Origin: an uncultured Lachnospiraceae bacterium
GTDB taxonomy: Bacteria; Bacillota; Clostridia; Lachnospirales; Lachnospiraceae
Assembly: GCA_902776305.1 (NCBI GenBank)
Contig: CACYPS010000018.1
Location: 1 to 64,000, forward strand
Length of the DNA stretch: 64,000 nucleotides
Direction of reading: 5' to 3'
This document shows, piece after piece, positions 1 to 64,000 of this stretch; the stretch's first letter is position 1; each line of letters opens with the position of its first letter. Position numbers and translations under genes: made by a program. The notes below the pieces were generated by a model. The model saw only the letters and a program-made list of their open reading frames with translations, was not told the origin of the DNA and did no database searches.

Positions 1-82
1 ACGACGAGGTTGATAGGACAGGGGTGGAAGTGCAGTAATGTATGGAGCTGACTGTTACTAATCGGACGAGGGCTTGACCAAA
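1..82 (+). rRNA. 23S ribosomal RNA, 3' end (truncated by window)
   Basis: The first 80 or so bases match the conserved 3' end of bacterial 23S rRNA: the block ending in a GACTAATCG-like stretch followed by GAGGGCTTGACC at about 68-79. Only the last part of domain VI is present, because the rest lies left of the window. The exact 3' end is estimated, at about 79-82. No 5S rRNA could be recognised between here and the tRNA at 451. Confidence 0.9.
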
Positions 83-167
83 AGCGGAGAAAGCGGCAGG
101 AATGTACGTAAGCGGCGGCCGTGCTTGCACGGGCCGGCGGGAACGGACATTTCGGGACATTTGCGAA

Positions 168-348
168 GCAAAGACATGAAGACGTGAACGAAGTGAACGT
201 CGAATGACCCGCTTTCGAAGCGATAAGAGGAAGGCGGCAGATAGCTGACCGGCTTCCGTCTGAAAGAATGTTTCGGGAGCAAAGACATGAAGACGTGAAC
301 GAAGTGAACGTCGAGTGACCCGCTTTCGAAGCGTTAAAAGGAAGGCGG
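168..348 (+). repeat. Pair of ~70-bp direct repeats in rRNA spacer
   Basis: Two nearly identical copies lie at 168-237 and 279-348. Each begins GCAAAGACATGAAGACGTG and ends AAGGAAGGCGG or a close variant, and they differ at only a few bases. Each contains the inverted motif GACGT...ACGTC. They fill the spacer between the 23S end and tRNA-Trp. A short hairpin (GGTCGTAAGACC) follows at about 347-358. No convincing gene is present in 83-450; the minus-strand reading frame at 58-288 crosses rRNA and repeats and is not credible. Confidence 0.85.
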
Positions 349-450
349 TCGTAAGACCACCATCCAATCTGCAACAAGTATATGCGGTTTTGAGGGTGCG
401 TACAGCACCACGAAGGAATCTGACAACAGGTTCCTTATACTTATATATAT

Positions 451-521
451 AGGGGAATCTTCTAATGGTAGGAAAGCGGTCTCCAAAACCGTCAATGCGG
501 GTTCGACTCCTGCTTCCCCTG
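451..521 (+). tRNA. tRNA-Trp (CCA anticodon)
   Basis: A cloverleaf folds by eye. The acceptor arm is AGGGGAA (451-457) with TTCCCCT (514-520) plus discriminator G521. The D arm is at 460-473. The anticodon stem is GCGGT/ACCGT around loop CTCCAAA (481-487), giving anticodon CCA. The T arm is GCGGG/CCTGC around TTCGACT. The 3' CCA is not encoded. It lies just downstream of the 23S gene and is probably the last gene of the rRNA operon. Confidence 0.93.
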
Positions 522-526
522 TATCA

Positions 527-553
527 GAGAGGACTATAAGTCCTCTCTTTTTT
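527..553 (+). terminator. Rho-independent terminator after tRNA-Trp
   Basis: An 8-bp perfect stem GAGAGGAC/GTCCTCTC with a 5-nt loop is followed by a run of T. It is placed to end the rRNA-tRNA transcript. Confidence 0.9.
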
Positions 554-614
554 GTGTTATAATAATTTAGTCTGTTTGATTTATCATACGAAATACCTTT
601 TCTTTATACACGTA

Positions 615-644
615 TTGAATATACACTTTCCGACATGATATAGT
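615..644 (+). promoter_or_regulatory. Sigma-A-type promoter for the hybrid kinase
   Basis: A TTGAAT -35 box (615-620) and a TATAGT -10 box (639-644) are separated by 18 bp. They sit about 20 bp upstream of the GGAGG ribosome binding site (655-659) of the kinase gene. Confidence 0.65.
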
Positions 645-666
645 TTAAGGAAATGGAGGTTGCCAG

Positions 667-2280
667 ATGAAAAGCATTTATCCTGAATCCCACCCGGACT
701 CGGACAGAATCCTCAGAGCTATTGTCAGAAACGATTATGACTCCGTCGTTTTAATTGATTCTACCGATGGCTCGGTTGTTGATATTTATAATGGAAGAAA
801 AATCCTCGCTGATACTGATTTGGAGGATATATCGAATATTAAATATGATGACGGTATCCGAAACTATCTTCTGGAATTATGTGCTGACCTGAATCTATAT
901 GATGTTTACGACCGTATGTCTTTGAATCATGTCAAAGAGGAACTTAAAGTATCTCCTTCCTATCAGGTTTATTACCTTCGCTATAATTCAGAGGGCAGCA
1001 GAACGCGCAAAAAAGTATCATTTTATAATATTGATGCGAATAAGAGATGGATATGCTGCACCGTTCGCGATGTAACTGAGAACTTCATTAAGATCGAAAA
1101 GCAGAAAAAGCAGATAGAGGAGGCCCTGCAGATCGCGAAGAGTGCAGACCAATCTAAGAGTGAATTCCTCACACATGTCAGCAGGGAAATCAGGACGCCG
1201 CTGAGTTCTGTCATGGGATCCATACAGCTTGCCCGAAAAGAAATAGCGAACAATGATCTCGTAGAAGAGTGTCTGGACGATATGGAGACATCCATTCGCT
1301 ACATTAATGATCTTATTGACGATATACTTGATATCCGCCGTGTTGATGAGAACAGACTTGAATTAAAAGAAGATTTTATTGAGATAAGGGAACTTCTCCA
1401 TGGAATCGATCGCATCGCAAGGCCAAGGATGGATGAAAAACGCATAAGATTCTCTTATGAGACAGTCAACATGTCACATCCGAGACTTATCGGGGATAGA
1501 AAGCGTCTGAATCAGATCCTGATAAAGCTTCTGGACAACGCAATAAGAAACACTGCTGCGGGCGGTGAAATAAAAATAATTGTTAAAGAAGAAATAAAAC
1601 GCAAAAACATTGCCACTGTAGAAATCAATGTGCGGGATACAGGCCGCGGAATGACAAGGGAAAAAATAGCAGAGTTATTCACGCCATTTGTATATGATGA
1701 CAGAAACATTGAAGATCATCGAAGCGGCATTGGTCTATCCCTCGTCAAAAATTTTGTTGATGCGATGGGCGGCACAATTATAGCAGAATCCAAAGAAGGC
1801 GTCGGTTCTAACTTCATTGTGACGATTGAACTTCCGATTGTGAGTGAGTCTGCAAAGAAAGCGCAGGAGACCGTAACGCAGAAAGCGTATGACTTTACCG
1901 GGACAACGGTGCTTATCGTTGAGGATCATCCACTGAATATGAGTATAGCAAGAAAGCTTCTTGAGAATGTCGGAATCAGTGTTATCGCGGCGGTCAACGG
2001 GCAGGAGGCTGTAGAGCGCTTCAACATGAACTATGACAGTATAAACGCAATATTGATGGATATCCGCATGCCTGTGATGGACGGACTTGAGGCAACACGC
2101 TTAATCCGCTCATCTGCAAGAAAGAACTCAAGAAGTATTCCGATTATCGCGATGACTGCTGATGCATTTGAGGAAGATATTCACAGAAGCTTTGAGAGCG
2201 GAATGAATGATCATCTTGCCAAGCCTATTAATCCATCCCTTTTATATGAGACGATCGGAAGACTTATTAAAAAGACTTAA
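667..2280 (+). CDS. Hybrid sensor histidine kinase with C-terminal receiver domain
   Basis: Protein of 537 aa that senses an unknown signal by histidine phosphorylation. Residues 1-140 look like a PAS-type sensor region and have no membrane segment, so the kinase is probably cytosolic. A short coiled helix leads to the dimerisation domain with phospho-acceptor His170 (HVSREIRTP). The ATPase domain shows an N box (LLDNAIRN) and a G1 box (DTGRGM). The C-terminal receiver domain has acidic pocket E419/D420, phospho-acceptor Asp465 (MDIRMP) and Lys519. A GGAGG ribosome binding site 7 nt upstream fixes the start. The gene stands alone, with no output regulator next to it, so a phosphorelay partner must be elsewhere. 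The family is certain; the signal is unknown. Confidence 0.93.
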   Translation: MKSIYPESHPDSDRILRAIVRNDYDSVVLIDSTDGSVVDIYNGRKILADTDLEDISNIKYDDGIRNYLLELCADLNLYDVYDRMSLNHVKEELKVSPSYQVYYLRYNSEGSRTRKKVSFYNIDANKRWICCTVRDVTENFIKIEKQKKQIEEALQIAKSADQSKSEFLTHVSREIRTPLSSVMGSIQLARKEIANNDLVEECLDDMETSIRYINDLIDDILDIRRVDENRLELKEDFIEIRELLHGIDRIARPRMDEKRIRFSYETVNMSHPRLIGDRKRLNQILIKLLDNAIRNTAAGGEIKIIVKEEIKRKNIATVEINVRDTGRGMTREKIAELFTPFVYDDRNIEDHRSGIGLSLVKNFVDAMGGTIIAESKEGVGSNFIVTIELPIVSESAKKAQETVTQKAYDFTGTTVLIVEDHPLNMSIARKLLENVGISVIAAVNGQEAVERFNMNYDSINAILMDIRMPVMDGLEATRLIRSSARKNSRSIPIIAMTADAFEEDIHRSFESGMNDHLAKPINPSLLYETIGRLIKKT

Positions 2281-2448
2281 TGTTGATAATTAATTGATAC
2301 TGATACTCTCTAATCAGTTTATAAAATGATGTCTCATCAATACAGTCGGTGTGAGTAAGGTATAAATATTACATAAATATTGAATCTAATAATAAATTAT
2401 TAAAAATCTTTACGATTGATGAAATCTTATCGGAATTAAATAGCTTTA

Positions 2449-2491
2449 TGATATAATTCTGCACGATGGCTTAATGAGCCATCGTGCTTTT
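2449..2491 (+). promoter_or_regulatory. Extended -10 promoter followed by a stem-loop at the transcript start
   Basis: TGaTATAAT (2449-2457) is an extended -10 element. Initiation would fall near 2464. The perfect 11-bp hairpin GCACGATGGCT/AGCCATCGTGC spans 2461-2487 and is followed by TTTT. It could be a terminator for the upstream kinase, or a 5' stem-loop or attenuator on the L,D-transpeptidase mRNA. The remaining AT-rich gap 2281-2567 shows nothing else. Confidence 0.5.
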
Positions 2492-2567
2492 CTGTGTCAT
2501 AGGAGGTTATAGAAGCTTTATTTGTTCTATAATTTTTAACATTGGAGCATCGAAAAGGGAGTAGTGT

Positions 2568-4040
2568 ATGAGTGATAAGGTTAATGTAACAACACAGACC
2601 GGTGCGCAGGGAGAAACACCTGTTGCATGGTACAAAAGCCGGAAGTTCTGGATAGGTCTTCTGATTTTTGTATTGGGGTATGCTGCGCTGTATGTTTTGT
2701 TCGCACAGCAGTATCGGACCAGGTACTTCGAGGGTACTTTCATTAACGGAGAGGACGTCAGTCTGAAAACTGTGGATGAGGTTGAGGAAATGATCCGCGA
2801 GAAGGTCGAGGATTATGAGCTCTCAGTGACATTCCGCGGCAACAAGAGTCATACCATCACCGCTGAGGACATCGGATATCATTATGTTTCCGATAATCAT
2901 GCTCAGAAGATCGTCGATGATCAGAATATTTATGAGTGGGTCCGCGGCCGACTGGGCGAAACCTTTGAGTACACAGTCAGTGAGGATTATTCATTCGATA
3001 AAGATCTGCTGCATAAGGTCGTTTTCGGGTTCCCGGAATTTGCCGAGAAGAATCAGAAGGCTCCGACAAATGCGTTCTTGAATCTCAAGGATGACAACAC
3101 ATTTGAGATCGTCAAGGAAACGCAGGGCAATAAGCTGAAAATGGAGGAAGCCTACGGCAAGATTGAAGAGGCCGTCAACGGAACAGTTGACAAAGTCAGT
3201 TTTATTGCGAATCCGGAAGTATATGAAGCACCGACTGTATATGCAGATAACCCGGATCTCAACGCGGGACTGGACGCACTGAACAAATTCCTGGATACAA
3301 AAATCGTTTATGATCTGCCTAACGGTGAGCAGCAGGTACTTGACCGCACCACGTTGAAAGACTGGGTAACAAGACAGGATAACGGTTATTATTATCTGGA
3401 TCCGGTAAATATTGAAACGAAAAGCGCTGAGTACATCGGAGCAATTGCAGCCAAAATTGATGATGTCCATTACACTCAGAATTTTGCTTCGACCAACAGA
3501 GGTACGATTGAACTGTCCTGTCCGAAGTGGGGACGGGAAGTCGATCAGGAAACAGAGACAGCGCAGGTATTGGCTGATCTCGAAAACAGTACGTCGACGG
3601 AAAGAGAACCCGCATATGCCCTCAATCATATGATTGACGAGAGCTTTAACGGAGATTATATTGAGGTCGACCTCATCAATCAGACCGTGTATGTGTATAA
3701 GGATCACTCAATAATTTTTGACTGCCCGTGTGTTTCCGGCACGAACACTGTACCTTCGAGAAGGACCGTTACCGGCGTGTTCGATATTTACACAAAGGAA
3801 CGAAACAGGACTCTTAAGGGAGCTGCGGGACCGGACGGCACTCCGTCTTATACATCATTCGTAAATTTCTGGATGCCTTTTTATGAAGGATATGGTCTGC
3901 ACGATGCACCGTGGAGAGGATCCTTCGGCGGATCTATCTATGAGTACAGCGGTTCACATGGCTGTGTAAATCTTTCCTACGGTTCTGCGGAGACGATCTG
4001 GAATAATTGCGATGTAGGGACGCCGGTCATAGTATTCTGA
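2568..4040 (+). CDS. Membrane-anchored L,D-transpeptidase (YkuD family) with peptidoglycan-binding region
   Basis: Protein of 490 aa. A short cytoplasmic N-terminus and one transmembrane helix (about residues 29-48) are followed by a long extracellular region (about 60-340) resembling the duplicated PG_binding_4 domains found in clostridial L,D-transpeptidases. The C-terminal YkuD catalytic domain has the SHGCVN motif: Ser463, His464, catalytic Cys466. The family makes 3-3 cross-links in peptidoglycan through a cysteine acyl-enzyme. The start ATG follows a GGGAG site. The gene is probably monocistronic, since the next gene is on the opposite strand behind a bidirectional terminator. Family assignment is secure; the exact substrate is inferred. 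Confidence 0.9.
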   Translation: MSDKVNVTTQTGAQGETPVAWYKSRKFWIGLLIFVLGYAALYVLFAQQYRTRYFEGTFINGEDVSLKTVDEVEEMIREKVEDYELSVTFRGNKSHTITAEDIGYHYVSDNHAQKIVDDQNIYEWVRGRLGETFEYTVSEDYSFDKDLLHKVVFGFPEFAEKNQKAPTNAFLNLKDDNTFEIVKETQGNKLKMEEAYGKIEEAVNGTVDKVSFIANPEVYEAPTVYADNPDLNAGLDALNKFLDTKIVYDLPNGEQQVLDRTTLKDWVTRQDNGYYYLDPVNIETKSAEYIGAIAAKIDDVHYTQNFASTNRGTIELSCPKWGREVDQETETAQVLADLENSTSTEREPAYALNHMIDESFNGDYIEVDLINQTVYVYKDHSIIFDCPCVSGTNTVPSRRTVTGVFDIYTKERNRTLKGAAGPDGTPSYTSFVNFWMPFYEGYGLHDAPWRGSFGGSIYEYSGSHGCVNLSYGSAETIWNNCDVGTPVIVF

Positions 4041-4142
4041 CAGAAGCCTCTTTCTTCTTGAAATGCTATTTGGCGCTGAAATGACAATGAGTGCAGGCAC
4101 GTTTTAGTCAGATAAGTATCAGAGTTATGTACTTTCATAAGT

Positions 4143-4188
4143 AAAAAAAAATTCCGGCAGAGCATCATGTGATGCCTGCCGGAATTTG
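4143..4188. terminator. Bidirectional terminator between convergent genes
   Basis: Arms AAATTCCGGCAG (4149-4160) and CTGCCGGAATTT (4175-4186) enclose an inner GCATC/GATGC stem. A run of A on the left side (4143-4150) gives a strong T-tract for minus-strand transcription, and a TTT tail serves the plus strand. It separates the L,D-transpeptidase and HAD genes. Confidence 0.85.
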
Positions 4189-4194
4189 TATATC

Positions 4195-4824
4195 TCAGAT
4201 ATCTGTTTCAGAGAGCGTAAGCAGATCCTCAGGTTTTTCAATCACACCGTCATAGGAGTCCACCTGACCAAAACCGTAAGAAGCGAAAACGAATTTCACT
4301 CCCGCCTCACGTGACGCATTCAGATCACCTTGCGTATCTCCGACATAAATAGGTGATTTCAGATTGTGCTTCTCAACGATCGCACGGATGTTGGATGCTT
4401 TCGCATGGCCGGTGTCATCGGGGCAGAGGTGATCTGTAATGTATGGCGTAAGGCCGGTCGTCTCTTTCATGACCTCGATGTATCCGCCCTGACAGTTGCT
4501 GACAATGAAAAGCGGCATTTTCTCGGAGAGCGTCTTTAGAGTGTCAAGAACACCGTCGTAGAGAGCAGCGTGATGGACAGCCAGCCATTCATTTTCAATA
4601 GCGCAGGCACGGTGAATGATTCTTACAGCCTCCTCAGGCGGGTATTCCGAAAAGAGAGAATAAGCTATATCGTCCATTGTTTTCCCGAATTCTTTGTGAA
4701 GTCTCTCTCCGGTTATGTGTTCGTACGGAGCGCCGAACTCCTTCGCCGCAATGATCCATGCATCGGCGACCTCATTTGTGGAATCCCAAAGTGTTCCGTC
4801 AACGTCAAAGATTATTGAATCCAT
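4195..4824 (-). CDS. HAD-superfamily hydrolase (phosphoglycolate-phosphatase-like)
   Basis: Protein of 209 aa. The N-terminal DVDGT motif (Asp7 nucleophile, Asp9) is the HAD motif I; SNCQGG in mid-protein is motif II (Ser); and GDTQGD near residue 165 is motif IV with the metal-binding aspartates. The helical cap between motifs I and II fits the class I PGP/Gph-like phosphatases. These dephosphorylate small sugar or nucleotide phosphates; the substrate cannot be read from the sequence. It is transcribed divergently from mutY with a 48-bp gap between the starts. Confidence 0.85.
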   Translation of the reverse strand: MDSIIFDVDGTLWDSTNEVADAWIIAAKEFGAPYEHITGERLHKEFGKTMDDIAYSLFSEYPPEEAVRIIHRACAIENEWLAVHHAALYDGVLDTLKTLSEKMPLFIVSNCQGGYIEVMKETTGLTPYITDHLCPDDTGHAKASNIRAIVEKHNLKSPIYVGDTQGDLNASREAGVKFVFASYGFGQVDSYDGVIEKPEDLLTLSETDI

Positions 4825-4872
4825 GCAATTTTATCTCCTTATACGATTCTGGTTATATTGTGGAGTATATCA

Positions 4873-5961
4873 ATGTGTTCTGATTTTGTAAAGCCATTGC
4901 TTTTATGGTATAATACGCAGGGACGTGATCTGCCCTGGAGAAAAACGAAGGATCCATATCGGATCTGGGTCTCGGAAATCATGCTGCAGCAGACTCGAGT
5001 TGAGGCGGTAAAAGGATATTACGAGCGTTTCCTTGAGGCACTGCCGGACATTGATGCACTCGCGGACTGTCCGGAAGATGAACTGAATAAGCTGTGGGAA
5101 GGGCTCGGTTACTACAGTCGTGTAAGAAATATGCAGAAAGCCGCAAGGACTGTAAGGGAGCAGTATGGCGGAAAGGTACCTGAGGAGAAGAGTGAGCTGA
5201 TTAAGCTGCCGGGCATCGGTGATTACACGGCCGGAGCCATTGCATCGATTGCGTTCGGTAAGCCTGAGCCGGCGGTGGACGGCAATGTGATTCGTATTGT
5301 TGCCAGAATCAGAGCATTAAAGAAAGACTTTTCTTCCGCAAAGGAGAAAAGAAATCTGACGGAATTCCTGAGAACTTTGACGCTTCCCGAAAATGGGAAC
5401 TGGGGTGATCTCAATCAGGCATTTATGGATCTTGGATCCGGCGTATGTCTTCCGAATTCTTCTCCCCGATGTGAAGAATGCCCAATCATGGAATTCTGCA
5501 CTGCACATAAAAGCGGAATTGAAATGGACTATCCGGTGAGAACGGAGAAGAAACCCAGGCGTATCGAGCAGATGACCGTTATGTTGATCCGTAACGGAGA
5601 TAAACTGGCGATAAGAAAGAGACCCGCTAAAGGACTTCTCCCGAATCTTTATGAATTTCCGAATACCGCAGGAATTTTGTCCGAGGAAGAAGCCGTGCAT
5701 GCGGCGGAAGCGATTACGAATTTGGAAGCCATAAGAATAAAAAGAGTTCCTGAGGCCAGACACATATTTTCCCATGTTGAATGGCATATGAGAGGGTACG
5801 AGATTATTATGACGCCGGGTGACGAGAAATATCCGGAGTCAGACCTGATTTATGCTGAAGCGGGGGAAATCGAGAGAGAATACCCGATTCCATCGGCATT
5901 TACAGCTTATGCAAAATATTTAAATATACACTTAGGTAAAAAAGGACCGTCATATAAGTGA
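4873..5961 (+). CDS. mutY: A/G-specific adenine DNA glycosylase MutY
   Basis: Protein of 362 aa that removes adenine mispaired with 8-oxoguanine. The N-terminal HhH-GPD domain carries LQQTRVEAV with the catalytic Glu, the helix-hairpin-helix LPGIGDYTAGA and the catalytic Asp in VDGNVIRI. An iron-sulfur cluster motif of four Cys (C-x7-C-x2-C-x5-C) is at about residues 192-209. The C-terminal region is the NUDIX-like 8-oxoG recognition domain. The reading frame also opens at a TTG at 4858, but the ATG at 4873 has a TGGAG site at a suitable distance and gives the normal MutY N-terminus. Confidence 0.95.
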   Translation: MCSDFVKPLLLWYNTQGRDLPWRKTKDPYRIWVSEIMLQQTRVEAVKGYYERFLEALPDIDALADCPEDELNKLWEGLGYYSRVRNMQKAARTVREQYGGKVPEEKSELIKLPGIGDYTAGAIASIAFGKPEPAVDGNVIRIVARIRALKKDFSSAKEKRNLTEFLRTLTLPENGNWGDLNQAFMDLGSGVCLPNSSPRCEECPIMEFCTAHKSGIEMDYPVRTEKKPRRIEQMTVMLIRNGDKLAIRKRPAKGLLPNLYEFPNTAGILSEEEAVHAAEAITNLEAIRIKRVPEARHIFSHVEWHMRGYEIIMTPGDEKYPESDLIYAEAGEIEREYPIPSAFTAYAKYLNIHLGKKGPSYK

Positions 5962-5985
5962 GACACAGCTATGGAGGATGATAAC

Positions 5986-7005
5986 ATGAAAGTACTTTCA
6001 ATCGCGGTTCCGAGTTATAACTCAGAAGCATACATGAAGAAAACAATAGATCACCTTGTTCTGGGCGGCGATGATGTGGAAGTCCTTGTCATTGATGATG
6101 GCTCCAAAGACAACACACTGGCGATCGCCAAAGAATATGAGAGCAGATTTCCGGGTATTGTGAGAGCGATTCATCAGGAAAATAAGGGACACGGCGGAGC
6201 AGTCAATACCGGAATCCGGGAGGCGAGCGGAGTATACTTCAAGGTATGTGACAGCGATGATTACTATGAGTATGATGCATATATGAAACTTCTTGATGTT
6301 CTGCGCACGCAGATCGAGAAGAAAGAGGAGCCGGATATTGTCATTACAAATTATGTATATGACAAGCAGGGTGCCAAGCATAAGAAGGTCATGAAATACA
6401 CCGGTCGTTTTCCGGAGAATCAGGTCTTTACATGGAATGACATTAAGAGGCCGCTTAGCATGTCGCAGTATGTGCTTATGCACAGTCTGACTTACAAACT
6501 GCAGCTTCTGAGAGAAAACAATACGGTCCTTCCGGAGCATTGTTTTTATGTGGATAACCTGATGGCTTTCCAGCCCCTCATTTATGCTAAGACGCTCTAC
6601 TATCTGAATGTAGACCTGTATATGTATTTCATCGGACGCAACGACCAGAGCGTCAACGAGAAGGTCATGCTCACCCGCCTGGATCAGCAGTTGAAGGTGA
6701 CAAATCTTATGATTGACGAGTACAGACCGGATCTTGTTGTCGAAAAGAGGCATATGGATCATCTCGTTCATTATATGAGTATCATGATGACGGTTTCGTC
6801 TATACTCCTCATGCGGAAGGGAACGAAGGAAGCAATGCAGGCCAAGAAAGATTTATGGAAGTATCTGAAAGATAAAGATACGAAACTTTTCTTAAGGCTG
6901 AGGAGCAATCCGCTCGGTATGGCTATGAACACCCATACTCCGGTCGGAAAACAGATGTCTATTATCGGCTACCGCCTGTCACAGATCATTTTCGGTTTTA
7001 ATTAA
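5986..7005 (+). CDS. Family 2 glycosyltransferase
   Basis: Protein of 339 aa. The N-terminal GT-A fold starts VLSIAVPSYNSE, followed by VIDDGSKDNT and the metal-binding DSDD (about residue 88), all standard GT2 motifs. The C-terminal half lacks clear membrane helices. It uses a nucleotide sugar to glycosylate an envelope acceptor; the sugar is unknown. An in-frame ATG 15 bp upstream (5971) overlaps the ribosome binding site, and GGAGGA at 5973-5978 is ideally spaced for 5986, so that start was chosen. It is followed by tandem terminators. Confidence 0.88.
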   Translation: MKVLSIAVPSYNSEAYMKKTIDHLVLGGDDVEVLVIDDGSKDNTLAIAKEYESRFPGIVRAIHQENKGHGGAVNTGIREASGVYFKVCDSDDYYEYDAYMKLLDVLRTQIEKKEEPDIVITNYVYDKQGAKHKKVMKYTGRFPENQVFTWNDIKRPLSMSQYVLMHSLTYKLQLLRENNTVLPEHCFYVDNLMAFQPLIYAKTLYYLNVDLYMYFIGRNDQSVNEKVMLTRLDQQLKVTNLMIDEYRPDLVVEKRHMDHLVHYMSIMMTVSSILLMRKGTKEAMQAKKDLWKYLKDKDTKLFLRLRSNPLGMAMNTHTPVGKQMSIIGYRLSQIIFGFN

Positions 7006-7016
7006 AAGCAGACTCC

Positions 7017-7187
7017 GGGCAATCAATCAGCGATTACCCGGAGTTTTTTCCGTTGGTGAGCTATATGAGGTTAATAGAGCTGCGGGCAATCAATCAGCGA
7101 TTACCCGGAGTTTTTTCCGTTGGTGAGCTATATGAGGTTAATAGAGCTGCGGGCAATCAACCGGTGATTACCCGGAGTTTTTCTGTT
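7017..7187 (+). repeat. 67-bp tandem repeat carrying terminator hairpins
   Basis: Two full copies (7017-7083, 7084-7150) and a partial third (from 7151) have an exact 67-bp period. Each copy contains an imperfect stem CGGGCAATC/GATTACCCG followed by a T-tract, that is, a rho-independent terminator. The first two copies look identical. The third overlaps the stop codon of the convergent lipid kinase gene, suggesting the terminator duplicated outward from the shared gene end. Confidence 0.88.
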
Positions 7188-8071
7188 TCGAGACCAACAT
7201 GAAGTGAGTTGTGCATTCCTCCGGATTCGCCGTCGAGATGGATGGCACAGGTGCGGCCGGCTGTGATTTTTGCTTCCGTACACTTTATAAAGTGAAGACC
7301 CTTCAGTCTGGTGTGCTTACCGATGAAGGCAAGCGGCATGAACGTGCATATCTTGGCTCGTGAGATATCACCTACCACTATAATATCGAGAAGTCCGTCG
7401 GTCGAGTTCGCTTCCGGCGTCATTTTTACACCGCCGCCCTCATATTTCTGGTTCATGACAGCTGCAAAATAGGCATTGGGGATTGTAAAATGTCTGTCTC
7501 CGTCCGCTTCTATCGTAAGATCACAGGTGTCGTAGAGCGCAATCTGCTTGAGACAAATCGCGGCGTAGGTCAGGTTGCCGAGGTGAATCGCGTTCAGAAA
7601 ATCCTTGATCGGTGAGTTGAGCGCTTCGTGGCAAATAGCGGCGTCAAAGCCGATCCCGCAACTCACGCCGAATCGCTCACCCGGTCTGTCCTTCAGGATA
7701 CCTACATCCATCCTCGTATATCGCTGAGGATCCAGTACTGCGGCAATCGCAAAGTCCGGGTCCGATATGATATGCATACCTCTTGCAAAGTCGTTTCCGG
7801 AGCCGCTCGGAATGACGCCGAACGTGATTGTACTGATATTTGTGAGACCACAGAGAATTTCGTGGATCGATCCGTCTCCGCCGATTGCAATGACTGTGGC
7901 ATACGGATCTTTTGTTGTGATTGCGTGGGCGATTTCCGTTCCGTGTCCCGGATATTTGGTCGCAAAGACCTTATACTCAATCTGTCTCTTTTTGAGTGTT
8001 TCGACCAGACGAATCCAGATACTACGGCTGCCGGAAGACTGGGAGCTTGGATTCAGAATAAAATAGTACAT
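7157..8071 (-). CDS. Diacylglycerol-kinase-family lipid kinase
   Basis: Protein of 304 aa. It begins MYYFILNPSSQSSGS, the phosphate-binding start of the DAGK catalytic domain, and carries IGGDGSIHEI and IPSGSGNDFARG, the GGDG nucleotide-binding motif and its partner. The C-terminal beta-sandwich ends with HLDGE. Members (YegS/BmrU/DgkB) phosphorylate diacylglycerol or related lipids at the membrane. The open frame extends 99 bp upstream, but GAGGATCTT directly before the ATG at 8071 and the family N-terminus fix this start. It is convergent with the GT2 gene. Confidence 0.9.
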   Translation of the reverse strand: MYYFILNPSSQSSGSRSIWIRLVETLKKRQIEYKVFATKYPGHGTEIAHAITTKDPYATVIAIGGDGSIHEILCGLTNISTITFGVIPSGSGNDFARGMHIISDPDFAIAAVLDPQRYTRMDVGILKDRPGERFGVSCGIGFDAAICHEALNSPIKDFLNAIHLGNLTYAAICLKQIALYDTCDLTIEADGDRHFTIPNAYFAAVMNQKYEGGGVKMTPEANSTDGLLDIIVVGDISRAKICTFMPLAFIGKHTRLKGLHFIKCTEAKITAGRTCAIHLDGESGGMHNSLHVGLETEKLRVITG

Positions 8072-8225
8072 AAGATCCTCCGTGCATACATTTTCAATGA
8101 ATGACAAAATAGAGTTTACTCCGCATAGCGTAGATTTGCAATAATCAGCAGAGTTTTTCGACCCTGTCACGGAAAAGTACGCCGTCAGAAGTAAGCGGGA
8201 GAGGTCACTGCTAACGTATATCCGT

Positions 8226-8310
8226 AATTTGCCCTCCAGGGTCAGGCGACCATGCTTGCATGGTCATCTGACCCGCCAATCAAAGTTTGAAAGTTTACTT
8301 TCAAACTTAT
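8226..8310 (-). repeat. Dispersed repeat family A, copy 1
   Basis: Bipartite palindromic element. One hairpin is GGGTCAG..GACCATG/CATGGTC..CTGACCC and the second is GTTTGAAAGT/ACTTTCAAAC. Read on the minus strand it has the same order as the copies at 19746 and 61776 and lies about 150 bp upstream of the lipid kinase start. The rest of the 8072-8423 gap holds AT-rich promoter-like sequence before the surface protein gene (for example TATAGT near 8384) but nothing firm. Confidence 0.85.
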
Positions 8311-8423
8311 GAATTCGTATATAATAATTTTGTAACATAACTGAAACACTAACGGCGTATGATTTAATAACTTAATATGATAGTATAGTACCATCTATGA
8401 GTAAAATTATAGGAGAAAAAAAT

Positions 8424-10181
8424 ATGAGCAAAAAGACAATCTGCCGCGCCGGCACGATTCTGGCTGCCGGTGTCCTTACGGTGAATTTGGGTACAGCAAG
8501 CCAGAGAGAAGTTCTGGCTGAATCATCACAGTGGAAATCATATTCACTGTCTGAGAGTGAACGGGAGGAAATCCTGTACGGCGATTACGATATTGAACTG
8601 GAAGACGGAAGCTCGCTGAAGATAAGATTAAAGCCTACCGAGATCCCGAAAGCCGGAGAGGATGCATGGGAGACAGACGAGGATTCTGAAAGCGAAGATT
8701 CTGAGAGCTACGAAGAGGAAGAGTCGAGTGAAGACGAGGAATCCGGAGAAGACTCCGATGACTGGTCTGAGGATTCCGAAGAAGAAGACTCCGATGACTG
8801 GGAAGGTTCTGAGGATTCCGAAGAGGAAGACTCCGATGACTGGGAAGGCTCTGAGGATTCTGAAGATGATTCCGATGAATGGGAAGATTCTGATGGCGAA
8901 GAAGAGGACTATGTAGATGAAGCGCCGGTCCCGGCACCGCAGATTCCGGAAGACGGCGAGAGCGCAGAGTATTCCGATTATGACGGTGAAAGTGTTTCTG
9001 AGGATGCAGAAGGCTCTGAGGATGCGGAAGGCTCTGAGGATGCGGAGAACTCCGAAGATACGGATGAGACCGCAGGTGGAAATTCGGAGGCTGATGGGGA
9101 AATAGTCGAAGAGATTTCGCAGACAGACTTTGAAGCAGACGAAGACAATTCTGAGTCGAACGACGAAATTGCTGAAGAAAATCCGAATGCAGATGCAGAA
9201 GCTGTCGCTGAACACTCTGAGGAGAATGCTCCGCAAAGTGGCGAGACTTCAGAGGATGCTGCGAATTACGGTGACGGTACACAGAGTGAGCAGGAGCTTA
9301 CAGACGAAATCAACGGTGAAGAATCAGCTGACGCGGAAGGAAATCCTGCAGAAGCCGAAGATTTCTCGAATCAGAACGAATACAGTGTGAAGGAAGATAA
9401 TTTCAGATATACACCGGGTGCCAATGCTGTAGGTATGACACTTATGATGAGCAGATCGGTCATTCCTGCATCTGTTTCTACAGATGTTGAAGAAATTGTC
9501 GAGGAGAGCGATGTACTTGAGAACGCAGTCGGAGTTGCAAAAAGCCTTCTTGCTACCGATAGTGCAAGCTCTGACGATGCAGCAGCGGAGAAGACCGAAG
9601 CATCTGAGGAGACAGTCGCTGCAGCGACAGCAGCTACCACGACAGCCGAGAATTCTGTCATGGTATCAGCGGATAAGGTTGTCAAGACAACAACTGTTGA
9701 CAGCGATACATCTCTTGCAGGCCCGGGCACGAATCAGCTGATCGGCGATACAGATAAGAGGACAGCAGTCAAAACACCGACAACAGGTGGCCAGACGGGC
9801 GGCGGCAGTTCATCCGGAACTTCCTCGGGAGGTTCTTCGAGCGGAAGTTCTTCGGGCAGCAGTTCGGGCGGAAGCTCATCGGGCAGTTCCTCAGGCAGCA
9901 GTTCGGGCGGAAGCTCTTCGGGCAGCAGTTCAGGTGGCAGCTCATATGGCGGAAGTTCAGGCGGAAGCTCGTCCGGCAGCTCATCCGGCGGCAGTTCATC
10001 CGGAAAGAGCTCCTACAGCGGCGGTTCGGGAACATCCAGGACCACACCGAAAACGGGAGATACATCGAATATCGCTCTTTATTTCAGCAGTGCAGCCGCT
10101 TCACTCGGCATGATTTTTGAGTCATTCCTTCATGCGGAGAGAAGAAAGAAGAGCATTCGAAACAGAAAAAACGAGAAGTAA
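8424..10181 (+). CDS. Acidic, Ser/Gly-rich cell-wall-anchored surface protein
   Basis: Protein of 585 aa. An N-terminal signal peptide (about 1-32) is followed by a very acidic Asp/Glu/Ser region (about 65-330) built from degenerate repeats of the type SEDSEEEDSDDWEG. A Thr/Ala/Ser region follows, then a Gly-Ser stretch (about 455-530). The end has the sortase-like sequence TPKTGD, a hydrophobic segment and a basic tail. TPKTGD differs from canonical LPXTG at the first position. No enzymatic domain is visible; a stalk or ion-binding wall protein is an inference. The ATG at 8424 has an AGGAGA site; an ATG at 8397 has none. Base composition of the repeats is locally biased, as expected for low-complexity protein. 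Confidence 0.8.
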   Translation: MSKKTICRAGTILAAGVLTVNLGTASQREVLAESSQWKSYSLSESEREEILYGDYDIELEDGSSLKIRLKPTEIPKAGEDAWETDEDSESEDSESYEEEESSEDEESGEDSDDWSEDSEEEDSDDWEGSEDSEEEDSDDWEGSEDSEDDSDEWEDSDGEEEDYVDEAPVPAPQIPEDGESAEYSDYDGESVSEDAEGSEDAEGSEDAENSEDTDETAGGNSEADGEIVEEISQTDFEADEDNSESNDEIAEENPNADAEAVAEHSEENAPQSGETSEDAANYGDGTQSEQELTDEINGEESADAEGNPAEAEDFSNQNEYSVKEDNFRYTPGANAVGMTLMMSRSVIPASVSTDVEEIVEESDVLENAVGVAKSLLATDSASSDDAAAEKTEASEETVAAATAATTTAENSVMVSADKVVKTTTVDSDTSLAGPGTNQLIGDTDKRTAVKTPTTGGQTGGGSSSGTSSGGSSSGSSSGSSSGGSSSGSSSGSSSGGSSSGSSSGGSSYGGSSGGSSSGSSSGGSSSGKSSYSGGSGTSRTTPKTGDTSNIALYFSSAAASLGMIFESFLHAERRKKSIRNRKNEK

Positions 10182-10273
10182 TAAGAAGTGACAATTGAAC
10201 AGATAACGTTTTTCGGAATAATGATCTGAAGGATTTCGTCCGGAACAGAACGGGGAAAGACGAAATAACCTAC

Positions 10274-10302
10274 TTGCCTGCATCTGGGCATTATGCTATA
10301 CT
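10274..10302 (+). promoter_or_regulatory. Promoter of the SCIFF peptide gene
   Basis: TTGCCT (10274-10279) and TATACT (10297-10302) have exactly 17 bp between them. Initiation would be near 10309, leaving a short leader with an AAAGGAGGA ribosome binding site just before the peptide start. Confidence 0.75.
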
Positions 10303-10334
10303 GTTTACATTATTTTAAAGGAGGATTCTCATCA

Positions 10335-10475
10335 ATGAAGCATGTCAAGAGTCTGAACACAAAGAACCTTCAGAATACATTGAAGAAAGGTGGCTGCGGC
10401 GAGTGCCAGACATCCTGCCAGTCCGCATGCAAGACAAGCTGCACGGTTGGAAATCAGAGCTGCGAGCATAAGTAA
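10335..10475 (+). CDS. scfA: SCIFF ribosomally synthesised peptide (six cysteines in forty-five residues)
   Basis: Peptide of 46 aa beginning MKHVKSLNTKNLQ with Cys at 21, 24, 28, 32, 36 and 43. This is the SCIFF ranthipeptide precursor, nearly universal in Clostridia. The adjacent radical-SAM enzyme forms thioether cross-links between Cys sulfur and other residues. The frame opens at 10293, but a strong AAAGGAGGA site places the start at 10335. The function of the mature peptide is not established in the family. Confidence 0.95.
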   Translation: MKHVKSLNTKNLQNTLKKGGCGECQTSCQSACKTSCTVGNQSCEHK

Positions 10476-10516
10476 GCTTAGCTGATTTGGCACGGCTCAT
10501 CTAATAGAGTTAAGCG

Positions 10517-10545
10517 AGAGGTCTGTGAAAAGCAGACCTCTTTTA
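10517..10545 (+). terminator. Terminator between scfA and scfB
   Basis: A 9-bp stem AGAGGTCTG/CAGACCTCT with a 7-nt loop is followed by TTTTA. Lying between precursor and maturase genes, it probably makes scfA far more abundant than scfB by partial read-through. Confidence 0.8.
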
Positions 10546-10631
10546 GTGTGATTAAGGAAAGAAAATTGCGACAGCAATTCATAGTCTGATAGAACTATCA
10601 GAAAGTACATGTCAGAAAGGTAATATATTAA

Positions 10632-12038
10632 ATGCAGATACACCGATACAGGAGTAACGGCTACAATATCATCCTGGATGTGCCGAGCAGCTCGGTCCAT
10701 GTCGCGGATGACTTGTTTTATGATGCGGCCGGTATCATGGCCGAGACGGAGAGCGCGGAGGATACAGAAAAGCAGCTCTTGGCCAGTGCGGAAAGCGGCA
10801 AGTATGATCTTGAAGATGCGCAAACCGAGATCAAGGAAGTTCTTGAGGAAATGGAAGAACTCAGGAACCAGGGTGCGCTCTTCTCCCCGGAACCTTATGC
10901 TCCGGCCATCGAAGAATTCGTGAAACGTCCTACTGTTGTGAAAGCGTTGTGCCTTCATATAGCACACGACTGCAACCTTGCCTGCAGGTACTGTTTTGCA
11001 GAAGAAGGTGAGTATCACGGCAGGCGCGCTCTGATGTCCTATGAGACCGGGAAAAAGGCGCTCGATTTCCTTGTGAATAATTCGGGACTTCGGAAAAATC
11101 TGGAAGTTGACTTTTTCGGCGGCGAACCCCTTATGAACTGGGAAGTTGTGAAACAGCTGGTTGCATACGGGCATGAGCTCGAGAAAAGATCGGAGAATAC
11201 ATTTGCACCGAAACATTTTCGCTTTACGCTGACGACCAACGGTGTTCTGTTAAATGATGAGATCATGGAGTTCTGCAACCGGGAGATGCACAATGTTGTC
11301 CTGTCGATCGACGGACGCAGGGAAGTGCATGATCGCATGCGGCCTTTCAGAAAAGGCCAGGGAAGCTATGACCTGATTCTTCCGAAACTTCTGAAGTTCG
11401 CAAAGCAGCGGCAGGAGCTTGGACTTTCCTATTACGTGAGAGGCACCTATACGCACTGGAATCTTGATTTCGCTGCGGATGTACTTCATCTGGCGGATCT
11501 TGGGTTCGACCAGATTTCTGTGGAGCCGGTCGTCGCACCTCCGGAGGAGGATTACGCGATAAGACCCGAAGATGTGCCGTTTCTTTGCGAGCAGTACGAC
11601 ATACTTGCACGCGAAATGATTAAGCGTAAAAAGGAAGGAAAGGGTTTTAATTTCTTCCATTTTATGATAGATTTAACGGGTGGCCCTTGCGTCTATAAGC
11701 GACTTTCCGGTTGTGGTTCCGGAACTGAGTATCTCGCTGTGACCCCGTGGGGCGACTTTTATCCGTGTCACCAGTTCGTGGGAAACGAAAAGTTCCTGCT
11801 CGGGAATACGGATACCGGCATTGAGAGGGGAGACATCGTAGAAGAATTCAAAAAAGTGAATGTCTATGCGAAGAAGGAGTGCAGCAGCTGCTTTGCAAGA
11901 TTCTATTGCAGCGGCGGGTGTGCAGCCAATTCGTATAATTTCACCGGTGGTATCAACGATGTTTACGAAATCGGGTGCCAACTCCAGCGGAAACGTGTGG
12001 AATGCAGCATTATGCTGAAGGCTGCTTTGGGCAGTTAA
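10632..12038 (+). CDS. scfB: SCIFF radical-SAM maturase (thioether-forming)
   Basis: Protein of 468 aa. The N-terminal RRE-like region (about 1-95) binds the precursor leader. The radical-SAM cluster Cys114, Cys118 and Cys121 (CNLACRYC) binds the SAM-reducing [4Fe-4S]. The C-terminal SPASM region has many Cys, including CSSCFARFYCSGGC near residue 420, for auxiliary clusters. Length and the pairing with scfA match the SCIFF maturase family. It is followed 27 bp later by secDF, an arrangement known in Lachnospiraceae. The start ATG at 10632 has a modest AAAGGT-type site. Confidence 0.94.
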   Translation: MQIHRYRSNGYNIILDVPSSSVHVADDLFYDAAGIMAETESAEDTEKQLLASAESGKYDLEDAQTEIKEVLEEMEELRNQGALFSPEPYAPAIEEFVKRPTVVKALCLHIAHDCNLACRYCFAEEGEYHGRRALMSYETGKKALDFLVNNSGLRKNLEVDFFGGEPLMNWEVVKQLVAYGHELEKRSENTFAPKHFRFTLTTNGVLLNDEIMEFCNREMHNVVLSIDGRREVHDRMRPFRKGQGSYDLILPKLLKFAKQRQELGLSYYVRGTYTHWNLDFAADVLHLADLGFDQISVEPVVAPPEEDYAIRPEDVPFLCEQYDILAREMIKRKKEGKGFNFFHFMIDLTGGPCVYKRLSGCGSGTEYLAVTPWGDFYPCHQFVGNEKFLLGNTDTGIERGDIVEEFKKVNVYAKKECSSCFARFYCSGGCAANSYNFTGGINDVYEIGCQLQRKRVECSIMLKAALGS

Positions 12039-12065
12039 AGAGAAATCGTAAAGAGGTAAAGTGAC

Positions 12066-14444
12066 ATGAAGAAACAAACTAGCGTCATTGTACTTATTCT
12101 CGCTGTCGTTTTCACGATAGTGACCGGTTACACGGCACTCGTCGGGTGGGGTGAGTACGGCAGAGGGTCGATGAGAAATATCAGCACCGGCCTTGATCTT
12201 TCCGGCGGTGTATCCATCACATATGAAGCGGATCAGGCAGCTCCGTCGGTAGCGGATATGAACGATACCATCTACAAGCTGCAGAAGCGTGTCGATGAGT
12301 ATTCTACTGAAGCAAATGTCTATCAGGAAGGTGCGAATCGAATCAGCGTTGAGATCCCGGGTGTAACGAACGCCGATGAGATCCTCGAAGATCTCGGAAC
12401 GCCGGGATCCCTCTATTTCGTCGCACAGCATGATGCTGACGGTAACGATTGTTATACGTACGACAGTACTCAGAGTAAATGGGTACTTAACGGCACGATC
12501 GAAGAACTCGAGGCGAAGGATGCAATTGTATGCACCGGCTCGGATGTTGCTTCCGCAGAGGGCGGCGTTGATACGAGCGACCAGTCCGGCAGAAAATATG
12601 TCGTTTCGCTTTCCTTTACAGATGAAGGAACGAAAAAATTCGCTGATGCAACGACAAAAGCATTTGCGAACAATGAATCGATCGGTATCTATTATGACGG
12701 AGAATTTGTCTCTGTTCCGACCGTTAACGCAGCCATTACGAACGGCAAGGCTGTCATCGAAGGTATGAATTCCATCGAAGAAGCACAGCAGCTGGCATCC
12801 TTCATCCGTATCGGCGGTCTGAAGCTTACACTGAATGAGATTCGTTCAAATGTTGTCGGCGCTCAGCTCGGCCAGGAGTCTCTGCGCACTTCCCTTATCG
12901 GTGGTGCCGTAGGTCTCGGAATCGTCTGCCTCATCATGATCGTTATTTACCTGTTGCCGGGTCTTATTGCTGCATTTGTACTGGTTCTGTACACAGCGAT
13001 GATCCTTGTGCTGCTGAATGCATTTGACCTGACACTCACACTGCCGGGTATCGCAGGTATCATCCTTTCAATCGGTATGGCTGTAGACGCCAATGTTATC
13101 ATCTATGCCCGTATCCGTGAGGAGGTCACAGCGGGTACGCCGCTCATCGCAGCGATCCGTTCCGGTTTCCACAAAGCTACTTCCGCAATTGTCGACGGTA
13201 ACGTCACAACGCTTATAGCAGCTGCGGTTCTCGGATTCCTCGGATCAGGTACGATCAAAGGATTTGCCATGACTCTGGCACTCGGCGTTGCACTCTCTAT
13301 GTTCACAGCGCTGGTCATCTCGAGACTGCTCGTGTATGCGGTCTACGGCGTAGGCCTTCGCGATACAAAGTATTGGGCAAGAGCTAAGAAAGAGTCAAAC
13401 ATCGACTTTATTGGCAAAGCAAAGATCAGCTACTGCATCGCAGCCGCGGTTCTCGTAATCGGTATTGGCGCGATGATTCTCAATGCTGCAAACGGCAACC
13501 GTGCTCTCAATTATTCACTCGAGTTCCTCGGCGGTACAGCTACTACGGTAGACCTCGGCAAGGATTACGAGCTGACAGAGCTGGATAAAGAAGTTAAGCC
13601 GCTCGTTATGGAAGTGACAGGTGATGCAAATGTCAACATGCAGAAAGTTGTCGGAAGCACACAGGTCATCATTAAGACAAGAACGCTGGATGTGCAGGAA
13701 CGTATCCAGCTCACTGACACGCTGGAAGAGAATCTTGGCGTTGATGCGGACAGCGTAACGACAGAGAATATCTCTGCTACGGTCGGAAAGGAAATGAGAA
13801 GAGACGCGCTCCTTGCGGTAGTTATCGCGGTCGTACTCATGCTTCTCTACATTTTCATCAGATTCAGAGATATGCGTTTCGCGACATCAGCGGTCATCGC
13901 CCTGATTCACGATGTTCTGGTCACACTGACAGCATATGCTGTACTGAGAATTTCCGTAGGCAACTCCTTTATAGCTGTTATGCTTACGATTCTCGGTTAC
14001 TCAATTAACTCTACAATCGTCATCTTTGACCGTATCCGTGAGAAGCTGCCGAATCTTAAGAATCAGACAGGTCTTAAAAATCTCGTGAATGATGCGGTTA
14101 ACCAGACACTCACACGAAGCATCTATACGAATATTACGACACTGGCATCTATCATGGTGCTGTACATCGTAGGTGTTGCATCGATCAAAGAATTCACACT
14201 TCCGATGATGGTCGGTATCGTTGCAGGTGCATACTCATCCGTATTCCTTACCGGCGTACTTTGGTTCTATATGAGAACGAAGATCGGCCAGACGGCGGTC
14301 GAGTATAAAGAGGCGGAGGCTAAGGCTGCGAGGGATGTGGCTAAGGCGGAGGCTCAGGCGGCGAGAGAGGCTGCGAAGAGTGAGAGTAGTGTGAAGAGTG
14401 GGGGGGAGGGACCTCGCAAGAAAAAAAAGAAGAGGAAGAGATAA
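12066..14444 (+). CDS. secDF: Protein translocase subunit SecDF (SecD-SecF fusion)
   Basis: Protein of 792 aa that uses the proton gradient to pull exported proteins from the SecYEG channel. The SecD half (about 1-440) has the N-terminal helix, the periplasmic-type P1 domain starting LDLSGGVS, and a six-helix bundle with IGMAVDANVIIYARI. The SecF half starts near 455, with NYSLEFLGG at about 482 and VIFDRIREKL. The C-terminal about 55 residues form a Lys/Arg/Ala-rich cytoplasmic tail with a long Lys run. GC composition shifts sharply in this tail. Confidence 0.96.
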   Translation: MKKQTSVIVLILAVVFTIVTGYTALVGWGEYGRGSMRNISTGLDLSGGVSITYEADQAAPSVADMNDTIYKLQKRVDEYSTEANVYQEGANRISVEIPGVTNADEILEDLGTPGSLYFVAQHDADGNDCYTYDSTQSKWVLNGTIEELEAKDAIVCTGSDVASAEGGVDTSDQSGRKYVVSLSFTDEGTKKFADATTKAFANNESIGIYYDGEFVSVPTVNAAITNGKAVIEGMNSIEEAQQLASFIRIGGLKLTLNEIRSNVVGAQLGQESLRTSLIGGAVGLGIVCLIMIVIYLLPGLIAAFVLVLYTAMILVLLNAFDLTLTLPGIAGIILSIGMAVDANVIIYARIREEVTAGTPLIAAIRSGFHKATSAIVDGNVTTLIAAAVLGFLGSGTIKGFAMTLALGVALSMFTALVISRLLVYAVYGVGLRDTKYWARAKKESNIDFIGKAKISYCIAAAVLVIGIGAMILNAANGNRALNYSLEFLGGTATTVDLGKDYELTELDKEVKPLVMEVTGDANVNMQKVVGSTQVIIKTRTLDVQERIQLTDTLEENLGVDADSVTTENISATVGKEMRRDALLAVVIAVVLMLLYIFIRFRDMRFATSAVIALIHDVLVTLTAYAVLRISVGNSFIAVMLTILGYSINSTIVIFDRIREKLPNLKNQTGLKNLVNDAVNQTLTRSIYTNITTLASIMVLYIVGVASIKEFTLPMMVGIVAGAYSSVFLTGVLWFYMRTKIGQTAVEYKEAEAKAARDVAKAEAQAAREAAKSESSVKSGGEGPRKKKKKRKR

Positions 14445-14470
14445 TCCACTAAGTGGGTAGCGAATGACTC

Positions 14471-14540
14471 GAGAAGGCCGATATATATCCACGAGAAGCT
14501 GCTTCGCAATGCTTCTCTTAGGATATATATCGGCCTTCTC
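14471..14540. repeat. Large perfect inverted repeat downstream of secDF
   Basis: 20-bp perfect arms (14471-14490 and 14521-14540, with GGCCGATATATATCC in the left arm) enclose a second stem GAGAAGC/GCTTCTC (14493-14499/14511-14517). There is no T-tract after it, so it is not a classical terminator, but it could stabilise the secDF mRNA 3' end. Confidence 0.85.
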
Positions 14541-14550
14541 TCGGATGTAG

Positions 14551-14720
14551 TTACGGATTCACTATGTAACAGTGAATTATCTCTTGAGAAAGTGCGGAAA
14601 AGCCTCGCCTCTCATAAAGGGTATATTAATCATTTTCTCTGATTAAATTACGGATCCACTAAGTGAGAGGGATAATCTCTTGGGAATATGGTGAAATCCT
14701 CGCCTCTCATAAAGGGTATA
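14551..14720 (+). repeat. Two ~74-bp direct repeats between secDF and recJ
   Basis: Copies at 14551-14625 and 14648-14720 begin TTACGGATYCACTA and end CCTCGCCTCTCATAAAGGG plus TATA. A decayed third start appears near 14440-14460 (CCACTAAGTGGG). The rest of the 379-bp gap 14445-14823 holds no gene. Confidence 0.8.
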
Positions 14721-14823
14721 CCGTACCGTACCCATTTTGAATGTAGTTGCGGGTCAATTTTTGAGGTGGGATTATCTCTCTCTCGGATACAGCTAAATGT
14801 GAAAGTGGGGTAAAACAAATATT

Positions 14824-16506
14824 ATGGAAAAGTGGGTTGTCTCCGCCAAAAAGGCGGATTTCAGAGCTATCAGCGAAAAATTCGGAATCGACCCGGTGAT
14901 CGCGCGCATCATCAGGAACCGTGATGTCGTCGGAGATGATGCCATTGATGAGTTCCTGAACGGTTCGATAGCCGATCTGCATGACCCCATGCTTTTTAAA
15001 GACATGGACAAGGCCGTCCGCGTCCTGAAGAAGAAGATCGCGGAAAAGAAACGCATAAGGGTCATCGGTGACTATGATATTGATGGGATCATGTCTTCCT
15101 TTATTCTTAAGACAGGATTCGCCGAGCTGGGGGCAGATGTGGATATCAAGATCCCGGACCGCATCACGGACGGATACGGGATCAATGCAAATCTGATACG
15201 GCAGGCCGCCGAGGACGGCATCGATACCATCGTGACATGTGATAACGGAATCTCTGCGGGAGAGCAGATCCGTATTGCCAAAGAACTGGGACTGACTGTT
15301 GTCGTGACAGATCATCATGAAGTGCTGACTATTCCGGATGCTGCCGATGCTGTCGTGGATCCGAAACAGAAGGACTGTCCGTACCCTTTTAAAGAACTCT
15401 GTGGTGCTGCCGTTGCATGGAAACTGATCCTTGCAATGGGCGGTGACAGAGAGAAAAAGCTTCTTCAATTCGCTGCTTTCGCCACTGTCGGTGACGTCGT
15501 CGATCTGACAGGGGAGAACAGAATTCTTGTGAAGGAAGGGCTGAAACAGCTCAGAAAGACGGAGAATCCGGGTCTTCGGGCATTGGCGGAAGCTTGCGGC
15601 ATCGATATTACGACTCTTGATGCATACCGAATCGGCTTTGTACTGGGTCCATGTATGAATGCGAGCGGGCGTCTCGACACCGCGCTCAGAGCATGTTCTC
15701 TTCTGGAAGCGACGGATGGAGCAGATGCCGCAAAGCTTGCGAGGGAACTTAAAGAACTGAATGACAGCCGCAAGGCTTTGACGGAAAAGGGAGTCGAGGA
15801 TGCTCTGGCTTATGTTATCGATAACGATATACTGCATGACAAGGTATATGTTATTTATCTTCCGGAACTCCATGAGTCTCTGGCAGGCATTGTTGCGGGA
15901 AGAGTCCGGGAAAAATACAATCATCCTACATTTGTTCTGACGAAGAGTGAGGATGGCGTGAAGGGTTCCGGCAGATCTATCGATGCCTACAGGATGTTTG
16001 ACGGCCTGGTGGGAGTGGCTCACCTGCTGAAAAAGTTCGGAGGGCATCCGATGGCAGCGGGTCTTACGCTACCGCCGGAAAACGTAGAAGTGTTCCGTAA
16101 GGAGATCAACGAGCAGTGCACGCTTGAAAAAGAGGAGTTCGTCCAGAAAATCGTCATAGATGTGCCGATGCCGATCGGTTATGTTACAGAGGACTTTGTA
16201 ACGCAGATGGATGTTCTGGCTCCGTACGGGAAGGCAAATCCGAGACCGGTATTTGCCCAAAAGGGCGTTGTATTCTCGAATGTGAGAATTCTCGGGGCAA
16301 ACAGAAATGTGCTTAAGGCAAGACTGTCCGTACCCGGGGACCGCATGTACGGAGGCGTATCGGTCGACGGAATCGCTTTCAGAAGAGTAGATGAGCTCAT
16401 GGAGAGAATCGGGACCGGAGAACCCCTGTCTATCGTATATTATCCGCAGATTAACGAGTACATGGGCAGAAGGACAATTCAGATTGTCATCAACAGTTTT
16501 CTGTGA
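14824..16506 (+). CDS. recJ: Single-stranded-DNA-specific exonuclease RecJ
   Basis: Protein of 560 aa. The DHH phosphoesterase domain is visible: GDYDIDG near residue 83 (motif I), DNGISAGEQ, and VTDHHEV near 162 (the DHH motif itself). The DHHA1 domain follows, with GSGRS and FGGHPMAAG at about 380-420. The C-terminal OB-like domain completes a normal-length RecJ. It degrades ssDNA 5'-3' in repair and recombination. The ribosome binding site is weak (GTGGGG, about 10 nt away). A downstream promoter separates it from apt. Confidence 0.95.
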   Translation: MEKWVVSAKKADFRAISEKFGIDPVIARIIRNRDVVGDDAIDEFLNGSIADLHDPMLFKDMDKAVRVLKKKIAEKKRIRVIGDYDIDGIMSSFILKTGFAELGADVDIKIPDRITDGYGINANLIRQAAEDGIDTIVTCDNGISAGEQIRIAKELGLTVVVTDHHEVLTIPDAADAVVDPKQKDCPYPFKELCGAAVAWKLILAMGGDREKKLLQFAAFATVGDVVDLTGENRILVKEGLKQLRKTENPGLRALAEACGIDITTLDAYRIGFVLGPCMNASGRLDTALRACSLLEATDGADAAKLARELKELNDSRKALTEKGVEDALAYVIDNDILHDKVYVIYLPELHESLAGIVAGRVREKYNHPTFVLTKSEDGVKGSGRSIDAYRMFDGLVGVAHLLKKFGGHPMAAGLTLPPENVEVFRKEINEQCTLEKEEFVQKIVIDVPMPIGYVTEDFVTQMDVLAPYGKANPRPVFAQKGVVFSNVRILGANRNVLKARLSVPGDRMYGGVSVDGIAFRRVDELMERIGTGEPLSIVYYPQINEYMGRRTIQIVINSFL

Positions 16507-16551
16507 GAATGATTTTATGCGATAAATTGTAGGTATATTTACTATTTTTCA

Positions 16552-16620
16552 TTGAACAGAATGCATAAATAATGTTATAATAGCGTCTAAGCTGAAGCGG
16601 ATATGGAATATCCGCTTTCT
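16552..16620 (+). promoter_or_regulatory. apt promoter and leader hairpin
   Basis: TTGAAC (16552-16557), an 18-bp spacer and TATAAT (16576-16581). The transcript would begin near 16588 and contain a 9-bp perfect stem AGCGGATAT/ATATCCGCT (16596-16616) followed by a T-rich stretch. This is a possible attenuator or mRNA-stabilising hairpin. No purine-riboswitch core was recognised. Confidence 0.7.
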
Positions 16621-16682
16621 TTACTTAGATTTTAGTCGGTATTGACGGAAACTTGACAGTATGATTTGTGGAGGTCGCAGTT

Positions 16683-17213
16683 ATGATTAGAGAAAAACTC
16701 GAGGATTACGTAAGAACGATACCGGATTTTCCGGAACCGGGTATCATGTTCAGGGATATTACGACGATTCTGTCCGATGCCGATGGGCTGAAGCTTGCCA
16801 TTGACGAAATGCAGAAAACTCTGGATGGTGTCGATTTTGATGTAATCGCCGGCGCTGAGTCACGCGGTTTTATTTTTGGTGCGGCTATTGCCTACAATAT
16901 GCATAAGCCCTTTATCCTGATCAGAAAAAAAGGCAAGCTTCCCTGTGAGACAGTAGAACAGTCCTATGACCTTGAGTACGGACAGGCTACGATCGAGGTT
17001 CATAAAGATGCAGTGGAGCCGGGTCAGAAAGTCGTTATCATCGACGATCTCATCGCGACCGGCGGTACTGTCGAAGCGGCTGCAAAGCTTATTGAGAAGC
17101 TTGGCGGCGAAGTTGCCAAGATGGTATTCCTCATGGAGCTCAAAGGACTTAACGGACGTGAGAAACTGGCTAAGTACGACGTGGCAAGCGTAATCTCTTA
17201 CGAAGGTAAGTAA
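16683..17213 (+). CDS. apt: Adenine phosphoribosyltransferase
   Basis: Protein of 176 aa that salvages adenine to AMP using PRPP. Family landmarks are IPDFPEPGIMFRDITT near the start and the PRPP loop VVIIDDLIATGGT at about 118-130. The frame opens at a GTG (16668) that is part of the ribosome binding site; GGAGG at 16670-16674 fits the ATG at 16683. It has its own promoter and terminator. Position just before rel is common in Firmicutes. Confidence 0.95.
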   Translation: MIREKLEDYVRTIPDFPEPGIMFRDITTILSDADGLKLAIDEMQKTLDGVDFDVIAGAESRGFIFGAAIAYNMHKPFILIRKKGKLPCETVEQSYDLEYGQATIEVHKDAVEPGQKVVIIDDLIATGGTVEAAAKLIEKLGGEVAKMVFLMELKGLNGREKLAKYDVASVISYEGK

Positions 17214-17233
17214 AATATAATTATGTGCATATG

Positions 17234-17266
17234 CAGCCAGACGGCCTCGGGCCGTCTGGCTGTCTT
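17234..17266 (+). terminator. apt terminator
   Basis: A 13-bp perfect stem CAGCCAGACGGCC/GGCCGTCTGGCTG with a 3-nt loop is followed by TCTT. Strong hairpin, short T-tract. Confidence 0.82.
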
Positions 17267-17280
17267 ATAAATATATGATT

Positions 17281-17328
17281 GATTACAGGATTGCGGGAGT
17301 GCGTAAGTACGAAACAATCCGTAATCGA
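17281..17328 (+). repeat. Dispersed repeat family B, copy 1
   Basis: The palindrome GATTAC-GGATTG/CAATCC-GTAATC encloses a small GTGCGTAAGTAC hairpin. The same sequence with a few changes recurs at 28787-28837, and a decayed inverted copy may lie near 48803-48835. Confidence 0.75.
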
Positions 17329-17357
17329 CTATTTTCTTAATGAGTCGGAACTTGGGG

Positions 17358-17389
17358 AATCGCCCGTAAAGGGGTGCATGGGCGATTTT
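17358..17389 (+). promoter_or_regulatory. Terminator-like hairpin in the rel leader
   Basis: Stem AATCGCCC/GGGCGATT (17358-17365/17380-17387) with TTTT at its end, about 35 bp upstream of the rel start. It could be an attenuator of rel or simply a second terminator for the preceding unit. Confidence 0.5.
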
Positions 17390-17423
17390 CGTGGTTGGGT
17401 ATCTGGAAGGTAACGGGTGCAGT

Positions 17424-19745
17424 ATGGCAGATGAGATAAGGAAATCAGATAGTGGTAAAAGCGGAAAGAGATATCTGCTGACGCGAAATGAGCAGGAGCT
17501 TCACAACCCGAAGGACTTTACCAGTCCGGATGAGCTGTACGGTATCCTGGTTCGAAGTGTGCTCAAGTATCATCCGTCTGATGATCTGACTATGATTGAA
17601 AAAGCATATAAAATTGCATTAGATGCTCACAAAGATCAACGCAGGAAGTCAGGGGAGCCGTATATTATTCATCCCCTCTGTGTCGCACTTATACTCGCGG
17701 ATCTGGAACTAGATAAGGAGACGATTACTGCCGGGCTTCTCCATGATGTCGTGGAAGATACAGGGATGACCAACGAAGATATCAGGAGAGAATTCAACGC
17801 TGAGGTCGAGCTGCTGGTCGATGGCGTAACAAAACTCGGTCAGATCGGTTACAAGGCGGATAAGGTGGAAGTTCAGGCCGAGAACCTCAGAAAAATGTTC
17901 CTGGCTATGGCGAAGGATATCCGTGTCATACTGATAAAGCTCGCTGACCGACTTCATAACATGAGAACACTCCAGTATATGAGGCCGGAAAAGCAGAAGG
18001 AAAAAGCCCGTGAGACGATGGACATCTATTCACCGATCGCGGGCAGGCTCGGTATTGCACGCATTAAGACGGAGATGGATGATCTGGCGCTTCGCTACCT
18101 GGAGCCGTCTATCTATTTCAGCCTTGTACAGCAGGTAGATGCGAGAAAGACGCAGAGAGAGGCATTTGTAGACAGCATTGTTCAGGAAGTCTGGAAAAAA
18201 GTCGAAGATGCCGGTATCAAGGCGGAAGTCAGAGGCCGGGTAAAGCACTTCTTCTCGATATATAAGAAAATGGTGAATCAGGATAAGACGATCGATGAGA
18301 TTTACGATCTCTTCGCTGTTCGAATTATCGTCAATTCCGTACCGGAGTGTTATGCGTCTCTCGGACTCATACATGACATGTATACTCCTGTCCCCGGCAG
18401 ATTCAAAGATTACATCGCGATGCCGAAAGAAAATATGTATCAGTCCCTGCACTCGACACTGATCGGTCCGGGAGGCACACCGTTCGAGGTGCAGATCCGT
18501 ACATTTGAGATGCACAGGACCGCTGAATACGGTATCGCAGCACACTGGAAATATAAGGAAGTGTCAAACGGAAGGCAGGTCAGCGGCAATCAGGAAGAGG
18601 AGAAGCTGTCATGGCTCCGTCAGATCCTGGAATGGCAGCAGGATATGTCCGATAACAGAGAGTTCATGTCACTCCTGAAATCGGATCTCGACCTATTCAA
18701 CGAAAATGTTTACTGTTTCTCACCTGCCGGTGACGTCAAGGCGCTGCCGAACGGTTCCTGTACCGTTGATTTTGCCTACAGTGTTCACTCAGCAGTCGGT
18801 AACAAGATGGTCGGTGCCAGAGTTAACGGGAAACTGGTCCCCATCGAATACATACTCCAGAACGGTGACCGCGTTGAAATTATCACTTCTCAAAATGCGC
18901 GCGGACCGAGCCGCGACTGGCTCAAGATTGTCAAAAGCACGCAGGCAAAGAATAAAATCAATCAGTGGTTCCGTCAGGAACTTAAGTCTGAAAATATTGA
19001 AAAAGGCAAGGAACTCGTCAATAGCTGTGCAAAGCAGAAGGGTTATCAGCCCTCAGATCTCATGAAGACCGAATATATGGAAGGTGTCATGAGAAAATAC
19101 GGGTTCCGCGACTGGAATTCCGTGCTCGCCGCAGTGGGACACGGCGGACTTAAGGAGGGTCAGGTCGTCAACAAGATGATCGACCTTCTTGAAAAGGAAA
19201 AGAAAAAGAAGATTACAGATGAAGAAGTGATGGCTGCGACCACTCTGAACAAGGAGAAACTTCCGCTCGTTAAAAAGGACGGAAAAGGAGGAATCGTTGT
19301 TCAGGGGCTTAACGATCTCGCTGTCCACTTCGCAAAATGCTGTAATCCGATCCCCGGAGATGAAATCGTCGGATTTGTAACGAGGGGAAGAGGAGTCACG
19401 ATTCATCGTACCGACTGTGTCAATATCATGAACATGAGCGATGAAGACAGAGGAAGGCTTATTGAGGCAGAGTGGCTGCTTGCGGAGGACGAAAAGAATG
19501 CTGCTCTTTACGCGGCCGAAGTCGTGATTTATGCACAGAACCGAACAGGACTTTTGGTAGATATTTCGCGCACACTGACCGAGCGCAAGATCGATATCGG
19601 CCAGATGTCTGTCCGCACGAATAAGCAGGGAGTGGCAACTCTGGAGATGAGCTTCAGCGTTCATTCCAAGGATGAACTCAGTGCCGTGATCCGTGAACTT
19701 CGAAAGATCCAGAATGTTGTAGATGTCACAAGAAAGACAGGTTAA
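17424..19745 (+). CDS. rel: Bifunctional (p)ppGpp synthetase/hydrolase Rel
   Basis: Protein of 773 aa controlling the stringent response. The N-terminal HD hydrolase domain keeps HDVVEDT (about residue 107), so hydrolysis should be active. The synthetase domain follows (about 240-370, with FKDYIAMPKENMYQSLH). The TGS domain is at about 400-460, a zinc-finger region has CCNPIPGD, and the ACT domain is at the C-terminus. Together they are a full-length Rel. The frame reaches back to a GTG at 17391 without a ribosome binding site, so the ATG at 17424 was preferred although its GGAAGG site is 13 nt away. A repeat of family A begins right after the stop. Confidence 0.94.
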   Translation: MADEIRKSDSGKSGKRYLLTRNEQELHNPKDFTSPDELYGILVRSVLKYHPSDDLTMIEKAYKIALDAHKDQRRKSGEPYIIHPLCVALILADLELDKETITAGLLHDVVEDTGMTNEDIRREFNAEVELLVDGVTKLGQIGYKADKVEVQAENLRKMFLAMAKDIRVILIKLADRLHNMRTLQYMRPEKQKEKARETMDIYSPIAGRLGIARIKTEMDDLALRYLEPSIYFSLVQQVDARKTQREAFVDSIVQEVWKKVEDAGIKAEVRGRVKHFFSIYKKMVNQDKTIDEIYDLFAVRIIVNSVPECYASLGLIHDMYTPVPGRFKDYIAMPKENMYQSLHSTLIGPGGTPFEVQIRTFEMHRTAEYGIAAHWKYKEVSNGRQVSGNQEEEKLSWLRQILEWQQDMSDNREFMSLLKSDLDLFNENVYCFSPAGDVKALPNGSCTVDFAYSVHSAVGNKMVGARVNGKLVPIEYILQNGDRVEIITSQNARGPSRDWLKIVKSTQAKNKINQWFRQELKSENIEKGKELVNSCAKQKGYQPSDLMKTEYMEGVMRKYGFRDWNSVLAAVGHGGLKEGQVVNKMIDLLEKEKKKKITDEEVMAATTLNKEKLPLVKKDGKGGIVVQGLNDLAVHFAKCCNPIPGDEIVGFVTRGRGVTIHRTDCVNIMNMSDEDRGRLIEAEWLLAEDEKNAALYAAEVVIYAQNRTGLLVDISRTLTERKIDIGQMSVRTNKQGVATLEMSFSVHSKDELSAVIRELRKIQNVVDVTRKTG

Positions 19746-19827
19746 GTTTGAAAGTAAACTTTCAAACTTTGATTGGCGGGTCAGATGACCATGCAAGCAT
19801 GGTCGCCTGACCCTGGAGGAACAAATT
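19746..19827 (+). repeat. Dispersed repeat family A, copy 2
   Basis: The best-preserved copy: perfect stem GTTTGAAAGT/ACTTTCAAAC, then GATTGGCGGGTCAG, hairpin GACCATG/CATGGTC, CTGACCC and TGGAGGAACAAATTA. It begins at the rel stop codon and its last bases supply the GGAGGA upstream of the next gene, so any rel-MBL read-through mRNA must carry it. Confidence 0.9.
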
Positions 19828-19831
19828 AGGA

Positions 19832-20449
19832 ATGAATATATATGTCTGCATTGTCGGAGAACTGATGACCAACTGTTATCTGATTGAAAATGAGAAGACA
19901 CATGAGACCCTGATCGTCGATCCGGGTGCGAGTGCGCACAAGATTGCGGATACGCTGAAGAACAAGGGCCTTCACCCGGTCGCTATCCTGCTGACGCATG
20001 CCCACAATGATCATTTCGACGGAGTAGAAGGTCTGCGCAAAAGATACGATGAGCTTCCAATCTATATCGGCGAGCTCGAGACAGATCTTCTGGCGGACGG
20101 GACCCTGAACAATCCGTTCGGAGATTCAGAGGGTCTCACAGCAGATTACACGGTCAGCGACGGTCAGATCCTTGAACTTGCCGGTCTCACAATGAAAGTT
20201 ATCCACACGCCGGGACACACTGCGGGAAGTGTGTGTTACTATTTCGAGCAGGATAAGATCCTTGTAGCGGGTGATACTCTGTTCTTCAGGAGCTACGGAA
20301 GAACGGACCTCGCCACCGGCTCTGATAAGGAGATGTTCGAATCTCTGGAGAAGCTGCTTACCGGGCTTCCTGAGGATGTGCAGGTCCTGCCCGGTCATGG
20401 CAGAACTACGACCATAGGTTATGAGAAGGCGGTGAAGGGGTTCGAATGA
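19832..20449 (+). CDS. Metallo-beta-lactamase-fold hydrolase (glyoxalase II-like)
   Basis: Protein of 205 aa. THAHNDHFDG near residue 54 is the HxHxDH metal motif; HTPGHTAGS and the Asp in VAGDTLF add further ligands; PGHGRTTT is the last His. Short single-domain proteins of this type act as thioester hydrolases or similar detoxifying enzymes; the substrate here is unknown. The ribosome binding site comes from repeat A. The gene overlaps hemZ by 4 bp (ATGA), so the two are translationally coupled. Confidence 0.9.
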   Translation: MNIYVCIVGELMTNCYLIENEKTHETLIVDPGASAHKIADTLKNKGLHPVAILLTHAHNDHFDGVEGLRKRYDELPIYIGELETDLLADGTLNNPFGDSEGLTADYTVSDGQILELAGLTMKVIHTPGHTAGSVCYYFEQDKILVAGDTLFFRSYGRTDLATGSDKEMFESLEKLLTGLPEDVQVLPGHGRTTTIGYEKAVKGFE

Positions 20450-21903
20450 ATATCGGCGTACAGCTCGATCGTGAAGAGTTTTTATATGACATACATTCGC
20501 TTGTGAAGAGTTTCTTCCCGGATGATGACGTGAGCATCTACACGGACGGTGACACAGCCAAATGTGAAGCCGCCCGCGATCTTTTGTTATACGTTCATAT
20601 CCCGGAGATTGATGACCGGAAACGTGTCAAGGATTCCCTCAAGCGGGAGTTCTATGAGACACTCTCGGATTACACCGGCAGAACACTTCCCTGGGGAACG
20701 CTGTCGGGTATAAGACCGACCAAAATTCCCATGAAGATGCTCGAGGAAGGTCTTCCTGAAAGTGTAATCAGAAAAAGAATACAGGATACATATCTGGTAT
20801 CCGATCAGAAAACGGACCTGATGATAAGCGTTGCTGAAAATGAGCGCCGTCTCCTCTCAGGCGTTTCGCTCGGATCGGATTCTTTCAGCCTCTATATACA
20901 TGTCCCGTTCTGCCCGTCGATCTGTCTCTACTGCACATTCAGCGCTTCCCCCGTGAAACAGTGGGAAAAGAGAATGGACGAATATCTCGATGCTGTGGAG
21001 TTTGAATTGTCTTGCGGACGTCCTATGGGACAGCTTCCGGAATCTGTGAAAAAGACAGAAATCGTTCCGGATACGAACAGAAAGCCGGTGACTTTCTATG
21101 TCGGCGGCGGAACGCCTACTTCCCTTTCGGCAGCACAGCTCGACAGACTGCTTTGCATGGCCGAAAAGTACTACGATCTGTCCGGATGTGTCGAGAGAAC
21201 TGTTGAGGCAGGCAGACCTGATTCCATAACGCCGGAGAAGCTGGAAGTTCTCAAAAAGCATAATATTACGAGAATTTCGGTGAATCCGCAGACAATGAAT
21301 CAAAAGACGCTTGACCTGATCGGAAGGCACCATACGGTGGAGGACACAAAGAAAGCCTTCAAGATGGCCCGGGAAGCCGGATTCGATAATATCAATATGG
21401 ATATCATACTCGGACTTCCGGGCGAGGAGGCCGAGGACGTACAGAACACGCTGAGGCAGATCGAGGAGCTTAATCCGGACAGTCTGACCGTACATTCGCT
21501 TGCCGTCAAGAGAGCTTCAAGGCTTACGAAGAATCTGCGGGAAGAGCATGCTGCGGGCAAGATAGCGGATTACAGCAGATATGAAGGACTGGCATTTGTA
21601 AATTCCGGAGAGATCATCGAAAATGCGTATGAATCGGCTCTCAGGATGGGAATGGAGCCTTACTACCTGTACAGACAGAAGAATATGAAGGGCGGGCTTG
21701 AGAACACCGGATTTGCGAGACCGGGCAAAGAGTGTTTGTACAATATTCTAATAATGGAAGAGATGCAGGAGATCCGCGCTTTCGGTGCCGGAGCTTCCAC
21801 CAAGACTGTATCGGAGGACGGAAGAATCGACCGGATCATAAATCCCAAGGATGTGAAGACATATCTTGAGAGAGTGGCCACCGCGAAAGAGGCACATCTT
21901 TAA
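20446..21903 (+). CDS. hemZ: Radical-SAM coproporphyrinogen dehydrogenase-like protein HemZ
   Basis: Protein of 485 aa. A distinct N-terminal about 150 residues precede the radical-SAM cluster CPSICLYC (Cys156, Cys160, Cys163). YVGGGTPTSL and GLPGE are typical of the HemN/HemZ/HemW group. The N-terminal extension and its place after an MBL hydrolase fit HemZ. The annotation is by family; many anaerobes with this gene lack a heme pathway, so the true substrate is uncertain. Confidence 0.88.
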   Translation: MNIGVQLDREEFLYDIHSLVKSFFPDDDVSIYTDGDTAKCEAARDLLLYVHIPEIDDRKRVKDSLKREFYETLSDYTGRTLPWGTLSGIRPTKIPMKMLEEGLPESVIRKRIQDTYLVSDQKTDLMISVAENERRLLSGVSLGSDSFSLYIHVPFCPSICLYCTFSASPVKQWEKRMDEYLDAVEFELSCGRPMGQLPESVKKTEIVPDTNRKPVTFYVGGGTPTSLSAAQLDRLLCMAEKYYDLSGCVERTVEAGRPDSITPEKLEVLKKHNITRISVNPQTMNQKTLDLIGRHHTVEDTKKAFKMAREAGFDNINMDIILGLPGEEAEDVQNTLRQIEELNPDSLTVHSLAVKRASRLTKNLREEHAAGKIADYSRYEGLAFVNSGEIIENAYESALRMGMEPYYLYRQKNMKGGLENTGFARPGKECLYNILIMEEMQEIRAFGAGASTKTVSEDGRIDRIINPKDVKTYLERVATAKEAHL

Positions 21904-21960
21904 ATGTCCGCTTTACAAAGACAGTAGTGAATGCTAATATTTACGTTTGGGTAAACTTAT

Positions 21961-22611
21961 ATGGGAAAAATTGTTGATTATAATCTGACAGAGGAAATAT
22001 CGCACGGCATTTATGTGAGCCGCCTTGCCCGGGATGTTACCCGGGCTCTTGGTCATGATGAGAAAATGCAGTACGACATGGCTCTCGCCGGAATGCTCCA
22101 CGATATCGGAAAGCTGAGGCTTGCGAATTATATCTACGGTGAAGCAACCGCGGAATCTCCTCTGATGATAGAAGAAATGAAATATGTGCGGATGCACTCT
22201 CTTCTTTCCTACAATATCGTTAAGAGCAGAGGGTATAATGAACGTGTCTGTGAAACTATTCTCTATCATCATGAGAACATGGACGGTTCCGGTTATCCCG
22301 AGAATCTTACCGGGGAGGATATTCCCGAGGGATCGAGGATCATACGGGTCTGTGATGTTTTTGCGGCGCTGACAACGGATCGTCCTTACAGAAAGAGCTT
22401 TACAAAGGATGAGGCCCTGAGCCTTATGATCGACGAAATCAATAGTTTTGATATGCGCGTGTTCCTGGCTTTTGAACATGTCGTCCATAAAGTGGCCACG
22501 AGCTATCAGCCGTGCCTGCCGGATCTTGACGGTATGCTTCTTGAAGGACTGACGGGTGTGGACAGAATTCTCCGTGAAAAGAGATTGGGGTCTGACTCCG
22601 AGAATCGGTAA
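21961..22611 (+). CDS. HD-GYP domain phosphohydrolase
   Basis: Protein of 216 aa. An almost complete HD-GYP domain is visible: LHDIGKL near residue 42, HHENMDGSGYP near 102, and VCDVFAALTTDRPYR. HD-GYP proteins hydrolyse cyclic dinucleotides, usually c-di-GMP. Here the domain stands alone without a receiver or sensor. The ribosome binding site is poor. It sits between hemZ and hisS on the same strand. Confidence 0.85.
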   Translation: MGKIVDYNLTEEISHGIYVSRLARDVTRALGHDEKMQYDMALAGMLHDIGKLRLANYIYGEATAESPLMIEEMKYVRMHSLLSYNIVKSRGYNERVCETILYHHENMDGSGYPENLTGEDIPEGSRIIRVCDVFAALTTDRPYRKSFTKDEALSLMIDEINSFDMRVFLAFEHVVHKVATSYQPCLPDLDGMLLEGLTGVDRILREKRLGSDSENR

Positions 22612-22653
22612 GTACGAAGGCTTTGCGACAGATAAGACGAAAGGAAATATATT

Positions 22654-23859
22654 ATGGCACTCAAGAAAAAACCTGTTAACGGTATGAAAGATATCCTGCC
22701 TGCTGAAATGGCTGTGCGCATGTATGTTATCGGACTGATCCGTGAGACATACGATGCATTCGGTTTCTCATCCATCGAGACGCCGGCCGTTGAGCATATC
22801 GGTAATCTTCTCTCCAAGCAGGGCGGTGAGAACGAAAAACTCATTTTCAAGATCTTAAAGAGAGGAGAGAAGCTGGATCTCTCTCAGCCGACTACGGAAG
22901 ACGCCGTCACAGACAGCGGACTGCGATATGACCTGACACTTCCGCTTTCCAGATATTATGCAAATCATGCAAATGAGCTGCCGTCTCCCTTCAAAGCTCT
23001 CCAGATCGGCAGTGTCTGGCGTGCAGATCGCCCGCAGAGAGGCAGATACCGTCAGTTCACGCAGTGTGATATCGATATTCTCGGGGATCCGACTTATCTT
23101 GCGGAAATAGAACTGATACTGGCCACCACGACTGTTCTCGGAAAACTGGATTTCCACAACTTCACGATTCGAATTAACGACAGAAAGATCCTGAAGGGAA
23201 TGGCTGCCAAAGCCGGTTTCGCGGAATCCGACTATGACAAGGTCTTCATCATTCTTGATAAGATGGACAAGATCGGACTCGAGGGAGTCAGGGCAGAGCT
23301 TCTTGAGAGCTATCCGGAAGAAATCGTTACCCCTTATCTCGCTCAGTTCGAGGAGGGAGCAGATCCTGCCGCTCTTATGGAAGGCTCTCCGCTTCCGCAG
23401 ATCATCTCCACTGTGGAAGCCACCAAGACAGCTGATTTCAAAGTCAAATTCGATCCGACCCTTGTCCGCGGAATGAGCTACTATACAGGTCCGATCTTCG
23501 AGATCGCCATGGATGAGTTCGGCGGTTCCGTCGGCGGCGGTGGACGCTACGACGAGATGATCGGAAAGTTTACCGGACAGCAGACGCCGGCAGTCGGATT
23601 TTCGATCGGTTTTGAACGCATAATCATGCTGCTCCTTGAGAGAGGATTTAAGGTTCCGGGAGCGAGAGAAAAGATCGCTTTCCTCGTTGAAAAGAAGATG
23701 CCGGATGAAAGACTCACGGAAGTCTTTGAAGAGGCACAGAAGGAACGTGCACAAGGCAAGGCGGTAGCAATTTCAATCATGAAGAAGAATAAGAAATTCC
23801 AGAAGGATCAGCTTGCAGCGGAAGGCTACACAGAGATCCGGGAGTTCTTTGCAAAATAA
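22654..23859 (+). CDS. hisS: Histidine-tRNA ligase
   Basis: Protein of 401 aa. Class II synthetase motif 2 appears as WRADRPQRGRYRQF at about 120; the histidine-specific segments VRGMSYYTG and GGGRYDEM and the motif 3 region VGFSIGFERI are all present. The C-terminal anticodon-binding domain is complete. It is slightly shorter than the usual 420 aa. An AAAGGA site lies upstream of the ATG. There is no room for a T-box in the 42-bp gap before it. aspS follows closely, the usual hisS-aspS pair. Confidence 0.95.
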   Translation: MALKKKPVNGMKDILPAEMAVRMYVIGLIRETYDAFGFSSIETPAVEHIGNLLSKQGGENEKLIFKILKRGEKLDLSQPTTEDAVTDSGLRYDLTLPLSRYYANHANELPSPFKALQIGSVWRADRPQRGRYRQFTQCDIDILGDPTYLAEIELILATTTVLGKLDFHNFTIRINDRKILKGMAAKAGFAESDYDKVFIILDKMDKIGLEGVRAELLESYPEEIVTPYLAQFEEGADPAALMEGSPLPQIISTVEATKTADFKVKFDPTLVRGMSYYTGPIFEIAMDEFGGSVGGGGRYDEMIGKFTGQQTPAVGFSIGFERIIMLLLERGFKVPGAREKIAFLVEKKMPDERLTEVFEEAQKERAQGKAVAISIMKKNKKFQKDQLAAEGYTEIREFFAK

Positions 23860-23887
23860 ACACAGTGATGAAAGGCTGGAAAAATTT

Positions 23888-25729
23888 ATGGCAGAATCAA
23901 TGAGCGGACTTCGGCGCACATGCCGCTGCGCGGAAGTCACGGAGGAAATGATCGGACAGAAAGTGACTCTGATGGGATGGGTCGCAAAGTGCAGAAACAA
24001 AGGCGGTATTGTGTTCGTAGATATGCGTGACCGCAGCGGAATCATGCAGGTCATTTATGAAGGTGTTGAAAATGCAGGTTCACTGCGCAGCGAGTTCTGC
24101 ATTGCCGCGACAGGTATCGTCCGCAGGAGAGAAGGTGCCGTAAATCCGAATCTTAAGACGGGAAGCCTTGAGATCGAAGGCCAGGATCTCAGAATTCTGA
24201 GTTCCTCGGAGACGCCGCCTTTCCATGTACTGGACGGCATCGACACACGCGAAGACCTTCGTCTCCGCTACAGATATCTTGATCTCAGAAGACCGGAACT
24301 TCAGAAGAAGATCATGTTCCGTTCACGCCTGGTCTCTCTGGTCAGAGAATTCATGGATCGTGAAGGTTTCCTTGATATAGAGACTCCGGATCTGATCGGA
24401 AGTACGCCGGAAGGCGCAAGAGATTATCTCGTGCCGAGCCGGGTGCATCCGGGCTGCTTCTATGCACTGCCGCAGAGCCCGCAGCTTTTCAAACAGCTGC
24501 TTATGTGCTCCGGATTCGACCGCTACTATCAGATTGCAAGGTGCTTCCGTGATGAGGACCTCCGTGCGGATCGTCAGCCGGAGTTCACACAGATCGACAT
24601 GGAGCTTTCTTTTGTAGATCAGGACGACGTCATGGATGTCAACACACGGCTCCTCGGTTTCGTGCTGTCCCGCCTGCCGGAAGTATATGAGCAGCTCGGC
24701 TTTGACACGGAGCTTGCAAAAGCAGCAAAAAACGCAGCAGAGAAGATAAATACGGAAGGCATTGCAAAGATGCCGTGGCAGCAGGCTATGGATCTTTACG
24801 GATCCGACAAGCCGGACCTCCGCTTCGGTATGCCGATTGCTGATGTTACGGATTCTGTCCGTGATTGCGGATTTGGCGTGTTCACCGATGCAATTGAAAA
24901 TGGCGGTATGGTACGCGGCCTCAATGTGAAGGGGCAGGGCGGCATGCCGAGAAAGAAGATCGATAAGCTCGTTGAGGTGGCCAAGACATATGGCGCTAAG
25001 GGGCTTGCTTACATCGCAATTCAGGAAAACGGAAACATCAAGTCCTCATTTGCCAAGTTCATGACGGAAGAGCAGATGGCTGCTCTCATCGAAAAGATGG
25101 GAGGACAGAACGGAGACCTGCTTGTATTTGCAGCTGACAAGTTCAAAGTAGTCTGCGCATCTCTCGGTGCTGTTCGTCTGTACCTCGGCGATCAGCTGGG
25201 TCTGTATGATAAGAATGAACTCTGCTTCGTATGGATCACGGAGTTCCCGCTCCTTGAGTGGTCAGATGAGGAAAATCGTTTCATGGCAATGCATCACCCG
25301 TTCACGATGCCTGTCCTATCAGACTTTGAGCATGTGGATGAGGATCCGGGCAGCGTTCGCGCCGAGGCTTACGATATTGTCCTGAATGGCTGTGAACTGG
25401 GAGGCGGCTCTGTCAGAATTCATATGGATGATGTTCAGGAGAAAATGCTTGAGGTGCTCGGTTTCTCGAAAGAGCGGGCAAATGAACAGTTCGGCTTCCT
25501 GCTCCGTGCTTTCAAGTACGGTGTTCCGCCTCACGCAGGACTTGCCTACGGTCTTGACCGTATGGCCATGCTGTTCACGGGTTCCGATTCGATCCGTGAC
25601 GTCATAGCATTCCCGAAGGTGAAAGATGCCTCAGATCTCATGATCGACGCACCGGCAGCGGTCGAGGAAAAACAGCTGAAGGAGCTCTCGATAGCGGTTG
25701 CGATCGAGGCAAAGGAAGATAAAGAATAA
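23888..25729 (+). CDS. aspS: Aspartate-tRNA ligase
   Basis: Protein of 613 aa, the size of bacterial-type AspRS. The N-terminal OB fold binds the anticodon (about 20-125). Class II core motif 2 has FRDEDLRADRQPEFTQ, a bacterial GAD insertion domain lies near 300-400, and motif 3 has GLAYGLDRM at the end. The frame opens at 23813 inside hisS, but the ATG at 23888 gives the normal N-terminus. Whether it is discriminating or also charges tRNA-Asn cannot be told here. Confidence 0.95.
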   Translation: MAESMSGLRRTCRCAEVTEEMIGQKVTLMGWVAKCRNKGGIVFVDMRDRSGIMQVIYEGVENAGSLRSEFCIAATGIVRRREGAVNPNLKTGSLEIEGQDLRILSSSETPPFHVLDGIDTREDLRLRYRYLDLRRPELQKKIMFRSRLVSLVREFMDREGFLDIETPDLIGSTPEGARDYLVPSRVHPGCFYALPQSPQLFKQLLMCSGFDRYYQIARCFRDEDLRADRQPEFTQIDMELSFVDQDDVMDVNTRLLGFVLSRLPEVYEQLGFDTELAKAAKNAAEKINTEGIAKMPWQQAMDLYGSDKPDLRFGMPIADVTDSVRDCGFGVFTDAIENGGMVRGLNVKGQGGMPRKKIDKLVEVAKTYGAKGLAYIAIQENGNIKSSFAKFMTEEQMAALIEKMGGQNGDLLVFAADKFKVVCASLGAVRLYLGDQLGLYDKNELCFVWITEFPLLEWSDEENRFMAMHHPFTMPVLSDFEHVDEDPGSVRAEAYDIVLNGCELGGGSVRIHMDDVQEKMLEVLGFSKERANEQFGFLLRAFKYGVPPHAGLAYGLDRMAMLFTGSDSIRDVIAFPKVKDASDLMIDAPAAVEEKQLKELSIAVAIEAKEDKE

Positions 25730-25739
25730 AGGTTACTAC

Positions 25740-25768
25740 TTTTCATCGATTTTGTTTTATGCTATACT
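25740..25768 (+). promoter_or_regulatory. Probable promoter of the LCP-like gene
   Basis: TTTTCA (25740-25745), a 17-bp spacer and TATACT (25763-25768), about 40 bp upstream of the start. The -35 match is only fair. Confidence 0.5.
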
Positions 25769-25808
25769 GAAACCGTCTATGTTAACCGTGATATGAGGGA
25801 GAGTGCAT

Positions 25809-28631
25809 ATGGCAGACAATTTCCATATGAACACCGGCAAGGATGTATTCCCGAATGCTGCGGGGAGCGGTAGCTATTCAGGCTCAGATGGTAAGACGGC
25901 CGAAAGAGGAGAAGAGAACGGAGAGCATTTCGATTTTCATGAGGCGATGCTTCAGGTCGAGATGATATTTCAGAGTTCCCTTCTCTCTTATGGATTCAAG
26001 GAGTATTCAATAGAGAACTTCGTCGACAAAAAGTATTTCTACAGCTGGAAAGGTAAGGAAGGCTGCAGTGATACGGACGCCATGCGGCAGGGACTCAATA
26101 TTGACGGTATCCTGGAGAAAGAGAATCCATCGGTCAATGAAGTCCTCACATATCTGCAGTATACATTGAATATTGCGGAATTGTGCAGAAGGAACTTTAA
26201 CAGTGATGAGCTGACAGGTTATTACTTTGATCTGCGAAGTTATACGAACCTTCTTACGCGAATACGAGAATTACTGACAATCCTTAAGTATGATGTTAAG
26301 TATGTAGCAGAAAAAGAAGTTATTTATCTGGTAACGAAGGATGTTGCCGCTGATGCAGTAACGAGTACATCTTCGGATCCGATTACAGATGCGATTGTGG
26401 AATACAACAGTTATTCCGTCGCAGGTAATCTTGACCGTAAACGAAAGATCCTCAATGACATGGGGGATATGGTCGAGAGCTATACCGATAATCGGAGCCC
26501 CGGTAATGTAAAACTATTCAGCAATATAGAGTTCATGCTCTACAACTTCAATATTCGAAATAATAATTTCGAAGGAGACGACAGGGTTGAACATGTCGCA
26601 ACCATGTCCAAGGAAGAACTGGAAGCATGGTATGATGAGACCTATCAGATGATGCTGCTTCGGATCCTCCAGCATGAGAATCTGGAGAGAATGAAGCGAG
26701 TGGACGCAGTCCAGCAGGCTTGTGAAGCCTCCTCGGTCGAGTCCATCTCGAAAAGCATGGATCTTGAAGGCGCGAACAGAGTTATGTCCAGGCGACGCGT
26801 CGAGGACATTAATTTTGTGGCACAGAATGTAGCCGAAGCAGCAAGTGTTGCCAAGGGAAACAGAAATGCCGAGAAGATAAACAGCGGCAAGAACAAAAAG
26901 TCCGAAGAGAAGACCCGAAAAGCGGAGGAAAAAGCCCGTGACAGTATGCGGGCAGTACGCGAGAAGGAATTTTCCGGATACACAGGCGCAGATCTTGATA
27001 AGGATGTCAATGCGATTCTTGCTGAAAAGAACGGTGAGAGCGCAGAACGCGAACCGGAAACGAGCAAGCCGGCGAAGAAGAAAGGATATACACCGAGTTT
27101 CAGGGATGTATCGGACACTGCTTCAACGGCTGTGAGCCACGACACAGACAACTCTGCGTCCTTTGTCAAAAAAGACAAAGATTCGGAAGTTGATAAGTGG
27201 GACGAAGAGTATCAGGCACGAAAAAAAGCCTGGGCTGACTCCGGAACCGAGGATGAATGGAAAGTATCCGACGGATCCGGGGATCAGAAGGAGAAAAAGC
27301 CGAGGAGTCCTTTCAAAATACTTCTCTCGGCAGTGATCGTCCTTCTTGCGGCGCTTCTTGCTGCGGCGGTCTCGCTGGTACACTTTAATTACGCGCGGTC
27401 GGATTATGTTTCGGACAAGCAGATTCCTGTCAACACTGACGCTGCTATGATCGAAACTTATGCAACACCCGCCGGAATCGACAACGCAGTAGCCGAAGCT
27501 TTAAAGACACAGGTAGTACATGAAACAGAAGCCGCAGCGACTGAAATCGACGGAAGCAAGATGTTCAACGTACTGATAGCCTGTGGCGGTGACACCGGAT
27601 CGGAGTCGTACGCACCCTGTGACGCTATCGCACTTATGTCTTTTAATAAAGTCACAAAGCGTCTTACGACTGTTTCGCTGATGGACAATCTGTATGCTGA
27701 CATCGAGGGAACGGGGGCAGTAAGGCTCGGAGATGTTCCGCTTTACGCCGGCATGCCGGCACTTGCAGATGTCGTTGAGAGGATATACGGCATTCCGGTC
27801 AGCGGATATGCATGGACTGACTACAAGGGCCTTATAAAAATCGTTGATCGACTTGACGGTATCGACGCGGAGATCACAGAAGATGAGATGAAAGAGGCCA
27901 ACGAGTATATCACTGAGATGGCCGCTGCATACGGCGAGGAGGAAGCCGCACATCAGCTCAGAATGACGGGCGATGTTCATCTCGACGGCTATCAGACAGT
28001 TGCTCTTGCGAGAATAAGCGAGGACGGGGAAGATGCCGATTATGCTAAGACTGCAAGGCAGAGAATGATACTGAGCAGTATTTCGGAAGCATATGAGTCA
28101 GCCGGGTTCGGTGAAAAGACATCGATCATGAGGGAGATTCTTCCTTACGTGAAGCATAATATTCCCGAGTCTCAGATATTCGGAAATCTTTTTGCATTTA
28201 CAGGTTCTTCAAATTATGCAAAAGCAGGATTTTCGATTCCGCTCGATGGACATTATGAGAAGCAGGGAACACTTACAGTTCCGGATTTCGCGGAGACACT
28301 CCCTGTCGTAAAACAGATTCTCAGTGATTCGAATGCCGAACGTGCTCTCGGACTTCTTACAGAAAGCGGAGTCACGACAGGTGCGGAGAGCTCTTCGGTC
28401 GTCGTAATATCCGGCCCGGATATCTCTGAAAGCACGCCGGCGGATACGGATAGTTCCGATACGACAGCTTCTTCGGAAGAGAGTACTGCAACGACAGAGT
28501 CAGCCGAAAGCACAGCGACGGAGAGTAAAGACACAAGCAGTGAAATTGCAACGACCTCAGGAACTGCTGCACAGAATCAGACGGCAGAGCCGAGAATCAC
28601 TCCGGAAGCGCCATGGAGCTGGACAATTTAA
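25809..28631 (+). CDS. LCP (LytR-CpsA-Psr)-like membrane protein with large cytoplasmic N-terminus
   Basis: Protein of 940 aa. Residues 1 to about 500 are hydrophilic and cytoplasmic, with Lys/Glu-rich, probably coiled-coil stretches near 350-420. One transmembrane helix follows at about 503-527. The extracellular part at about 585-790 aligns with LCP domains, including the late TARQRMIL segment. A Ser/Thr-rich tail ends the protein. LCP enzymes transfer glycopolymers to peptidoglycan, but here the usual SIPRD motif reads SLMDN, so a key Arg is missing and catalysis is doubtful. The ATG at 25809 follows a GAGGGAG site. Its place just before the glycan locus suggests a role in surface polymer attachment or its control. 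Confidence 0.75.
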   Translation: MADNFHMNTGKDVFPNAAGSGSYSGSDGKTAERGEENGEHFDFHEAMLQVEMIFQSSLLSYGFKEYSIENFVDKKYFYSWKGKEGCSDTDAMRQGLNIDGILEKENPSVNEVLTYLQYTLNIAELCRRNFNSDELTGYYFDLRSYTNLLTRIRELLTILKYDVKYVAEKEVIYLVTKDVAADAVTSTSSDPITDAIVEYNSYSVAGNLDRKRKILNDMGDMVESYTDNRSPGNVKLFSNIEFMLYNFNIRNNNFEGDDRVEHVATMSKEELEAWYDETYQMMLLRILQHENLERMKRVDAVQQACEASSVESISKSMDLEGANRVMSRRRVEDINFVAQNVAEAASVAKGNRNAEKINSGKNKKSEEKTRKAEEKARDSMRAVREKEFSGYTGADLDKDVNAILAEKNGESAEREPETSKPAKKKGYTPSFRDVSDTASTAVSHDTDNSASFVKKDKDSEVDKWDEEYQARKKAWADSGTEDEWKVSDGSGDQKEKKPRSPFKILLSAVIVLLAALLAAAVSLVHFNYARSDYVSDKQIPVNTDAAMIETYATPAGIDNAVAEALKTQVVHETEAAATEIDGSKMFNVLIACGGDTGSESYAPCDAIALMSFNKVTKRLTTVSLMDNLYADIEGTGAVRLGDVPLYAGMPALADVVERIYGIPVSGYAWTDYKGLIKIVDRLDGIDAEITEDEMKEANEYITEMAAAYGEEEAAHQLRMTGDVHLDGYQTVALARISEDGEDADYAKTARQRMILSSISEAYESAGFGEKTSIMREILPYVKHNIPESQIFGNLFAFTGSSNYAKAGFSIPLDGHYEKQGTLTVPDFAETLPVVKQILSDSNAERALGLLTESGVTTGAESSSVVVISGPDISESTPADTDSSDTTASSEESTATTESAESTATESKDTSSEIATTSGTAAQNQTAEPRITPEAPWSWTI

Positions 28632-28786
28632 TAGCATCATAGTATGCAGGAACTTGATTGCATACTGAATATACGGGACTGCTGCATACAGGCAATTCAT
28701 GCTGTGGGCCGGAACGGATTTCGTTCCGTGCAGATAAGGTTTGAATGCTGCGTTACAGCAGTCTTCCTTTATGTTAATATGAATGT
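28632..28786. other. Palindrome-rich intergenic stretch before the glycan/lasso-like locus
   Basis: Several nested inverted segments are visible: GGAACG/CGTTCC around GATTT (about 28709-28728) inside GACTGCTG/CAGCAGTC (about 28677-28764). A 58-codon frame runs through it but has no ribosome binding site. It is probably another repeat-type element and may host the promoter of the downstream locus. Confidence 0.45.
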
Positions 28787-28837
28787 AGGACAGGATCGTG
28801 GGAGTGCGTAAGCACGGAACAATCCGTAATCGACTTT
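28787..28837 (+). repeat. Dispersed repeat family B, copy 2
   Basis: It shares GGGAGTGCGTAAG and ACAATCCGTAATCGACT with the copy at 17281-17328, in the same orientation. It ends 15 bp upstream of the first glycosyltransferase gene. Confidence 0.75.
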
Positions 28838-28852
28838 TGGCGACATTATCAT

Positions 28853-29971
28853 ATGAATAAAAGAAAAATGAGAGTCCTACTCGTCTCCGCAAAAGTGAGG
28901 GCGGGAGGAGAAGCCGCGCATGTTACCGCGCTGGCAAAAGAATTTATAAAAAAAGGCATAGATGTATCCCTTCTCTCCACAGATCCGACGGGGGGGATGA
29001 TGGCAGGCATTATTCCTGAGGATAAGCTTTTTTTCACGGAGTTCCGCAATCACAACCCGCTTCAGACAGCGATGAATACGGCCGCGATCCGGAAAGTCCT
29101 CTCGGAGCACGCATTTGATATCATTCACTGTCACGGCAGAGACAATGCATTTGCTGTCAGAATGGCAGGTCCGAAACAGCCGTATGTCTATACGTGCCAC
29201 TCCATGTCGGTGCAGACCGATTTTATGCATCGCATGTTGAACTCGACAGGAGACGCCGCGATTGCTGTTTCCGGGGATACAAAGGAGTTCATGATTCGCG
29301 AGCTGAAGATACCGGAAGAAAAGATCACCGTGATAGAGAACGGCGTAGACCCGACGCAGCTTCGGAAGCTGACCGAAGGTGAAAAGCGCTGGTTGTATAC
29401 AAATTATCTTATACCGGAAGGAAAGATCGTCGCTGCGATTCACGGGAGAATCGATCCGAGGAAAAACCATATTATGATCGGAAAAGCACTCGCAAATCTT
29501 CCGGAAGATGAGAGGTCGAAATTCGTGATATTGTGCTCCGGTATCAGGGAGGTACCCGGATATGATCCGCTGGTTTCTCAGCTGAGAGAGCTTGGCGTGC
29601 TTCAGCAGTTCAGATTCACCGGGTGGACCGAGCCGAGAAATATTCTCGGCTGTGCGGATCTGCTTTTAGGTCCAAGTCAGACAGAAAGCTTCATGATGTC
29701 AGCCCTCGAAGGGTTTTTTATGGATATTCCGGTCATACGTTCCAAAACAGGAGGCTATTCCGAAATGAAGGATCTGTGCATCGGTATAGATGCCGATGAT
29801 CTGAAAGGATGGACGGAAATTCTTCACAGGGTAGCTGTCCGGGGGACAGATGATATGAAACCGATGGTCGACACGGCACATTCGGAGGCGCTCAGGCGGT
29901 TTACGTCTGAAGCGATGGCGGCTAAAGTATACCGGGTCTATCGGGAGGTCCTGAGAGGCCGGGGCAGGTAA
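28853..29971 (+). CDS. Family 4 glycosyltransferase (GT-B fold)
   Basis: Protein of 372 aa. A Rossmann start VLLVSAKVRAGGEAAHV is followed by ENGVDPTQL and, in the C-terminal domain, AAIHGRIDPRKNH and a GPSQTESFMMSALEG segment holding the retaining-GT E-x7-E type motif. It likely adds a sugar from a nucleotide donor to a lipid-linked glycan. No clear ribosome binding site precedes the ATG at 28853; an internal ATG at residue 6 is an alternative. It is the first gene of a tightly packed locus running to about 43 kb. Confidence 0.85.
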   Translation: MNKRKMRVLLVSAKVRAGGEAAHVTALAKEFIKKGIDVSLLSTDPTGGMMAGIIPEDKLFFTEFRNHNPLQTAMNTAAIRKVLSEHAFDIIHCHGRDNAFAVRMAGPKQPYVYTCHSMSVQTDFMHRMLNSTGDAAIAVSGDTKEFMIRELKIPEEKITVIENGVDPTQLRKLTEGEKRWLYTNYLIPEGKIVAAIHGRIDPRKNHIMIGKALANLPEDERSKFVILCSGIREVPGYDPLVSQLRELGVLQQFRFTGWTEPRNILGCADLLLGPSQTESFMMSALEGFFMDIPVIRSKTGGYSEMKDLCIGIDADDLKGWTEILHRVAVRGTDDMKPMVDTAHSEALRRFTSEAMAAKVYRVYREVLRGRGR

Positions 29972-30028
29972 GAAGGTCAGGCAGATAAGGCAGTATCGCC
30001 CGACATAGGGAAAGGCGCAGACAGATTT

Positions 30029-31138
30029 ATGAAGTATATAGCCAGGGAGACGGCATTCAGAGAAAATGAGAAGCGAACAGCCGGAGCAAAAGCCAGAGTC
30101 GATATCGACAGGATCTGCACAGAGCAGCTTGGCTATACTCCTGTTGACATTGTATTCGATACAGCCAGATTTGAGGACCGAAATATTCTCGGACAGCTGG
30201 GAGAACACAGTGAAGCTTTACATGAGTGGGAAAGGAAGACAGCCCATCTTAAAAAAGGCGATCTGTTGCTCATCCAGTTCCCGCCTGTGAATCACAGTCT
30301 GATGCTTAGTAGACAGCTCAGTCGGTTGAAAGCCGAAGGAGTCTATCTCGTCGCTATTCTGCACGATGTGGAAATTCTGCGCGGCGCCAAGAGGAAGAAT
30401 AAAAGCATCAAGAACCGCATGAGAAAGCACTTTGAGGAACAGTTATGTCTGGGTCATTTTGACCGCATAGTGGTCCACAACAAGGCCATGAAGGAAGCAG
30501 TAGCCGACCTGTGTGGCATTCCTGCGGGAAAGATGCGGAGTCTCGGCCTGTTCGATTATCTCTGCGGGGAAACGCGGAGCAGAGAGTTCGGTCGGGGCGT
30601 CGCCGTTGCCGGAAATCTGAGACCGGACAAGTCGGGTTACGCGTATCAGCTTCCGGGAAATATGAGGTGGAATCTGTACGGAATCCAGTTTTCCGGAAAG
30701 GCATTCCTGCCCGGAGATGAGACGGATCCGAAAAGCCCCGGAGTATACTATCATGGATCGTTCCTGGCGGATGAGATTGCGGACAGGATCGACGGGAGTT
30801 TCGGGCTGGTCTGGGACGGAGCCTCCATCGACACCTGCGAAGGTGTTTTCGGGGAGTATTTACGGTATAATAATCCCCATAAAACTTCCCTGTATCTTGC
30901 TGCGGGAATGCCGGTCATCGTCTGGAAAGAGGCAGCGATAGCGGGATATATTTTGAAGGAAAACTGCGGGATTGCAGTCGAATCGATTGCGATTATCCCA
31001 AAGATACTTGAAGAAATGTCTGACGAAGAGTACCATATACTTGCGCAAAACGCCGAAAAGGTCGGTAGAAGACTTCGGCGGGGAGATTACACACGAAAGG
31101 TTTTGAGCGGGATTGAGAGCGAAATCTTATCTGTATGA
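30029..31138 (+). CDS. Glycosyltransferase, probably Gtf3/galactofuranosyltransferase-like
   Basis: Protein of 369 aa. The overall plan (DLLLIQFPPVNHS, then VAILHDVEILRG, then a C-terminal nucleotide-binding half with YHGSFLADEIADRI and NNPHKTSLYLAAGMPV) resembles the GT-B galactofuranosyl or glucosyltransferase 3 group of surface glycan loci. No membrane helix. It lies 57 bp after the GT4 gene and overlaps the next gene. The group assignment is by motif recall only; the donor sugar is unknown. Confidence 0.65.
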   Translation: MKYIARETAFRENEKRTAGAKARVDIDRICTEQLGYTPVDIVFDTARFEDRNILGQLGEHSEALHEWERKTAHLKKGDLLLIQFPPVNHSLMLSRQLSRLKAEGVYLVAILHDVEILRGAKRKNKSIKNRMRKHFEEQLCLGHFDRIVVHNKAMKEAVADLCGIPAGKMRSLGLFDYLCGETRSREFGRGVAVAGNLRPDKSGYAYQLPGNMRWNLYGIQFSGKAFLPGDETDPKSPGVYYHGSFLADEIADRIDGSFGLVWDGASIDTCEGVFGEYLRYNNPHKTSLYLAAGMPVIVWKEAAIAGYILKENCGIAVESIAIIPKILEEMSDEEYHILAQNAEKVGRRLRRGDYTRKVLSGIESEILSV

Positions 31139-32423
31139 TAATAGTAAATATTCGATGATGATCACACCGTCGGAGTTCATATTCTATCTGGGAGTAGGGG
31201 CGTATTTTACACTCATGTTCCTCAGCACGACGATGTTTGCGGATATCCTGCCTCTGTCGAATCATACTCTGAGAAATGCCGTCCGATTCACTTGCTACGG
31301 ATTTATAATAGTGAAGATGATGCTGGCCGAAAAATTCACGATCAAAAGAATTGCGGTCTATGTGGCTATTGCTTTGCCCATCCTTATGTGTTATAGGGCT
31401 ACGGGCTATCTTTATGAACTTGATATGTTCATGCTCATCGTCGGGGCTCGCGGATTCAAGGCGAATCGAATTGTCAGTATGTATTTCTTTATGAGTCTTT
31501 TGCTAATCGCTGTAACACTGATCGCACTGGCAGCGGGAGTGATCGAGAATCGTACCTTTACCAGAACGGACAGCGATGTCATCCGAAATTCAGTAGGCTT
31601 CATATACCCTACAGACTTCGGCGCCAGAATCTTTTATACGATCCTTGCGTTCTGTTTAATGGTCGGTAAACGCTACAATCTTGCAATGTTAGCTGTCTTT
31701 TGTGTGATTTCCGCCCTGTTGACAATTTTCAGCGACGCCCGTCTGGATGCTGCACTGATCGTCATAGTGGGAATATTGTTTTACATCAATGCGAAGACCA
31801 GGTTCTTCAGGCGAAAGTGGATCGAGAGAATACTGATTATATCCGTTCCGTTTTTCTTTTTCCTGTCATATTTCGTGACGATGTCTTACAAGAAAGGGCC
31901 TTTCTTCACTTTCCTCGACAGGATCCTGAGCAAGCGTCTTATGTACGGATACTATAATGTATGGTATACCGGAATTCATCCGTTCGGACGCTACATCTAC
32001 CAGCAGGGACACGGCGCACTGAATTACAGTGCGTGGGCCGGATACAACTTTGTAGACTGCGGATATCTTCAGGCACTCCTGCAGTACGGCTATATTCTGA
32101 TGTTCTTCGTGTTGCTCATGTTCGTGCTGATCACTTATACGGCTATTCGGCGAGGACAGCATCACCTCGCGATCATCATTTTCATGATAGGACTTACGAC
32201 CTGCGTAGATCATCATTTTCTTGAGTTCTGGTATGATCCGTTCCCTCTGCTCATATTTTCCGTTATCCCGTATGCTCCGGGTTACAGGAAAATGAGTGCC
32301 GAAAAAGTTGAAGAACCGTCTGCTGAAGCAGAACAGGTCTATAAAGAAAAGCCTGCCCCGAAGGGCCTTTCACACAGTCATGATGTATGGGGCCAGCTGA
32401 ATATGATACAAAAAAGATATTGA
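31113..32423 (+). CDS. O-antigen polymerase/ligase-like membrane protein
   Basis: Protein of 436 aa with about ten hydrophobic helices and a larger loop near residues 270-320, the layout of Wzy/WaaL-type proteins that polymerise or ligate lipid-linked glycans outside the membrane. No stronger signature can be read. The start is a TTG overlapping the previous gene by 26 bp; an ATG at 31155 is an alternative. The C-terminal about 45 residues are hydrophilic and cytoplasmic. Context (glycosyltransferases, LicD) supports a role in making a surface polysaccharide. Confidence 0.65.
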   Translation: MRAKSYLYDNSKYSMMITPSEFIFYLGVGAYFTLMFLSTTMFADILPLSNHTLRNAVRFTCYGFIIVKMMLAEKFTIKRIAVYVAIALPILMCYRATGYLYELDMFMLIVGARGFKANRIVSMYFFMSLLLIAVTLIALAAGVIENRTFTRTDSDVIRNSVGFIYPTDFGARIFYTILAFCLMVGKRYNLAMLAVFCVISALLTIFSDARLDAALIVIVGILFYINAKTRFFRRKWIERILIISVPFFFFLSYFVTMSYKKGPFFTFLDRILSKRLMYGYYNVWYTGIHPFGRYIYQQGHGALNYSAWAGYNFVDCGYLQALLQYGYILMFFVLLMFVLITYTAIRRGQHHLAIIIFMIGLTTCVDHHFLEFWYDPFPLLIFSVIPYAPGYRKMSAEKVEEPSAEAEQVYKEKPAPKGLSHSHDVWGQLNMIQKRY

Positions 32424-32452
32424 TAGCGGATGCATGTTCCGCGGGAGGATTT

Positions 32453-33325
32453 ATGTATAACGATGAAGTACAGAAAACTCTGAGAAAGCTGCAGCTGGCT
32501 GAGCTCAACATCATAAAACTGTTCATGAAGATCTGTGAGAAGGAACATCTGCGATACTTTATGATCGGCGGAACCATGCTCGGCGCGATCAGGCACAAAG
32601 GTTTTATTCCATGGGACGATGATGTCGATATCGGAATGCCCAGAGAGGATTATGATAGGCTGTTCGAACTTCTGAAGGACGGAACATACCTGCCGGAGAA
32701 CTTCGAATATCTGAATTATAAGATCAAAGACGATTATAAGAGATATTTCAGCCGGATCGTCGATAACCGTGTTCTGGTTTACAACGCATCCGGAGGAGAG
32801 GAGATCGTCGAAGCTGCATGGATAGACATTTTCCCGCTTGACGGATCCCCGAATAATTACATATTGAGGAATCTGCGCTACACATGGGTCATGTGGAAAC
32901 GTCTCAGATACCACCTCTCTCTGATGGATACCATGGTCAACCTGAACAGGCCCGGCCGCCCGCTCTATCAGAGACTGATCATCGGATTCGCGAAACGGGT
33001 TCCGATCGGGCGCGGACGAGACTGTAAACAGATTCTCGACAATATCGATAAGGAACTCAAAAAGTATCGCTGGGCAGGCAGCTCCACGGCTGCCAATGTA
33101 TTCGGTGCCTACGCTCACCGGGAGATGGTCCCGAAGGATGTGTGGGGCAGCAAACTGGCGCTGTATCCTTTTGAGGATGTTGAACTGCCGGGACCCGAGA
33201 ACTACGATGCTTTCCTCAGCCGGTTCTACGGAGAGTATATGACACCGCCGCCGGAGGGTAACAGGGATAAGCACAATATTCGAAAAATCGAGTTCCTGTC
33301 GCCGGAAAATGGAGAGGATACATAA
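32453..33325 (+). CDS. LicD-family phosphotransferase
   Basis: Protein of 290 aa. The LicD/fukutin nucleotidyltransferase fold is shown by GGTMLGAIRHKGFIPWDDD (about 42-60), with the metal-binding Asp cluster, followed by VDIGMPREDY. The family moves phosphocholine, ribitol-phosphate or related groups from CDP carriers to glycans. The frame opens 66 bp earlier, but GGGAGGA right before 32453 decides the start. With TarI/TarJ-like genes at 47-48.6 kb, ribitol-5-phosphate transfer is a reasonable inference. Confidence 0.88.
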   Translation: MYNDEVQKTLRKLQLAELNIIKLFMKICEKEHLRYFMIGGTMLGAIRHKGFIPWDDDVDIGMPREDYDRLFELLKDGTYLPENFEYLNYKIKDDYKRYFSRIVDNRVLVYNASGGEEIVEAAWIDIFPLDGSPNNYILRNLRYTWVMWKRLRYHLSLMDTMVNLNRPGRPLYQRLIIGFAKRVPIGRGRDCKQILDNIDKELKKYRWAGSSTAANVFGAYAHREMVPKDVWGSKLALYPFEDVELPGPENYDAFLSRFYGEYMTPPPEGNRDKHNIRKIEFLSPENGEDT

Positions 33326-35116
33326 ATGGCAAATGGACTGAGGGAACTCCTCGGCGACCTCATGAAGAAGGACGGAAAACTGTTCATCACGACAATCATT
33401 CTGATGGTCATTTCATCCTTTCTTCAGGGCGTTACAATTCTTATGCTTGTTCCGATCATGAATATTATGGAAGTGGGGGAGGCCGCGGATCTGCCGTTCG
33501 GCCTCTCCCGGTTCCTGTCCTTTCTTCTCAGTCTGCCGTTCGGTTTGAGACTCTTTGTTCTTCTTTTCTGCTTTTTCATTATCATGACGATGCAGGCCGT
33601 TTCCGTCAGGATGGTAAAAGTCAGGTCGATGCAGCTTGCTTCGGGATTTACTGCCGACATGAGAGAAGAGTACTATGATGAGCTCATGAGCAGCAGCTGG
33701 GAGAGATATTCATCCGATAATCAGTCTGTTCATACGGATGCTCTGATCACACAGATTCCCCGATTAACGACGACAATCAATTATTTTATGTCGATGATGA
33801 CAAATGTTGTGACCGCTCTCATCGACCTTATCATAGCGTTTTCCCTGTCTGCTTCTCTTTCGGGATTCGTCATTGTCGTCGGTGGCTTATTCTTCCTGTT
33901 TTTCAGGCGTTTCACAAAGAGATCGGAAACACTAGGTAACAGGCTGAGCAGACAGTATGAGGCTTTCACGGATGAGGTACAGACGCAGCTCTCCGGATTT
34001 AAGGAAATCAGGAGCTACGGCATTGCCGAAGAGGAGTCCCGAAGGTTCAGAGATATAACGGAAACATTCCGGGATCTGATGATTGAGGCTACGGGAAATG
34101 TATCGGCGCCGCGCATGATCTCCACGATAGGGGAGGCTGTTCTTATAGCCATTATCTTCTTCTGCGCTGAGTACTGGCTTCATATCGAGACGTCGAGCAT
34201 GATTGTCGTACTGTATGTCTTTTATCGGCTTTGGCCGCTTCTGCCCGCAACGCAGGAGTACTTGCAGGGCATCAAAGAGACGCTGCCCGCCTACAGAGTC
34301 ATGCAGGATGTGAGAAAAAAGGATTCAGAGGATAGCAGAACGGCTTGCATCCGGAAAATAAAACAGGATAATGCCTCCGATGAAAGTACAGGCGGGAAGG
34401 AAGATACCGGCGATCAGGCGGTGGCGTTTGATCACGTCAGTTTTCGATATAAGGATGCAGCTGCGGACGCTCTGCATGATGTAAGTTTTAAGATCAGGCG
34501 ACATACGATCACTGCCTTCACCGGCCCGTCCGGCGCCGGAAAAAGTACGGTCGTAGACCTTATTCTGGGATTTCTTACGCCATCCGGCGGGAATATTTAC
34601 ATACAGGCAGAAGACGGCGAGGTTGCCTATGTCCCGCAGAGTCCAATGATCCTGACAGCGTCCGTCCGCGAGAACATAGCGCGTTTCCACCCGGGTATTT
34701 CGGACGGGGAGATCGTGGAGGCTCTTGTAAGGACGGAAGCCATGGGCTTTCTTGAGAGAAAGTGTACCGAAGGACAGTCACCGCTCGACCTTCGCATGGG
34801 AGATGACGGAGTCATGTTCTCGGGAGGCGAGGTGCAGAGAATCGTGCTTGCCCGCGCAATTGCCGGTACGCCGGGGTTGCTGATCCTTGATGAAGCCACA
34901 TCGGCGCTGGACTTCGGAAACGAGAAGTTGATCGCCGGGCTGCTTCAAAGGTTGAAGAGCGAGATGACGATTATTCTCGTTGCGCATCGTGTGTCGACAA
35001 TTCAGTCGGCAGATGATATACTCGTCATTGAAAACGGACAGCTTACGGAACAGGGGAGTGCCGGAGAACTTTTGAAGAATCCGGAGAGTTACCTGACTAA
35101 AATGAAGGACGGATAA
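33326..35116 (+). CDS. ABC exporter, fused permease and ATPase (lasso-peptide-exporter-like)
   Basis: Protein of 596 aa. Six transmembrane helices occupy about 1-300. The ATPase domain has Walker A GPSGAGKST (about 396), signature FSGGEVQR, Walker B LLILDEATSALD and the H-loop AHR. There is no N-terminal C39 protease. The start codon directly follows the LicD stop. This is the architecture of lasso peptide D proteins and also of lipid-glycan flippases. In this setting, right before the kinase-B1-B2-cyclase genes, peptide export is favoured, but glycan export cannot be excluded. Confidence 0.85.
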   Translation: MANGLRELLGDLMKKDGKLFITTIILMVISSFLQGVTILMLVPIMNIMEVGEAADLPFGLSRFLSFLLSLPFGLRLFVLLFCFFIIMTMQAVSVRMVKVRSMQLASGFTADMREEYYDELMSSSWERYSSDNQSVHTDALITQIPRLTTTINYFMSMMTNVVTALIDLIIAFSLSASLSGFVIVVGGLFFLFFRRFTKRSETLGNRLSRQYEAFTDEVQTQLSGFKEIRSYGIAEEESRRFRDITETFRDLMIEATGNVSAPRMISTIGEAVLIAIIFFCAEYWLHIETSSMIVVLYVFYRLWPLLPATQEYLQGIKETLPAYRVMQDVRKKDSEDSRTACIRKIKQDNASDESTGGKEDTGDQAVAFDHVSFRYKDAAADALHDVSFKIRRHTITAFTGPSGAGKSTVVDLILGFLTPSGGNIYIQAEDGEVAYVPQSPMILTASVRENIARFHPGISDGEIVEALVRTEAMGFLERKCTEGQSPLDLRMGDDGVMFSGGEVQRIVLARAIAGTPGLLILDEATSALDFGNEKLIAGLLQRLKSEMTIILVAHRVSTIQSADDILVIENGQLTEQGSAGELLKNPESYLTKMKDG

Positions 35117-35119
35117 TGT

Positions 35120-36037
35120 ATGTACCGATACAGAGCTTTTGGCTTCAACATTGAATCAGAGTTTGAAATTGCACAGATGCTGCCGGCGGAGTTTCCCGAT
35201 GACCGGTGTGATGTACACATCCGATATGGGGAAGTCAGTGCGGATATGATTAAGGATCCGCTGCAGACCTATCTCGATGCAAGATTCGGGATAGACGAGA
35301 TGTGGAGCAATCTTGATATCGCTGAGATCTATGTGGGACACGGCAGAGATATCATTGTGAAGCTTGTTCCGGGAAGAGAGGAAGAGGAAGGGCTTCTGCA
35401 GGCATACATTACCGGGCTGGCTTTCGGAGCGATCATGCATCAGAGGAAACAGATACCCATGCACGGGAGCTGTGTTCAGAAAGACGGCAGAGCAGTTCTC
35501 TTTACCGGAGTTTCAGGAGCGGGAAAGTCTTCCATCGCCGCGGAGGCAATCCGGCAGGGTTATCGGTTGGTCACGGATGATGTTACGCCGGTATCGATCC
35601 GGAACGGGTTGGTCGTCGCTGAGCCGTCCTTCCCGCAGCAGAAGCTTTGGGAGGATGCGGTCGAGCGAGGCGGCGTCGAGGATAAGACTGACCACAGGAT
35701 ATATGACGAGAATGACCGGACAAAGTTCGCCATGAATGTAGATGACGCTTTCCTGAACGAGGAGGCGGTCCTGTGCGGTATTATTCAACTGATCCCGAAA
35801 GAAGGAACGAGGAATGGCAGACCGCTGATTGAGGAAGTCACGGGCCTGGAAAGAGCTGTCCTCATGCAGCTCCATACATACAGAAAATATATGCTGGTCG
35901 ACAACGAGAGCAGACAGAGGCATTTTCAGAGCTGCGCTGATATTGCAAAACAATTAAAGATAGCCCACATGTTCCGCTATGAAGACACATCCGAAGCGGA
36001 AATGCTTGCGGCAGCGGAGGAATTTATCAATGAGTGA
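35120..36037 (+). CDS. HPr-kinase-like protein of lasso-peptide type
   Basis: Protein of 305 aa. Residues 1-115 have no clear domain. Walker A GVSGAGKSS (about residue 130) is followed by LVTDDVTPV, the pattern of HprK-related P-loop kinases. In lasso peptide clusters such as paeninodin, a homologue phosphorylates the C-terminal Ser of the precursor. No HPr (ptsH) or other PTS gene is nearby, which argues against carbon regulation. It starts 3 bp after the exporter stop and overlaps the PqqD-like gene by 8 bp. Confidence 0.82.
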   Translation: MYRYRAFGFNIESEFEIAQMLPAEFPDDRCDVHIRYGEVSADMIKDPLQTYLDARFGIDEMWSNLDIAEIYVGHGRDIIVKLVPGREEEEGLLQAYITGLAFGAIMHQRKQIPMHGSCVQKDGRAVLFTGVSGAGKSSIAAEAIRQGYRLVTDDVTPVSIRNGLVVAEPSFPQQKLWEDAVERGGVEDKTDHRIYDENDRTKFAMNVDDAFLNEEAVLCGIIQLIPKEGTRNGRPLIEEVTGLERAVLMQLHTYRKYMLVDNESRQRHFQSCADIAKQLKIAHMFRYEDTSEAEMLAAAEEFINE

Positions 36038-36299
36038 AAAAAAGTATACGAGAAAAGCTGACATCATCACTGCGGACATGGACGGGGAGCTCGTCATGAT
36101 GGATATTACGTCCGGAAAATACTACAATCTCGGCAGGACAGGCGGTACGATCTGGAATCTACTGGAATCACCGAAGACACTGGACGAGCTGGTTGATGCG
36201 CTCACCGATAAGTATGATGTCGACCGCGCGACCTGCAAGGCGCAGGCGGAAGAGTTTATGAAAACAGGACTTGAACACGGCCTGTTCTTTATGGAATAA
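36030..36299 (+). CDS. PqqD-family peptide chaperone (lasso B1-like RRE)
   Basis: Protein of 89 aa. The sequence VMMDITSGKYYNLGRTGGTIWNLLE, here positions about 18-42, is the classic PqqD/RRE winged-helix fold. Such proteins bind the leader of ribosomally made peptides and hand it to the protease. The frame extends 51 bp upstream, but GCGGAGGAA (about 36013-36021) places the start at 36030, inside the end of the kinase gene (translational coupling). Followed 3 bp later by the B2-like gene, exactly the lasso B1-B2 order. Confidence 0.88.
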   Translation: MSEKKYTRKADIITADMDGELVMMDITSGKYYNLGRTGGTIWNLLESPKTLDELVDALTDKYDVDRATCKAQAEEFMKTGLEHGLFFME

Positions 36300-36302
36300 G
36301 AT

Positions 36303-36734
36303 ATGAAAAGTATGTTGAAGTTTATAAGCTACCCGCCCGCACTTAAAAAATTATGCGTGCGGGTTCTTCTGCTTGCAGTGTATTATAAGCTGCTCATTCG
36401 ATTTCGGAAATTCTCCGAGATAGCGGGCAGGCTGGGCAATGCGGGCAGGGTGACTTCCGAAGATCCGGTCCCGGACGGACAGAGGGAATACATTTTGCAG
36501 GTTCGCAGGGCGATCAGAGCGGTCGTTCCGAAACTGCATTTTTCAAATGAATGCCTTGTATGCGCATTCACCGCAAAAAAAATCCTTGGGGATATCCCGT
36601 CGACAGTCTACATGGGCGTCGCGAAAAAGAAAGACGGCGGTATGAAGGCTCACGCATGGACGAGAGTCGGAGACATCATTGTTACAGGTGAGGAGGGGAG
36701 AGAGCGGTTCACGGTCACCGCTACATTTGCATGA
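36303..36734 (+). CDS. Lasso peptide B2-like transglutaminase-fold protease
   Basis: Protein of 143 aa. The C-terminal domain has NECLVCAF with the probable nucleophile Cys84, a VYMGVAKK strand and KAHAWTR with His117; an acidic third residue probably follows in the VGDII strand. This is the leader-peptidase family of lasso biosynthesis. The N-terminal about 45 residues form a helix-rich region also typical of B2. It overlaps the nucleotidyltransferase gene by 4 bp (ATGA). Catalytic residues look intact, so it should be active if a substrate exists. Confidence 0.85.
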   Translation: MKSMLKFISYPPALKKLCVRVLLLAVYYKLLIRFRKFSEIAGRLGNAGRVTSEDPVPDGQREYILQVRRAIRAVVPKLHFSNECLVCAFTAKKILGDIPSTVYMGVAKKKDGGMKAHAWTRVGDIIVTGEEGRERFTVTATFA

Positions 36735-37876
36735 GTATGGATATTTCGAGAGAACAGAGATTTGTCTATTTATGTTCGATTTTTCCGATGCCGAAGAAGT
36801 ATCTGAAGAAGGCGCAGGAAATTTTTAAATCCGGCCTTGATCTGGATGAGGCTGTCAGAATCGCCTATGTCCATCAGGTCTACAGCCTTTTTGCAAAAAA
36901 TCTGAAGGATCATTTTCCGGAGGCCGGCGAAAACGAAGCCGTAAAGACCATGTATGTGGCAGCGAACAGGAACCGCTTTGATTCTATGAAGCAGACGGGC
37001 GAGCTTGTCAGGCTTTATCGGGTCTTCACGGACAGAGGCGTCAGAACGGTGCCTCTGAAAGGCGTCCTTCTGTCGAAAATGCTTTACGATGATCCGACGT
37101 TCCGATATGCGACGGATATTGATCTGCTGATTCGCCGCGAAGATTTTGACAGGGCGAGGGAAATCCTCGCGGAGCAGGGTTATACGTCCAACAAGGAGTA
37201 TGTTTCGACCGCAAAACAAATGGAGGTCTACGAGAGCAAATTCCACGATTATGACTTTGAGTCGAAGGACGGCACTAAGCTCGAACTGCACTGGAGAGTG
37301 GCGGACATCAAAGCCGCAGAGATCCTGACATGTGATAATGCAGACTCGACGGTTTCATTCTTCGGCCAGGAACTGCCGACGTACACTCCGGAAGAGTGGC
37401 TCATCTACCTTGCTTATCACGGTGTTCACCATGGCTATATGTGGATGAAATGGCTGACGGATTTCGATACCCTGGCAAGGCACGCAAGTGTAGACAGGAA
37501 GGCAGCCATGGAACTTGCCGCGGAGATGGGACTTGACTGGGCGCTTCGGGCGTCTTATGCGATGGCTTATCTGGTGTCTGGGGGGGACGAAAACGCAGTA
37601 TCCGTGAGCCGTCTTACTGAGGAGATGGCCGGCGTCCTCACGAAATCGAACGGACAGAAAGACGATGTCTTCATCGCGTATCGCTCGTTCCTTGATACCG
37701 AGCTCGAGCGCAGAGGACTGCTCACCGACAAGGAGAAAACCCGAAGAATAGACCCCTCGGAGAAAGATTTTGAGACGTTCCATTTCAGCGATCGGTTTTT
37801 CTTCCTCTATTATGTTGTGAGAGGTCCCTACAAATTGTACCGGGTTCTGAAAGGAAAGATTTTTCCGGACAAATAA
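36731..37876 (+). CDS. Nucleotidyltransferase family protein (NTP_transf_5-like)
   Basis: Protein of 381 aa. VPLKGVLLSKMLYDDP followed by YATDIDLLI shows the nucleotidyltransferase G/S and D-x-D metal motifs at about 106-135. Members of this family (PF14907) accompany some Firmicutes lasso clusters with an HPr-like kinase, where they are thought to modify the peptide or its phosphate. No substrate can be read here. Coupled to the B2 gene by overlap. Confidence 0.82.
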   Translation: MSMDISREQRFVYLCSIFPMPKKYLKKAQEIFKSGLDLDEAVRIAYVHQVYSLFAKNLKDHFPEAGENEAVKTMYVAANRNRFDSMKQTGELVRLYRVFTDRGVRTVPLKGVLLSKMLYDDPTFRYATDIDLLIRREDFDRAREILAEQGYTSNKEYVSTAKQMEVYESKFHDYDFESKDGTKLELHWRVADIKAAEILTCDNADSTVSFFGQELPTYTPEEWLIYLAYHGVHHGYMWMKWLTDFDTLARHASVDRKAAMELAAEMGLDWALRASYAMAYLVSGGDENAVSVSRLTEEMAGVLTKSNGQKDDVFIAYRSFLDTELERRGLLTDKEKTRRIDPSEKDFETFHFSDRFFFLYYVVRGPYKLYRVLKGKIFPDK

Positions 37877-37907
37877 TTTTACCGGCCAAATGAAAGATTT
37901 GTAATAC

Positions 37908-38717
37908 ATGAAAGATTCACGTAAAGAGATAGGAATATGGCCTGCAAGGGTCCTCTTTGTTCTTTATCTGCTGTTTTTTGCAACATATACAATTTTTATG
38001 AGAACTGTCGGTCCCAGAAGATGGAATCTCATGCCTTTCTGGGAGCTCCGGTATTCTCTTGCCGGCGGACTGGCCACGTTTCAGTTCCTGATCATCAATA
38101 TTTTGCTCTGTATCCCGATGGGGTATTTCGGTGCCGCCGCATTCAGGAATACAAAAAAGTGGAAGATCGTTCTGCTTATCGCGTGTTATTCAACAACGAT
38201 CGAACTCATTCAGCTCATTACAGCAAGAGGATTGTGCGAATTCGACGACGTCTTTAATAATACTCTGGGCGGTGCGATCGGCATACTCTGCTTCTACGGG
38301 CCGCTTGAGATCTTTGACGCCATGGCAGTAACGATTGTGTACGGTGCGGTAATGATCATCTTGGAATTCAGGCAGTCCGGGAGTTTTTCCTTCGGACGGG
38401 TGCCCGGGGTTCTTACCAAGACCTATGTCCTCTACATACCTGCCCACGCTGTTATATCCTATTACATTTTCAGACTTTTTGACATGTATGGAGATCTGCG
38501 CGGTAACAGAGGTGTGAAGGCAGCGGCGGTCATCATGCTCGCAAATATGCTGAGCGTGCTTTCGAAGTTTCTGGTACAGTATTTCACTGCCTATCATTTT
38601 TCGGCCCCGACGCTATACTATCTGATCGGATTTCTTCTGCAGTGTTTACTGACCATGTATGTGAGGAAAAATTACATCTGCAGGACTCCGGATAAGAGTC
38701 ACGGAGGGAATATATGA
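37908..38717 (+). CDS. VanZ-like membrane protein
   Basis: Protein of 269 aa with about seven hydrophobic helices. The N-terminal half has NLMPFWELR, STTIELIQLITARG and EFDDVFNNTLGG, the VanZ pattern. VanZ proteins are poorly understood envelope proteins linked to glycopeptide or lipoglycopeptide tolerance. The C-terminal three helices are not VanZ-like. It overlaps the next gene by 4 bp, so it is co-translated with the cyclase-like gene. Confidence 0.8.
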   Translation: MKDSRKEIGIWPARVLFVLYLLFFATYTIFMRTVGPRRWNLMPFWELRYSLAGGLATFQFLIINILLCIPMGYFGAAAFRNTKKWKIVLLIACYSTTIELIQLITARGLCEFDDVFNNTLGGAIGILCFYGPLEIFDAMAVTIVYGAVMIILEFRQSGSFSFGRVPGVLTKTYVLYIPAHAVISYYIFRLFDMYGDLRGNRGVKAAAVIMLANMLSVLSKFLVQYFTAYHFSAPTLYYLIGFLLQCLLTMYVRKNYICRTPDKSHGGNI

Positions 38718-40618
38718 GTGCTATTTATGTGATGATCCATGACACACATTCGGATTTTCGAACAATCCGGCCCTACGGCAGGATCCTGCACGACGGCCTT
38801 ACGTCGTACGGTCTCGGAGGAGCTTCGGAACCGTGTGAAGGGGAGACGAGTTTTGAGAGCGGGGATTGCAGGATCATTATGGGAAGTATCCAGAATAACG
38901 CCCATGCGGGCGTTCCCGCAACGTCCTGTGTCGTTGAGACCGATCAGCACCTTGCTGTCTGCGATGCGATGATCTATAACAGAAAAAGCTTTCCGGGGCA
39001 GGATATGCTGAGCGACGGTGAGCTGCTTGTAAGAACATATGAGAGGGAGGGACTTTCAGGGCTTCGCAGTCTGAGCGGAGATTTTGCTGCCGTCCTGATC
39101 GATAAGGAAAACGGGCGGATCTTTCTCATCCGTGATCACATGGGTATAAGACCGCTCTATATCATGCAATCGAAGCATTATGTGACAATTTGCACGGATT
39201 ACAGGCCTTTTTTCAGGCTGCCGGAAAATCAGATCACGATCAATGAGGAGCGCCTCTATGAGTATCTCACAATGGGAATCGTGGCGAGCAGAACAGAGAC
39301 GCTCTTTGCAAATATTCTCAAATCCGAGGCCGGTGCAGTCACCCGTATGACCCCGAATGGGAAAATTATAGCATCCGATACATACTGGACCCCCGGCATG
39401 CGGAAAGTGCCTGAGGACAAATGGGATGTACAGTATGAGAAAATATACGCTAAACTGATTCGGGATGCAGTGAGGAACCGGGTGGACGCTGTAGGAGGAG
39501 AGGCAATCGGTGCTGAATTCTCCGGCGGTCTTGACTCGGGAATCATTGTCTCACTGCTCGATGAATATGCACAGGAAAACGGTCACGAACTTCCTTTGCT
39601 TGCCACCTGGTCGCCTTCCGAGGAGGAATATCCGATCCGTGAGCAGAGGAATGAAGTGATCCGCGACGAGCGTGAAGTTATAAAGAAGTTCTGCGGGGAC
39701 AAGGGAAATTCCTGCATCTACAGACCTCGCTGCGATGCAGAGGATCCGGAAGTATATCTGAAAAATACAGAGAGAAAAGATATCTGCGAGTTCGACGCCG
39801 ATATTATCATGTACACGATGAAAGCCCTGTCGGGGAGAGGCATAAGGACTGTATTTTCCGGCTGGGGCGGAGATGAGGCCGCGACGATGCGGTTCGGTCC
39901 CTCCGGTCTTCTGGAATCCGGTGAGTTAAGGGCATTTCTTCATGAAGCTTCTTATGCTGCAGGTAAGAATCCGAAGAAGTATCTCGGATTCATCAAGCGG
40001 GCTCTAACGGCAGTTCGTGACAGTCACGCTCCGTGGGACGGCCGTGCGGTGAACGGATGGCAGTTCAACATCGCAAAAGATGAATATGCACACAGGATCC
40101 TCGGCAAAAGAGAAAAGAAGTATAACTACTTTGGATGGAATCCTGTCGAAAATCTGCTTACGGGAGGTATGGAGTCCAGGACGGCAATTGCCGCAGCTTC
40201 GGGCGCCGATATGGGGATGGTCTACATGTTTCCGATGCTTGACCCGCTCCTTATCGATTATGCTTTGAATGTCCCGCGTCGCCTATATATGAGGGACGGC
40301 AGAAGAAGGCTGCTCCCGCAGAAGGCGCTGGAGGATATCGTGCCCGGTTATCTTACGAAGTTCAGCGGGGAATCCAATGTCGAAAAACTCGACACCGGAC
40401 GTATGGATTTCTATTATGAGGTCGCCGAGGAGACACAGAGCCGGACGGATGAGATTATCTTAGCAAGACTTGACAGAGAGCTGTTCGCTGAATATGTTGA
40501 TTTCGATGCGATTGAGCGCAATCTGTTACGTGCGGATAATACTGTTGAGAGAAATGTCCTGCGATCCATTATGAGAACGCTCTATAAGATGCAGCTTCTT
40601 TTGAAAGAGTGCAGGTAA
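38714..40618 (+). CDS. Asparagine-synthetase-like enzyme, probable lasso macrolactam cyclase
   Basis: Protein of 634 aa. The N-terminal Ntn-hydrolase-like domain (about 1-210) begins Met-Ser-Ala, so the Cys2 needed for glutaminase activity is absent. The ATP-pyrophosphatase domain has FSGGLDSG (about 268-275) and FSGWGGDEAA. Loss of Cys2 with an intact synthetase site is what lasso cyclases and beta-lactam synthetases show: they activate an acid side chain as an adenylate and use an internal amine. Length and context with B1/B2 support a lasso C protein. A glycan amidotransferase role is the main alternative. Confidence 0.82.
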   Translation: MSAIYVMIHDTHSDFRTIRPYGRILHDGLTSYGLGGASEPCEGETSFESGDCRIIMGSIQNNAHAGVPATSCVVETDQHLAVCDAMIYNRKSFPGQDMLSDGELLVRTYEREGLSGLRSLSGDFAAVLIDKENGRIFLIRDHMGIRPLYIMQSKHYVTICTDYRPFFRLPENQITINEERLYEYLTMGIVASRTETLFANILKSEAGAVTRMTPNGKIIASDTYWTPGMRKVPEDKWDVQYEKIYAKLIRDAVRNRVDAVGGEAIGAEFSGGLDSGIIVSLLDEYAQENGHELPLLATWSPSEEEYPIREQRNEVIRDEREVIKKFCGDKGNSCIYRPRCDAEDPEVYLKNTERKDICEFDADIIMYTMKALSGRGIRTVFSGWGGDEAATMRFGPSGLLESGELRAFLHEASYAAGKNPKKYLGFIKRALTAVRDSHAPWDGRAVNGWQFNIAKDEYAHRILGKREKKYNYFGWNPVENLLTGGMESRTAIAAASGADMGMVYMFPMLDPLLIDYALNVPRRLYMRDGRRRLLPQKALEDIVPGYLTKFSGESNVEKLDTGRMDFYYEVAEETQSRTDEIILARLDRELFAEYVDFDAIERNLLRADNTVERNVLRSIMRTLYKMQLLLKECR

Positions 40619-40654
40619 TACTTGATAAATGCTTTCCGCAAAGGAGCAGAGAGA

Positions 40655-42988
40655 TTGAAATCTAATAATAAGAAACTGTATTATGAACTGAATAATTATT
40701 ATCTGATCGCATTTGTACTGAATTTTGTCGCCGGTTTCTTTTCATTTGCATGGACAATCATGACACAGGGCGGTCTGTTTTCGCTGGCAGGTGATTTTAA
40801 TGCGCAGCAGATCACATTTGCAATGGCTGCCAACGACGCTATCAAATCCGGGAATATCATCTATGACTGGTCGCTCGATCTCGGATCGAACTTCATCGGC
40901 GGTATGATGTTTTATATCCTGGGCAACCCGTCGTTCTGGCTTTCCATGCTGTTCCCGTCCGGGATGTTCATGTATGTCGTCGGATGGATCTATATGCTGA
41001 AATATGCGGTCGCCGGACTTACATCATATGCGTATCTGGAGCGGTACACTCGTGACAAAAAGAATGCTCTGATCGGCTCGATGCTCTATGCGTTCTGCGG
41101 ATATATGGCGGAGGATCTGTTGTTCTATCACTTCCATGACGTCGTCGCTCTTTTTCCGCTGCTCATGCTCACGTTCGACGGCCTTGTGCTCGAGAAGAAG
41201 AGAGGACCGTTCATTTTCGCGGTCGCGATTAACGCTCTTGTGAATTACTTTTTTCTGGTCGGCGAGATCATCTTCATGGCGGCATATTACATCCTGAGAT
41301 ATCTCATCCCGGGATTCAATTTCAAGACGCACATCAGGAGACTGCCTCAGATTCTGATCGAAGGTATTCTTGGAGGTATGCTCGGATGTTTCCTGCTCCT
41401 TCCGGCCTTTTTATTCACGATACAGAATCCGAGAGTCGAAGTAGATTATACGGGTTCGACATCACTCGTATACACGGCTGAGCGATATCTGTATATCCTG
41501 AAAGGACTTGTGTTTCCGGGCGAGGTGATGTCACACCAGAGTGCAGTCATTAAGAGTAACTTTTCATCCTGCAACGCCTATATTCCCGTCGTCGGACTGG
41601 TTCTCGTCATCGCGTTTGTCAGAATGAGACCGCGCCACTGGCTGACGAGAATGCTGACATTTTGTCTGGTCTTCGCAGTCGTTCCGATTCTTAACGCTTC
41701 GTTCTCACTGTTCGCCGGGGTTTACTGCCGCTGGTATTATATGGCGGCTCTGATGATGGTACTCGCGTCCGTGATGATTCTGGAGAGATGGCAGGCGGAA
41801 AACACGTCGAGGAGGAAGGTGAATCCGTTCCGAAGCGTGAAAAGACAGATCACGGCAGGGACGATTATCTGGGGAGGGATAACTCTTGCATTCATCCTGT
41901 TCCTCGTATTGGTCAGATGGAACGACACTGAGCCGAGCAAAATCTACCGGATGGATATATTTGTCATCTGGAGTATCGTCTCTCTTGCGGGAACCTTCAT
42001 GACATGGTTCACGCTCTGCTATCTGAAGAAATACCAGAGAACCATCCTGCTTTTTACGATTTATATATGCGCGATTTTTACGACGACTCTGACGATTTAT
42101 CTGTACCAGCAGGCGCACGGTCTGAACGCGGATCAGGTGCATGACAAGATCGTGACCAGCGCACGGCTCGATTATGAGGGCCCGGAATACCGATACAGCA
42201 GCAGAGATAATATTGAAACACTGTGCCATAATCATAAGGCGAGCGCGAATTTCTGCAGCACAGTATCCGGATCTATCTTCAGGTTCTATGAATCGCTCGG
42301 ACTTGAGCGCGATGTGAAGAGTCCGGAAGCTCCGAAAGGGCTCTACAACCTGATTTCGGCAAAATATGATATAACGACGGATCCGAGAGCCGATCAGGAT
42401 CCGATTCAGACGGAGAACGGTAAGTATCGCAGTTACTATGTCTATGAAAACAACAGTATTCCTCCGATCGGTTTTACATACGATACGTATATGACTGCGT
42501 CAGACTTCGAGACGACGTATTCGGATGACAGGGCTATTCTCATGCTGAAGACACTGATCATTCCCGATGACATGGAGGATGTGGTGTCACGAACCCTGAG
42601 ATCTTACGATTCATTCACTGATGGATATGCGACGGAGGAGTACCTGAACGCGATCAGCAGCGCGCACCTAAAAGAGTGTGCGAGGGATGTGTCCGAGACG
42701 ACGTCCACTTACGAATGTACGATTGATGCAGACGCCGACAAGTACGCTTTCTTTTCCATCCCGAATGATTCCGGGTGGAGCGCAACGGTGAACGATGAGC
42801 CCGTTGACATCATGGATATTAACGGCTTTATGGCGGTCCCGGTCAATGAGGGTGAGAACCGGATTCGATTCTTCTATAAGGTGCCGGGGCTTGCGGAGGG
42901 CTGTATGTTGACGGCGGGAGGGGCGATTGCGATATTGCTGTATATATTTGTGGTGCCGTTGGTTTGGGGGCGGAAGAAGAGAAGATGA
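40655..42988 (+). CDS. YfhO-family membrane protein
   Basis: Protein of about 777 aa with about twelve transmembrane helices, a large extracellular region (about 500-740) and a final helix. The layout and segments such as GDFNAQQ and FFSIPNDSGWSATVN (about 710-724) fit the YfhO family, GT-C enzymes that put sugars on lipoteichoic acid or related polymers. The frame opens at a TTG at 40622; a second TTG at 40655 has AAGGAG 8 nt upstream and was preferred, though this is uncertain. Last gene of the plus-strand locus. Confidence 0.78.
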   Translation: MKSNNKKLYYELNNYYLIAFVLNFVAGFFSFAWTIMTQGGLFSLAGDFNAQQITFAMAANDAIKSGNIIYDWSLDLGSNFIGGMMFYILGNPSFWLSMLFPSGMFMYVVGWIYMLKYAVAGLTSYAYLERYTRDKKNALIGSMLYAFCGYMAEDLLFYHFHDVVALFPLLMLTFDGLVLEKKRGPFIFAVAINALVNYFFLVGEIIFMAAYYILRYLIPGFNFKTHIRRLPQILIEGILGGMLGCFLLLPAFLFTIQNPRVEVDYTGSTSLVYTAERYLYILKGLVFPGEVMSHQSAVIKSNFSSCNAYIPVVGLVLVIAFVRMRPRHWLTRMLTFCLVFAVVPILNASFSLFAGVYCRWYYMAALMMVLASVMILERWQAENTSRRKVNPFRSVKRQITAGTIIWGGITLAFILFLVLVRWNDTEPSKIYRMDIFVIWSIVSLAGTFMTWFTLCYLKKYQRTILLFTIYICAIFTTTLTIYLYQQAHGLNADQVHDKIVTSARLDYEGPEYRYSSRDNIETLCHNHKASANFCSTVSGSIFRFYESLGLERDVKSPEAPKGLYNLISAKYDITTDPRADQDPIQTENGKYRSYYVYENNSIPPIGFTYDTYMTASDFETTYSDDRAILMLKTLIIPDDMEDVVSRTLRSYDSFTDGYATEEYLNAISSAHLKECARDVSETTSTYECTIDADADKYAFFSIPNDSGWSATVNDEPVDIMDINGFMAVPVNEGENRIRFFYKVPGLAEGCMLTAGGAIAILLYIFVVPLVWGRKKRR

Positions 42989-43000
42989 ATGAGTAAATGG

Positions 43001-43212
43001 AAACTAAACTTCCCACGTGTGGTTTTTTCTCAGTCTCATCATAAAAAAATGCATCGTCGGGACGCTCTCGCTCGGTCTCGCTGGCAGCGGTACTAATAAA
43101 TTTTCAGCGCTTACGCTTGAAAATTTAAAGTACCGGCCGCTCGACGACGCCCTCCGATTGCATTTTTAATGATTCGACTGTGCTTTAGAAACGAAGTGGG
43201 AAGTTGAGTTTA
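43001..43212 (+). repeat. Dispersed repeat family C, copy 1 (MITE-like)
   Basis: 212 bp with terminal inverted repeats AAACTAAACTTCCCAC / GTGGGAAGTTGAGTTT (15 of 16 paired). Further in are ATGCATCG.../CGATTGCAT and GCGGTACT/AGTACCGGCCGC. The whole unit folds into one long hairpin. A shorter relative is at 50608-50758. No transposase is encoded. A 37-codon frame at 42989 runs into the element and is dismissed. Confidence 0.82.
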
Positions 43213-43225
43213 AATACGAAAGAAT

Positions 43226-43263
43226 AAGGAGCTGCTCGCACGGTGGTGCGAAGCAACTCCTAT
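43226..43263. terminator. Hairpin after the YfhO locus
   Basis: AGGAG..TCGCAC/GTGCGA..CTCCT forms a stem with a small loop. On the minus strand the run after it is T-rich enough to end transcription of the acidic protein gene; for the plus strand the T-tract is weak. The remaining bases up to 43363 show nothing. Confidence 0.5.
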
Positions 43264-43363
43264 TGCGTTCTTGATTTACTTTTACTTATAGTAAAAATAT
43301 ACCGACTCTAACAGAGTATAGGAAAGTGATTTTTAATCTTTCATAAATAGGTTCAATACCGTC

Positions 43364-43720
43364 TCAGTCTTCTTCCGAGCCACCATCCATCACGAACGTG
43401 CCGGATGTCGACGGCTCGTAGCGGTTGCTCACATATCCGTCGCCGAAGGATCTGGTAAGCCCGTCCTCAGAATACTCGCCGGATTCATTCTCGTCGGTGT
43501 ACTCTTCGCAGAACTCCCCGTCATTGTCGGCAGCACTTCGATCGACATACTCATTGCTCTCGTCGATGTGCTCATGGTAAAGCTCCCCCTCACCGCCAAA
43601 GTGTTCTTCGAGGAACCGTTTATATTCTTCAGTCATCCTTGTATCGGCGCGGGCGTTCAGCTCCTCCGCTTCCCGAAGCTCTTCGCTGCTGAAAGAAAAA
43701 ACCTTTTTTTCATCATCCAT
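43364..43720 (-). CDS. Small acidic protein of unknown function
   Basis: Protein of 118 aa. It starts MDDEKKVFSFSSEELREAEEL (helical), with REAEEL and RMTEEYKRFLEEHF suggesting two helices, then turns into a Glu/Asp/Ser/Gly-rich, probably disordered tail ending GGSEED. No signal peptide or membrane segment. GAGGAGG directly upstream of 43720 fixes the start; the longer frame to 43798 lacks a site. Not recognised. It lies downstream of the minus-strand VanZ gene with a 266-bp gap. Confidence 0.7.
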   Translation of the reverse strand: MDDEKKVFSFSSEELREAEELNARADTRMTEEYKRFLEEHFGGEGELYHEHIDESNEYVDRSAADNDGEFCEEYTDENESGEYSEDGLTRSFGDGYVSNRYEPSTSGTFVMDGGSEED

Positions 43721-43986
43721 TTTGAAACCTCCTCTCAGGCCATTCAGGGGCAGAGTGTTGTTCGACCAAAATACAGATATCTTCATTTTTCCACACAAAA
43801 CGCCGACAGTCTCATCACTTAAGTATGGAGTGGAAGTACTATAAGTTCATTATAAGAATTCGCATCAAATACTTCAAGAAGAATAGGCAAGGATTCTCGG
43901 TAATTCAATTGTCGAGAGGAATTGCCCCATTTTATCCATAAATTAGAACAAATGTCTCATAGAAAAATGCCGTGTAACTTGAGCCC

Positions 43987-44469
43987 TCACTCCCTGTTAC
44001 GCTTCGCCCTGTGCAGCTGCCATGCAGAATACACAAAGAGCGATAAGGTGACAGCCGCCATCACGCCCGTCATATCTATACACACATCTATAAAATCACC
44101 CGACCTCAGTGACACGAATGTCTGGTGGAATTCGTCCGTACATGCATACACAAAAGAGACGAGGATACTGTAGAACATGGCTCTCGTCACGATCGTTGAT
44201 GCGCAAAAGGACAGGAGCAGAAGAGTATAGAGTATGGCATATTCATTCATATGGGCGGCCTTGCGGACATAGGGATGAAGCATGTTCGTGAGGTGTTCGG
44301 CATCTTCCTCATCGCCGTCCCGCACGATTTCGATGACATTAACGATCTTCTGTGTGACCCGGAGGGAGAATCCCTGAGACGTAGATGCGACCTGTCCGGA
44401 CATATTGAAGATCATTATCATCCAGATGATTGTCGGCACGTACCAGAAATATGATCTAAGAATTTTCAT
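43987..44469 (-). CDS. VanZ-family protein
   Basis: Protein of 160 aa with four membrane helices. The family hallmarks are all there: RKAAHMNEYAILYTLL, then CTDEFHQTF and RSGDFIDVCIDMTG. This is the compact classical VanZ, unlike the longer one at 37.9 kb. The start at 44469 (AGAGG upstream) overlaps the end of the preceding DUF6056-like gene by 14 bp, so it is translated from the same mRNA. Role unknown, envelope related. Confidence 0.88.
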   Translation of the reverse strand: MKILRSYFWYVPTIIWMIMIFNMSGQVASTSQGFSLRVTQKIVNVIEIVRDGDEEDAEHLTNMLHPYVRKAAHMNEYAILYTLLLLSFCASTIVTRAMFYSILVSFVYACTDEFHQTFVSLRSGDFIDVCIDMTGVMAAVTLSLFVYSAWQLHRAKRNRE

Positions 44470-45985
44470 AATAACCTCTATTATCCTTGTGTGATATACG
44501 TGTGGAGTTTCCGGAACCGGTCCGCAGAGAACGGACGAGCTCAAGCAGGAGCGCGCATATCGGTATCATGAGCAGTTCTCTGCTGAAAAATGAGCTGCGG
44601 CTGATTGACACCGCAACAGTGGGCGTGAAGCCCATAACGACCTGTTCCGCGACTGCTCCGCAGTAGAAAAGTGCATTCTTGAAATCAAGTTCATCCCCGA
44701 TGCCGATGAAGATCAGAAAAGCGGTCACGATGATCGCAAACATACCTAGGAAGGTAGCGAACCAGTTTGCTGACGTGTAAAATCCATACACATCGTTATA
44801 TACAAATGCATACGCAGGGCTATCCTTAGCGAACAGATAGAGTCCATAATATAACATCGGGAATGCAGCCGTCAACGTCAGAAGGATTCCGCGCCTGTGT
44901 GCGACCATGAGCAGGAAAACTATCACTGACAGAACGAGCACGGGAAGATAAATCTCGTGCAGGCAGGCTCCGAGCGTGTAAGCGGTACCGAGCAGGAGCT
45001 TATCGGTAAATCCGAGAAGACCGTAGTTCGGAAACCAGAACAGGGCTTCCTCCCTGAACCGCACCATATTTCCCGGAGCGGAGAGGAAGAAGAAAAATGC
45101 GGCAGTAGTGAGGAACCATAAAAGATACGCATAGCGCGGTATGGAACGTAAACTTCCTGTCAGAAATGCGAGTGCGATGAGTATTCCGCCGAAAACGAAA
45201 TAAAAGCTTCCGCTCGGCTCGAATCCCGCACAGTAGATAGAGGACAGGGCCAAAAGGACCATCACTGCCCAGGAAGGTATATCGTACTTTCCGCGTTTAC
45301 TGACGGATCTGTCGGAGCTTTCTGCAGAGACCTTCATCCCTGTCAAAGGTGGCTGCTGCGTCATTGCGTGTCTTTTGACGGATTTTTCGGAGCTTGCTGC
45401 AGAGACCTTCATCCCTTTCAAAGGTGGCTGCTGCGTCTCTCCGTGTCTTTTGACGGACTTGTCGGAGCTTACTGCAGAGATCTCATTCTCTGCATTTGAG
45501 AGGATCGGCGTAAAGGGCAGAAGCGCGTATAACATAGCACAAAATGCCCACACATAGAGGACCGAAGCGGTTTTCCAGAATATCGTCACATCGAGTATAT
45601 CTGTCGGCGTCAGTATATATAAACAGACTGCAAGGAACACAAGAATCAGGCTCTCCGCACGTGTGTCATCTTCTTTGCCGGAGAAGACCCAGATGCAGGT
45701 CAGTACAAGGGAAAATGCAGTCAGTATGCCGTTCATGATATCTACAAGTCCGACAGAGAAAGAGAGCAGAAGAAGGAAAATGCCGTGCGGCACGACCCTT
45801 CCGCTCCATGTGATCCAGTATTCCTGTGCCCACGCCCACAGGTCATGTCCGTGGAAAGTGAATGTGCGCAGAAATGTGGCGTCATCCATACGCAGCGGCT
45901 GTGCCAGATTGGCAGTCAGCGATATCGCCAGCACGATGGCAAATGCAAGAAGATTTTTCCGGATAAACTTCAGTGGACTTCTCAT
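44456..45985 (-). CDS. Polytopic membrane protein, DUF6056/GtrII-like
   Basis: Protein of 509 aa with about eleven hydrophobic helices. The N-terminal part has the external motif LRMDDATFLRTF before helix 2, and GRVVPHG, as in DUF6056 proteins, proposed GT-C type glycosyltransferases. Residues about 170-225 are an inserted hydrophilic loop made of 25-residue repeats (see 45301-45475). It forms an overlapping operon with the genes at 46527 and 44469. Confidence 0.7.
   Translation of the reverse strand: MRSPLKFIRKNLLAFAIVLAISLTANLAQPLRMDDATFLRTFTFHGHDLWAWAQEYWITWSGRVVPHGIFLLLLSFSVGLVDIMNGILTAFSLVLTCIWVFSGKEDDTRAESLILVFLAVCLYILTPTDILDVTIFWKTASVLYVWAFCAMLYALLPFTPILSNAENEISAVSSDKSVKRHGETQQPPLKGMKVSAASSEKSVKRHAMTQQPPLTGMKVSAESSDRSVSKRGKYDIPSWAVMVLLALSSIYCAGFEPSGSFYFVFGGILIALAFLTGSLRSIPRYAYLLWFLTTAAFFFFLSAPGNMVRFREEALFWFPNYGLLGFTDKLLLGTAYTLGACLHEIYLPVLVLSVIVFLLMVAHRRGILLTLTAAFPMLYYGLYLFAKDSPAYAFVYNDVYGFYTSANWFATFLGMFAIIVTAFLIFIGIGDELDFKNALFYCGAVAEQVVMGFTPTVAVSISRSSFFSRELLMIPICALLLELVRSLRTGSGNSTRISHKDNRGYYENS
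45301..45475 (-). repeat. 75-bp in-frame tandem repeat inside the DUF6056-like gene
   Basis: Units start at 45301, 45376 and 45451 with an exact 75-bp period, two full and one partial. They encode repeats of the type SSDKSVKRHGETQQPPLKG in a cytoplasmic or extracellular loop. The period is a multiple of three, so the frame is kept. Confidence 0.88.
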
Positions 45986-46527
45986 AGCGCAGGCACCTTC
46001 TCCCCTGTGTCGAAAAGAACCCGCATTCCGTCTTCCCGCTCTGAAACTACCGCGATATGCATGTCTTTCTGATATGTGAGACCTTCACTTCCGAGCTTCA
46101 TGAAACTGAGGATACCGTATCGCCTTGCAGCTCCTTCGGGCACCTCCACATCAGGGTGGGCAAGGGACATATCGTCCCGCCCCCTTCCTACAGTGGGGAG
46201 CAGATAGACGAACGTACCATCCGTCAGTGCGAAGGAGGTGTTATTGGCCACAGTCACGATGGACCGGCCGGTCCCGTAATTGTAGCCTGTGTACAGAGTG
46301 CCGTCATAAGCCCAGCCCGCTATGATAAGATACTTTCCGTCGTCCGAGAGTGTCACGGCGTCGACATATGCGCCCATTTTTTCGTCGCCGGGCAGAAAAT
46401 CTTCCACCTGATAAACGTACGCAGCATAATAGGCATGCCTGAACAGGAAAAGCGCCGCGAGCGACAGAAGCGCTCCGGCGACGATCGGTATGAAATTCCG
46501 ATAGGGCGTCTTCACTTTGAAGGTCAC
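45982..46527 (-). CDS. Membrane-anchored hypothetical protein
   Basis: Protein of 181 aa starting at a GTG (46527) with AAGGAGA 6 nt upstream; the open frame continues further upstream without a start signal. One N-terminal transmembrane helix (about 11-31) is followed by an extracellular beta-rich domain with a repeated feel (TLSDDGKYLIIAGWAYDG). No enzyme motif recognised. Its stop overlaps the next start (ATGA), so it heads the operon with the DUF6056-like and VanZ genes, presumably in the same envelope function. Confidence 0.72.
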   Translation of the reverse strand: MTFKVKTPYRNFIPIVAGALLSLAALFLFRHAYYAAYVYQVEDFLPGDEKMGAYVDAVTLSDDGKYLIIAGWAYDGTLYTGYNYGTGRSIVTVANNTSFALTDGTFVYLLPTVGRGRDDMSLAHPDVEVPEGAARRYGILSFMKLGSEGLTYQKDMHIAVVSEREDGMRVLFDTGEKVPAL

Positions 46528-46538
46528 GGTTCTTCTCC

Positions 46539-46567
46539 TTGTGTCCGGGCAAAATTTAGAGTATACT
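46539..46567 (+). promoter_or_regulatory. Promoter of a small membrane peptide gene
   Basis: TTGTGT (46539-46544), 17-bp spacer, TATACT (46562-46567). It lies between the divergent GTG gene and the peptide gene and points toward the latter. Confidence 0.65.
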
Positions 46568-46609
46568 TGATAGCAACAAGAGACTTGAGAATGATAAGGA
46601 GGCACTTGT

Positions 46610-46723
46610 ATGTTCAAACGCAATAATACGCAGAGAATGCTGGATACGGCGCTCGCAATCTCGGCGCTTGTATTTATACTCGTCCTTGCAATCATGAGTA
46701 GGATGGTAAACGGCAGGAAGTAA
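46610..46723 (+). CDS. 37-residue membrane peptide
   Basis: Peptide of 37 aa: MFKRNNTQRMLDTALAISAL, a hydrophobic helix (about 12-29), then a short basic end. The start has a perfect AAGGAGG 7 nt upstream, a 17-bp-spaced promoter in front and a terminator whose loop contains the stop codon. These signals make it a real gene despite its length. It is divergent from the envelope operon at 46527. Function unknown; small single-helix peptides often regulate membrane complexes or are toxins. Confidence 0.72.
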   Translation: MFKRNNTQRMLDTALAISALVFILVLAIMSRMVNGRK

Positions 46724-46738
46724 TCCCGCCGTTTTTTT
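46709..46738 (+). terminator. Terminator of the small membrane peptide gene
   Basis: AACGGC-a-GG (46709-46717) pairs with CCGCCGTT (46726-46733), with a one-base bulge, followed by TTTTTTT. The stop codon TAA (46721-46723) lies in the loop. Confidence 0.85.
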
Positions 46739-46840
46739 ATTCTTCATCGCGCAATACTCGTGACTTCAGTCGTGAGATACGCGCGCAAAGTGAAATCTGG
46801 CTTCATCGTGAGTACAATCTCGCGATGAAGTACGCATGCT

Positions 46841-46928
46841 TAGGCACGGCGGATCGCAGACATGCGCAGTGGAAGGCGCTTGCGCGCCGCGCATGTCGCG
46901 GCAAGAACGCCGAGGCGTTCTTGAATTC
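46841..46928 (-). repeat. Dispersed repeat family D, copy 1
   Basis: Read on the minus strand it begins right at the stop codon of the dehydrogenase gene: hairpin CAAGAACGC/GCGTTCTTG, then CGCGCAAGCGC and CCACTGCGCATGTCTGCGATCC. The second copy follows nifJ at 54757 in the same orientation to its gene. A further palindromic block, CTTCATCGTGAG.../CGCGATGAAG, occupies 46745-46830. Confidence 0.85.
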
Positions 46929-47958
46929 AGATGTCGAACATGATTTTTGTATAGAAACGGTCGCTCATCAGAAGCTCAAATGCCTTTGAATAATCCTCCA
47001 GCTTAAAGCTGTGTGTCACGATCTCGTCTGCAGGAATCTCACCCTCCTGCATATATCTGATCACATCGTTCCAGTCGTTGTTTCCGGGTGCATAACCGGA
47101 ATTCCATGTTCCGTGGATAGAGAGCTCGTTGCGGAGAATTTTCCAGAAAATCTTCTTATCGAAAGAGACAGTCTCCTCCGGATTTCCGGTGAACACGATA
47201 TTGCTTCCTTTTCCTGCCGCCGCCAGGGCGTAGTTGCATGCCAGTGAATTCCCCGCCATCTCAAGGACGACGTCAGACATATCGCCCTCCGTCAGCTGTG
47301 CGACCGCTTCCTCGACATCCCAGCCGGTTGCGTTTATGACATGGTTGGCGACCTGGGAGGCATTCATGACCTTTTCCTTTGAGTGGCCTACGATAATGAT
47401 CTTGGAGGCTCCGCGGATCCTTGCAATGCAGGCGGCGAGAAGAGCAATCGTGCCGGTCCCGATGATTGTTACAACATCGCCCTGCTTCATCTTAGCCCGC
47501 TTTAAGGCATGGCTTGCGACCGTTGCCGGTTCGCACAGCGCCGCCGTATGATAATCCATATCGTCCGGAAGAATGTTTATGTTGAAGACCGGAACGGCGA
47601 GATACTCGGCAAATCCGCCGTCTCGTCTCGATCCGAAATAGTCATAATGCTCACACTGGGCGTATCTGCCCTGACGGCAGGGCTCGCACTGACGGCAGGG
47701 CAGCAGCGGGAAGACCGCCACCTTCTTGCCGAGAAGCTCATCTCTTGATCCGGGACCGAGCCCTACGATTTCGCCGGCAATCTCATGACCGGGGATCGTC
47801 GGAAAATGATAGGTCCCGTTTTTGAAAATTCTTGCCTTGTCGCTGCTGCAGATGCCGCAGGCGTGAATCCGGACGAGGACCTCTCCGCGTCCCGGAGTCG
47901 GTGTATCTACTTCTTTTAATGAAATCTTTCCGATATCTTCAAGTACTAATGCTTTCAA
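46927..47958 (-). CDS. tarJ: Zinc-dependent alcohol dehydrogenase, probable ribitol-5-phosphate dehydrogenase
   Basis: Protein of 343 aa in the MDR family. Catalytic zinc ligands sit in ACGICSSD (Cys37) and GHE (about residue 59); the structural zinc site is CRQCEPCRQGRYAQC (about 88-102). The NAD(P)-binding part has IGTGTIALLAA. By sequence alone it is a sugar-alcohol dehydrogenase (TarJ or galactitol-phosphate type). Its gene overlaps a TarI-like cytidylyltransferase by 20 bp, so TarJ, which makes ribitol-5-phosphate from ribulose-5-phosphate, is favoured. Confidence 0.72.
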   Translation of the reverse strand: MKALVLEDIGKISLKEVDTPTPGRGEVLVRIHACGICSSDKARIFKNGTYHFPTIPGHEIAGEIVGLGPGSRDELLGKKVAVFPLLPCRQCEPCRQGRYAQCEHYDYFGSRRDGGFAEYLAVPVFNINILPDDMDYHTAALCEPATVASHALKRAKMKQGDVVTIIGTGTIALLAACIARIRGASKIIIVGHSKEKVMNASQVANHVINATGWDVEEAVAQLTEGDMSDVVLEMAGNSLACNYALAAAGKGSNIVFTGNPEETVSFDKKIFWKILRNELSIHGTWNSGYAPGNNDWNDVIRYMQEGEIPADEIVTHSFKLEDYSKAFELLMSDRFYTKIMFDI

Positions 47959-48628
47959 AGAGTTCTAAATCCTCCTTTGTGGTAATTTTGAGATTGCCGC
48001 GGCTTCCCGGGACAAGATGAATTTTCATACCGTTTGCCACAGCAATCTGTGTGCTCCCGCGGAGATCCCGCACTCCTTCGGGGCCTGCTTTGATGTGAGC
48101 GTCGTAATATTTGCCGAAAAGAAATGATTCCGGCGTCTGGCCTGCGACGAGCGCATCGCGCGGGACCTGCTCATCGATCGTCTGTCCGTCGTAACTGAGG
48201 TAGCAGGTGTCGGTGACCGGAAGGTAGGGCATTACGCCGTCCCACTCCGGAAATCCGGTAAGTGTGTCCGTGATGATCCGGTCGGACACACAGGGCCGCA
48301 CCGCGTCGTGGATACTCACGACATCGTTTTGTGCAGCGTCTGTCTCCAATGCAATGAGACCGTTCAGAATCGAGAGCTGCCGCGTGTCGCCTGCGGGTGC
48401 GAATCCGCGGAACTTTGAAATATTCTCGCGCCTGATCAGCTCTTTCAGATAGTCATACCATTTGGGGTCTGCAACGATGGTGATCGTGTCGGCCAGCGGA
48501 TGTTTTTCGAATTTTTCCAGACAATAGGCAATAATGGGTCTGCCGCCGACCTCGATATACTGTTTCGGGAGAGTTCCGAGCTGCATACGGCTTCCGATGC
48601 CGCCGGAAACAATTAGTATGTGATTCAT
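47939..48628 (-). CDS. tarI: IspD/TarI-family cytidylyltransferase, probable ribitol-5-phosphate cytidylyltransferase
   Basis: Protein of 229 aa. SGGIGSRM and LPKQYIEVGGRPI form the CTP-binding start, and SIHDAVRP (about 105) and STQIAVA are family marks. It joins CTP to a sugar phosphate, giving CDP-ribitol if TarI or CDP-methylerythritol if IspD. Coupling to a dehydrogenase gene and location beside glycan genes favour TarI. The frame extends to 48685 but TGGAGGAGCG before 48628 fixes the start. Confidence 0.78.
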   Translation of the reverse strand: MNHILIVSGGIGSRMQLGTLPKQYIEVGGRPIIAYCLEKFEKHPLADTITIVADPKWYDYLKELIRRENISKFRGFAPAGDTRQLSILNGLIALETDAAQNDVVSIHDAVRPCVSDRIITDTLTGFPEWDGVMPYLPVTDTCYLSYDGQTIDEQVPRDALVAGQTPESFLFGKYYDAHIKAGPEGVRDLRGSTQIAVANGMKIHLVPGSRGNLKITTKEDLELFESIST

Positions 48629-48952
48629 CGCTCCTCCATTCTTATGTAATATGGGCATTATAACAAAAGTCGGCGCGAAAGTCACCCTAGCTGTTCATAA
48701 TGGCGGAGTAAGCACTGATATCCGGATTGGAAGAGTATAGATTTCGTAGAGAATCGGGCTATACATTTTCGGAGCAATAGGGTATGATACATTGATAAGG
48801 TCGTCGAAAGTTGATTACGGACTATGCTTTCGGCACTGTAATCATACAACTTGCAAAGTAAAAATACTTTCAGGATTGTGACTGTACTTTCGGTATAAAG
48901 CGGGAGTACTGAGTGAAGCCCAAATAAATTCCTACGGAGCAGAGGAGAAGAT
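48629..48952. other. Intergenic region between divergent tarI and ABC-F genes
   Basis: 324 bp. It must hold both promoters; TATGAT near 48783 is a candidate -10, but no pair is convincing. A stretch at about 48803-48835 (AGTTGATTACGGA ... GTAATCAT) resembles an inverted, decayed copy of repeat family B. No coding frame supported. Confidence 0.5.
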
Positions 48953-50593
48953 ATGATAGCTGCAAATAATGTAACCTACCGCGTCGGAAAAAAGGCGCTT
49001 TTTGAGGATGTCAATATCAAGTTCACGGAGGGGAACTGCTACGGACTCATCGGTGCGAACGGCGCCGGAAAATCCACTTTCCTGAAGATCCTTGACGGTC
49101 AGCTGGAGACTACATCAGGTAACATCTCCATTACACCGGGAAACAGAATTTCCTTCCTCGAACAGGATCACTTTAAATATGATGAGTATGAAGTCCTGGA
49201 TACGGTCATCATGGGAAACCGCCGTCTCTATGACATCATGAAAGAGAAGGACGCCCTCTACATGAAAGAGGATTTTTCCGATGAGGACGGCATTCATGCC
49301 GCCGAGCTCGAAGCTGAATTCGCGGACATGAACGGCTGGGAGGCAGAGTCGGATGCGGAGGCTCTTCTGAACGGACTCGGCATTGAGACTGAACTGCATC
49401 ATGAGATCATGGGGAATCTCGATGGTCCGCTCAAGGTCAAGGTCCTCCTCGCACAGGCTCTGTTCGGAAATCCGGATATCCTGCTCCTCGATGAGCCGAC
49501 CAACCACTTGGACATGAGCGCGATCGAGTGGCTCGAAGAATTCCTGATCGGTTTTGAAAATACTGTCATCGTCGTATCTCATGACCGCTATTTCCTGAAT
49601 AAGGTGTGTACACAGACGGCCGACATTGACTTCGGAAAGATCCGCCTGTATGCAGGTAACTATGATTTCTGGTTCGAATCTTCCCAGCTTCTTCAGAAAC
49701 AGATGAAGGAAGAGAACAGAAAGAAGGAAGAGAAAATCAAGGAACTGCAGGAGTTCATTTCCAGATTCTCGGCAAATGCCTCCAAGTCCAAGCAGGCCAC
49801 ATCCCGTAAGAGAGCCCTGGAGAAGATCCAGCTTGATGCGATGGTGCCGACCAGCAGAAAATATCCGTATATCGACTTCCGTCCTAACCGTGAGATCGGA
49901 AACGATGTTCTGCTTGTAGAGCATCTTTCGAAGACAATTGACGGTGAGGTCATCTTTAAAGATCTGAACTTCATTATCAACCGTACGGATAAAGTGGCGT
50001 TCGTCGGCGGCAACGAGAGGGCAAAGACGGTTCTATTTGAAATCCTCATGGGCAATATGGAACCGGATGAGGGATACTACAAGTGGGGCATCACGACCAG
50101 CCGCGCTTACTTCCCGCACGACTACAACGCCGAGTTCGACAATGACCTTACGATAGCCGACTGGCTGACGCAGTATTCCGAGAATAAGGATACGACATAT
50201 GTCCGCGGTTTCCTCGGACGCATGCTCTTTGCGGGTGAGGACGGAATCAAGCGCGTGCGCGTTCTCTCCGGAGGTGAGAAGGTCAGATGCCTGCTCTCCA
50301 AGATGATGATCTCGGGTGCAAATGTGCTCATATTCGATGAACCGACCAACCATCTGGATATGGAGGCAATCACAGCCCTCAACAACGGTATGATCAAGTT
50401 CCCGGGTGTGATCCTGTTCACATCCCACGACCATCAGATCGTGGAGACGACGGCGAACCGCATCATGGAATTCCTTCCGGACGGAACCCTCATCGACAAG
50501 ATGGGTACATACGACGAGTATCTGGCTTCTGATGTCATGGCTAAGAAGAGACAGATTTATGTTGCAAGCGAGGATCAGGAAGCTGATGACTGA
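48953..50593 (+). CDS. ABC-F family ATPase (ribosome-associated type)
   Basis: Protein of 546 aa with two ABC domains and no membrane helix. Domain 1: Walker A GANGAGKST (about 34-42), the signature region degenerate, Walker B ILLLDEPTNHLDM. The linker at about 245-300 is Lys/Glu-rich helical. Domain 2: Walker A reads GGNERAKTV, missing two glycines but keeping Lys; signature LSGGEKVRC and DEPTNHLDM are intact. Such proteins act on the ribosome as translation factors or antibiotic protectors. Which sub-type (YkpA/YbiT-like by length) is not certain. A GGAG site precedes the ATG. Confidence 0.88.
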   Translation: MIAANNVTYRVGKKALFEDVNIKFTEGNCYGLIGANGAGKSTFLKILDGQLETTSGNISITPGNRISFLEQDHFKYDEYEVLDTVIMGNRRLYDIMKEKDALYMKEDFSDEDGIHAAELEAEFADMNGWEAESDAEALLNGLGIETELHHEIMGNLDGPLKVKVLLAQALFGNPDILLLDEPTNHLDMSAIEWLEEFLIGFENTVIVVSHDRYFLNKVCTQTADIDFGKIRLYAGNYDFWFESSQLLQKQMKEENRKKEEKIKELQEFISRFSANASKSKQATSRKRALEKIQLDAMVPTSRKYPYIDFRPNREIGNDVLLVEHLSKTIDGEVIFKDLNFIINRTDKVAFVGGNERAKTVLFEILMGNMEPDEGYYKWGITTSRAYFPHDYNAEFDNDLTIADWLTQYSENKDTTYVRGFLGRMLFAGEDGIKRVRVLSGGEKVRCLLSKMMISGANVLIFDEPTNHLDMEAITALNNGMIKFPGVILFTSHDHQIVETTANRIMEFLPDGTLIDKMGTYDEYLASDVMAKKRQIYVASEDQEADD

Positions 50594-50607
50594 TGTAATG
50601 ACTAATA

Positions 50608-50758
50608 AATACTTCCCACTTGTGGTTTATGAACAGTCTCATCATAAAAAAATGCATCGTCGGGACGCTTCCGCTCGGTCTCGCTGGCAGCGGTACTAAG
50701 AATTTTTCTGCGTCTTTGACTTGAAAAATTCAAGTACCGGCCGCTGAGTGGGAAGTAT
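50608..50758 (+). repeat. Dispersed repeat family C, copy 2
   Basis: Terminal inverted repeats ATACTTCCCACT / AGTGGGAAGTAT, then the core ATCATAAAAAAATGCATCG, GGGACGCT and GCGGTACTA / AAGTACCGGCCGC shared with 43001-43212. The right inner arm is shorter than in copy 1. Confidence 0.82.
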
Positions 50759-50898
50759 GAGTTGTCAGGAGGGCGAAGTGCTGTGCGGAGTATTGGATGA
50801 AGATTCAGGTACGAAGCGGGAAGTATGAGTTGTCAGGTGGGCGAAGTGTCGTGCGGAGTATTGGATGATGATTCAGGTACGAAGCGGGAAGTATGAGT
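50750..50898 (+). repeat. 68-bp tandem repeat next to family C copy 2
   Basis: Units begin with GGGAAGTATGAG at 50750, 50818 and 50886 (period exactly 68), two full copies and a partial one. The unit start is the terminus of the family C element, so the array seems to have grown from its right end. The rest of 50594-51214 holds a terminator and the nifJ promoter. Confidence 0.85.
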
Positions 50899-50937
50899 CG
50901 GTCTGACTTTTTTACAATTTTATATAGTTTATGTTAA

Positions 50938-50976
50938 AACCCGGGTTGTATATTCTGTATACCTGGGTTTTTTTAT
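50938..50976 (+). terminator. Rho-independent terminator upstream of nifJ
   Basis: AACCCGGGT (50938-50946) pairs with ACCTGGGTT (50961-50969), one G-T pair, followed by a run of seven T. It probably ends the ABC-F transcript after the repeats. Confidence 0.85.
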
Positions 50977-51041
50977 TTTCTTTTAAAACGCTATATATTG
51001 GGTTAGTGGTGGCAAATTTGCACCGCTTTTAGTACAAATCT

Positions 51042-51095
51042 TTGTGCACAATTCACAGAAGATTAATAGACAATCATGGGTCTCGGTGTTATAAT
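51042..51095 (+). promoter_or_regulatory. nifJ promoter with a Rex-like palindrome
   Basis: TAGACA (51067-51072), 17-bp spacer, TATAAT (51090-51095). Just upstream, TTGTGCA-CAA-TTCACAG (51042-51058) resembles the Rex operator TTGTGAAnnnnTTCACAA but has a 3-nt centre. Rex, an NADH sensor, is known to control fermentation genes in clostridia. The leader to the ATG is about 110 nt with AAGGAGG near its end. Confidence 0.6.
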
Positions 51096-51214
51096 TTCAT
51101 TATGCTGGATTAGTATGATTGTGCGCAGTTTCGTGACGAACGTGCACGGACTTGCGGAACAGCACTATGTAACATTTATGTTTTTATCAATTTCTCCAAG
51201 GAGGAAACACAGGT

Positions 51215-54200
51215 ATGGATAACAGAAAATGGTTAACCATGGATGGTAACGAAGCAGCCGCTCATGCTTCCTATGCTTTTACGGAAGTCGCTACTATCTT
51301 CCCAATCACACCGTCATCCGTTATGCCGGAGCACGTTGATGAGTGGGCAACAGCCGGAAGAAAGAACATCTTCGGCACAGAAGTAAAGGTCACTGAGATG
51401 CAGTCCGAAGCCGGTGCTTCAGGCGCATTCCACGGCTCTCTTGCAGCTGGTGCAATGACAACAACATTCACAGCTTCTCAGGGTCTTCTTCTTATGATCC
51501 CGAACATTTACAAAGTAGCCGGCGAGCAGCTCCCGGGCGTATTTGACGTTTCCGCACGTGCTCTTGCTTCCCACGCACTTTCAATCTTTGGCGATCACTC
51601 TGACGTATATGCTTGCCGCCAGGCAGGTGCATGTATGCTCTGTGAGTCTTCCGTACAGGAAGTAATGGACCTTACACCGGTCGCTCATATGGCAGCTCTT
51701 GAAGGCAGCCTTCCTTTCATCAATTTCTTTGATGGTTTCCGCACTTCTCACGAAATTCAGAAGATCCGCACATGGGATTATGCAGATCTTGACGAGATGG
51801 TAAATCATGACGCGATCAAGAAGTTCCGTGATCACGCTCTGAATCCGAATCATCCGTGCGAGAGAGGCTCTGCACAGAACCCGGATATTTTCTTCCAGGC
51901 TCGTGAAGCTTCCAACCCGTACTATGACAAGATGCCGGAAATCGTTCAGATGTACATGGACAAAGTTAACGCCAAGATCGGAACAGACTATAAGCTGTTC
52001 AACTACTATGGCGCAGAGGATGCCGAGTCCGTCATCATCGCTATGGGTTCCGTTAACGAGACAATCGAAGAGACGATCGATTACCTCAACGAGAGAGGCG
52101 CAAAGGTCGGTCTTATCAAAGTCAGACTGTATCGTCCGTTCAGCAACGAAGCACTCATCGCAGCTATCCCGAAGACTGTCAAGGTCATCAACGTTCTTGA
52201 CAGAACAAAAGAGCCGGGCGCTAACGGCGAGCCGCTTTACCTCGACGTTGTTGCAGCTCTGTTCGATTCCGAATTCAAGAATGTCAAGGTCAACTCCGGA
52301 CGTTACGGACTTGGTTCCAAGGACACAGATCCGGCACAGATCAAGGCTGTATTCGAGAACTTCGACAAGAAGCGCTTCACAATCGGTATCGTAGATGATG
52401 TTACAGGTCTTTCCCTTGAGACAGGCGAGCGTTTTGTCGCTACACCGGAAGGCACTGTCAACTGCAAGTTCTGGGGTCTCGGCGCAGACGGTACTGTCGG
52501 TGCTAACAAGAACTCCATTAAGATCATCGGCGACAACACAGACATGTATGCTCAGGCTTACTTCGATTATGACTCCAAGAAGTCCGGCGGTGTTACAATG
52601 TCTCACCTTCGTTTCGGCAAGAAGCCGATCAAGTCAACATACCTTATCCGCAAGGCTGACTTCGTAGCATGCCACAACCCGGCATACGTACGCAAGTTCA
52701 ACATGGCTCAGGAAATCGTTGACGGCGGTACATTCCTTCTTAACTGTCCGTGGAAGGATGAGGAGATCGCAGATCACCTTCCGGGACAGATGAAGAAATT
52801 CATGGCTGAGCACAATATCCAGTTCTACGCGATCGACGGCGTAAGCATCGGTATCGCTGTAGGCATGGGCCCGACACGTATCAATACAATCCTTCAGTCC
52901 GCATTCTTCAAGCTTGCCAACATTATTCCGGAAGAGCAGGCTATCGAACTTATGAAGGCTGCTGCTGCCAAGACATACGGCCGCAAGGGACAGGATATCG
53001 TAGAGAAGAACTGGGCTGCTATCGAAGAAGGCGCTAAGCAGGTCCGCAAGATCGAAGTTCCGGCTGACTGGGCTAACTGCGAGGATGAAGGACTTGATTA
53101 CAAGGTCGTCACAGAAGGAAGAGAAGACGTTGTCAAGTTCGTCAATACCGTACAGACAGCTGTCTCCTCACAGGAAGGCAACAACCTGCCGGTATCCGCA
53201 TTTGTAGATTATGTCGATGGTTCCACACCGTCCGGCTCCGCTGCATATGAGAAGCGCGGCATCGCTGTTAATATTCCGAAGTGGGATCCGACGAACTGCA
53301 TCCAGTGCGGACGCTGTTCATTTGTATGCCCGCACGCTGTTATCCGTACATTTGCAGTTACAGATGACGAAGTAGCAGCTGCTCCGGAAGGTCTTGAGAC
53401 ACTTCCGATGCTCGGCATGAAGGACTACAAGTTCACAATCGGTATTTCCGCATATGACTGCACAGGCTGCGGTTCCTGCGCAAATGTCTGCCCGGGCAAG
53501 AAGACAGGCAAGGCTCTGACGATGGTCAAGATGGCAGATGCAGCAGACGCTGCACAGCCGGTATTCGATTATCTGGTAAAGACACCGGCCAAGCAGGAAG
53601 TTATCGACAAGTTCAAAGAGAACACAGTCAAGGGAAGCCAGTACAAGCAGCCGCTTCTTGAGTTCTCCGGCGCATGCGCAGGCTGCGGTGAGACACCGTA
53701 TGCTAAGCTCATCACACAGCTGTTCGGTGACAGAATGCTCATTGCAAACGCAACAGGATGCTCCTCTATCTGGGGTAACAGCTCACCGTCTACACCGTAT
53801 ACAGTAACACCGGAAGGCAAGGGCCCGGCATGGGATAACTCCCTGTTCGAGGACAACGCTGAGTTCGGTTACGGTATGTTCCTTGCCAACAAGGCAGTTC
53901 GTGAAGGCCTGAAGGCTCACGTTGAGAACATCGTTGCTGAAGGCGGCCAGGGCGCAGCTGAAGGCCAGGCATGGCTCGATACATACAAGCTCGGCAAAGA
54001 GAACTCTGTTGCTACAGATAAGCTCGTTGCAGCTCTTGCAGATGTTGATTCCGCAGATGCTAAGGAAATCGTAGAGAAGAAAGACTTCCTGTCCAAGAAG
54101 AGCCAGTGGATCTTCGGTGGTGACGGATGGGCTTACGATATCGGTTACGGCGGCGTTGACCACGTACTCGCTTCCGGCGATGACGTCAACATCATGGTAT

Positions 54201-54757
54201 TCGATACAGAAGTTTACTCCAACACAGGCGGACAGGCTTCCAAGGCTACCCGTACAGGTGCTGTAGCTCAGTTCGCAGCAGCCGGTAAGGAGACCAAGAA
54301 GAAAGACCTCGCCGGTATGGCTATGACTTATGGCTATGTATACGTAGCTCATATCGCAATCGGCGCTGATTACAACCAGGCTGTTAAGGCTATCGCTGAG
54401 GCTGAAGCTTATGACGGACCGTCACTCATCATTGCGTACGCACCGTGCATCAACCATGGTATCCGCAAGGGTATGGGCAAGTCCATCACAGAGGAAGAAC
54501 TGGCAGTCAAGGCTGGTTACTGGTTCAACTTCCGCTTCAATCCGGATCTTGTTAAGGAAGGCAAGAATGCATTCATCCTTGATTCCAAGACTCCGACAGA
54601 GTCCTATCAGGACTTCTTGGCAGGCGAAGTTCGTTACACATCTCTTATGCGTTCGAATCCGGAGCGCGCGAAGGAGCTCTTCGCAAGATCCGAGCAGGAG
54701 TGCAAGGAGAGATTCGAGTACCTTAACAAGCTCGTTGAGGTTTATAAGGCAAAATAA
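51215..54757 (+). CDS. nifJ: Pyruvate:ferredoxin (flavodoxin) oxidoreductase
   Basis: Protein of 1180 aa, the one-subunit PFOR that turns pyruvate and CoA into acetyl-CoA, CO2 and reduced ferredoxin. Order: pyruvate-binding domain with MDGNEAAAHASYAFTEV, CoA-binding middle domains, a two-cluster ferredoxin domain with CIQCGRCSFVCP and CTGCGSCANVCPG (about 697-760), and a thiamine-diphosphate domain starting CAGCGETPY with GDGWAYDIGYGG (about 970). Codon choice is strikingly uniform (Thr nearly always ACA), a sign of very high expression and unlike its neighbours. Full length. Confidence 0.97.
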   Translation: MDNRKWLTMDGNEAAAHASYAFTEVATIFPITPSSVMPEHVDEWATAGRKNIFGTEVKVTEMQSEAGASGAFHGSLAAGAMTTTFTASQGLLLMIPNIYKVAGEQLPGVFDVSARALASHALSIFGDHSDVYACRQAGACMLCESSVQEVMDLTPVAHMAALEGSLPFINFFDGFRTSHEIQKIRTWDYADLDEMVNHDAIKKFRDHALNPNHPCERGSAQNPDIFFQAREASNPYYDKMPEIVQMYMDKVNAKIGTDYKLFNYYGAEDAESVIIAMGSVNETIEETIDYLNERGAKVGLIKVRLYRPFSNEALIAAIPKTVKVINVLDRTKEPGANGEPLYLDVVAALFDSEFKNVKVNSGRYGLGSKDTDPAQIKAVFENFDKKRFTIGIVDDVTGLSLETGERFVATPEGTVNCKFWGLGADGTVGANKNSIKIIGDNTDMYAQAYFDYDSKKSGGVTMSHLRFGKKPIKSTYLIRKADFVACHNPAYVRKFNMAQEIVDGGTFLLNCPWKDEEIADHLPGQMKKFMAEHNIQFYAIDGVSIGIAVGMGPTRINTILQSAFFKLANIIPEEQAIELMKAAAAKTYGRKGQDIVEKNWAAIEEGAKQVRKIEVPADWANCEDEGLDYKVVTEGREDVVKFVNTVQTAVSSQEGNNLPVSAFVDYVDGSTPSGSAAYEKRGIAVNIPKWDPTNCIQCGRCSFVCPHAVIRTFAVTDDEVAAAPEGLETLPMLGMKDYKFTIGISAYDCTGCGSCANVCPGKKTGKALTMVKMADAADAAQPVFDYLVKTPAKQEVIDKFKENTVKGSQYKQPLLEFSGACAGCGETPYAKLITQLFGDRMLIANATGCSSIWGNSSPSTPYTVTPEGKGPAWDNSLFEDNAEFGYGMFLANKAVREGLKAHVENIVAEGGQGAAEGQAWLDTYKLGKENSVATDKLVAALADVDSADAKEIVEKKDFLSKKSQWIFGGDGWAYDIGYGGVDHVLASGDDVNIMVFDTEVYSNTGGQASKATRTGAVAQFAAAGKETKKKDLAGMAMTYGYVYVAHIAIGADYNQAVKAIAEAEAYDGPSLIIAYAPCINHGIRKGMGKSITEEELAVKAGYWFNFRFNPDLVKEGKNAFILDSKTPTESYQDFLAGEVRYTSLMRSNPERAKELFARSEQECKERFEYLNKLVEVYKAK

Positions 54758-54840
54758 ATTCAAGAACGTCTCCGCGTTCTTGCCGCGGCGTGCGTTGCGC
54801 GTAAGCGCTTTCCACTGCGCATGTCTGCGATCCGCCTAAA
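54757..54840 (+). repeat. Dispersed repeat family D, copy 2
   Basis: It starts at the nifJ stop: ATTCAAGAACG, hairpin CAAGAACG/CGTTCTTG, then CGCGTAAGCGC and CCACTGCGCATGTCTGCGATCC. Same order and orientation to the upstream gene as the copy after the dehydrogenase gene near 46.9 kb. Confidence 0.85.
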
Positions 54841-54857
54841 CTGCGCTTGATAGACTT

Positions 54858-54890
54858 AAGGCGCCGGGATCAAACCCGGCGCCTTTCTTT
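54858..54890 (+). terminator. nifJ terminator
   Basis: Perfect 11-bp stem AAGGCGCCGGG/CCCGGCGCCTT with loop ATCAAA and TTTCTTT tail. Confidence 0.9.
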
Positions 54891-54910
54891 GCGGCTCTGC
54901 CTGATGCGAA

Positions 54911-55250
54911 AACTTTAATCTCTGACATGGGATACAAATCCGCATCAGAGATTAAAAGACGCAGAATTCTCGTGACAAGGTCTATGATGATTGCGATAAA
55001 GAAACTTCTGAACGTTGCCGGCAAAATGCACAGATGGATATGTCAGAAATTACGAATTTTCAGGCAGCCACAAAATGGGCAATATATGGCATGCATTTTT
55101 AAACTTTGCAAGATTTGGCTATAAGAAACACGATTCTGACGCGCATAAGGTAACAGATAATAGTATTATTCATATCGTCAGGAGACAAAACTCCTGCTTG
55201 AGAGACCGCTGACGAGCTTCGCGCCGCCGGCGGTTTTTTTATTCTTCTGC
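54911..55250 (+). other. Structured intergenic region ending in a terminator; possible small RNA
   Basis: At its left, a 12-bp stem TTTAATCTCTGA/TCAGAGATTAAA encloses GGAT/ATCC. A CAGGAG/CTCCTG hairpin lies near 55182. The right end has ACCGCTG/CGGCGGT followed by seven T (about 55206-55243), a good terminator with no gene before it. Frames of 62-65 codons occur but lack ribosome binding sites. I see no known RNA family. Confidence 0.45.
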
Positions 55251-55373
55251 CATATTAACTTTGTTCCGCAAAATATGGAACGCTTCGCGGGCATTCATAC
55301 AAAATCAAGGTTCAGCACATGATATTTTTTCTATATTTTCCAAATTTCCGATTACTACCAATGGTTTTCAAGG

Positions 55374-55379
55374 TATAAT
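55374..55379 (+). promoter_or_regulatory. -10 box immediately upstream of an ATG (leaderless gene?)
   Basis: TATAAT sits only 7 bp before the ATG at 55387, so transcription would begin at or next to the start codon. The -35 region (about 55351) is poor. Confidence 0.45.
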
Positions 55380-55386
55380 ACCTCTT

Positions 55387-56121
55387 ATGAAGATCAATAT
55401 ATCAAAACGCATCACAAATGATAGAATGCTGAAGACGCTCCGTCTCCTCAGACTTGCAGGCGAACGCATTCCTTCTGTGCTCAGCAACCGGATCGTCAGG
55501 GAGCATTTCGACTCTAACGTCCAATCGTTTCTGAACCATCGCGAGAAGGTAACTGCTGACGGCGGTTTCATAGAAAATCAGAATGAGTTCACGGATATGT
55601 ATTACGGCTCCGCAAGCGTCCGATTTTCCGGCTGCGAAGTCATTGCCGTATATAATGTCATGCGTGCTCTGACAGGCAAAGAGCCGAGTCTTCCGAAACT
55701 CATTGCCGCATTTGAAAAAAATGGTATGATATTTTATGGAAGTCTGGGCACCGATCCCGGGGAAATGAAGTATTTTCTGAAGAAACAGGGATTTCATGTG
55801 GAAGAATATACGAACGACGCCGATTTTCCCCGGCTGTTTCAGGAGAACAAGGGTGATGGAGAGCGAGGATTTGGGACCGTTCAGAGGTTGATCCCTGAAA
55901 ATGAAGCTTTCGTCCTGACATTTTACAACGATCGGAAGGACATTCTGCAGGGGCTGCATACTGCCGCCGTGACCTCGAACGGGCGCGGGCTTTACCTTCA
56001 CAATGACGGAGGAACAAAAGCAAGGGGTCCCTATGCCGGGCTTTATTGGGTCCTGAATGAATACGAGCACAGAGGTGCGGGGATGATCTCGATTATACAC
56101 GTGAAATCAGAGAGAAAATAA
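55387..56121 (+). CDS. C39/papain-like cysteine peptidase-fold protein
   Basis: Protein of 244 aa. FSGCEVIAVYNVMRALTG (about residues 78-95) looks like the active-site helix of C39-type papain-like proteins, and GLHTAAVTSNGRGLYLHNDG (near 202-221) provides the His strand. No signal peptide; the N-terminus is basic. Proteins of this type without other domains are common and uncharacterised in Clostridia. The frame extends to 55261, but the TATAAT box just before 55387 would exclude the longer form. No ribosome binding site is visible, in keeping with a leaderless mRNA. Confidence 0.65.
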   Translation: MKINISKRITNDRMLKTLRLLRLAGERIPSVLSNRIVREHFDSNVQSFLNHREKVTADGGFIENQNEFTDMYYGSASVRFSGCEVIAVYNVMRALTGKEPSLPKLIAAFEKNGMIFYGSLGTDPGEMKYFLKKQGFHVEEYTNDADFPRLFQENKGDGERGFGTVQRLIPENEAFVLTFYNDRKDILQGLHTAAVTSNGRGLYLHNDGGTKARGPYAGLYWVLNEYEHRGAGMISIIHVKSERK

Positions 56122-56257
56122 CGCGAAACATTCCCCTTTCTTTACATACTGTCAGGAATTTCAAAAACATGGTCCGTTTCATTCCTGCATTATCGACGGG
56201 ACAATCCCCGAGACTATGACGTAAGTATGACGTAAACATATCCTAAAGGTGGTATAT

Positions 56258-59200
56258 ATGGCCGTTTCCAGAGACACAGACCTTCAGAAAACCGAATATA
56301 GCGAGAGAAATGACTCTGGTTCTCCGTCATCCTACGGAGATATGCTCCGCGATCCGTATGACGATACGATCTATTACCGGGATATAGAACAGATCGCAGA
56401 TCTGGACGTCTATCATTTCGGCAGTGTCGAGAGAAAAAAGGGTGAGGATGATTTCAGTGATCTCGACAGCCCTGCTTTCGATCCGGAAGACCTGGACGAT
56501 CTCGAACAGAGGATCATCTCAGCCGGATTCGAGGCGATCGGTGATGATATGCCGGATCATGTCTACCTCGACTCGATGCAAACGGATGATTTTGGCAGCG
56601 GAACAAATGATCATGGTGCGATAGAAGAATCCGATACTGTTCCGGACGAGGGTACACAGATTGCCGGCGCAGAGCATGAAGAAAAAGCTTCTCCCGAAGG
56701 CATGGCAGATATCTCAAAGCTCATCATAGATGTGAGCATGTGTGAGGAGATGAACTTTGTCATGCAGCTCGGCGGGGTACTTCTTGTCCGTGATATCATG
56801 CTCAAAAATGAGGCAGACAGTGAGATCCGTGACATCAAGGTCACCATTTCATCGGATGATGAAATTATTTTCCCCTGCACGGAGTCAGCACCGACCCTGT
56901 ACGAGGGTGAAGAATGGCATATCGTTCAGCCGGATGTGCGCGTGAATACGTCTTACCTTGCTTTCCTGAGCGAGCGGACCGAGTGCACTATTGATTTTGA
57001 ACTCACGGGTAAGGACCGGTACTCCAATCTTGTGAGCAAAAGTGTGCGCAAAACAGTTGTCGTCATGGCCTATGACCAGTGGAAAGGGAACGATTTTCAC
57101 ACGGATCTGATTCCCGCTTTCATCATGCCGAATCAGCCGTTCATCTCGGAACTGGTCACAGACGCAGCGGGTATTCTCGGCAAGGAGACAGGGACATCGA
57201 TCCTGGATGCTTATCTGTCCGATGACAAAAACAGAATAAGGCAGATGGCGCAGGCCGCCTATGAAGCTGTCACACGCCGTCGAATTTCAGAGATTCCGTA
57301 TGCATCCAATGAGGAAGATATTCTAAGAAGAATACGTCTCGCTGAAAAAATAAGAAAACATAACCGTGCATCAGCCTATGATATAACGCTGATCTATTTG
57401 TCATGCCTCGAGGCGATGGGGCTGAATCCTGTCATGTATCTGCGCCGTGAGGACGCCTATGCGGGAGTCTGGCTGATGGACCGCACATTTGAAAAATCCG
57501 TTATGAGCGATGAGATCGAGGCCGTGCAGAGGGTGGATTCCGGGGAGATACTGCTCATCGACTGCAGGACCATGCTGCTCGGCATGGAGTGCCCGTTTGA
57601 TGAATCTGTCCATCGGGCGGTCAATTCCGTCTTCATTCCGGAAGGGTTTGTCGCAATGCTCGATATATCCAGAGCACGCAGAGAAGGGGTGAAGTCTCTT
57701 CCGCTCAGGATTCATGCGGACAGCGTATCTTCTCCCGACGCAAGAAAACGCAGAAAGGATAAAAAACGGAAGAAGGCACAAAGCGGCTCATCAAAAATGA
57801 AAGAGAACCGTATCCCCGACGGGAATGCCGCGGACGAAAACAGGCCGGAGAGCCGCGCTTTAGCCAATGCATTCAGAAATTCCGAGACGTGGAAGCGCAG
57901 GTTGTATGACCCGGACAGCCCGAATCAGCTTACGGACATGAAACTTGACGGAATGATTATTCCGCTCCTGTCGGCGTTCGTGAACGATTACGTTGACATG
58001 CTGTCCGATGTCATGTATTTCGGACTGGTATCGCGCCCGGAGGAATACATCAAACCGGAGGAACTCACTCCGGAGAACTATAATCAGGTGGAAGAGATCC
58101 GGGATATCCTTCGCACCGATTTCAGGCGCAAGAAGGTCCACACGGTCTTCAATCGCGAGGAAACAGCGCAGCGCGTCAGAGAGATTATCTTTGAGGCAAA
58201 CAAAGGACTTGAAAACCACGGGAATATGATATTATATCTGGCTGCCGGAATACTGCGGTGGACAGAGATTTCCAGCGGGGCAGTCAGGTACGCTCCGCTT
58301 GTTCTGCTGCCTGTAGAAGTAAAACAGGGGAATAACGGCGGCCGCCCGTTCCGTCTCAGCGAGACGCAGCCGCAGTTCAACTATGCGCTACTGGAGAAAA
58401 TGGAGAATGAATATTTTCTTCATGTCGAAGGTCTGTTTCCGCTGCCGAGGGATTATCACGGCGTTGATGTAAAAAAGGTCTGCGAGCTTTTCCGGAACGC
58501 GATAGAAGGCCGCGAAGGCTGGGCCGTAATGGAAGAGGCGTTCCTTGGAATATTTGATCTTCCCGGTTATTTTCAGAGCAGAACGCTCGGATCTTCGGAG
58601 GTGCTGAAGGAGCACCACATTCTGAGGGGACTGACCGAGGGCATGCGCAGAACCGATATCGATAAAGCAGCCGTTCGCGCCGAACAAGTTTATCTTCCGT
58701 TCAGGGCTGACAGCTACCAGGAGTATGCGGTGAAGGCTGCCATGCAGGACACAAGCTTCGTACTCTCCGGAGCACCGGGAAGCGGGAAAACACAGACGAT
58801 TGCCAATATTATTGCAAATGCCATATCCCGCGGAAAATCCGTTCTCTTCGCCTGTGAAAAGACACAGGCTTACAGGGATGTCCTGCAGAGGATAGAGAGC
58901 GCCGGGCTTTCTCCCTTCTGCCTGTATGAACAGCAGGGCAGTATCAGAACACGCGATCTTCTCGCGCATCTGAAGAGGGCGATGCAGGCTGCAAATCTCT
59001 ACAGCGGAATAGCCTACGAAGAAAAAGAATATGAAGTGACGGAGATCGGGAAGGCGCTCGACGGCTATTCCGAAACGATGAACAGCAGGCACGTCTGCGG
59101 ATACAGTTTAAGAGAGCTGCTCGATATCTATGAAGAATACAGAGAATTTCCTGAATTCCCCATGTACGGGATCGATGCGGACAGCGTTACTTCCGTCATT

Positions 59201-61765
59201 TTGAAACAGAGAAGGGAACTTGTTGGAAGGCTCGTCGACTCCGGAAAGAGTATCGGTCATCCGAAGGAAAGCCCGCTCTCATGCGTCAAGAGGACCTTCT
59301 ATACGGAAGAGCTGCGAGGCGAGGCAGAGCGCGTGGCTGCCGAGGGGTATGAGACACTCGGAAAGTTCAGGGATGTACTCGAGAGCTTTGTGAACCTTCT
59401 TGAACTGAACCTTCCGGTCACGCAGAGCGATATCGAGCAGATGATCACCATAGCGGAGTTCGTCTCCGAACTCAGGGACGTCCCGTCGTTCCTGCTTCTG
59501 AAAAATGACGCCGGACCGACCCTGACACAGCTCAGAGAGTATATCAGCGGGGCGGACGCATTTGCGGGAAAAGATATTGCCATGGGCGGCAAATGGGATC
59601 AGGAATTCCTCCACGCCGACATGGATGAGTATCTGACAGGTTATAATACTGCCAAATCGAAATTATTCTTCAGAGACCGAGCTGTGAAGGAATTCAAGGA
59701 GGAAATGGCAAAGCACGCCGGCTTTGATTTTGACGAGAAAGAGATTCCTGAGCTTTTGAACGAAGTGAAACTATATCAGGAGGAGTCGCGTCTTCAGGCA
59801 CAGCGCTGGGAAGATCTGTCGGAGGAGAGCAGAAGTCTCCTGAAAGAATACTCTTCCTACGATGCAGCCGATGAACTGACACGCAGGGTCGAAGCTTACA
59901 GACAGCTCTGCGATCAGCTTCCGACGCTCATGCGTTATGCTTATAATGTCGACATTCGAAAGAGCGCAACCGAGTCTGCGGACGCCCTTCCCGAACTTTA
60001 TGAGAAGGTGAAGAAATACTGGAACAATCTGGTAAGACTGCTCGACATTGAGGAGGAGGGTTATACACAGGACCCGTCAGGGACGATGGACGGGGTATGC
60101 AAGGCGCTTCTTGACAATAAGGACATGCTTCAGAATCAGATCCAATACAATGATCTCGCGCTTCGGACGAGATCTAACGGGTTGGGATTCCTCGTTGACC
60201 GCTATCTCGAAGGGGCGTCGCATGAGGAGATCATGGGCATTTTCAGCCGTGGTATTTACTCGTCCCTGATCCGGTCGATCCTTGACCGGAACCCCGCAGC
60301 GGGGCAGTTCGAAGCGCAGGCCTTTAACGACCTGATTGCCCATTTCAGACAGATCGACAACGAACTCACGCGCCTTGCTGTCCTGAAAGTTCAGGAGAAG
60401 CTCGCGACCAGCAGGCCCAGACCGCAGGAATCTCCTAAAATTGCGGTGGAACTGATGGGACTTCGCAGAGCGATATCGACATTCGGACGCGGTACGACAG
60501 CAAGAAATATATTTGATCAGATGCCCGACGTCCTCGTGAGGTTGTGCCCGTGCGTGATGATGAGCCCGGCAGCATGTGCCGAGTACATGACGGACAAATG
60601 GCCCATGTTCGACCTTGTCATTATCGACGAGGCATCCGAAGTTGCAACGGAGCGTGCCGCAGGCGTGATCGCAAGGGGCAGAGAGGTGATTCTCTCGGGC
60701 GATATCTGCCAGAATCCTGTTTCGGACAGTATCCTGGATATGTGCCTCGCAGCGGGACTTCCGGAAATCCGGCTCGGTATCCACTACCGCAGCAGGGATG
60801 AGAGACTTTTCAGCTTCAGCAACAGGCAGTTCTACAATGACGCTTATCTGACATTCCCGTCACCTGTGGAGGAGGTCGAATGTATTGAGTATGTGGATGT
60901 CCCGGACGGTGAATATGACAGCGGGACAAATGTGAACGAGGCGGAGGCAAGGGCCGTTGTCCGGGAGATTCTCAGATTGTACTCCGAGAATAAGGATAAA
61001 AAATGCTCCGTCGGAGTGGTCGCCTTCGGTTATCACCAGAGCCTGCGAATAGAAGAACTGCTCGAGGAGGAATATGCGAGGGACAGCCTGTTTGCCGAGT
61101 GGGTCAAATCTTCGGAGGAAAAACTCATCGTCACGGATGTAGCCAACGCACAGGGATATGAGAGGGAGAACGTCTTCCTGTCCGTTACGATGACCGGAGA
61201 TGCGGGCAGTCATGAGCTTGCGCATATACTGGGAGAGAACGGGTGGCGCTATTTGAATACTGCCGTCACAAGAGCCCGGGAACACATAACGGTCGTGAGC
61301 TCGATCACAGCGGAGGAGATCCGCGAAAAGACGCTCCGCAGCAGGGGAGCTGCAACGCTGGCGGACTATCTCGATTATGCCTCCGGAAACCGGAGTGAGA
61401 TCGCAGATCCTGTTTCGATCCGGAGACAGAAAAAGGCCGGCGTTCTGAACGCTATCAGAAAGACGCTGGACGAGGCCGGCTATATGACACATGCCATGCT
61501 CGGAGAATCTGACTTCAGAGTGGATATAGCGGTGTCTATGGTCGAGAACAGGGATCGATACATTCTCGGCATATTGCTCGACAGTGAGAATTATTCCGGA
61601 ATCGAATCGCCGAGAGATCGTGATATACTGATGAGCTCGGAGCTTCTTAAGAGAGGCTGGCCTGTTATAAACGTCTGGTGCATGGAGTGGTGGACGAACC
61701 GGGAGGCTGTTAAGAAGAGGCTGCTTGATGCGGCGGATTATATTAAGAGCAGGATAAACGGTTGA
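56258..61765 (+). CDS. Giant DUF4011 / SF1 helicase / Vsr-like nuclease protein (Hhe-like)
   Basis: Protein of 1835 aa. Order: acidic, disordered N-terminus (1-150); beta-rich domain (about 160-290); a transglutaminase-like fold (about 330-470) with SAYDITLIYLSCLEAMGLNP and AYAGVWL where the usual Cys and His are replaced; DUF4011-like region (about 540-700); SF1 helicase with Walker A GAPGSGKTQ (about 838), Walker B IIDEAS (about 1456) and NTAVTRAREH (about 1665); a C-terminal Vsr/MTES_1575-like nuclease (FRVDIAV, RDRD, GWPVINVW). This order is known from the single-gene defence protein Hhe. It stands alone between housekeeping genes. The start at 56258 has AAAGGTGG; the GTG at 56249 is within that site. 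Defence role is inferred. Confidence 0.85.
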   Translation: MAVSRDTDLQKTEYSERNDSGSPSSYGDMLRDPYDDTIYYRDIEQIADLDVYHFGSVERKKGEDDFSDLDSPAFDPEDLDDLEQRIISAGFEAIGDDMPDHVYLDSMQTDDFGSGTNDHGAIEESDTVPDEGTQIAGAEHEEKASPEGMADISKLIIDVSMCEEMNFVMQLGGVLLVRDIMLKNEADSEIRDIKVTISSDDEIIFPCTESAPTLYEGEEWHIVQPDVRVNTSYLAFLSERTECTIDFELTGKDRYSNLVSKSVRKTVVVMAYDQWKGNDFHTDLIPAFIMPNQPFISELVTDAAGILGKETGTSILDAYLSDDKNRIRQMAQAAYEAVTRRRISEIPYASNEEDILRRIRLAEKIRKHNRASAYDITLIYLSCLEAMGLNPVMYLRREDAYAGVWLMDRTFEKSVMSDEIEAVQRVDSGEILLIDCRTMLLGMECPFDESVHRAVNSVFIPEGFVAMLDISRARREGVKSLPLRIHADSVSSPDARKRRKDKKRKKAQSGSSKMKENRIPDGNAADENRPESRALANAFRNSETWKRRLYDPDSPNQLTDMKLDGMIIPLLSAFVNDYVDMLSDVMYFGLVSRPEEYIKPEELTPENYNQVEEIRDILRTDFRRKKVHTVFNREETAQRVREIIFEANKGLENHGNMILYLAAGILRWTEISSGAVRYAPLVLLPVEVKQGNNGGRPFRLSETQPQFNYALLEKMENEYFLHVEGLFPLPRDYHGVDVKKVCELFRNAIEGREGWAVMEEAFLGIFDLPGYFQSRTLGSSEVLKEHHILRGLTEGMRRTDIDKAAVRAEQVYLPFRADSYQEYAVKAAMQDTSFVLSGAPGSGKTQTIANIIANAISRGKSVLFACEKTQAYRDVLQRIESAGLSPFCLYEQQGSIRTRDLLAHLKRAMQAANLYSGIAYEEKEYEVTEIGKALDGYSETMNSRHVCGYSLRELLDIYEEYREFPEFPMYGIDADSVTSVILKQRRELVGRLVDSGKSIGHPKESPLSCVKRTFYTEELRGEAERVAAEGYETLGKFRDVLESFVNLLELNLPVTQSDIEQMITIAEFVSELRDVPSFLLLKNDAGPTLTQLREYISGADAFAGKDIAMGGKWDQEFLHADMDEYLTGYNTAKSKLFFRDRAVKEFKEEMAKHAGFDFDEKEIPELLNEVKLYQEESRLQAQRWEDLSEESRSLLKEYSSYDAADELTRRVEAYRQLCDQLPTLMRYAYNVDIRKSATESADALPELYEKVKKYWNNLVRLLDIEEEGYTQDPSGTMDGVCKALLDNKDMLQNQIQYNDLALRTRSNGLGFLVDRYLEGASHEEIMGIFSRGIYSSLIRSILDRNPAAGQFEAQAFNDLIAHFRQIDNELTRLAVLKVQEKLATSRPRPQESPKIAVELMGLRRAISTFGRGTTARNIFDQMPDVLVRLCPCVMMSPAACAEYMTDKWPMFDLVIIDEASEVATERAAGVIARGREVILSGDICQNPVSDSILDMCLAAGLPEIRLGIHYRSRDERLFSFSNRQFYNDAYLTFPSPVEEVECIEYVDVPDGEYDSGTNVNEAEARAVVREILRLYSENKDKKCSVGVVAFGYHQSLRIEELLEEEYARDSLFAEWVKSSEEKLIVTDVANAQGYERENVFLSVTMTGDAGSHELAHILGENGWRYLNTAVTRAREHITVVSSITAEEIREKTLRSRGAATLADYLDYASGNRSEIADPVSIRRQKKAGVLNAIRKTLDEAGYMTHAMLGESDFRVDIAVSMVENRDRYILGILLDSENYSGIESPRDRDILMSSELLKRGWPVINVWCMEWWTNREAVKKRLLDAADYIKSRING

Positions 61766-61775
61766 CCCCGCAGGA

Positions 61776-61841
61776 GTAAACTTTGATTGGCGGGTCAGAT
61801 GACCATGCGAGCATGGTCGCCTGACTTTGAAGGGCAAATTA
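61776..61841 (+). repeat. Dispersed repeat family A, copy 3
   Basis: GTAAACTTTGATTGGCGGGTCAG, hairpin GACCATG/CATGGTC, then CTGAC and GCAAATTA. The first hairpin is truncated to its right arm. Like copies 1 and 2 it precedes a gene start in the same orientation, here 26 bp before the metallopeptidase ATG. Confidence 0.85.
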
Positions 61842-61866
61842 TGAAAAACTGTTATTGGGAGGTTTC

Positions 61867-64000
61867 ATGAACATACAAGATATCGAAAAACTGGGAACTT
61901 ATGAAGTAGTCCTGCATGAGGATCTGCCGGACATTCACGCTGAGGGATGGATCCTCAGGCACAAAAAGACCGGTGCGAGAGTCATGCTGATTCCGGCGGA
62001 CGATGACAATAAGGTGTTCAACATCGCGTTCCGCACCCCGCCTGAAGACTCGACCGGCGTGGCCCACATCAATGAACATTCCGTGCTGTGCGGCTCCAAA
62101 AAATTCCCGCTGAAGGATCCGTTCGTCGAGCTCGTCAAGGGTTCGCTCAACACATTCCTGAATGCGATTACATATCCGGACAAGACCATGTATCCGGTCG
62201 CGAGCACCAATGACACGGATTTTCGCAACCTGATGGACGTCTATCTGGATGCGGTATTCCATCCGCATATCTACGACGAGCCGAATATTTTCCGTCAGGA
62301 AGGATGGCATTATCACATTGAAAATAAAGACGATCCGATCACATACAACGGCGTTGTCTACAATGAGATGAAGGGCGCTTTCTCGTCGGCGGACGAATAT
62401 CTTGAGAGGGTCATTTTCAATGCTCTTTTCCCGGATACCGCCTACAGCGTGGAATCCGGCGGAGATCCCGAATGTATCCCCGACCTGACATATGAGCAGT
62501 TCCTCGCTTTCCATGCGAGGTATTATCATCCGTCCAACAGCTATATTTACCTTTACGGTGATATGGATATGGCGGAGACGCTCGACTTTATCGATCAGAA
62601 TTATCTGTCGGAGTATGACGCGATCACAGTGAATTCCGAGATCATGCATCAGACGCCGTTTGAAGAAATGATCACTCTGAGGGATGAATATCCGATTTCC
62701 GATGAGGACGAGGAGACGGAAAATACATACCTTGCATGGAATGTCGTGACAGGCGATCCGGGCAATATCAAGGAAATGATTGCGTTTGACGTCATAGATT
62801 ATGCGCTGTTCTCCATGCCGGGAGCTCCGGTAAAGCAGGCTCTGCTCGATCACGGCATCGGCAAGGATATCAACAGCCTTTACAGCGACGGAATCCTTCA
62901 GCCATACTTCTCTGTCAGCAGCAGGAATGCCGAGGAGAGTCAGGCGGAAGAATTTGTACGCATCATCCGCGAGACGCTTAAGAAGCAGATCAGCGAAGGC
63001 ATAGACCGGAAATCTCTTCTCGCCCGCATCAACTACATGGAATTCCAGTTCAGGGAAGCGGATTACGCCACATATCCGAAGGGACTCATGTACGGCATCG
63101 ATGTATTTGACACGTGGCTTTACGATGAGAGCAAGCCGTTCGTATCGCTGAGGCAGCTCGACGCATACGAGTCGCTCCGCAGGGAGCTTGACGGCGATTA
63201 CTTCGAAAAACTCATAAAGGAGAAGATCCTTGACAATCCGCATGCAGCCCTTATCATCCTTACACCGAAGAAAGGCCTGCAGCAGGAACGCGATCAGAAA
63301 ACTGCTGAGAAGCTTGCTGCCTACAAGGCGTCCCTCAGCGAAGATGAGATTGATGAGCTGGTCGAGGCCACGAAAGCGCTCAAGGCATATCAGGAAAAAG
63401 CGGATACACCCGAGGATATTGAGTGTTTGCCGATGCTGACGCGTGAAGACATCGGAAAGAAGGCAAGACAGCTTTCCAATATCAAGTGCAGGCTTTACGA
63501 GGAAGCACATGAGGGGATCAACCCGGAAATCATTTTCCACCGCGCGGCGTCCAACGGAATCGGATATATGGATATTTTCTGGGATATCCACAATGTCCCG
63601 ATGGAGGAGATTCCGTATATTGGGCTTCTGAAAGCCGTGCTTGCAAATGTCAACACAGCCTCTCACACATACATGGATCTCAATAACGAGATCAACATGA
63701 ACACGGGCGGAATAGCTTTCGGTGCATCCGTTTTTGAAGACCTCAAATCGGTGAACGCCTCCGAGTATAAAGTCTTCTTCAGTGTCCGGGGCAAGGCTCT
63801 CTACGGCATGATCGGAACGGCGATCGATTATATACGAGAAGTGATCACCACTTCCGACTTCTCCGATGAGAAGAGATTATATGAGATCATAGCCAGGATC
63901 AAAGCCACCATGCAGATGTCCATGCAGAGCGCGGGACATGCCACTGCCGTCGGCAGAGTAGCGGCCTACTATTCTCCGGCTGCAGCGTTCACGGATAAGC
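61867..64000 (+). CDS. M16C (insulinase-family) metallopeptidase, 3' end outside window
   Basis: The first 711 codons of a large peptidase are visible; the frame stays open to the window edge. The inverted zinc motif HINEH is at residues 67-71 (His67, Glu70, His71), with the downstream YNEMKGAF carrying the third ligand region. FVELVKGSLNTFLNA and TYPDKTMYPV are typical of the presequence-protease/M16C group (about 970 aa). It degrades small peptides in the cytoplasm. GGGAGG 5 nt before the ATG marks the start. A 604-codon antisense frame (61852-63666) is a shadow. Confidence 0.93.
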   Translation, partial: MNIQDIEKLGTYEVVLHEDLPDIHAEGWILRHKKTGARVMLIPADDDNKVFNIAFRTPPEDSTGVAHINEHSVLCGSKKFPLKDPFVELVKGSLNTFLNAITYPDKTMYPVASTNDTDFRNLMDVYLDAVFHPHIYDEPNIFRQEGWHYHIENKDDPITYNGVVYNEMKGAFSSADEYLERVIFNALFPDTAYSVESGGDPECIPDLTYEQFLAFHARYYHPSNSYIYLYGDMDMAETLDFIDQNYLSEYDAITVNSEIMHQTPFEEMITLRDEYPISDEDEETENTYLAWNVVTGDPGNIKEMIAFDVIDYALFSMPGAPVKQALLDHGIGKDINSLYSDGILQPYFSVSSRNAEESQAEEFVRIIRETLKKQISEGIDRKSLLARINYMEFQFREADYATYPKGLMYGIDVFDTWLYDESKPFVSLRQLDAYESLRRELDGDYFEKLIKEKILDNPHAALIILTPKKGLQQERDQKTAEKLAAYKASLSEDEIDELVEATKALKAYQEKADTPEDIECLPMLTREDIGKKARQLSNIKCRLYEEAHEGINPEIIFHRAASNGIGYMDIFWDIHNVPMEEIPYIGLLKAVLANVNTASHTYMDLNNEINMNTGGIAFGASVFEDLKSVNASEYKVFFSVRGKALYGMIGTAIDYIREVITTSDFSDEKRLYEIIARIKATMQMSMQSAGHATAVGRVAAYYSPAAAFTDK

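What the first reader, a model, noticed from the sequence alone, without database searches (positions are those of the whole stretch)
33326..40618. Lasso-peptide-type machinery inside a surface-glycan locus
Seen: consecutive, mostly overlapping genes for an ABC exporter, HPr-kinase-like protein, PqqD-like RRE, B2-like protease (Cys84/His117), NTP_transf_5 protein, VanZ-like protein and an asparagine-synthetase-like cyclase. Known: exporter, B1, B2 and C make lasso peptides, and the kinase and nucleotidyltransferase occur in paeninodin-type clusters. Unusual: they are embedded without a break between LicD/glycosyltransferases and YfhO, with VanZ inside the set. A peptide linked to, or acting with, a surface polymer would be new.
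Basis: partly seen in the sequence, partly recalled or inferred. Interest (0 to 1): 0.85.

Follow-up and report, generated by a model that had tools for sequence, protein, structure and literature searches.

The report
Lasso-peptide genes in a glycan cassette
A bacterium related to ruminant-gut species carries the enzymes that make knotted "lasso" peptides inside a gene block for a cell-surface sugar polymer, while two small genes that look like the peptides themselves sit far away on the chromosome; among close relatives the sugar genes, the enzymes and the peptides mostly come and go together, which suggests, but does not prove, that peptide and polymer work together.

Summary
The genes at 33326-40618 are a paeninodin-type lasso-peptide maturation set: RRE (B1) and protease (B2) pass NCBIfam cut-offs, the kinase has the His-Lys-Asp-Asp residues, and the AsnB-like protein groups with precursor-adjacent lasso cyclases, though far below its own model's cut-off. 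Two candidates lie in tandem on another contig of the same genome. All 11 precursors read in five species of the genus share a WxxP leader, Thr(-2), Gly1, Glu9 and a C-terminal Ser. Precursors were found in 5 of 7 genomes with the cyclase and in 0 of 35 without. Glycan and lasso genes form one 11-gene cassette between LCP and YfhO genes: orthologues of its Wzy-like polymerase and of the cyclase occur in the same 7 of 42 genomes, and 3 of 4 block-negative relatives examined have LCP next to YfhO. That paeninodin-like clusters lie in capsule loci is already in print (PMC13381572). New here: the co-inherited cassette, its empty site and the unlinked precursor pair. Peptide joined to polymer is untested. 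Verdict: new variant of a known kind.

The parts
25803..28631 (+). LytR-CpsA-Psr (LCP) protein; left border of the cassette, homologue kept in relatives without the cassette
   Evidence: PF03816 58 bits; homologue directly upstream of YfhO in G319, G338, G320, short and without a Pfam LCP hit in G319 and G338
28853..29971 (+). glycosyltransferase family 4 (GT1); first gene of the cassette
   Evidence: PF13439/PF00534
30029..31138 (+). second glycosyltransferase-like protein (GT2)
   Evidence: PF13439 weak, 24.8 bits, below its cut-off of 28.5; conserved in the block
31113..32423 (+). multi-pass membrane protein, probably Wzy-like polymerase
   Evidence: No Pfam hit. Orthologues (>=39% identity) in the same 7 of 42 genomes as the cyclase. 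AlphaFold model too poor to use, pLDDT 49.5. The name rests on hydrophobic sequence and context
32387..33325 (+). LicD-family phosphotransferase
   Evidence: PF04991 144.6 bits
33326..35116 (+). MsbA-like ABC exporter; probably the lasso D protein, possibly a lipid-linked glycan flippase
   Evidence: PF00005/PF00664. A relative (G302) has both this ABC gene and a Wzx-like flippase gene side by side
35120..36037 (+). HprK-like kinase, predicted to phosphorylate the C-terminal Ser of the precursor
   Evidence: PF07475 38.6 bits; His-Lys-Asp-Asp (H115, K136, D153, D154 by my count) conserved in 10 of 10 aligned
35979..36299 (+). B1: RiPP recognition element (PqqD-like); translation may start at 36030
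   Evidence: NF033536 96.2 bits, cut-off 80. Best solved relative 9x90_B (named PbaB1 in PMC13381572), E 1.9e-15; TbiB1 9.4e-12
36303..36734 (+). B2: leader peptidase (transglutaminase-like), Cys84/His117
   Evidence: NF033537 67.9 bits, cut-off 33; both residues conserved in 10 of 10 aligned
36731..37876 (+). NTP_transf_5 protein, predicted to cap the Ser-phosphate with sugar
   Evidence: PF14907 165.5 bits. Model pLDDT 61.3; no Foldseek match at E<=0.001, best ones ANT/Lnu-type nucleotidyltransferases and FKRP
37908..38717 (+). VanZ-like membrane protein (role unknown; absent from the G317 block)
   Evidence: PF04892 73.2 bits; presence across species
38714..40618 (+). C: lasso macrolactam synthetase (AsnB-like; ATP motif SGGLDSG intact, no N-terminal catalytic Cys); last gene of the cassette
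   Evidence: Best NCBIfam model NF033535 126 bits, cut-off 525 not met; alignment; tree
40622..42988 (+). YfhO-type membrane protein; right border of the cassette, kept in relatives without it
   Evidence: PF09586 218.7 bits; beside LCP in G319, G338, G320

Best explanation
The window carries the maturation half of a paeninodin-type, phosphorylated lasso-peptide system. It is fused into one 11-gene cassette with a Wzy-type surface-glycan pathway, and two precursor genes are encoded in trans at another chromosomal site. Proposed order: B1 binds the WxxPxI leader; the HprK-like kinase phosphorylates the C-terminal Ser; NTP_transf_5 caps the phosphate with a sugar; B2 cuts after Thr-Ala; the AsnB-like cyclase joins Gly1 to Glu9 around the tail; the ABC protein exports the product, which then acts at the cell surface together with the polymer made by GT1, GT2, the Wzy-like protein and LicD. 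Shown here (by sequence): gene content, family assignments, conserved catalytic residues, precursor features, cassette integrity, empty site, co-occurrence. Inferred: every chemical step, the export role and the joint action. The confidence given is for the identity of the system (lasso-type, precursors in trans, one cassette); for the joint action with the polymer alone I would say about 0.5.
For: B1 and B2 pass NCBIfam cut-offs. The cyclase lies in a supported set of 53 of 95 rows (SH-aLRT 97, quick tree), 17 of them with a WxxP precursor ORF within 1.5 kb; three canonical AsnB rows stand apart on a long branch. The precursor profile has only two hits at E<=10 in the own genome (E 0.0015 and 0.0036), both on contig C3. 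They are tandem ORFs with clear ribosome sites. 11 of 11 genus precursors have Thr-2, Gly1, Glu9 and a C-terminal Ser. The precursor site is syntenic in G000, G309, G310, G332 and probably G302. Precursors were found in 5 of 7 cyclase-positive and 0 of 35 cyclase-negative genomes; at the EamA site 4 of 4 block-positive against 0 of 26 block-negative loci have them, 21 of the 26 with at least 700 nt of downstream sequence. Polymerase orthologues are in the same 7 of 42 genomes as the cyclase. Same gene order from LCP to YfhO in five species; empty site LCP-YfhO in three of four block-negative genomes examined. The kinase's four residues and the C-terminal Ser match what PMC9266682 (passages) describes for paeninodin and pseudomycoidin.
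Against: The cyclase scores far below its curated cut-off (126 against 525 bits). The own precursors match lasso_PadeA_fam only below cut-off: type a 12.7 bits against 27; 6 of 11 match at E<=1, best 2.1e-4. No peptide has been detected. Precursors were not found in G317 or G307; both assemblies are incomplete (89% and 64%) and also lack a match to the EamA gene that marks the site. In G302 polymerase and cyclases are on different contigs and B1, B2 and kinase were not searched for, so the cassette is not shown to be whole there. Codon differences between near species are too few for a firm coding test (type a 1 synonymous, 1 non-synonymous; type b 8 and 2; G310/G332 3 and 3, 5 and 4). The promoter-like and terminator-like sites at the precursors are no more numerous than in shuffles would be surprising (4 against a mean of 2.0; 1 against 0.9). 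Co-occurrence counts ignore relatedness.
Confidence: 0.8

Rival explanations
1. Hitch-hiking: an independent secreted lasso peptide (for instance an antimicrobial, with VanZ as possible self-protection) whose genes merely share a variable island with glycan genes. (This rival disputes the joint action, not the lasso identity, so its odds overlap with those of the best explanation.)
For: PMC13381572 (section 12) reports very patchy, transfer-driven distribution of paeninodins in Bacilli. VanZ lies inside the set but is missing in G317. Variable glycan loci often collect unrelated genes (general knowledge).
Against: Gene order from GT1 to the cyclase is kept in five species down to 44% cyclase identity, and polymerase and cyclase never part in 42 genomes. 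The precursors, which are not in the island, still come and go with it.
Confidence: 0.4
2. The product stays linear: a linear polyphosphorylated peptide (LPP) rather than a lasso.
For: LPP clusters share kinase, RRE, NTP transferase and MsbA-like exporter and also lie in capsule loci (PMC13381572, section 6).
Against: LPPs lack a cyclase, use a SipW-like peptidase and have YxxP leaders. Here B2 and a cyclase-like protein are present, the leaders are WxxP, and no signal peptidase is among the cassette genes scanned.
Confidence: 0.04
3. The C3 peptides belong to one of the genome's two radical-SAM/PqqD systems, and the window machinery has another, unseen substrate.
For: The own genome has PqqD domains beside radical SAM genes on C3 (about 107 kb from the precursors) and C65.
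Against: That radical SAM family is absent (E<=1e-30) from G302, G310 and G332, which have the precursors, and present in four genomes without them. The leader matches those lying beside lasso cyclases, and no other candidate to the precursor profile was found in the genome.
Confidence: 0.06

Closest known systems
Paeninodin / pseudomycoidin lasso-peptide clusters (kinases PadeK, PsmK; nucleotidyltransferase-like PsmN)
   Same: Discrete B1 and B2, cyclase, exporter, HprK-like kinase with His-Lys-Asp-Asp, NTP_transf_5-type protein, C-terminal Ser of the precursor, WxxP leader (PMC9266682 passages; PMC13381572 sections 8 and 9).
   Different: Precursors not in the cluster but at a distant syntenic site, as a pair; cluster fused with a Wzy-type glycan pathway; VanZ inside; type-a core with four Cys in the tail (CxCxCxC).
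Capsule-locus paeninodin clusters of Bacilli, e.g. pba of Paenibacillus alginolyticus (PMC13381572)
   Same: Lasso genes inside a surface-polysaccharide locus; the closest solved RRE is PbaB1 (9x90).
   Different: There the precursor is in the cluster and the distribution is described as very patchy; here cassette and distant precursors are gained or lost together within a genus.
Linear polyphosphorylated peptides, LPP (PMC13381572)
   Same: Kinase, RRE, NTP transferase, exporter, capsule locus.
   Different: Here B2 and cyclase are present and leaders are WxxP, not YxxP.
Ruminal Butyrivibrio/Lachnospira lasso clusters (PMC7533575)
   Same: Lachnospiraceae; HPr kinase, PqqD, nucleotidyltransferase and glycosyltransferases nearby (passages).
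   Different: No conserved glycan cassette and no distant precursor reported in the passages seen.

Membership tests
Lasso peptides | Dedicated leader peptidase B2 and RRE B1 | tested here: met
   NF033537 67.9 bits (cut-off 33), NF033536 96.2 bits (cut-off 80); catalytic residues
Lasso peptides | Macrolactam synthetase C (AsnB-like) | tested here: inconclusive
   NF033535 is the best model but 126 bits against a cut-off of 525; the quick tree places it with precursor-adjacent lasso cyclases and away from three canonical AsnB rows
Lasso peptides | Precursor with leader motif, Thr at -2, residue 1 Gly (or Ala, Ser, Cys), Asp/Glu at 7-9 | tested here: met
   11 of 11 genus precursors: Thr-2, Gly1, Glu9; encoded in trans. 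Counting from the residue after would give an 8-residue ring
Lasso peptides | Threaded isopeptide product | not testable with these tools
   needs expression, mass spectrometry and NMR
Paeninodin family | WxxP leader and matching RRE class | tested here: met
   WxxP in all 11; best solved relative 9x90_B
Paeninodin family | HprK-like kinase with His-Lys-Asp-Asp and C-terminal Ser substrate | tested here: met
   (sequence only; activity not tested)
Paeninodin family | Precursor passes NF033524 lasso_PadeA_fam | tested here: not met
   Own type a 12.7 bits, cut-off 27; 6 of 11 at E<=1, best 2.1e-4; no other NCBIfam family matched. So 'paeninodin-type', not a certified member
LPP | SipW-like peptidase, no cyclase, YxxP leader | tested here: not met
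   B2 and cyclase present, WxxP leaders
Wzy-type surface polymer locus | GTs, Wzy polymerase, flippase, LCP ligase | tested here: inconclusive
   GTs, LicD, LCP by Pfam; polymerase by hydrophobic sequence and context only; a Wzx flippase was seen only in G302

The most novel reading that the evidence does not exclude
The lasso peptide is a building block or terminal cap of the surface polymer: the kinase and NTP_transf_5 put a phosphosugar on its C-terminal Ser, and that phosphodiester end is joined to the polymer by the LicD/Wzy/LCP pathway. This would give a lasso-peptide-decorated wall glycan in which the two peptides, one with a CxCxCxC tail, may bind metal or cross-link by disulfides.
Probability: 0.18. 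Interest if true: 0.92.

Novelty: new variant of a known kind. Interest (0 to 1): 0.64.

Why it matters
The role of phosphorylated lasso peptides is unknown, and their presence in capsule loci has so far been a correlation (PMC13381572). Here related species give a natural with/without comparison: one cassette holds the glycan and lasso genes, its empty site is known, and two unlinked precursor genes come and go with it. That makes the question whether these peptides serve the surface polymer directly testable. It also suggests that precursor mining limited to the neighbourhood of the cyclase misses real systems. If the peptide is attached to the polymer, it would be a new class of surface conjugate.

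Tried and rejected
Precursor inside the window: motif scans of small ORFs on both strands, tblastn of the two C3 precursors against the window (best E 0.29), and the 55-aa ORF at 28644-28811. That ORF is not kept as a protein in G309, where the similarity is split between frames; its DNA gives a sub-threshold Rfam match instead. Rejected.

AlphaFold of the polymerase (pLDDT 49.5): not usable. AlphaFold of NTP_transf_5 (pLDDT 61.3) with Foldseek: no match at E<=0.001; only a hint of a nucleotidyltransferase/FKRP-like fold.

Radical-SAM alternative for the precursors: weakened by non-co-occurrence.

Glycan neighbours of other Lachnospiraceae B2 genes: 71 proteins of 150 aa or more within 7 kb of a B2 gene in 12 loci scanned (the first 25 of 64 families are shown). 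Glycosyltransferase, Wzz, Wzy_C, pyruvyl-transferase and Caps_synth hits are among them, but no background set was scanned, so no enrichment is claimed.

No B2 or RRE tree and no tree of the ABC proteins was made. The AsnB tree is of the 'quick' kind, warns of long branches among some rows, and has one canonical row only 40% filled; before building it I left out 11 named loci (copies of loci already in, or fragments) and rows under 480 aa. The EamA tree is a single-gene quick tree; the grouping of G000/G309 with block-negative G319/G331/G338 has support 93, not starred, and starred branches alone force only one change.

The genome-contig scan kept the best 80 of 144 relatives (78 loci), so lists taken from it are partial.
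Full report
WHAT IS THERE. Pfam and NCBIfam support each assignment. B1 passes the lasso RRE model (96.2 bits, cut-off 80) and B2 the lasso B2 model (67.9, cut-off 33). The AsnB-like protein has the lasso cyclase as its best NCBIfam model but only 126 bits against a cut-off of 525. Its N-terminus lacks the catalytic Cys of glutamine-dependent AsnB (that Cys is recalled knowledge), and its ATP motif SGGLDSG is intact. In a quick AsnB tree of 95 rows it sits in a supported set of 53 (SH-aLRT 97), 17 of which have a WxxP precursor ORF within 1.5 kb; the Metabacillus cyclase is in the same set, and three canonical AsnB rows stand apart on a branch of length 2.9. The kinase keeps His, Lys, Asp, Asp and B2 keeps Cys and His in 10 of 10 aligned sequences each. 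The closest solved structure of B1 is 9x90_B, E 1.9e-15, which PMC13381572 (section 8) names PbaB1, the RRE of a paeninodin-like cluster.

THE MISSING PRECURSOR. No precursor-like ORF was found in the window. In a sample of 299 genomes of the family, 9 have a B2 above cut-off, the window's included. I fetched loci for the other eight. Seven of the eight carry one to three small ORFs of the general form MKxWxxPxxxELNIxxTA in the DNA fetched around the lasso genes; the eighth is a 6.1 kb contig. A profile of these ten peptides, run on the window's own genome at E<=10, gives two hits only (E 0.0015 and 0.0036), side by side on contig C3: MERWTAPEIHELNVQETA-GGQSTMPIECECGCHCRGGAS and MERWEIPAIQEMNVEETA-GGHYEDVIENECAHVPFAS. 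Both have a clear ribosome site. A promoter-like site lies upstream of the first and a terminator-like hairpin after the second, but such sites are not rarer in shuffled sequence. They are on another contig than the window. From the contig ends they must be at least about 134 kb from the lasso genes (C3 at 100.5 kb of 228.8 kb; C18 at 33.3 kb of 89.1 kb; my arithmetic).

THE PRECURSOR PAIR IN THE GENUS. Among 42 genomes of the genus, precursors with readable ORFs were found in G000, G309, G310, G332 (two tandem each) and G302 (three, two of them on a contig with a second window-type cyclase), 11 in all. G302 has a fourth, weaker hit without a motif ORF; weak hits in G299, G209 and G312 (E 0.017 to 0.75) also had none. 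All 11 have the WxxP leader, Thr(-2), Gly1, Glu9 and a C-terminal Ser (positions counted by me). C-terminal Ser is the site phosphorylated by PadeK and decorated with hexose through PsmN (PMC9266682, passages). Type a has four Cys as CxCxCxC in the tail, in all four species in which it was seen. The site beside the EamA permease gene is syntenic: the other neighbour is a lipoprotein gene in G000 and G309 and a homologue of a nearby 472-aa gene in G310 and G332; one G302 precursor lies beside the lipoprotein homologue. If the core is counted from the residue after, the ring would be eight; many Lachnospiraceae relatives have Asn or Asp at that first place, so the exact cut is open.

CO-INHERITANCE. 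The window-type cyclase is in 7 of 42 genomes: G000, G302, G307 (fragment), G309, G310, G317, G332. Precursors were found in 5 of those 7 and in 0 of 35 others (hypergeometric 2.5e-5, not corrected for relatedness). The two misses, G317 and G307, are incomplete (89% and 64%) and also lack a match to the EamA gene that marks the site. At the EamA site, 30 of the 33 matching loci were read: the pair is in 4 of 4 block-positive and 0 of 26 block-negative loci, 21 of the latter with at least 700 nt downstream. A radical-SAM family of the genome's two other PqqD systems does not follow the precursors.

ONE CASSETTE WITH THE GLYCAN GENES. The order LCP-GT1-GT2-polymerase-LicD-ABC-kinase-B1-B2-NTP_transf_5-VanZ-cyclase-YfhO is kept in G000, G309, G310, G332 and, without VanZ, G317 (the B1 ORF of G332 was missed and found). 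G307 has the part from an ABC fragment to a cyclase fragment on a 4.5 kb contig and its polymerase on another. G302 has LCP, GT1, GT2, polymerase, LicD, a Wzx-like gene and ABC on one contig and its cyclases on two others, so the whole cassette is not shown there. Orthologues of the Wzy-like polymerase (39% identity or more) occur in exactly the same 7 of 42 genomes as the cyclase; 13 others have only distant paralogues (30% or less). LicD, GT1, GT2 and B2 were not searched genus-wide. I looked at the site in four block-negative genomes. G319, G338 and G320 have an LCP homologue directly followed by YfhO with nothing of the cassette between; in G319 and G338 the LCP homologue is short and without a Pfam LCP domain hit. 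G299 has neither LCP nor YfhO in the 20 kb read. On an EamA gene tree the block-positive G000/G309 group with block-negative G319/G331/G338 (support 93, not starred) and not with G310/G332, which would mean that cassette and precursors, though unlinked, changed together at least twice; starred branches alone force only one change.

MECHANISM. Shown: the parts, their conservation and co-inheritance. Inferred: B1 holds the WxxPxI leader (as in 9x90, PMC13381572 section 8); the kinase phosphorylates the terminal Ser; NTP_transf_5 adds sugar; B2 cuts after Thr-Ala; the cyclase closes Gly1-Glu9; the ABC protein exports. In G302 a Wzx-like flippase gene stands next to the ABC gene, which favours the ABC protein as peptide exporter; in the other species a flippase role cannot be excluded. 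The fold hint for NTP_transf_5 (ANT/Lnu nucleotidyltransferases and FKRP; best E 2e-3, none below 0.001) would fit phosphodiester chemistry but is weak. Why polymer and peptide travel together is the open question: joint action at the surface, covalent attachment, or linked self-protection.

WHAT IS KNOWN. PMC13381572 (sections 6, 8, 9, 12 read) reports paeninodin-like lasso clusters embedded in capsular polysaccharide loci of Bacilli and says that their roles are unknown. PMC7533575 (passages) reports ruminal Lachnospiraceae lasso clusters with kinase, nucleotidyltransferase and glycosyltransferase genes. PMC12971885 (passage) notes an unlinked tailoring enzyme for citrulassin; PMC4289311 (passages) has nothing on distant lasso precursors in what was shown. 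Searches for lasso precursors encoded away from their cluster gave no such case in what I saw: 'orphan precursor' 0 papers, 'trans-encoded' 0 papers, 'in trans'/'precursor gene'/'distant' 10 of 250 listed, 'elsewhere in the genome' 8 of 13 listed. Subscription papers are not covered, so this is not proof of absence. I therefore file this as a new variant of a known kind.

Noticed in passing
window 28655-28832 (+): Sub-threshold match to Rfam RF01699 Clostridiales-1 RNA (33.1 bits, gathering 48, E 0.00058) between LCP and the first cassette gene; DNA partly conserved in G309 and G317. Possibly a leader RNA of the cassette.
   Followed up: partly
L049, L115, L118, L126, L134, L145: Cyclases of two different clades sit in one locus, near a single B1/B2.
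   Followed up: no
L103, L105, L112, L121, L128, L129, L133, L144: Precursor and cyclase without B1/B2 in the DNA held (6.7 to 21.7 kb), so split lasso systems may be common in this family.
   Followed up: no
L003:5690-6208 (G000 contig C59): Transglut_core3 (B2-like) protein, 42 bits, with no recognised lasso gene nearby on its contig.
   Followed up: partly
L059:7500-10177 and L052:7176-8616 (G000 contigs C3, C65): Two further radical-SAM/PqqD RiPP-like systems in the same genome, the C65 one beside ABC exporters.
   Followed up: partly
L075 (G302 contig C176): Two extra precursors on the contig of a second window-type cyclase, so one species seems to have a second copy of the system with precursors in cis.
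   Followed up: partly
L051 and L106: Three related precursor copies in each locus.
   Followed up: no
window 43987-44544 (-): A second VanZ-like gene (PF04892) just outside the cassette; homologues persist in block-negative G319, G338 and G320.
   Followed up: partly
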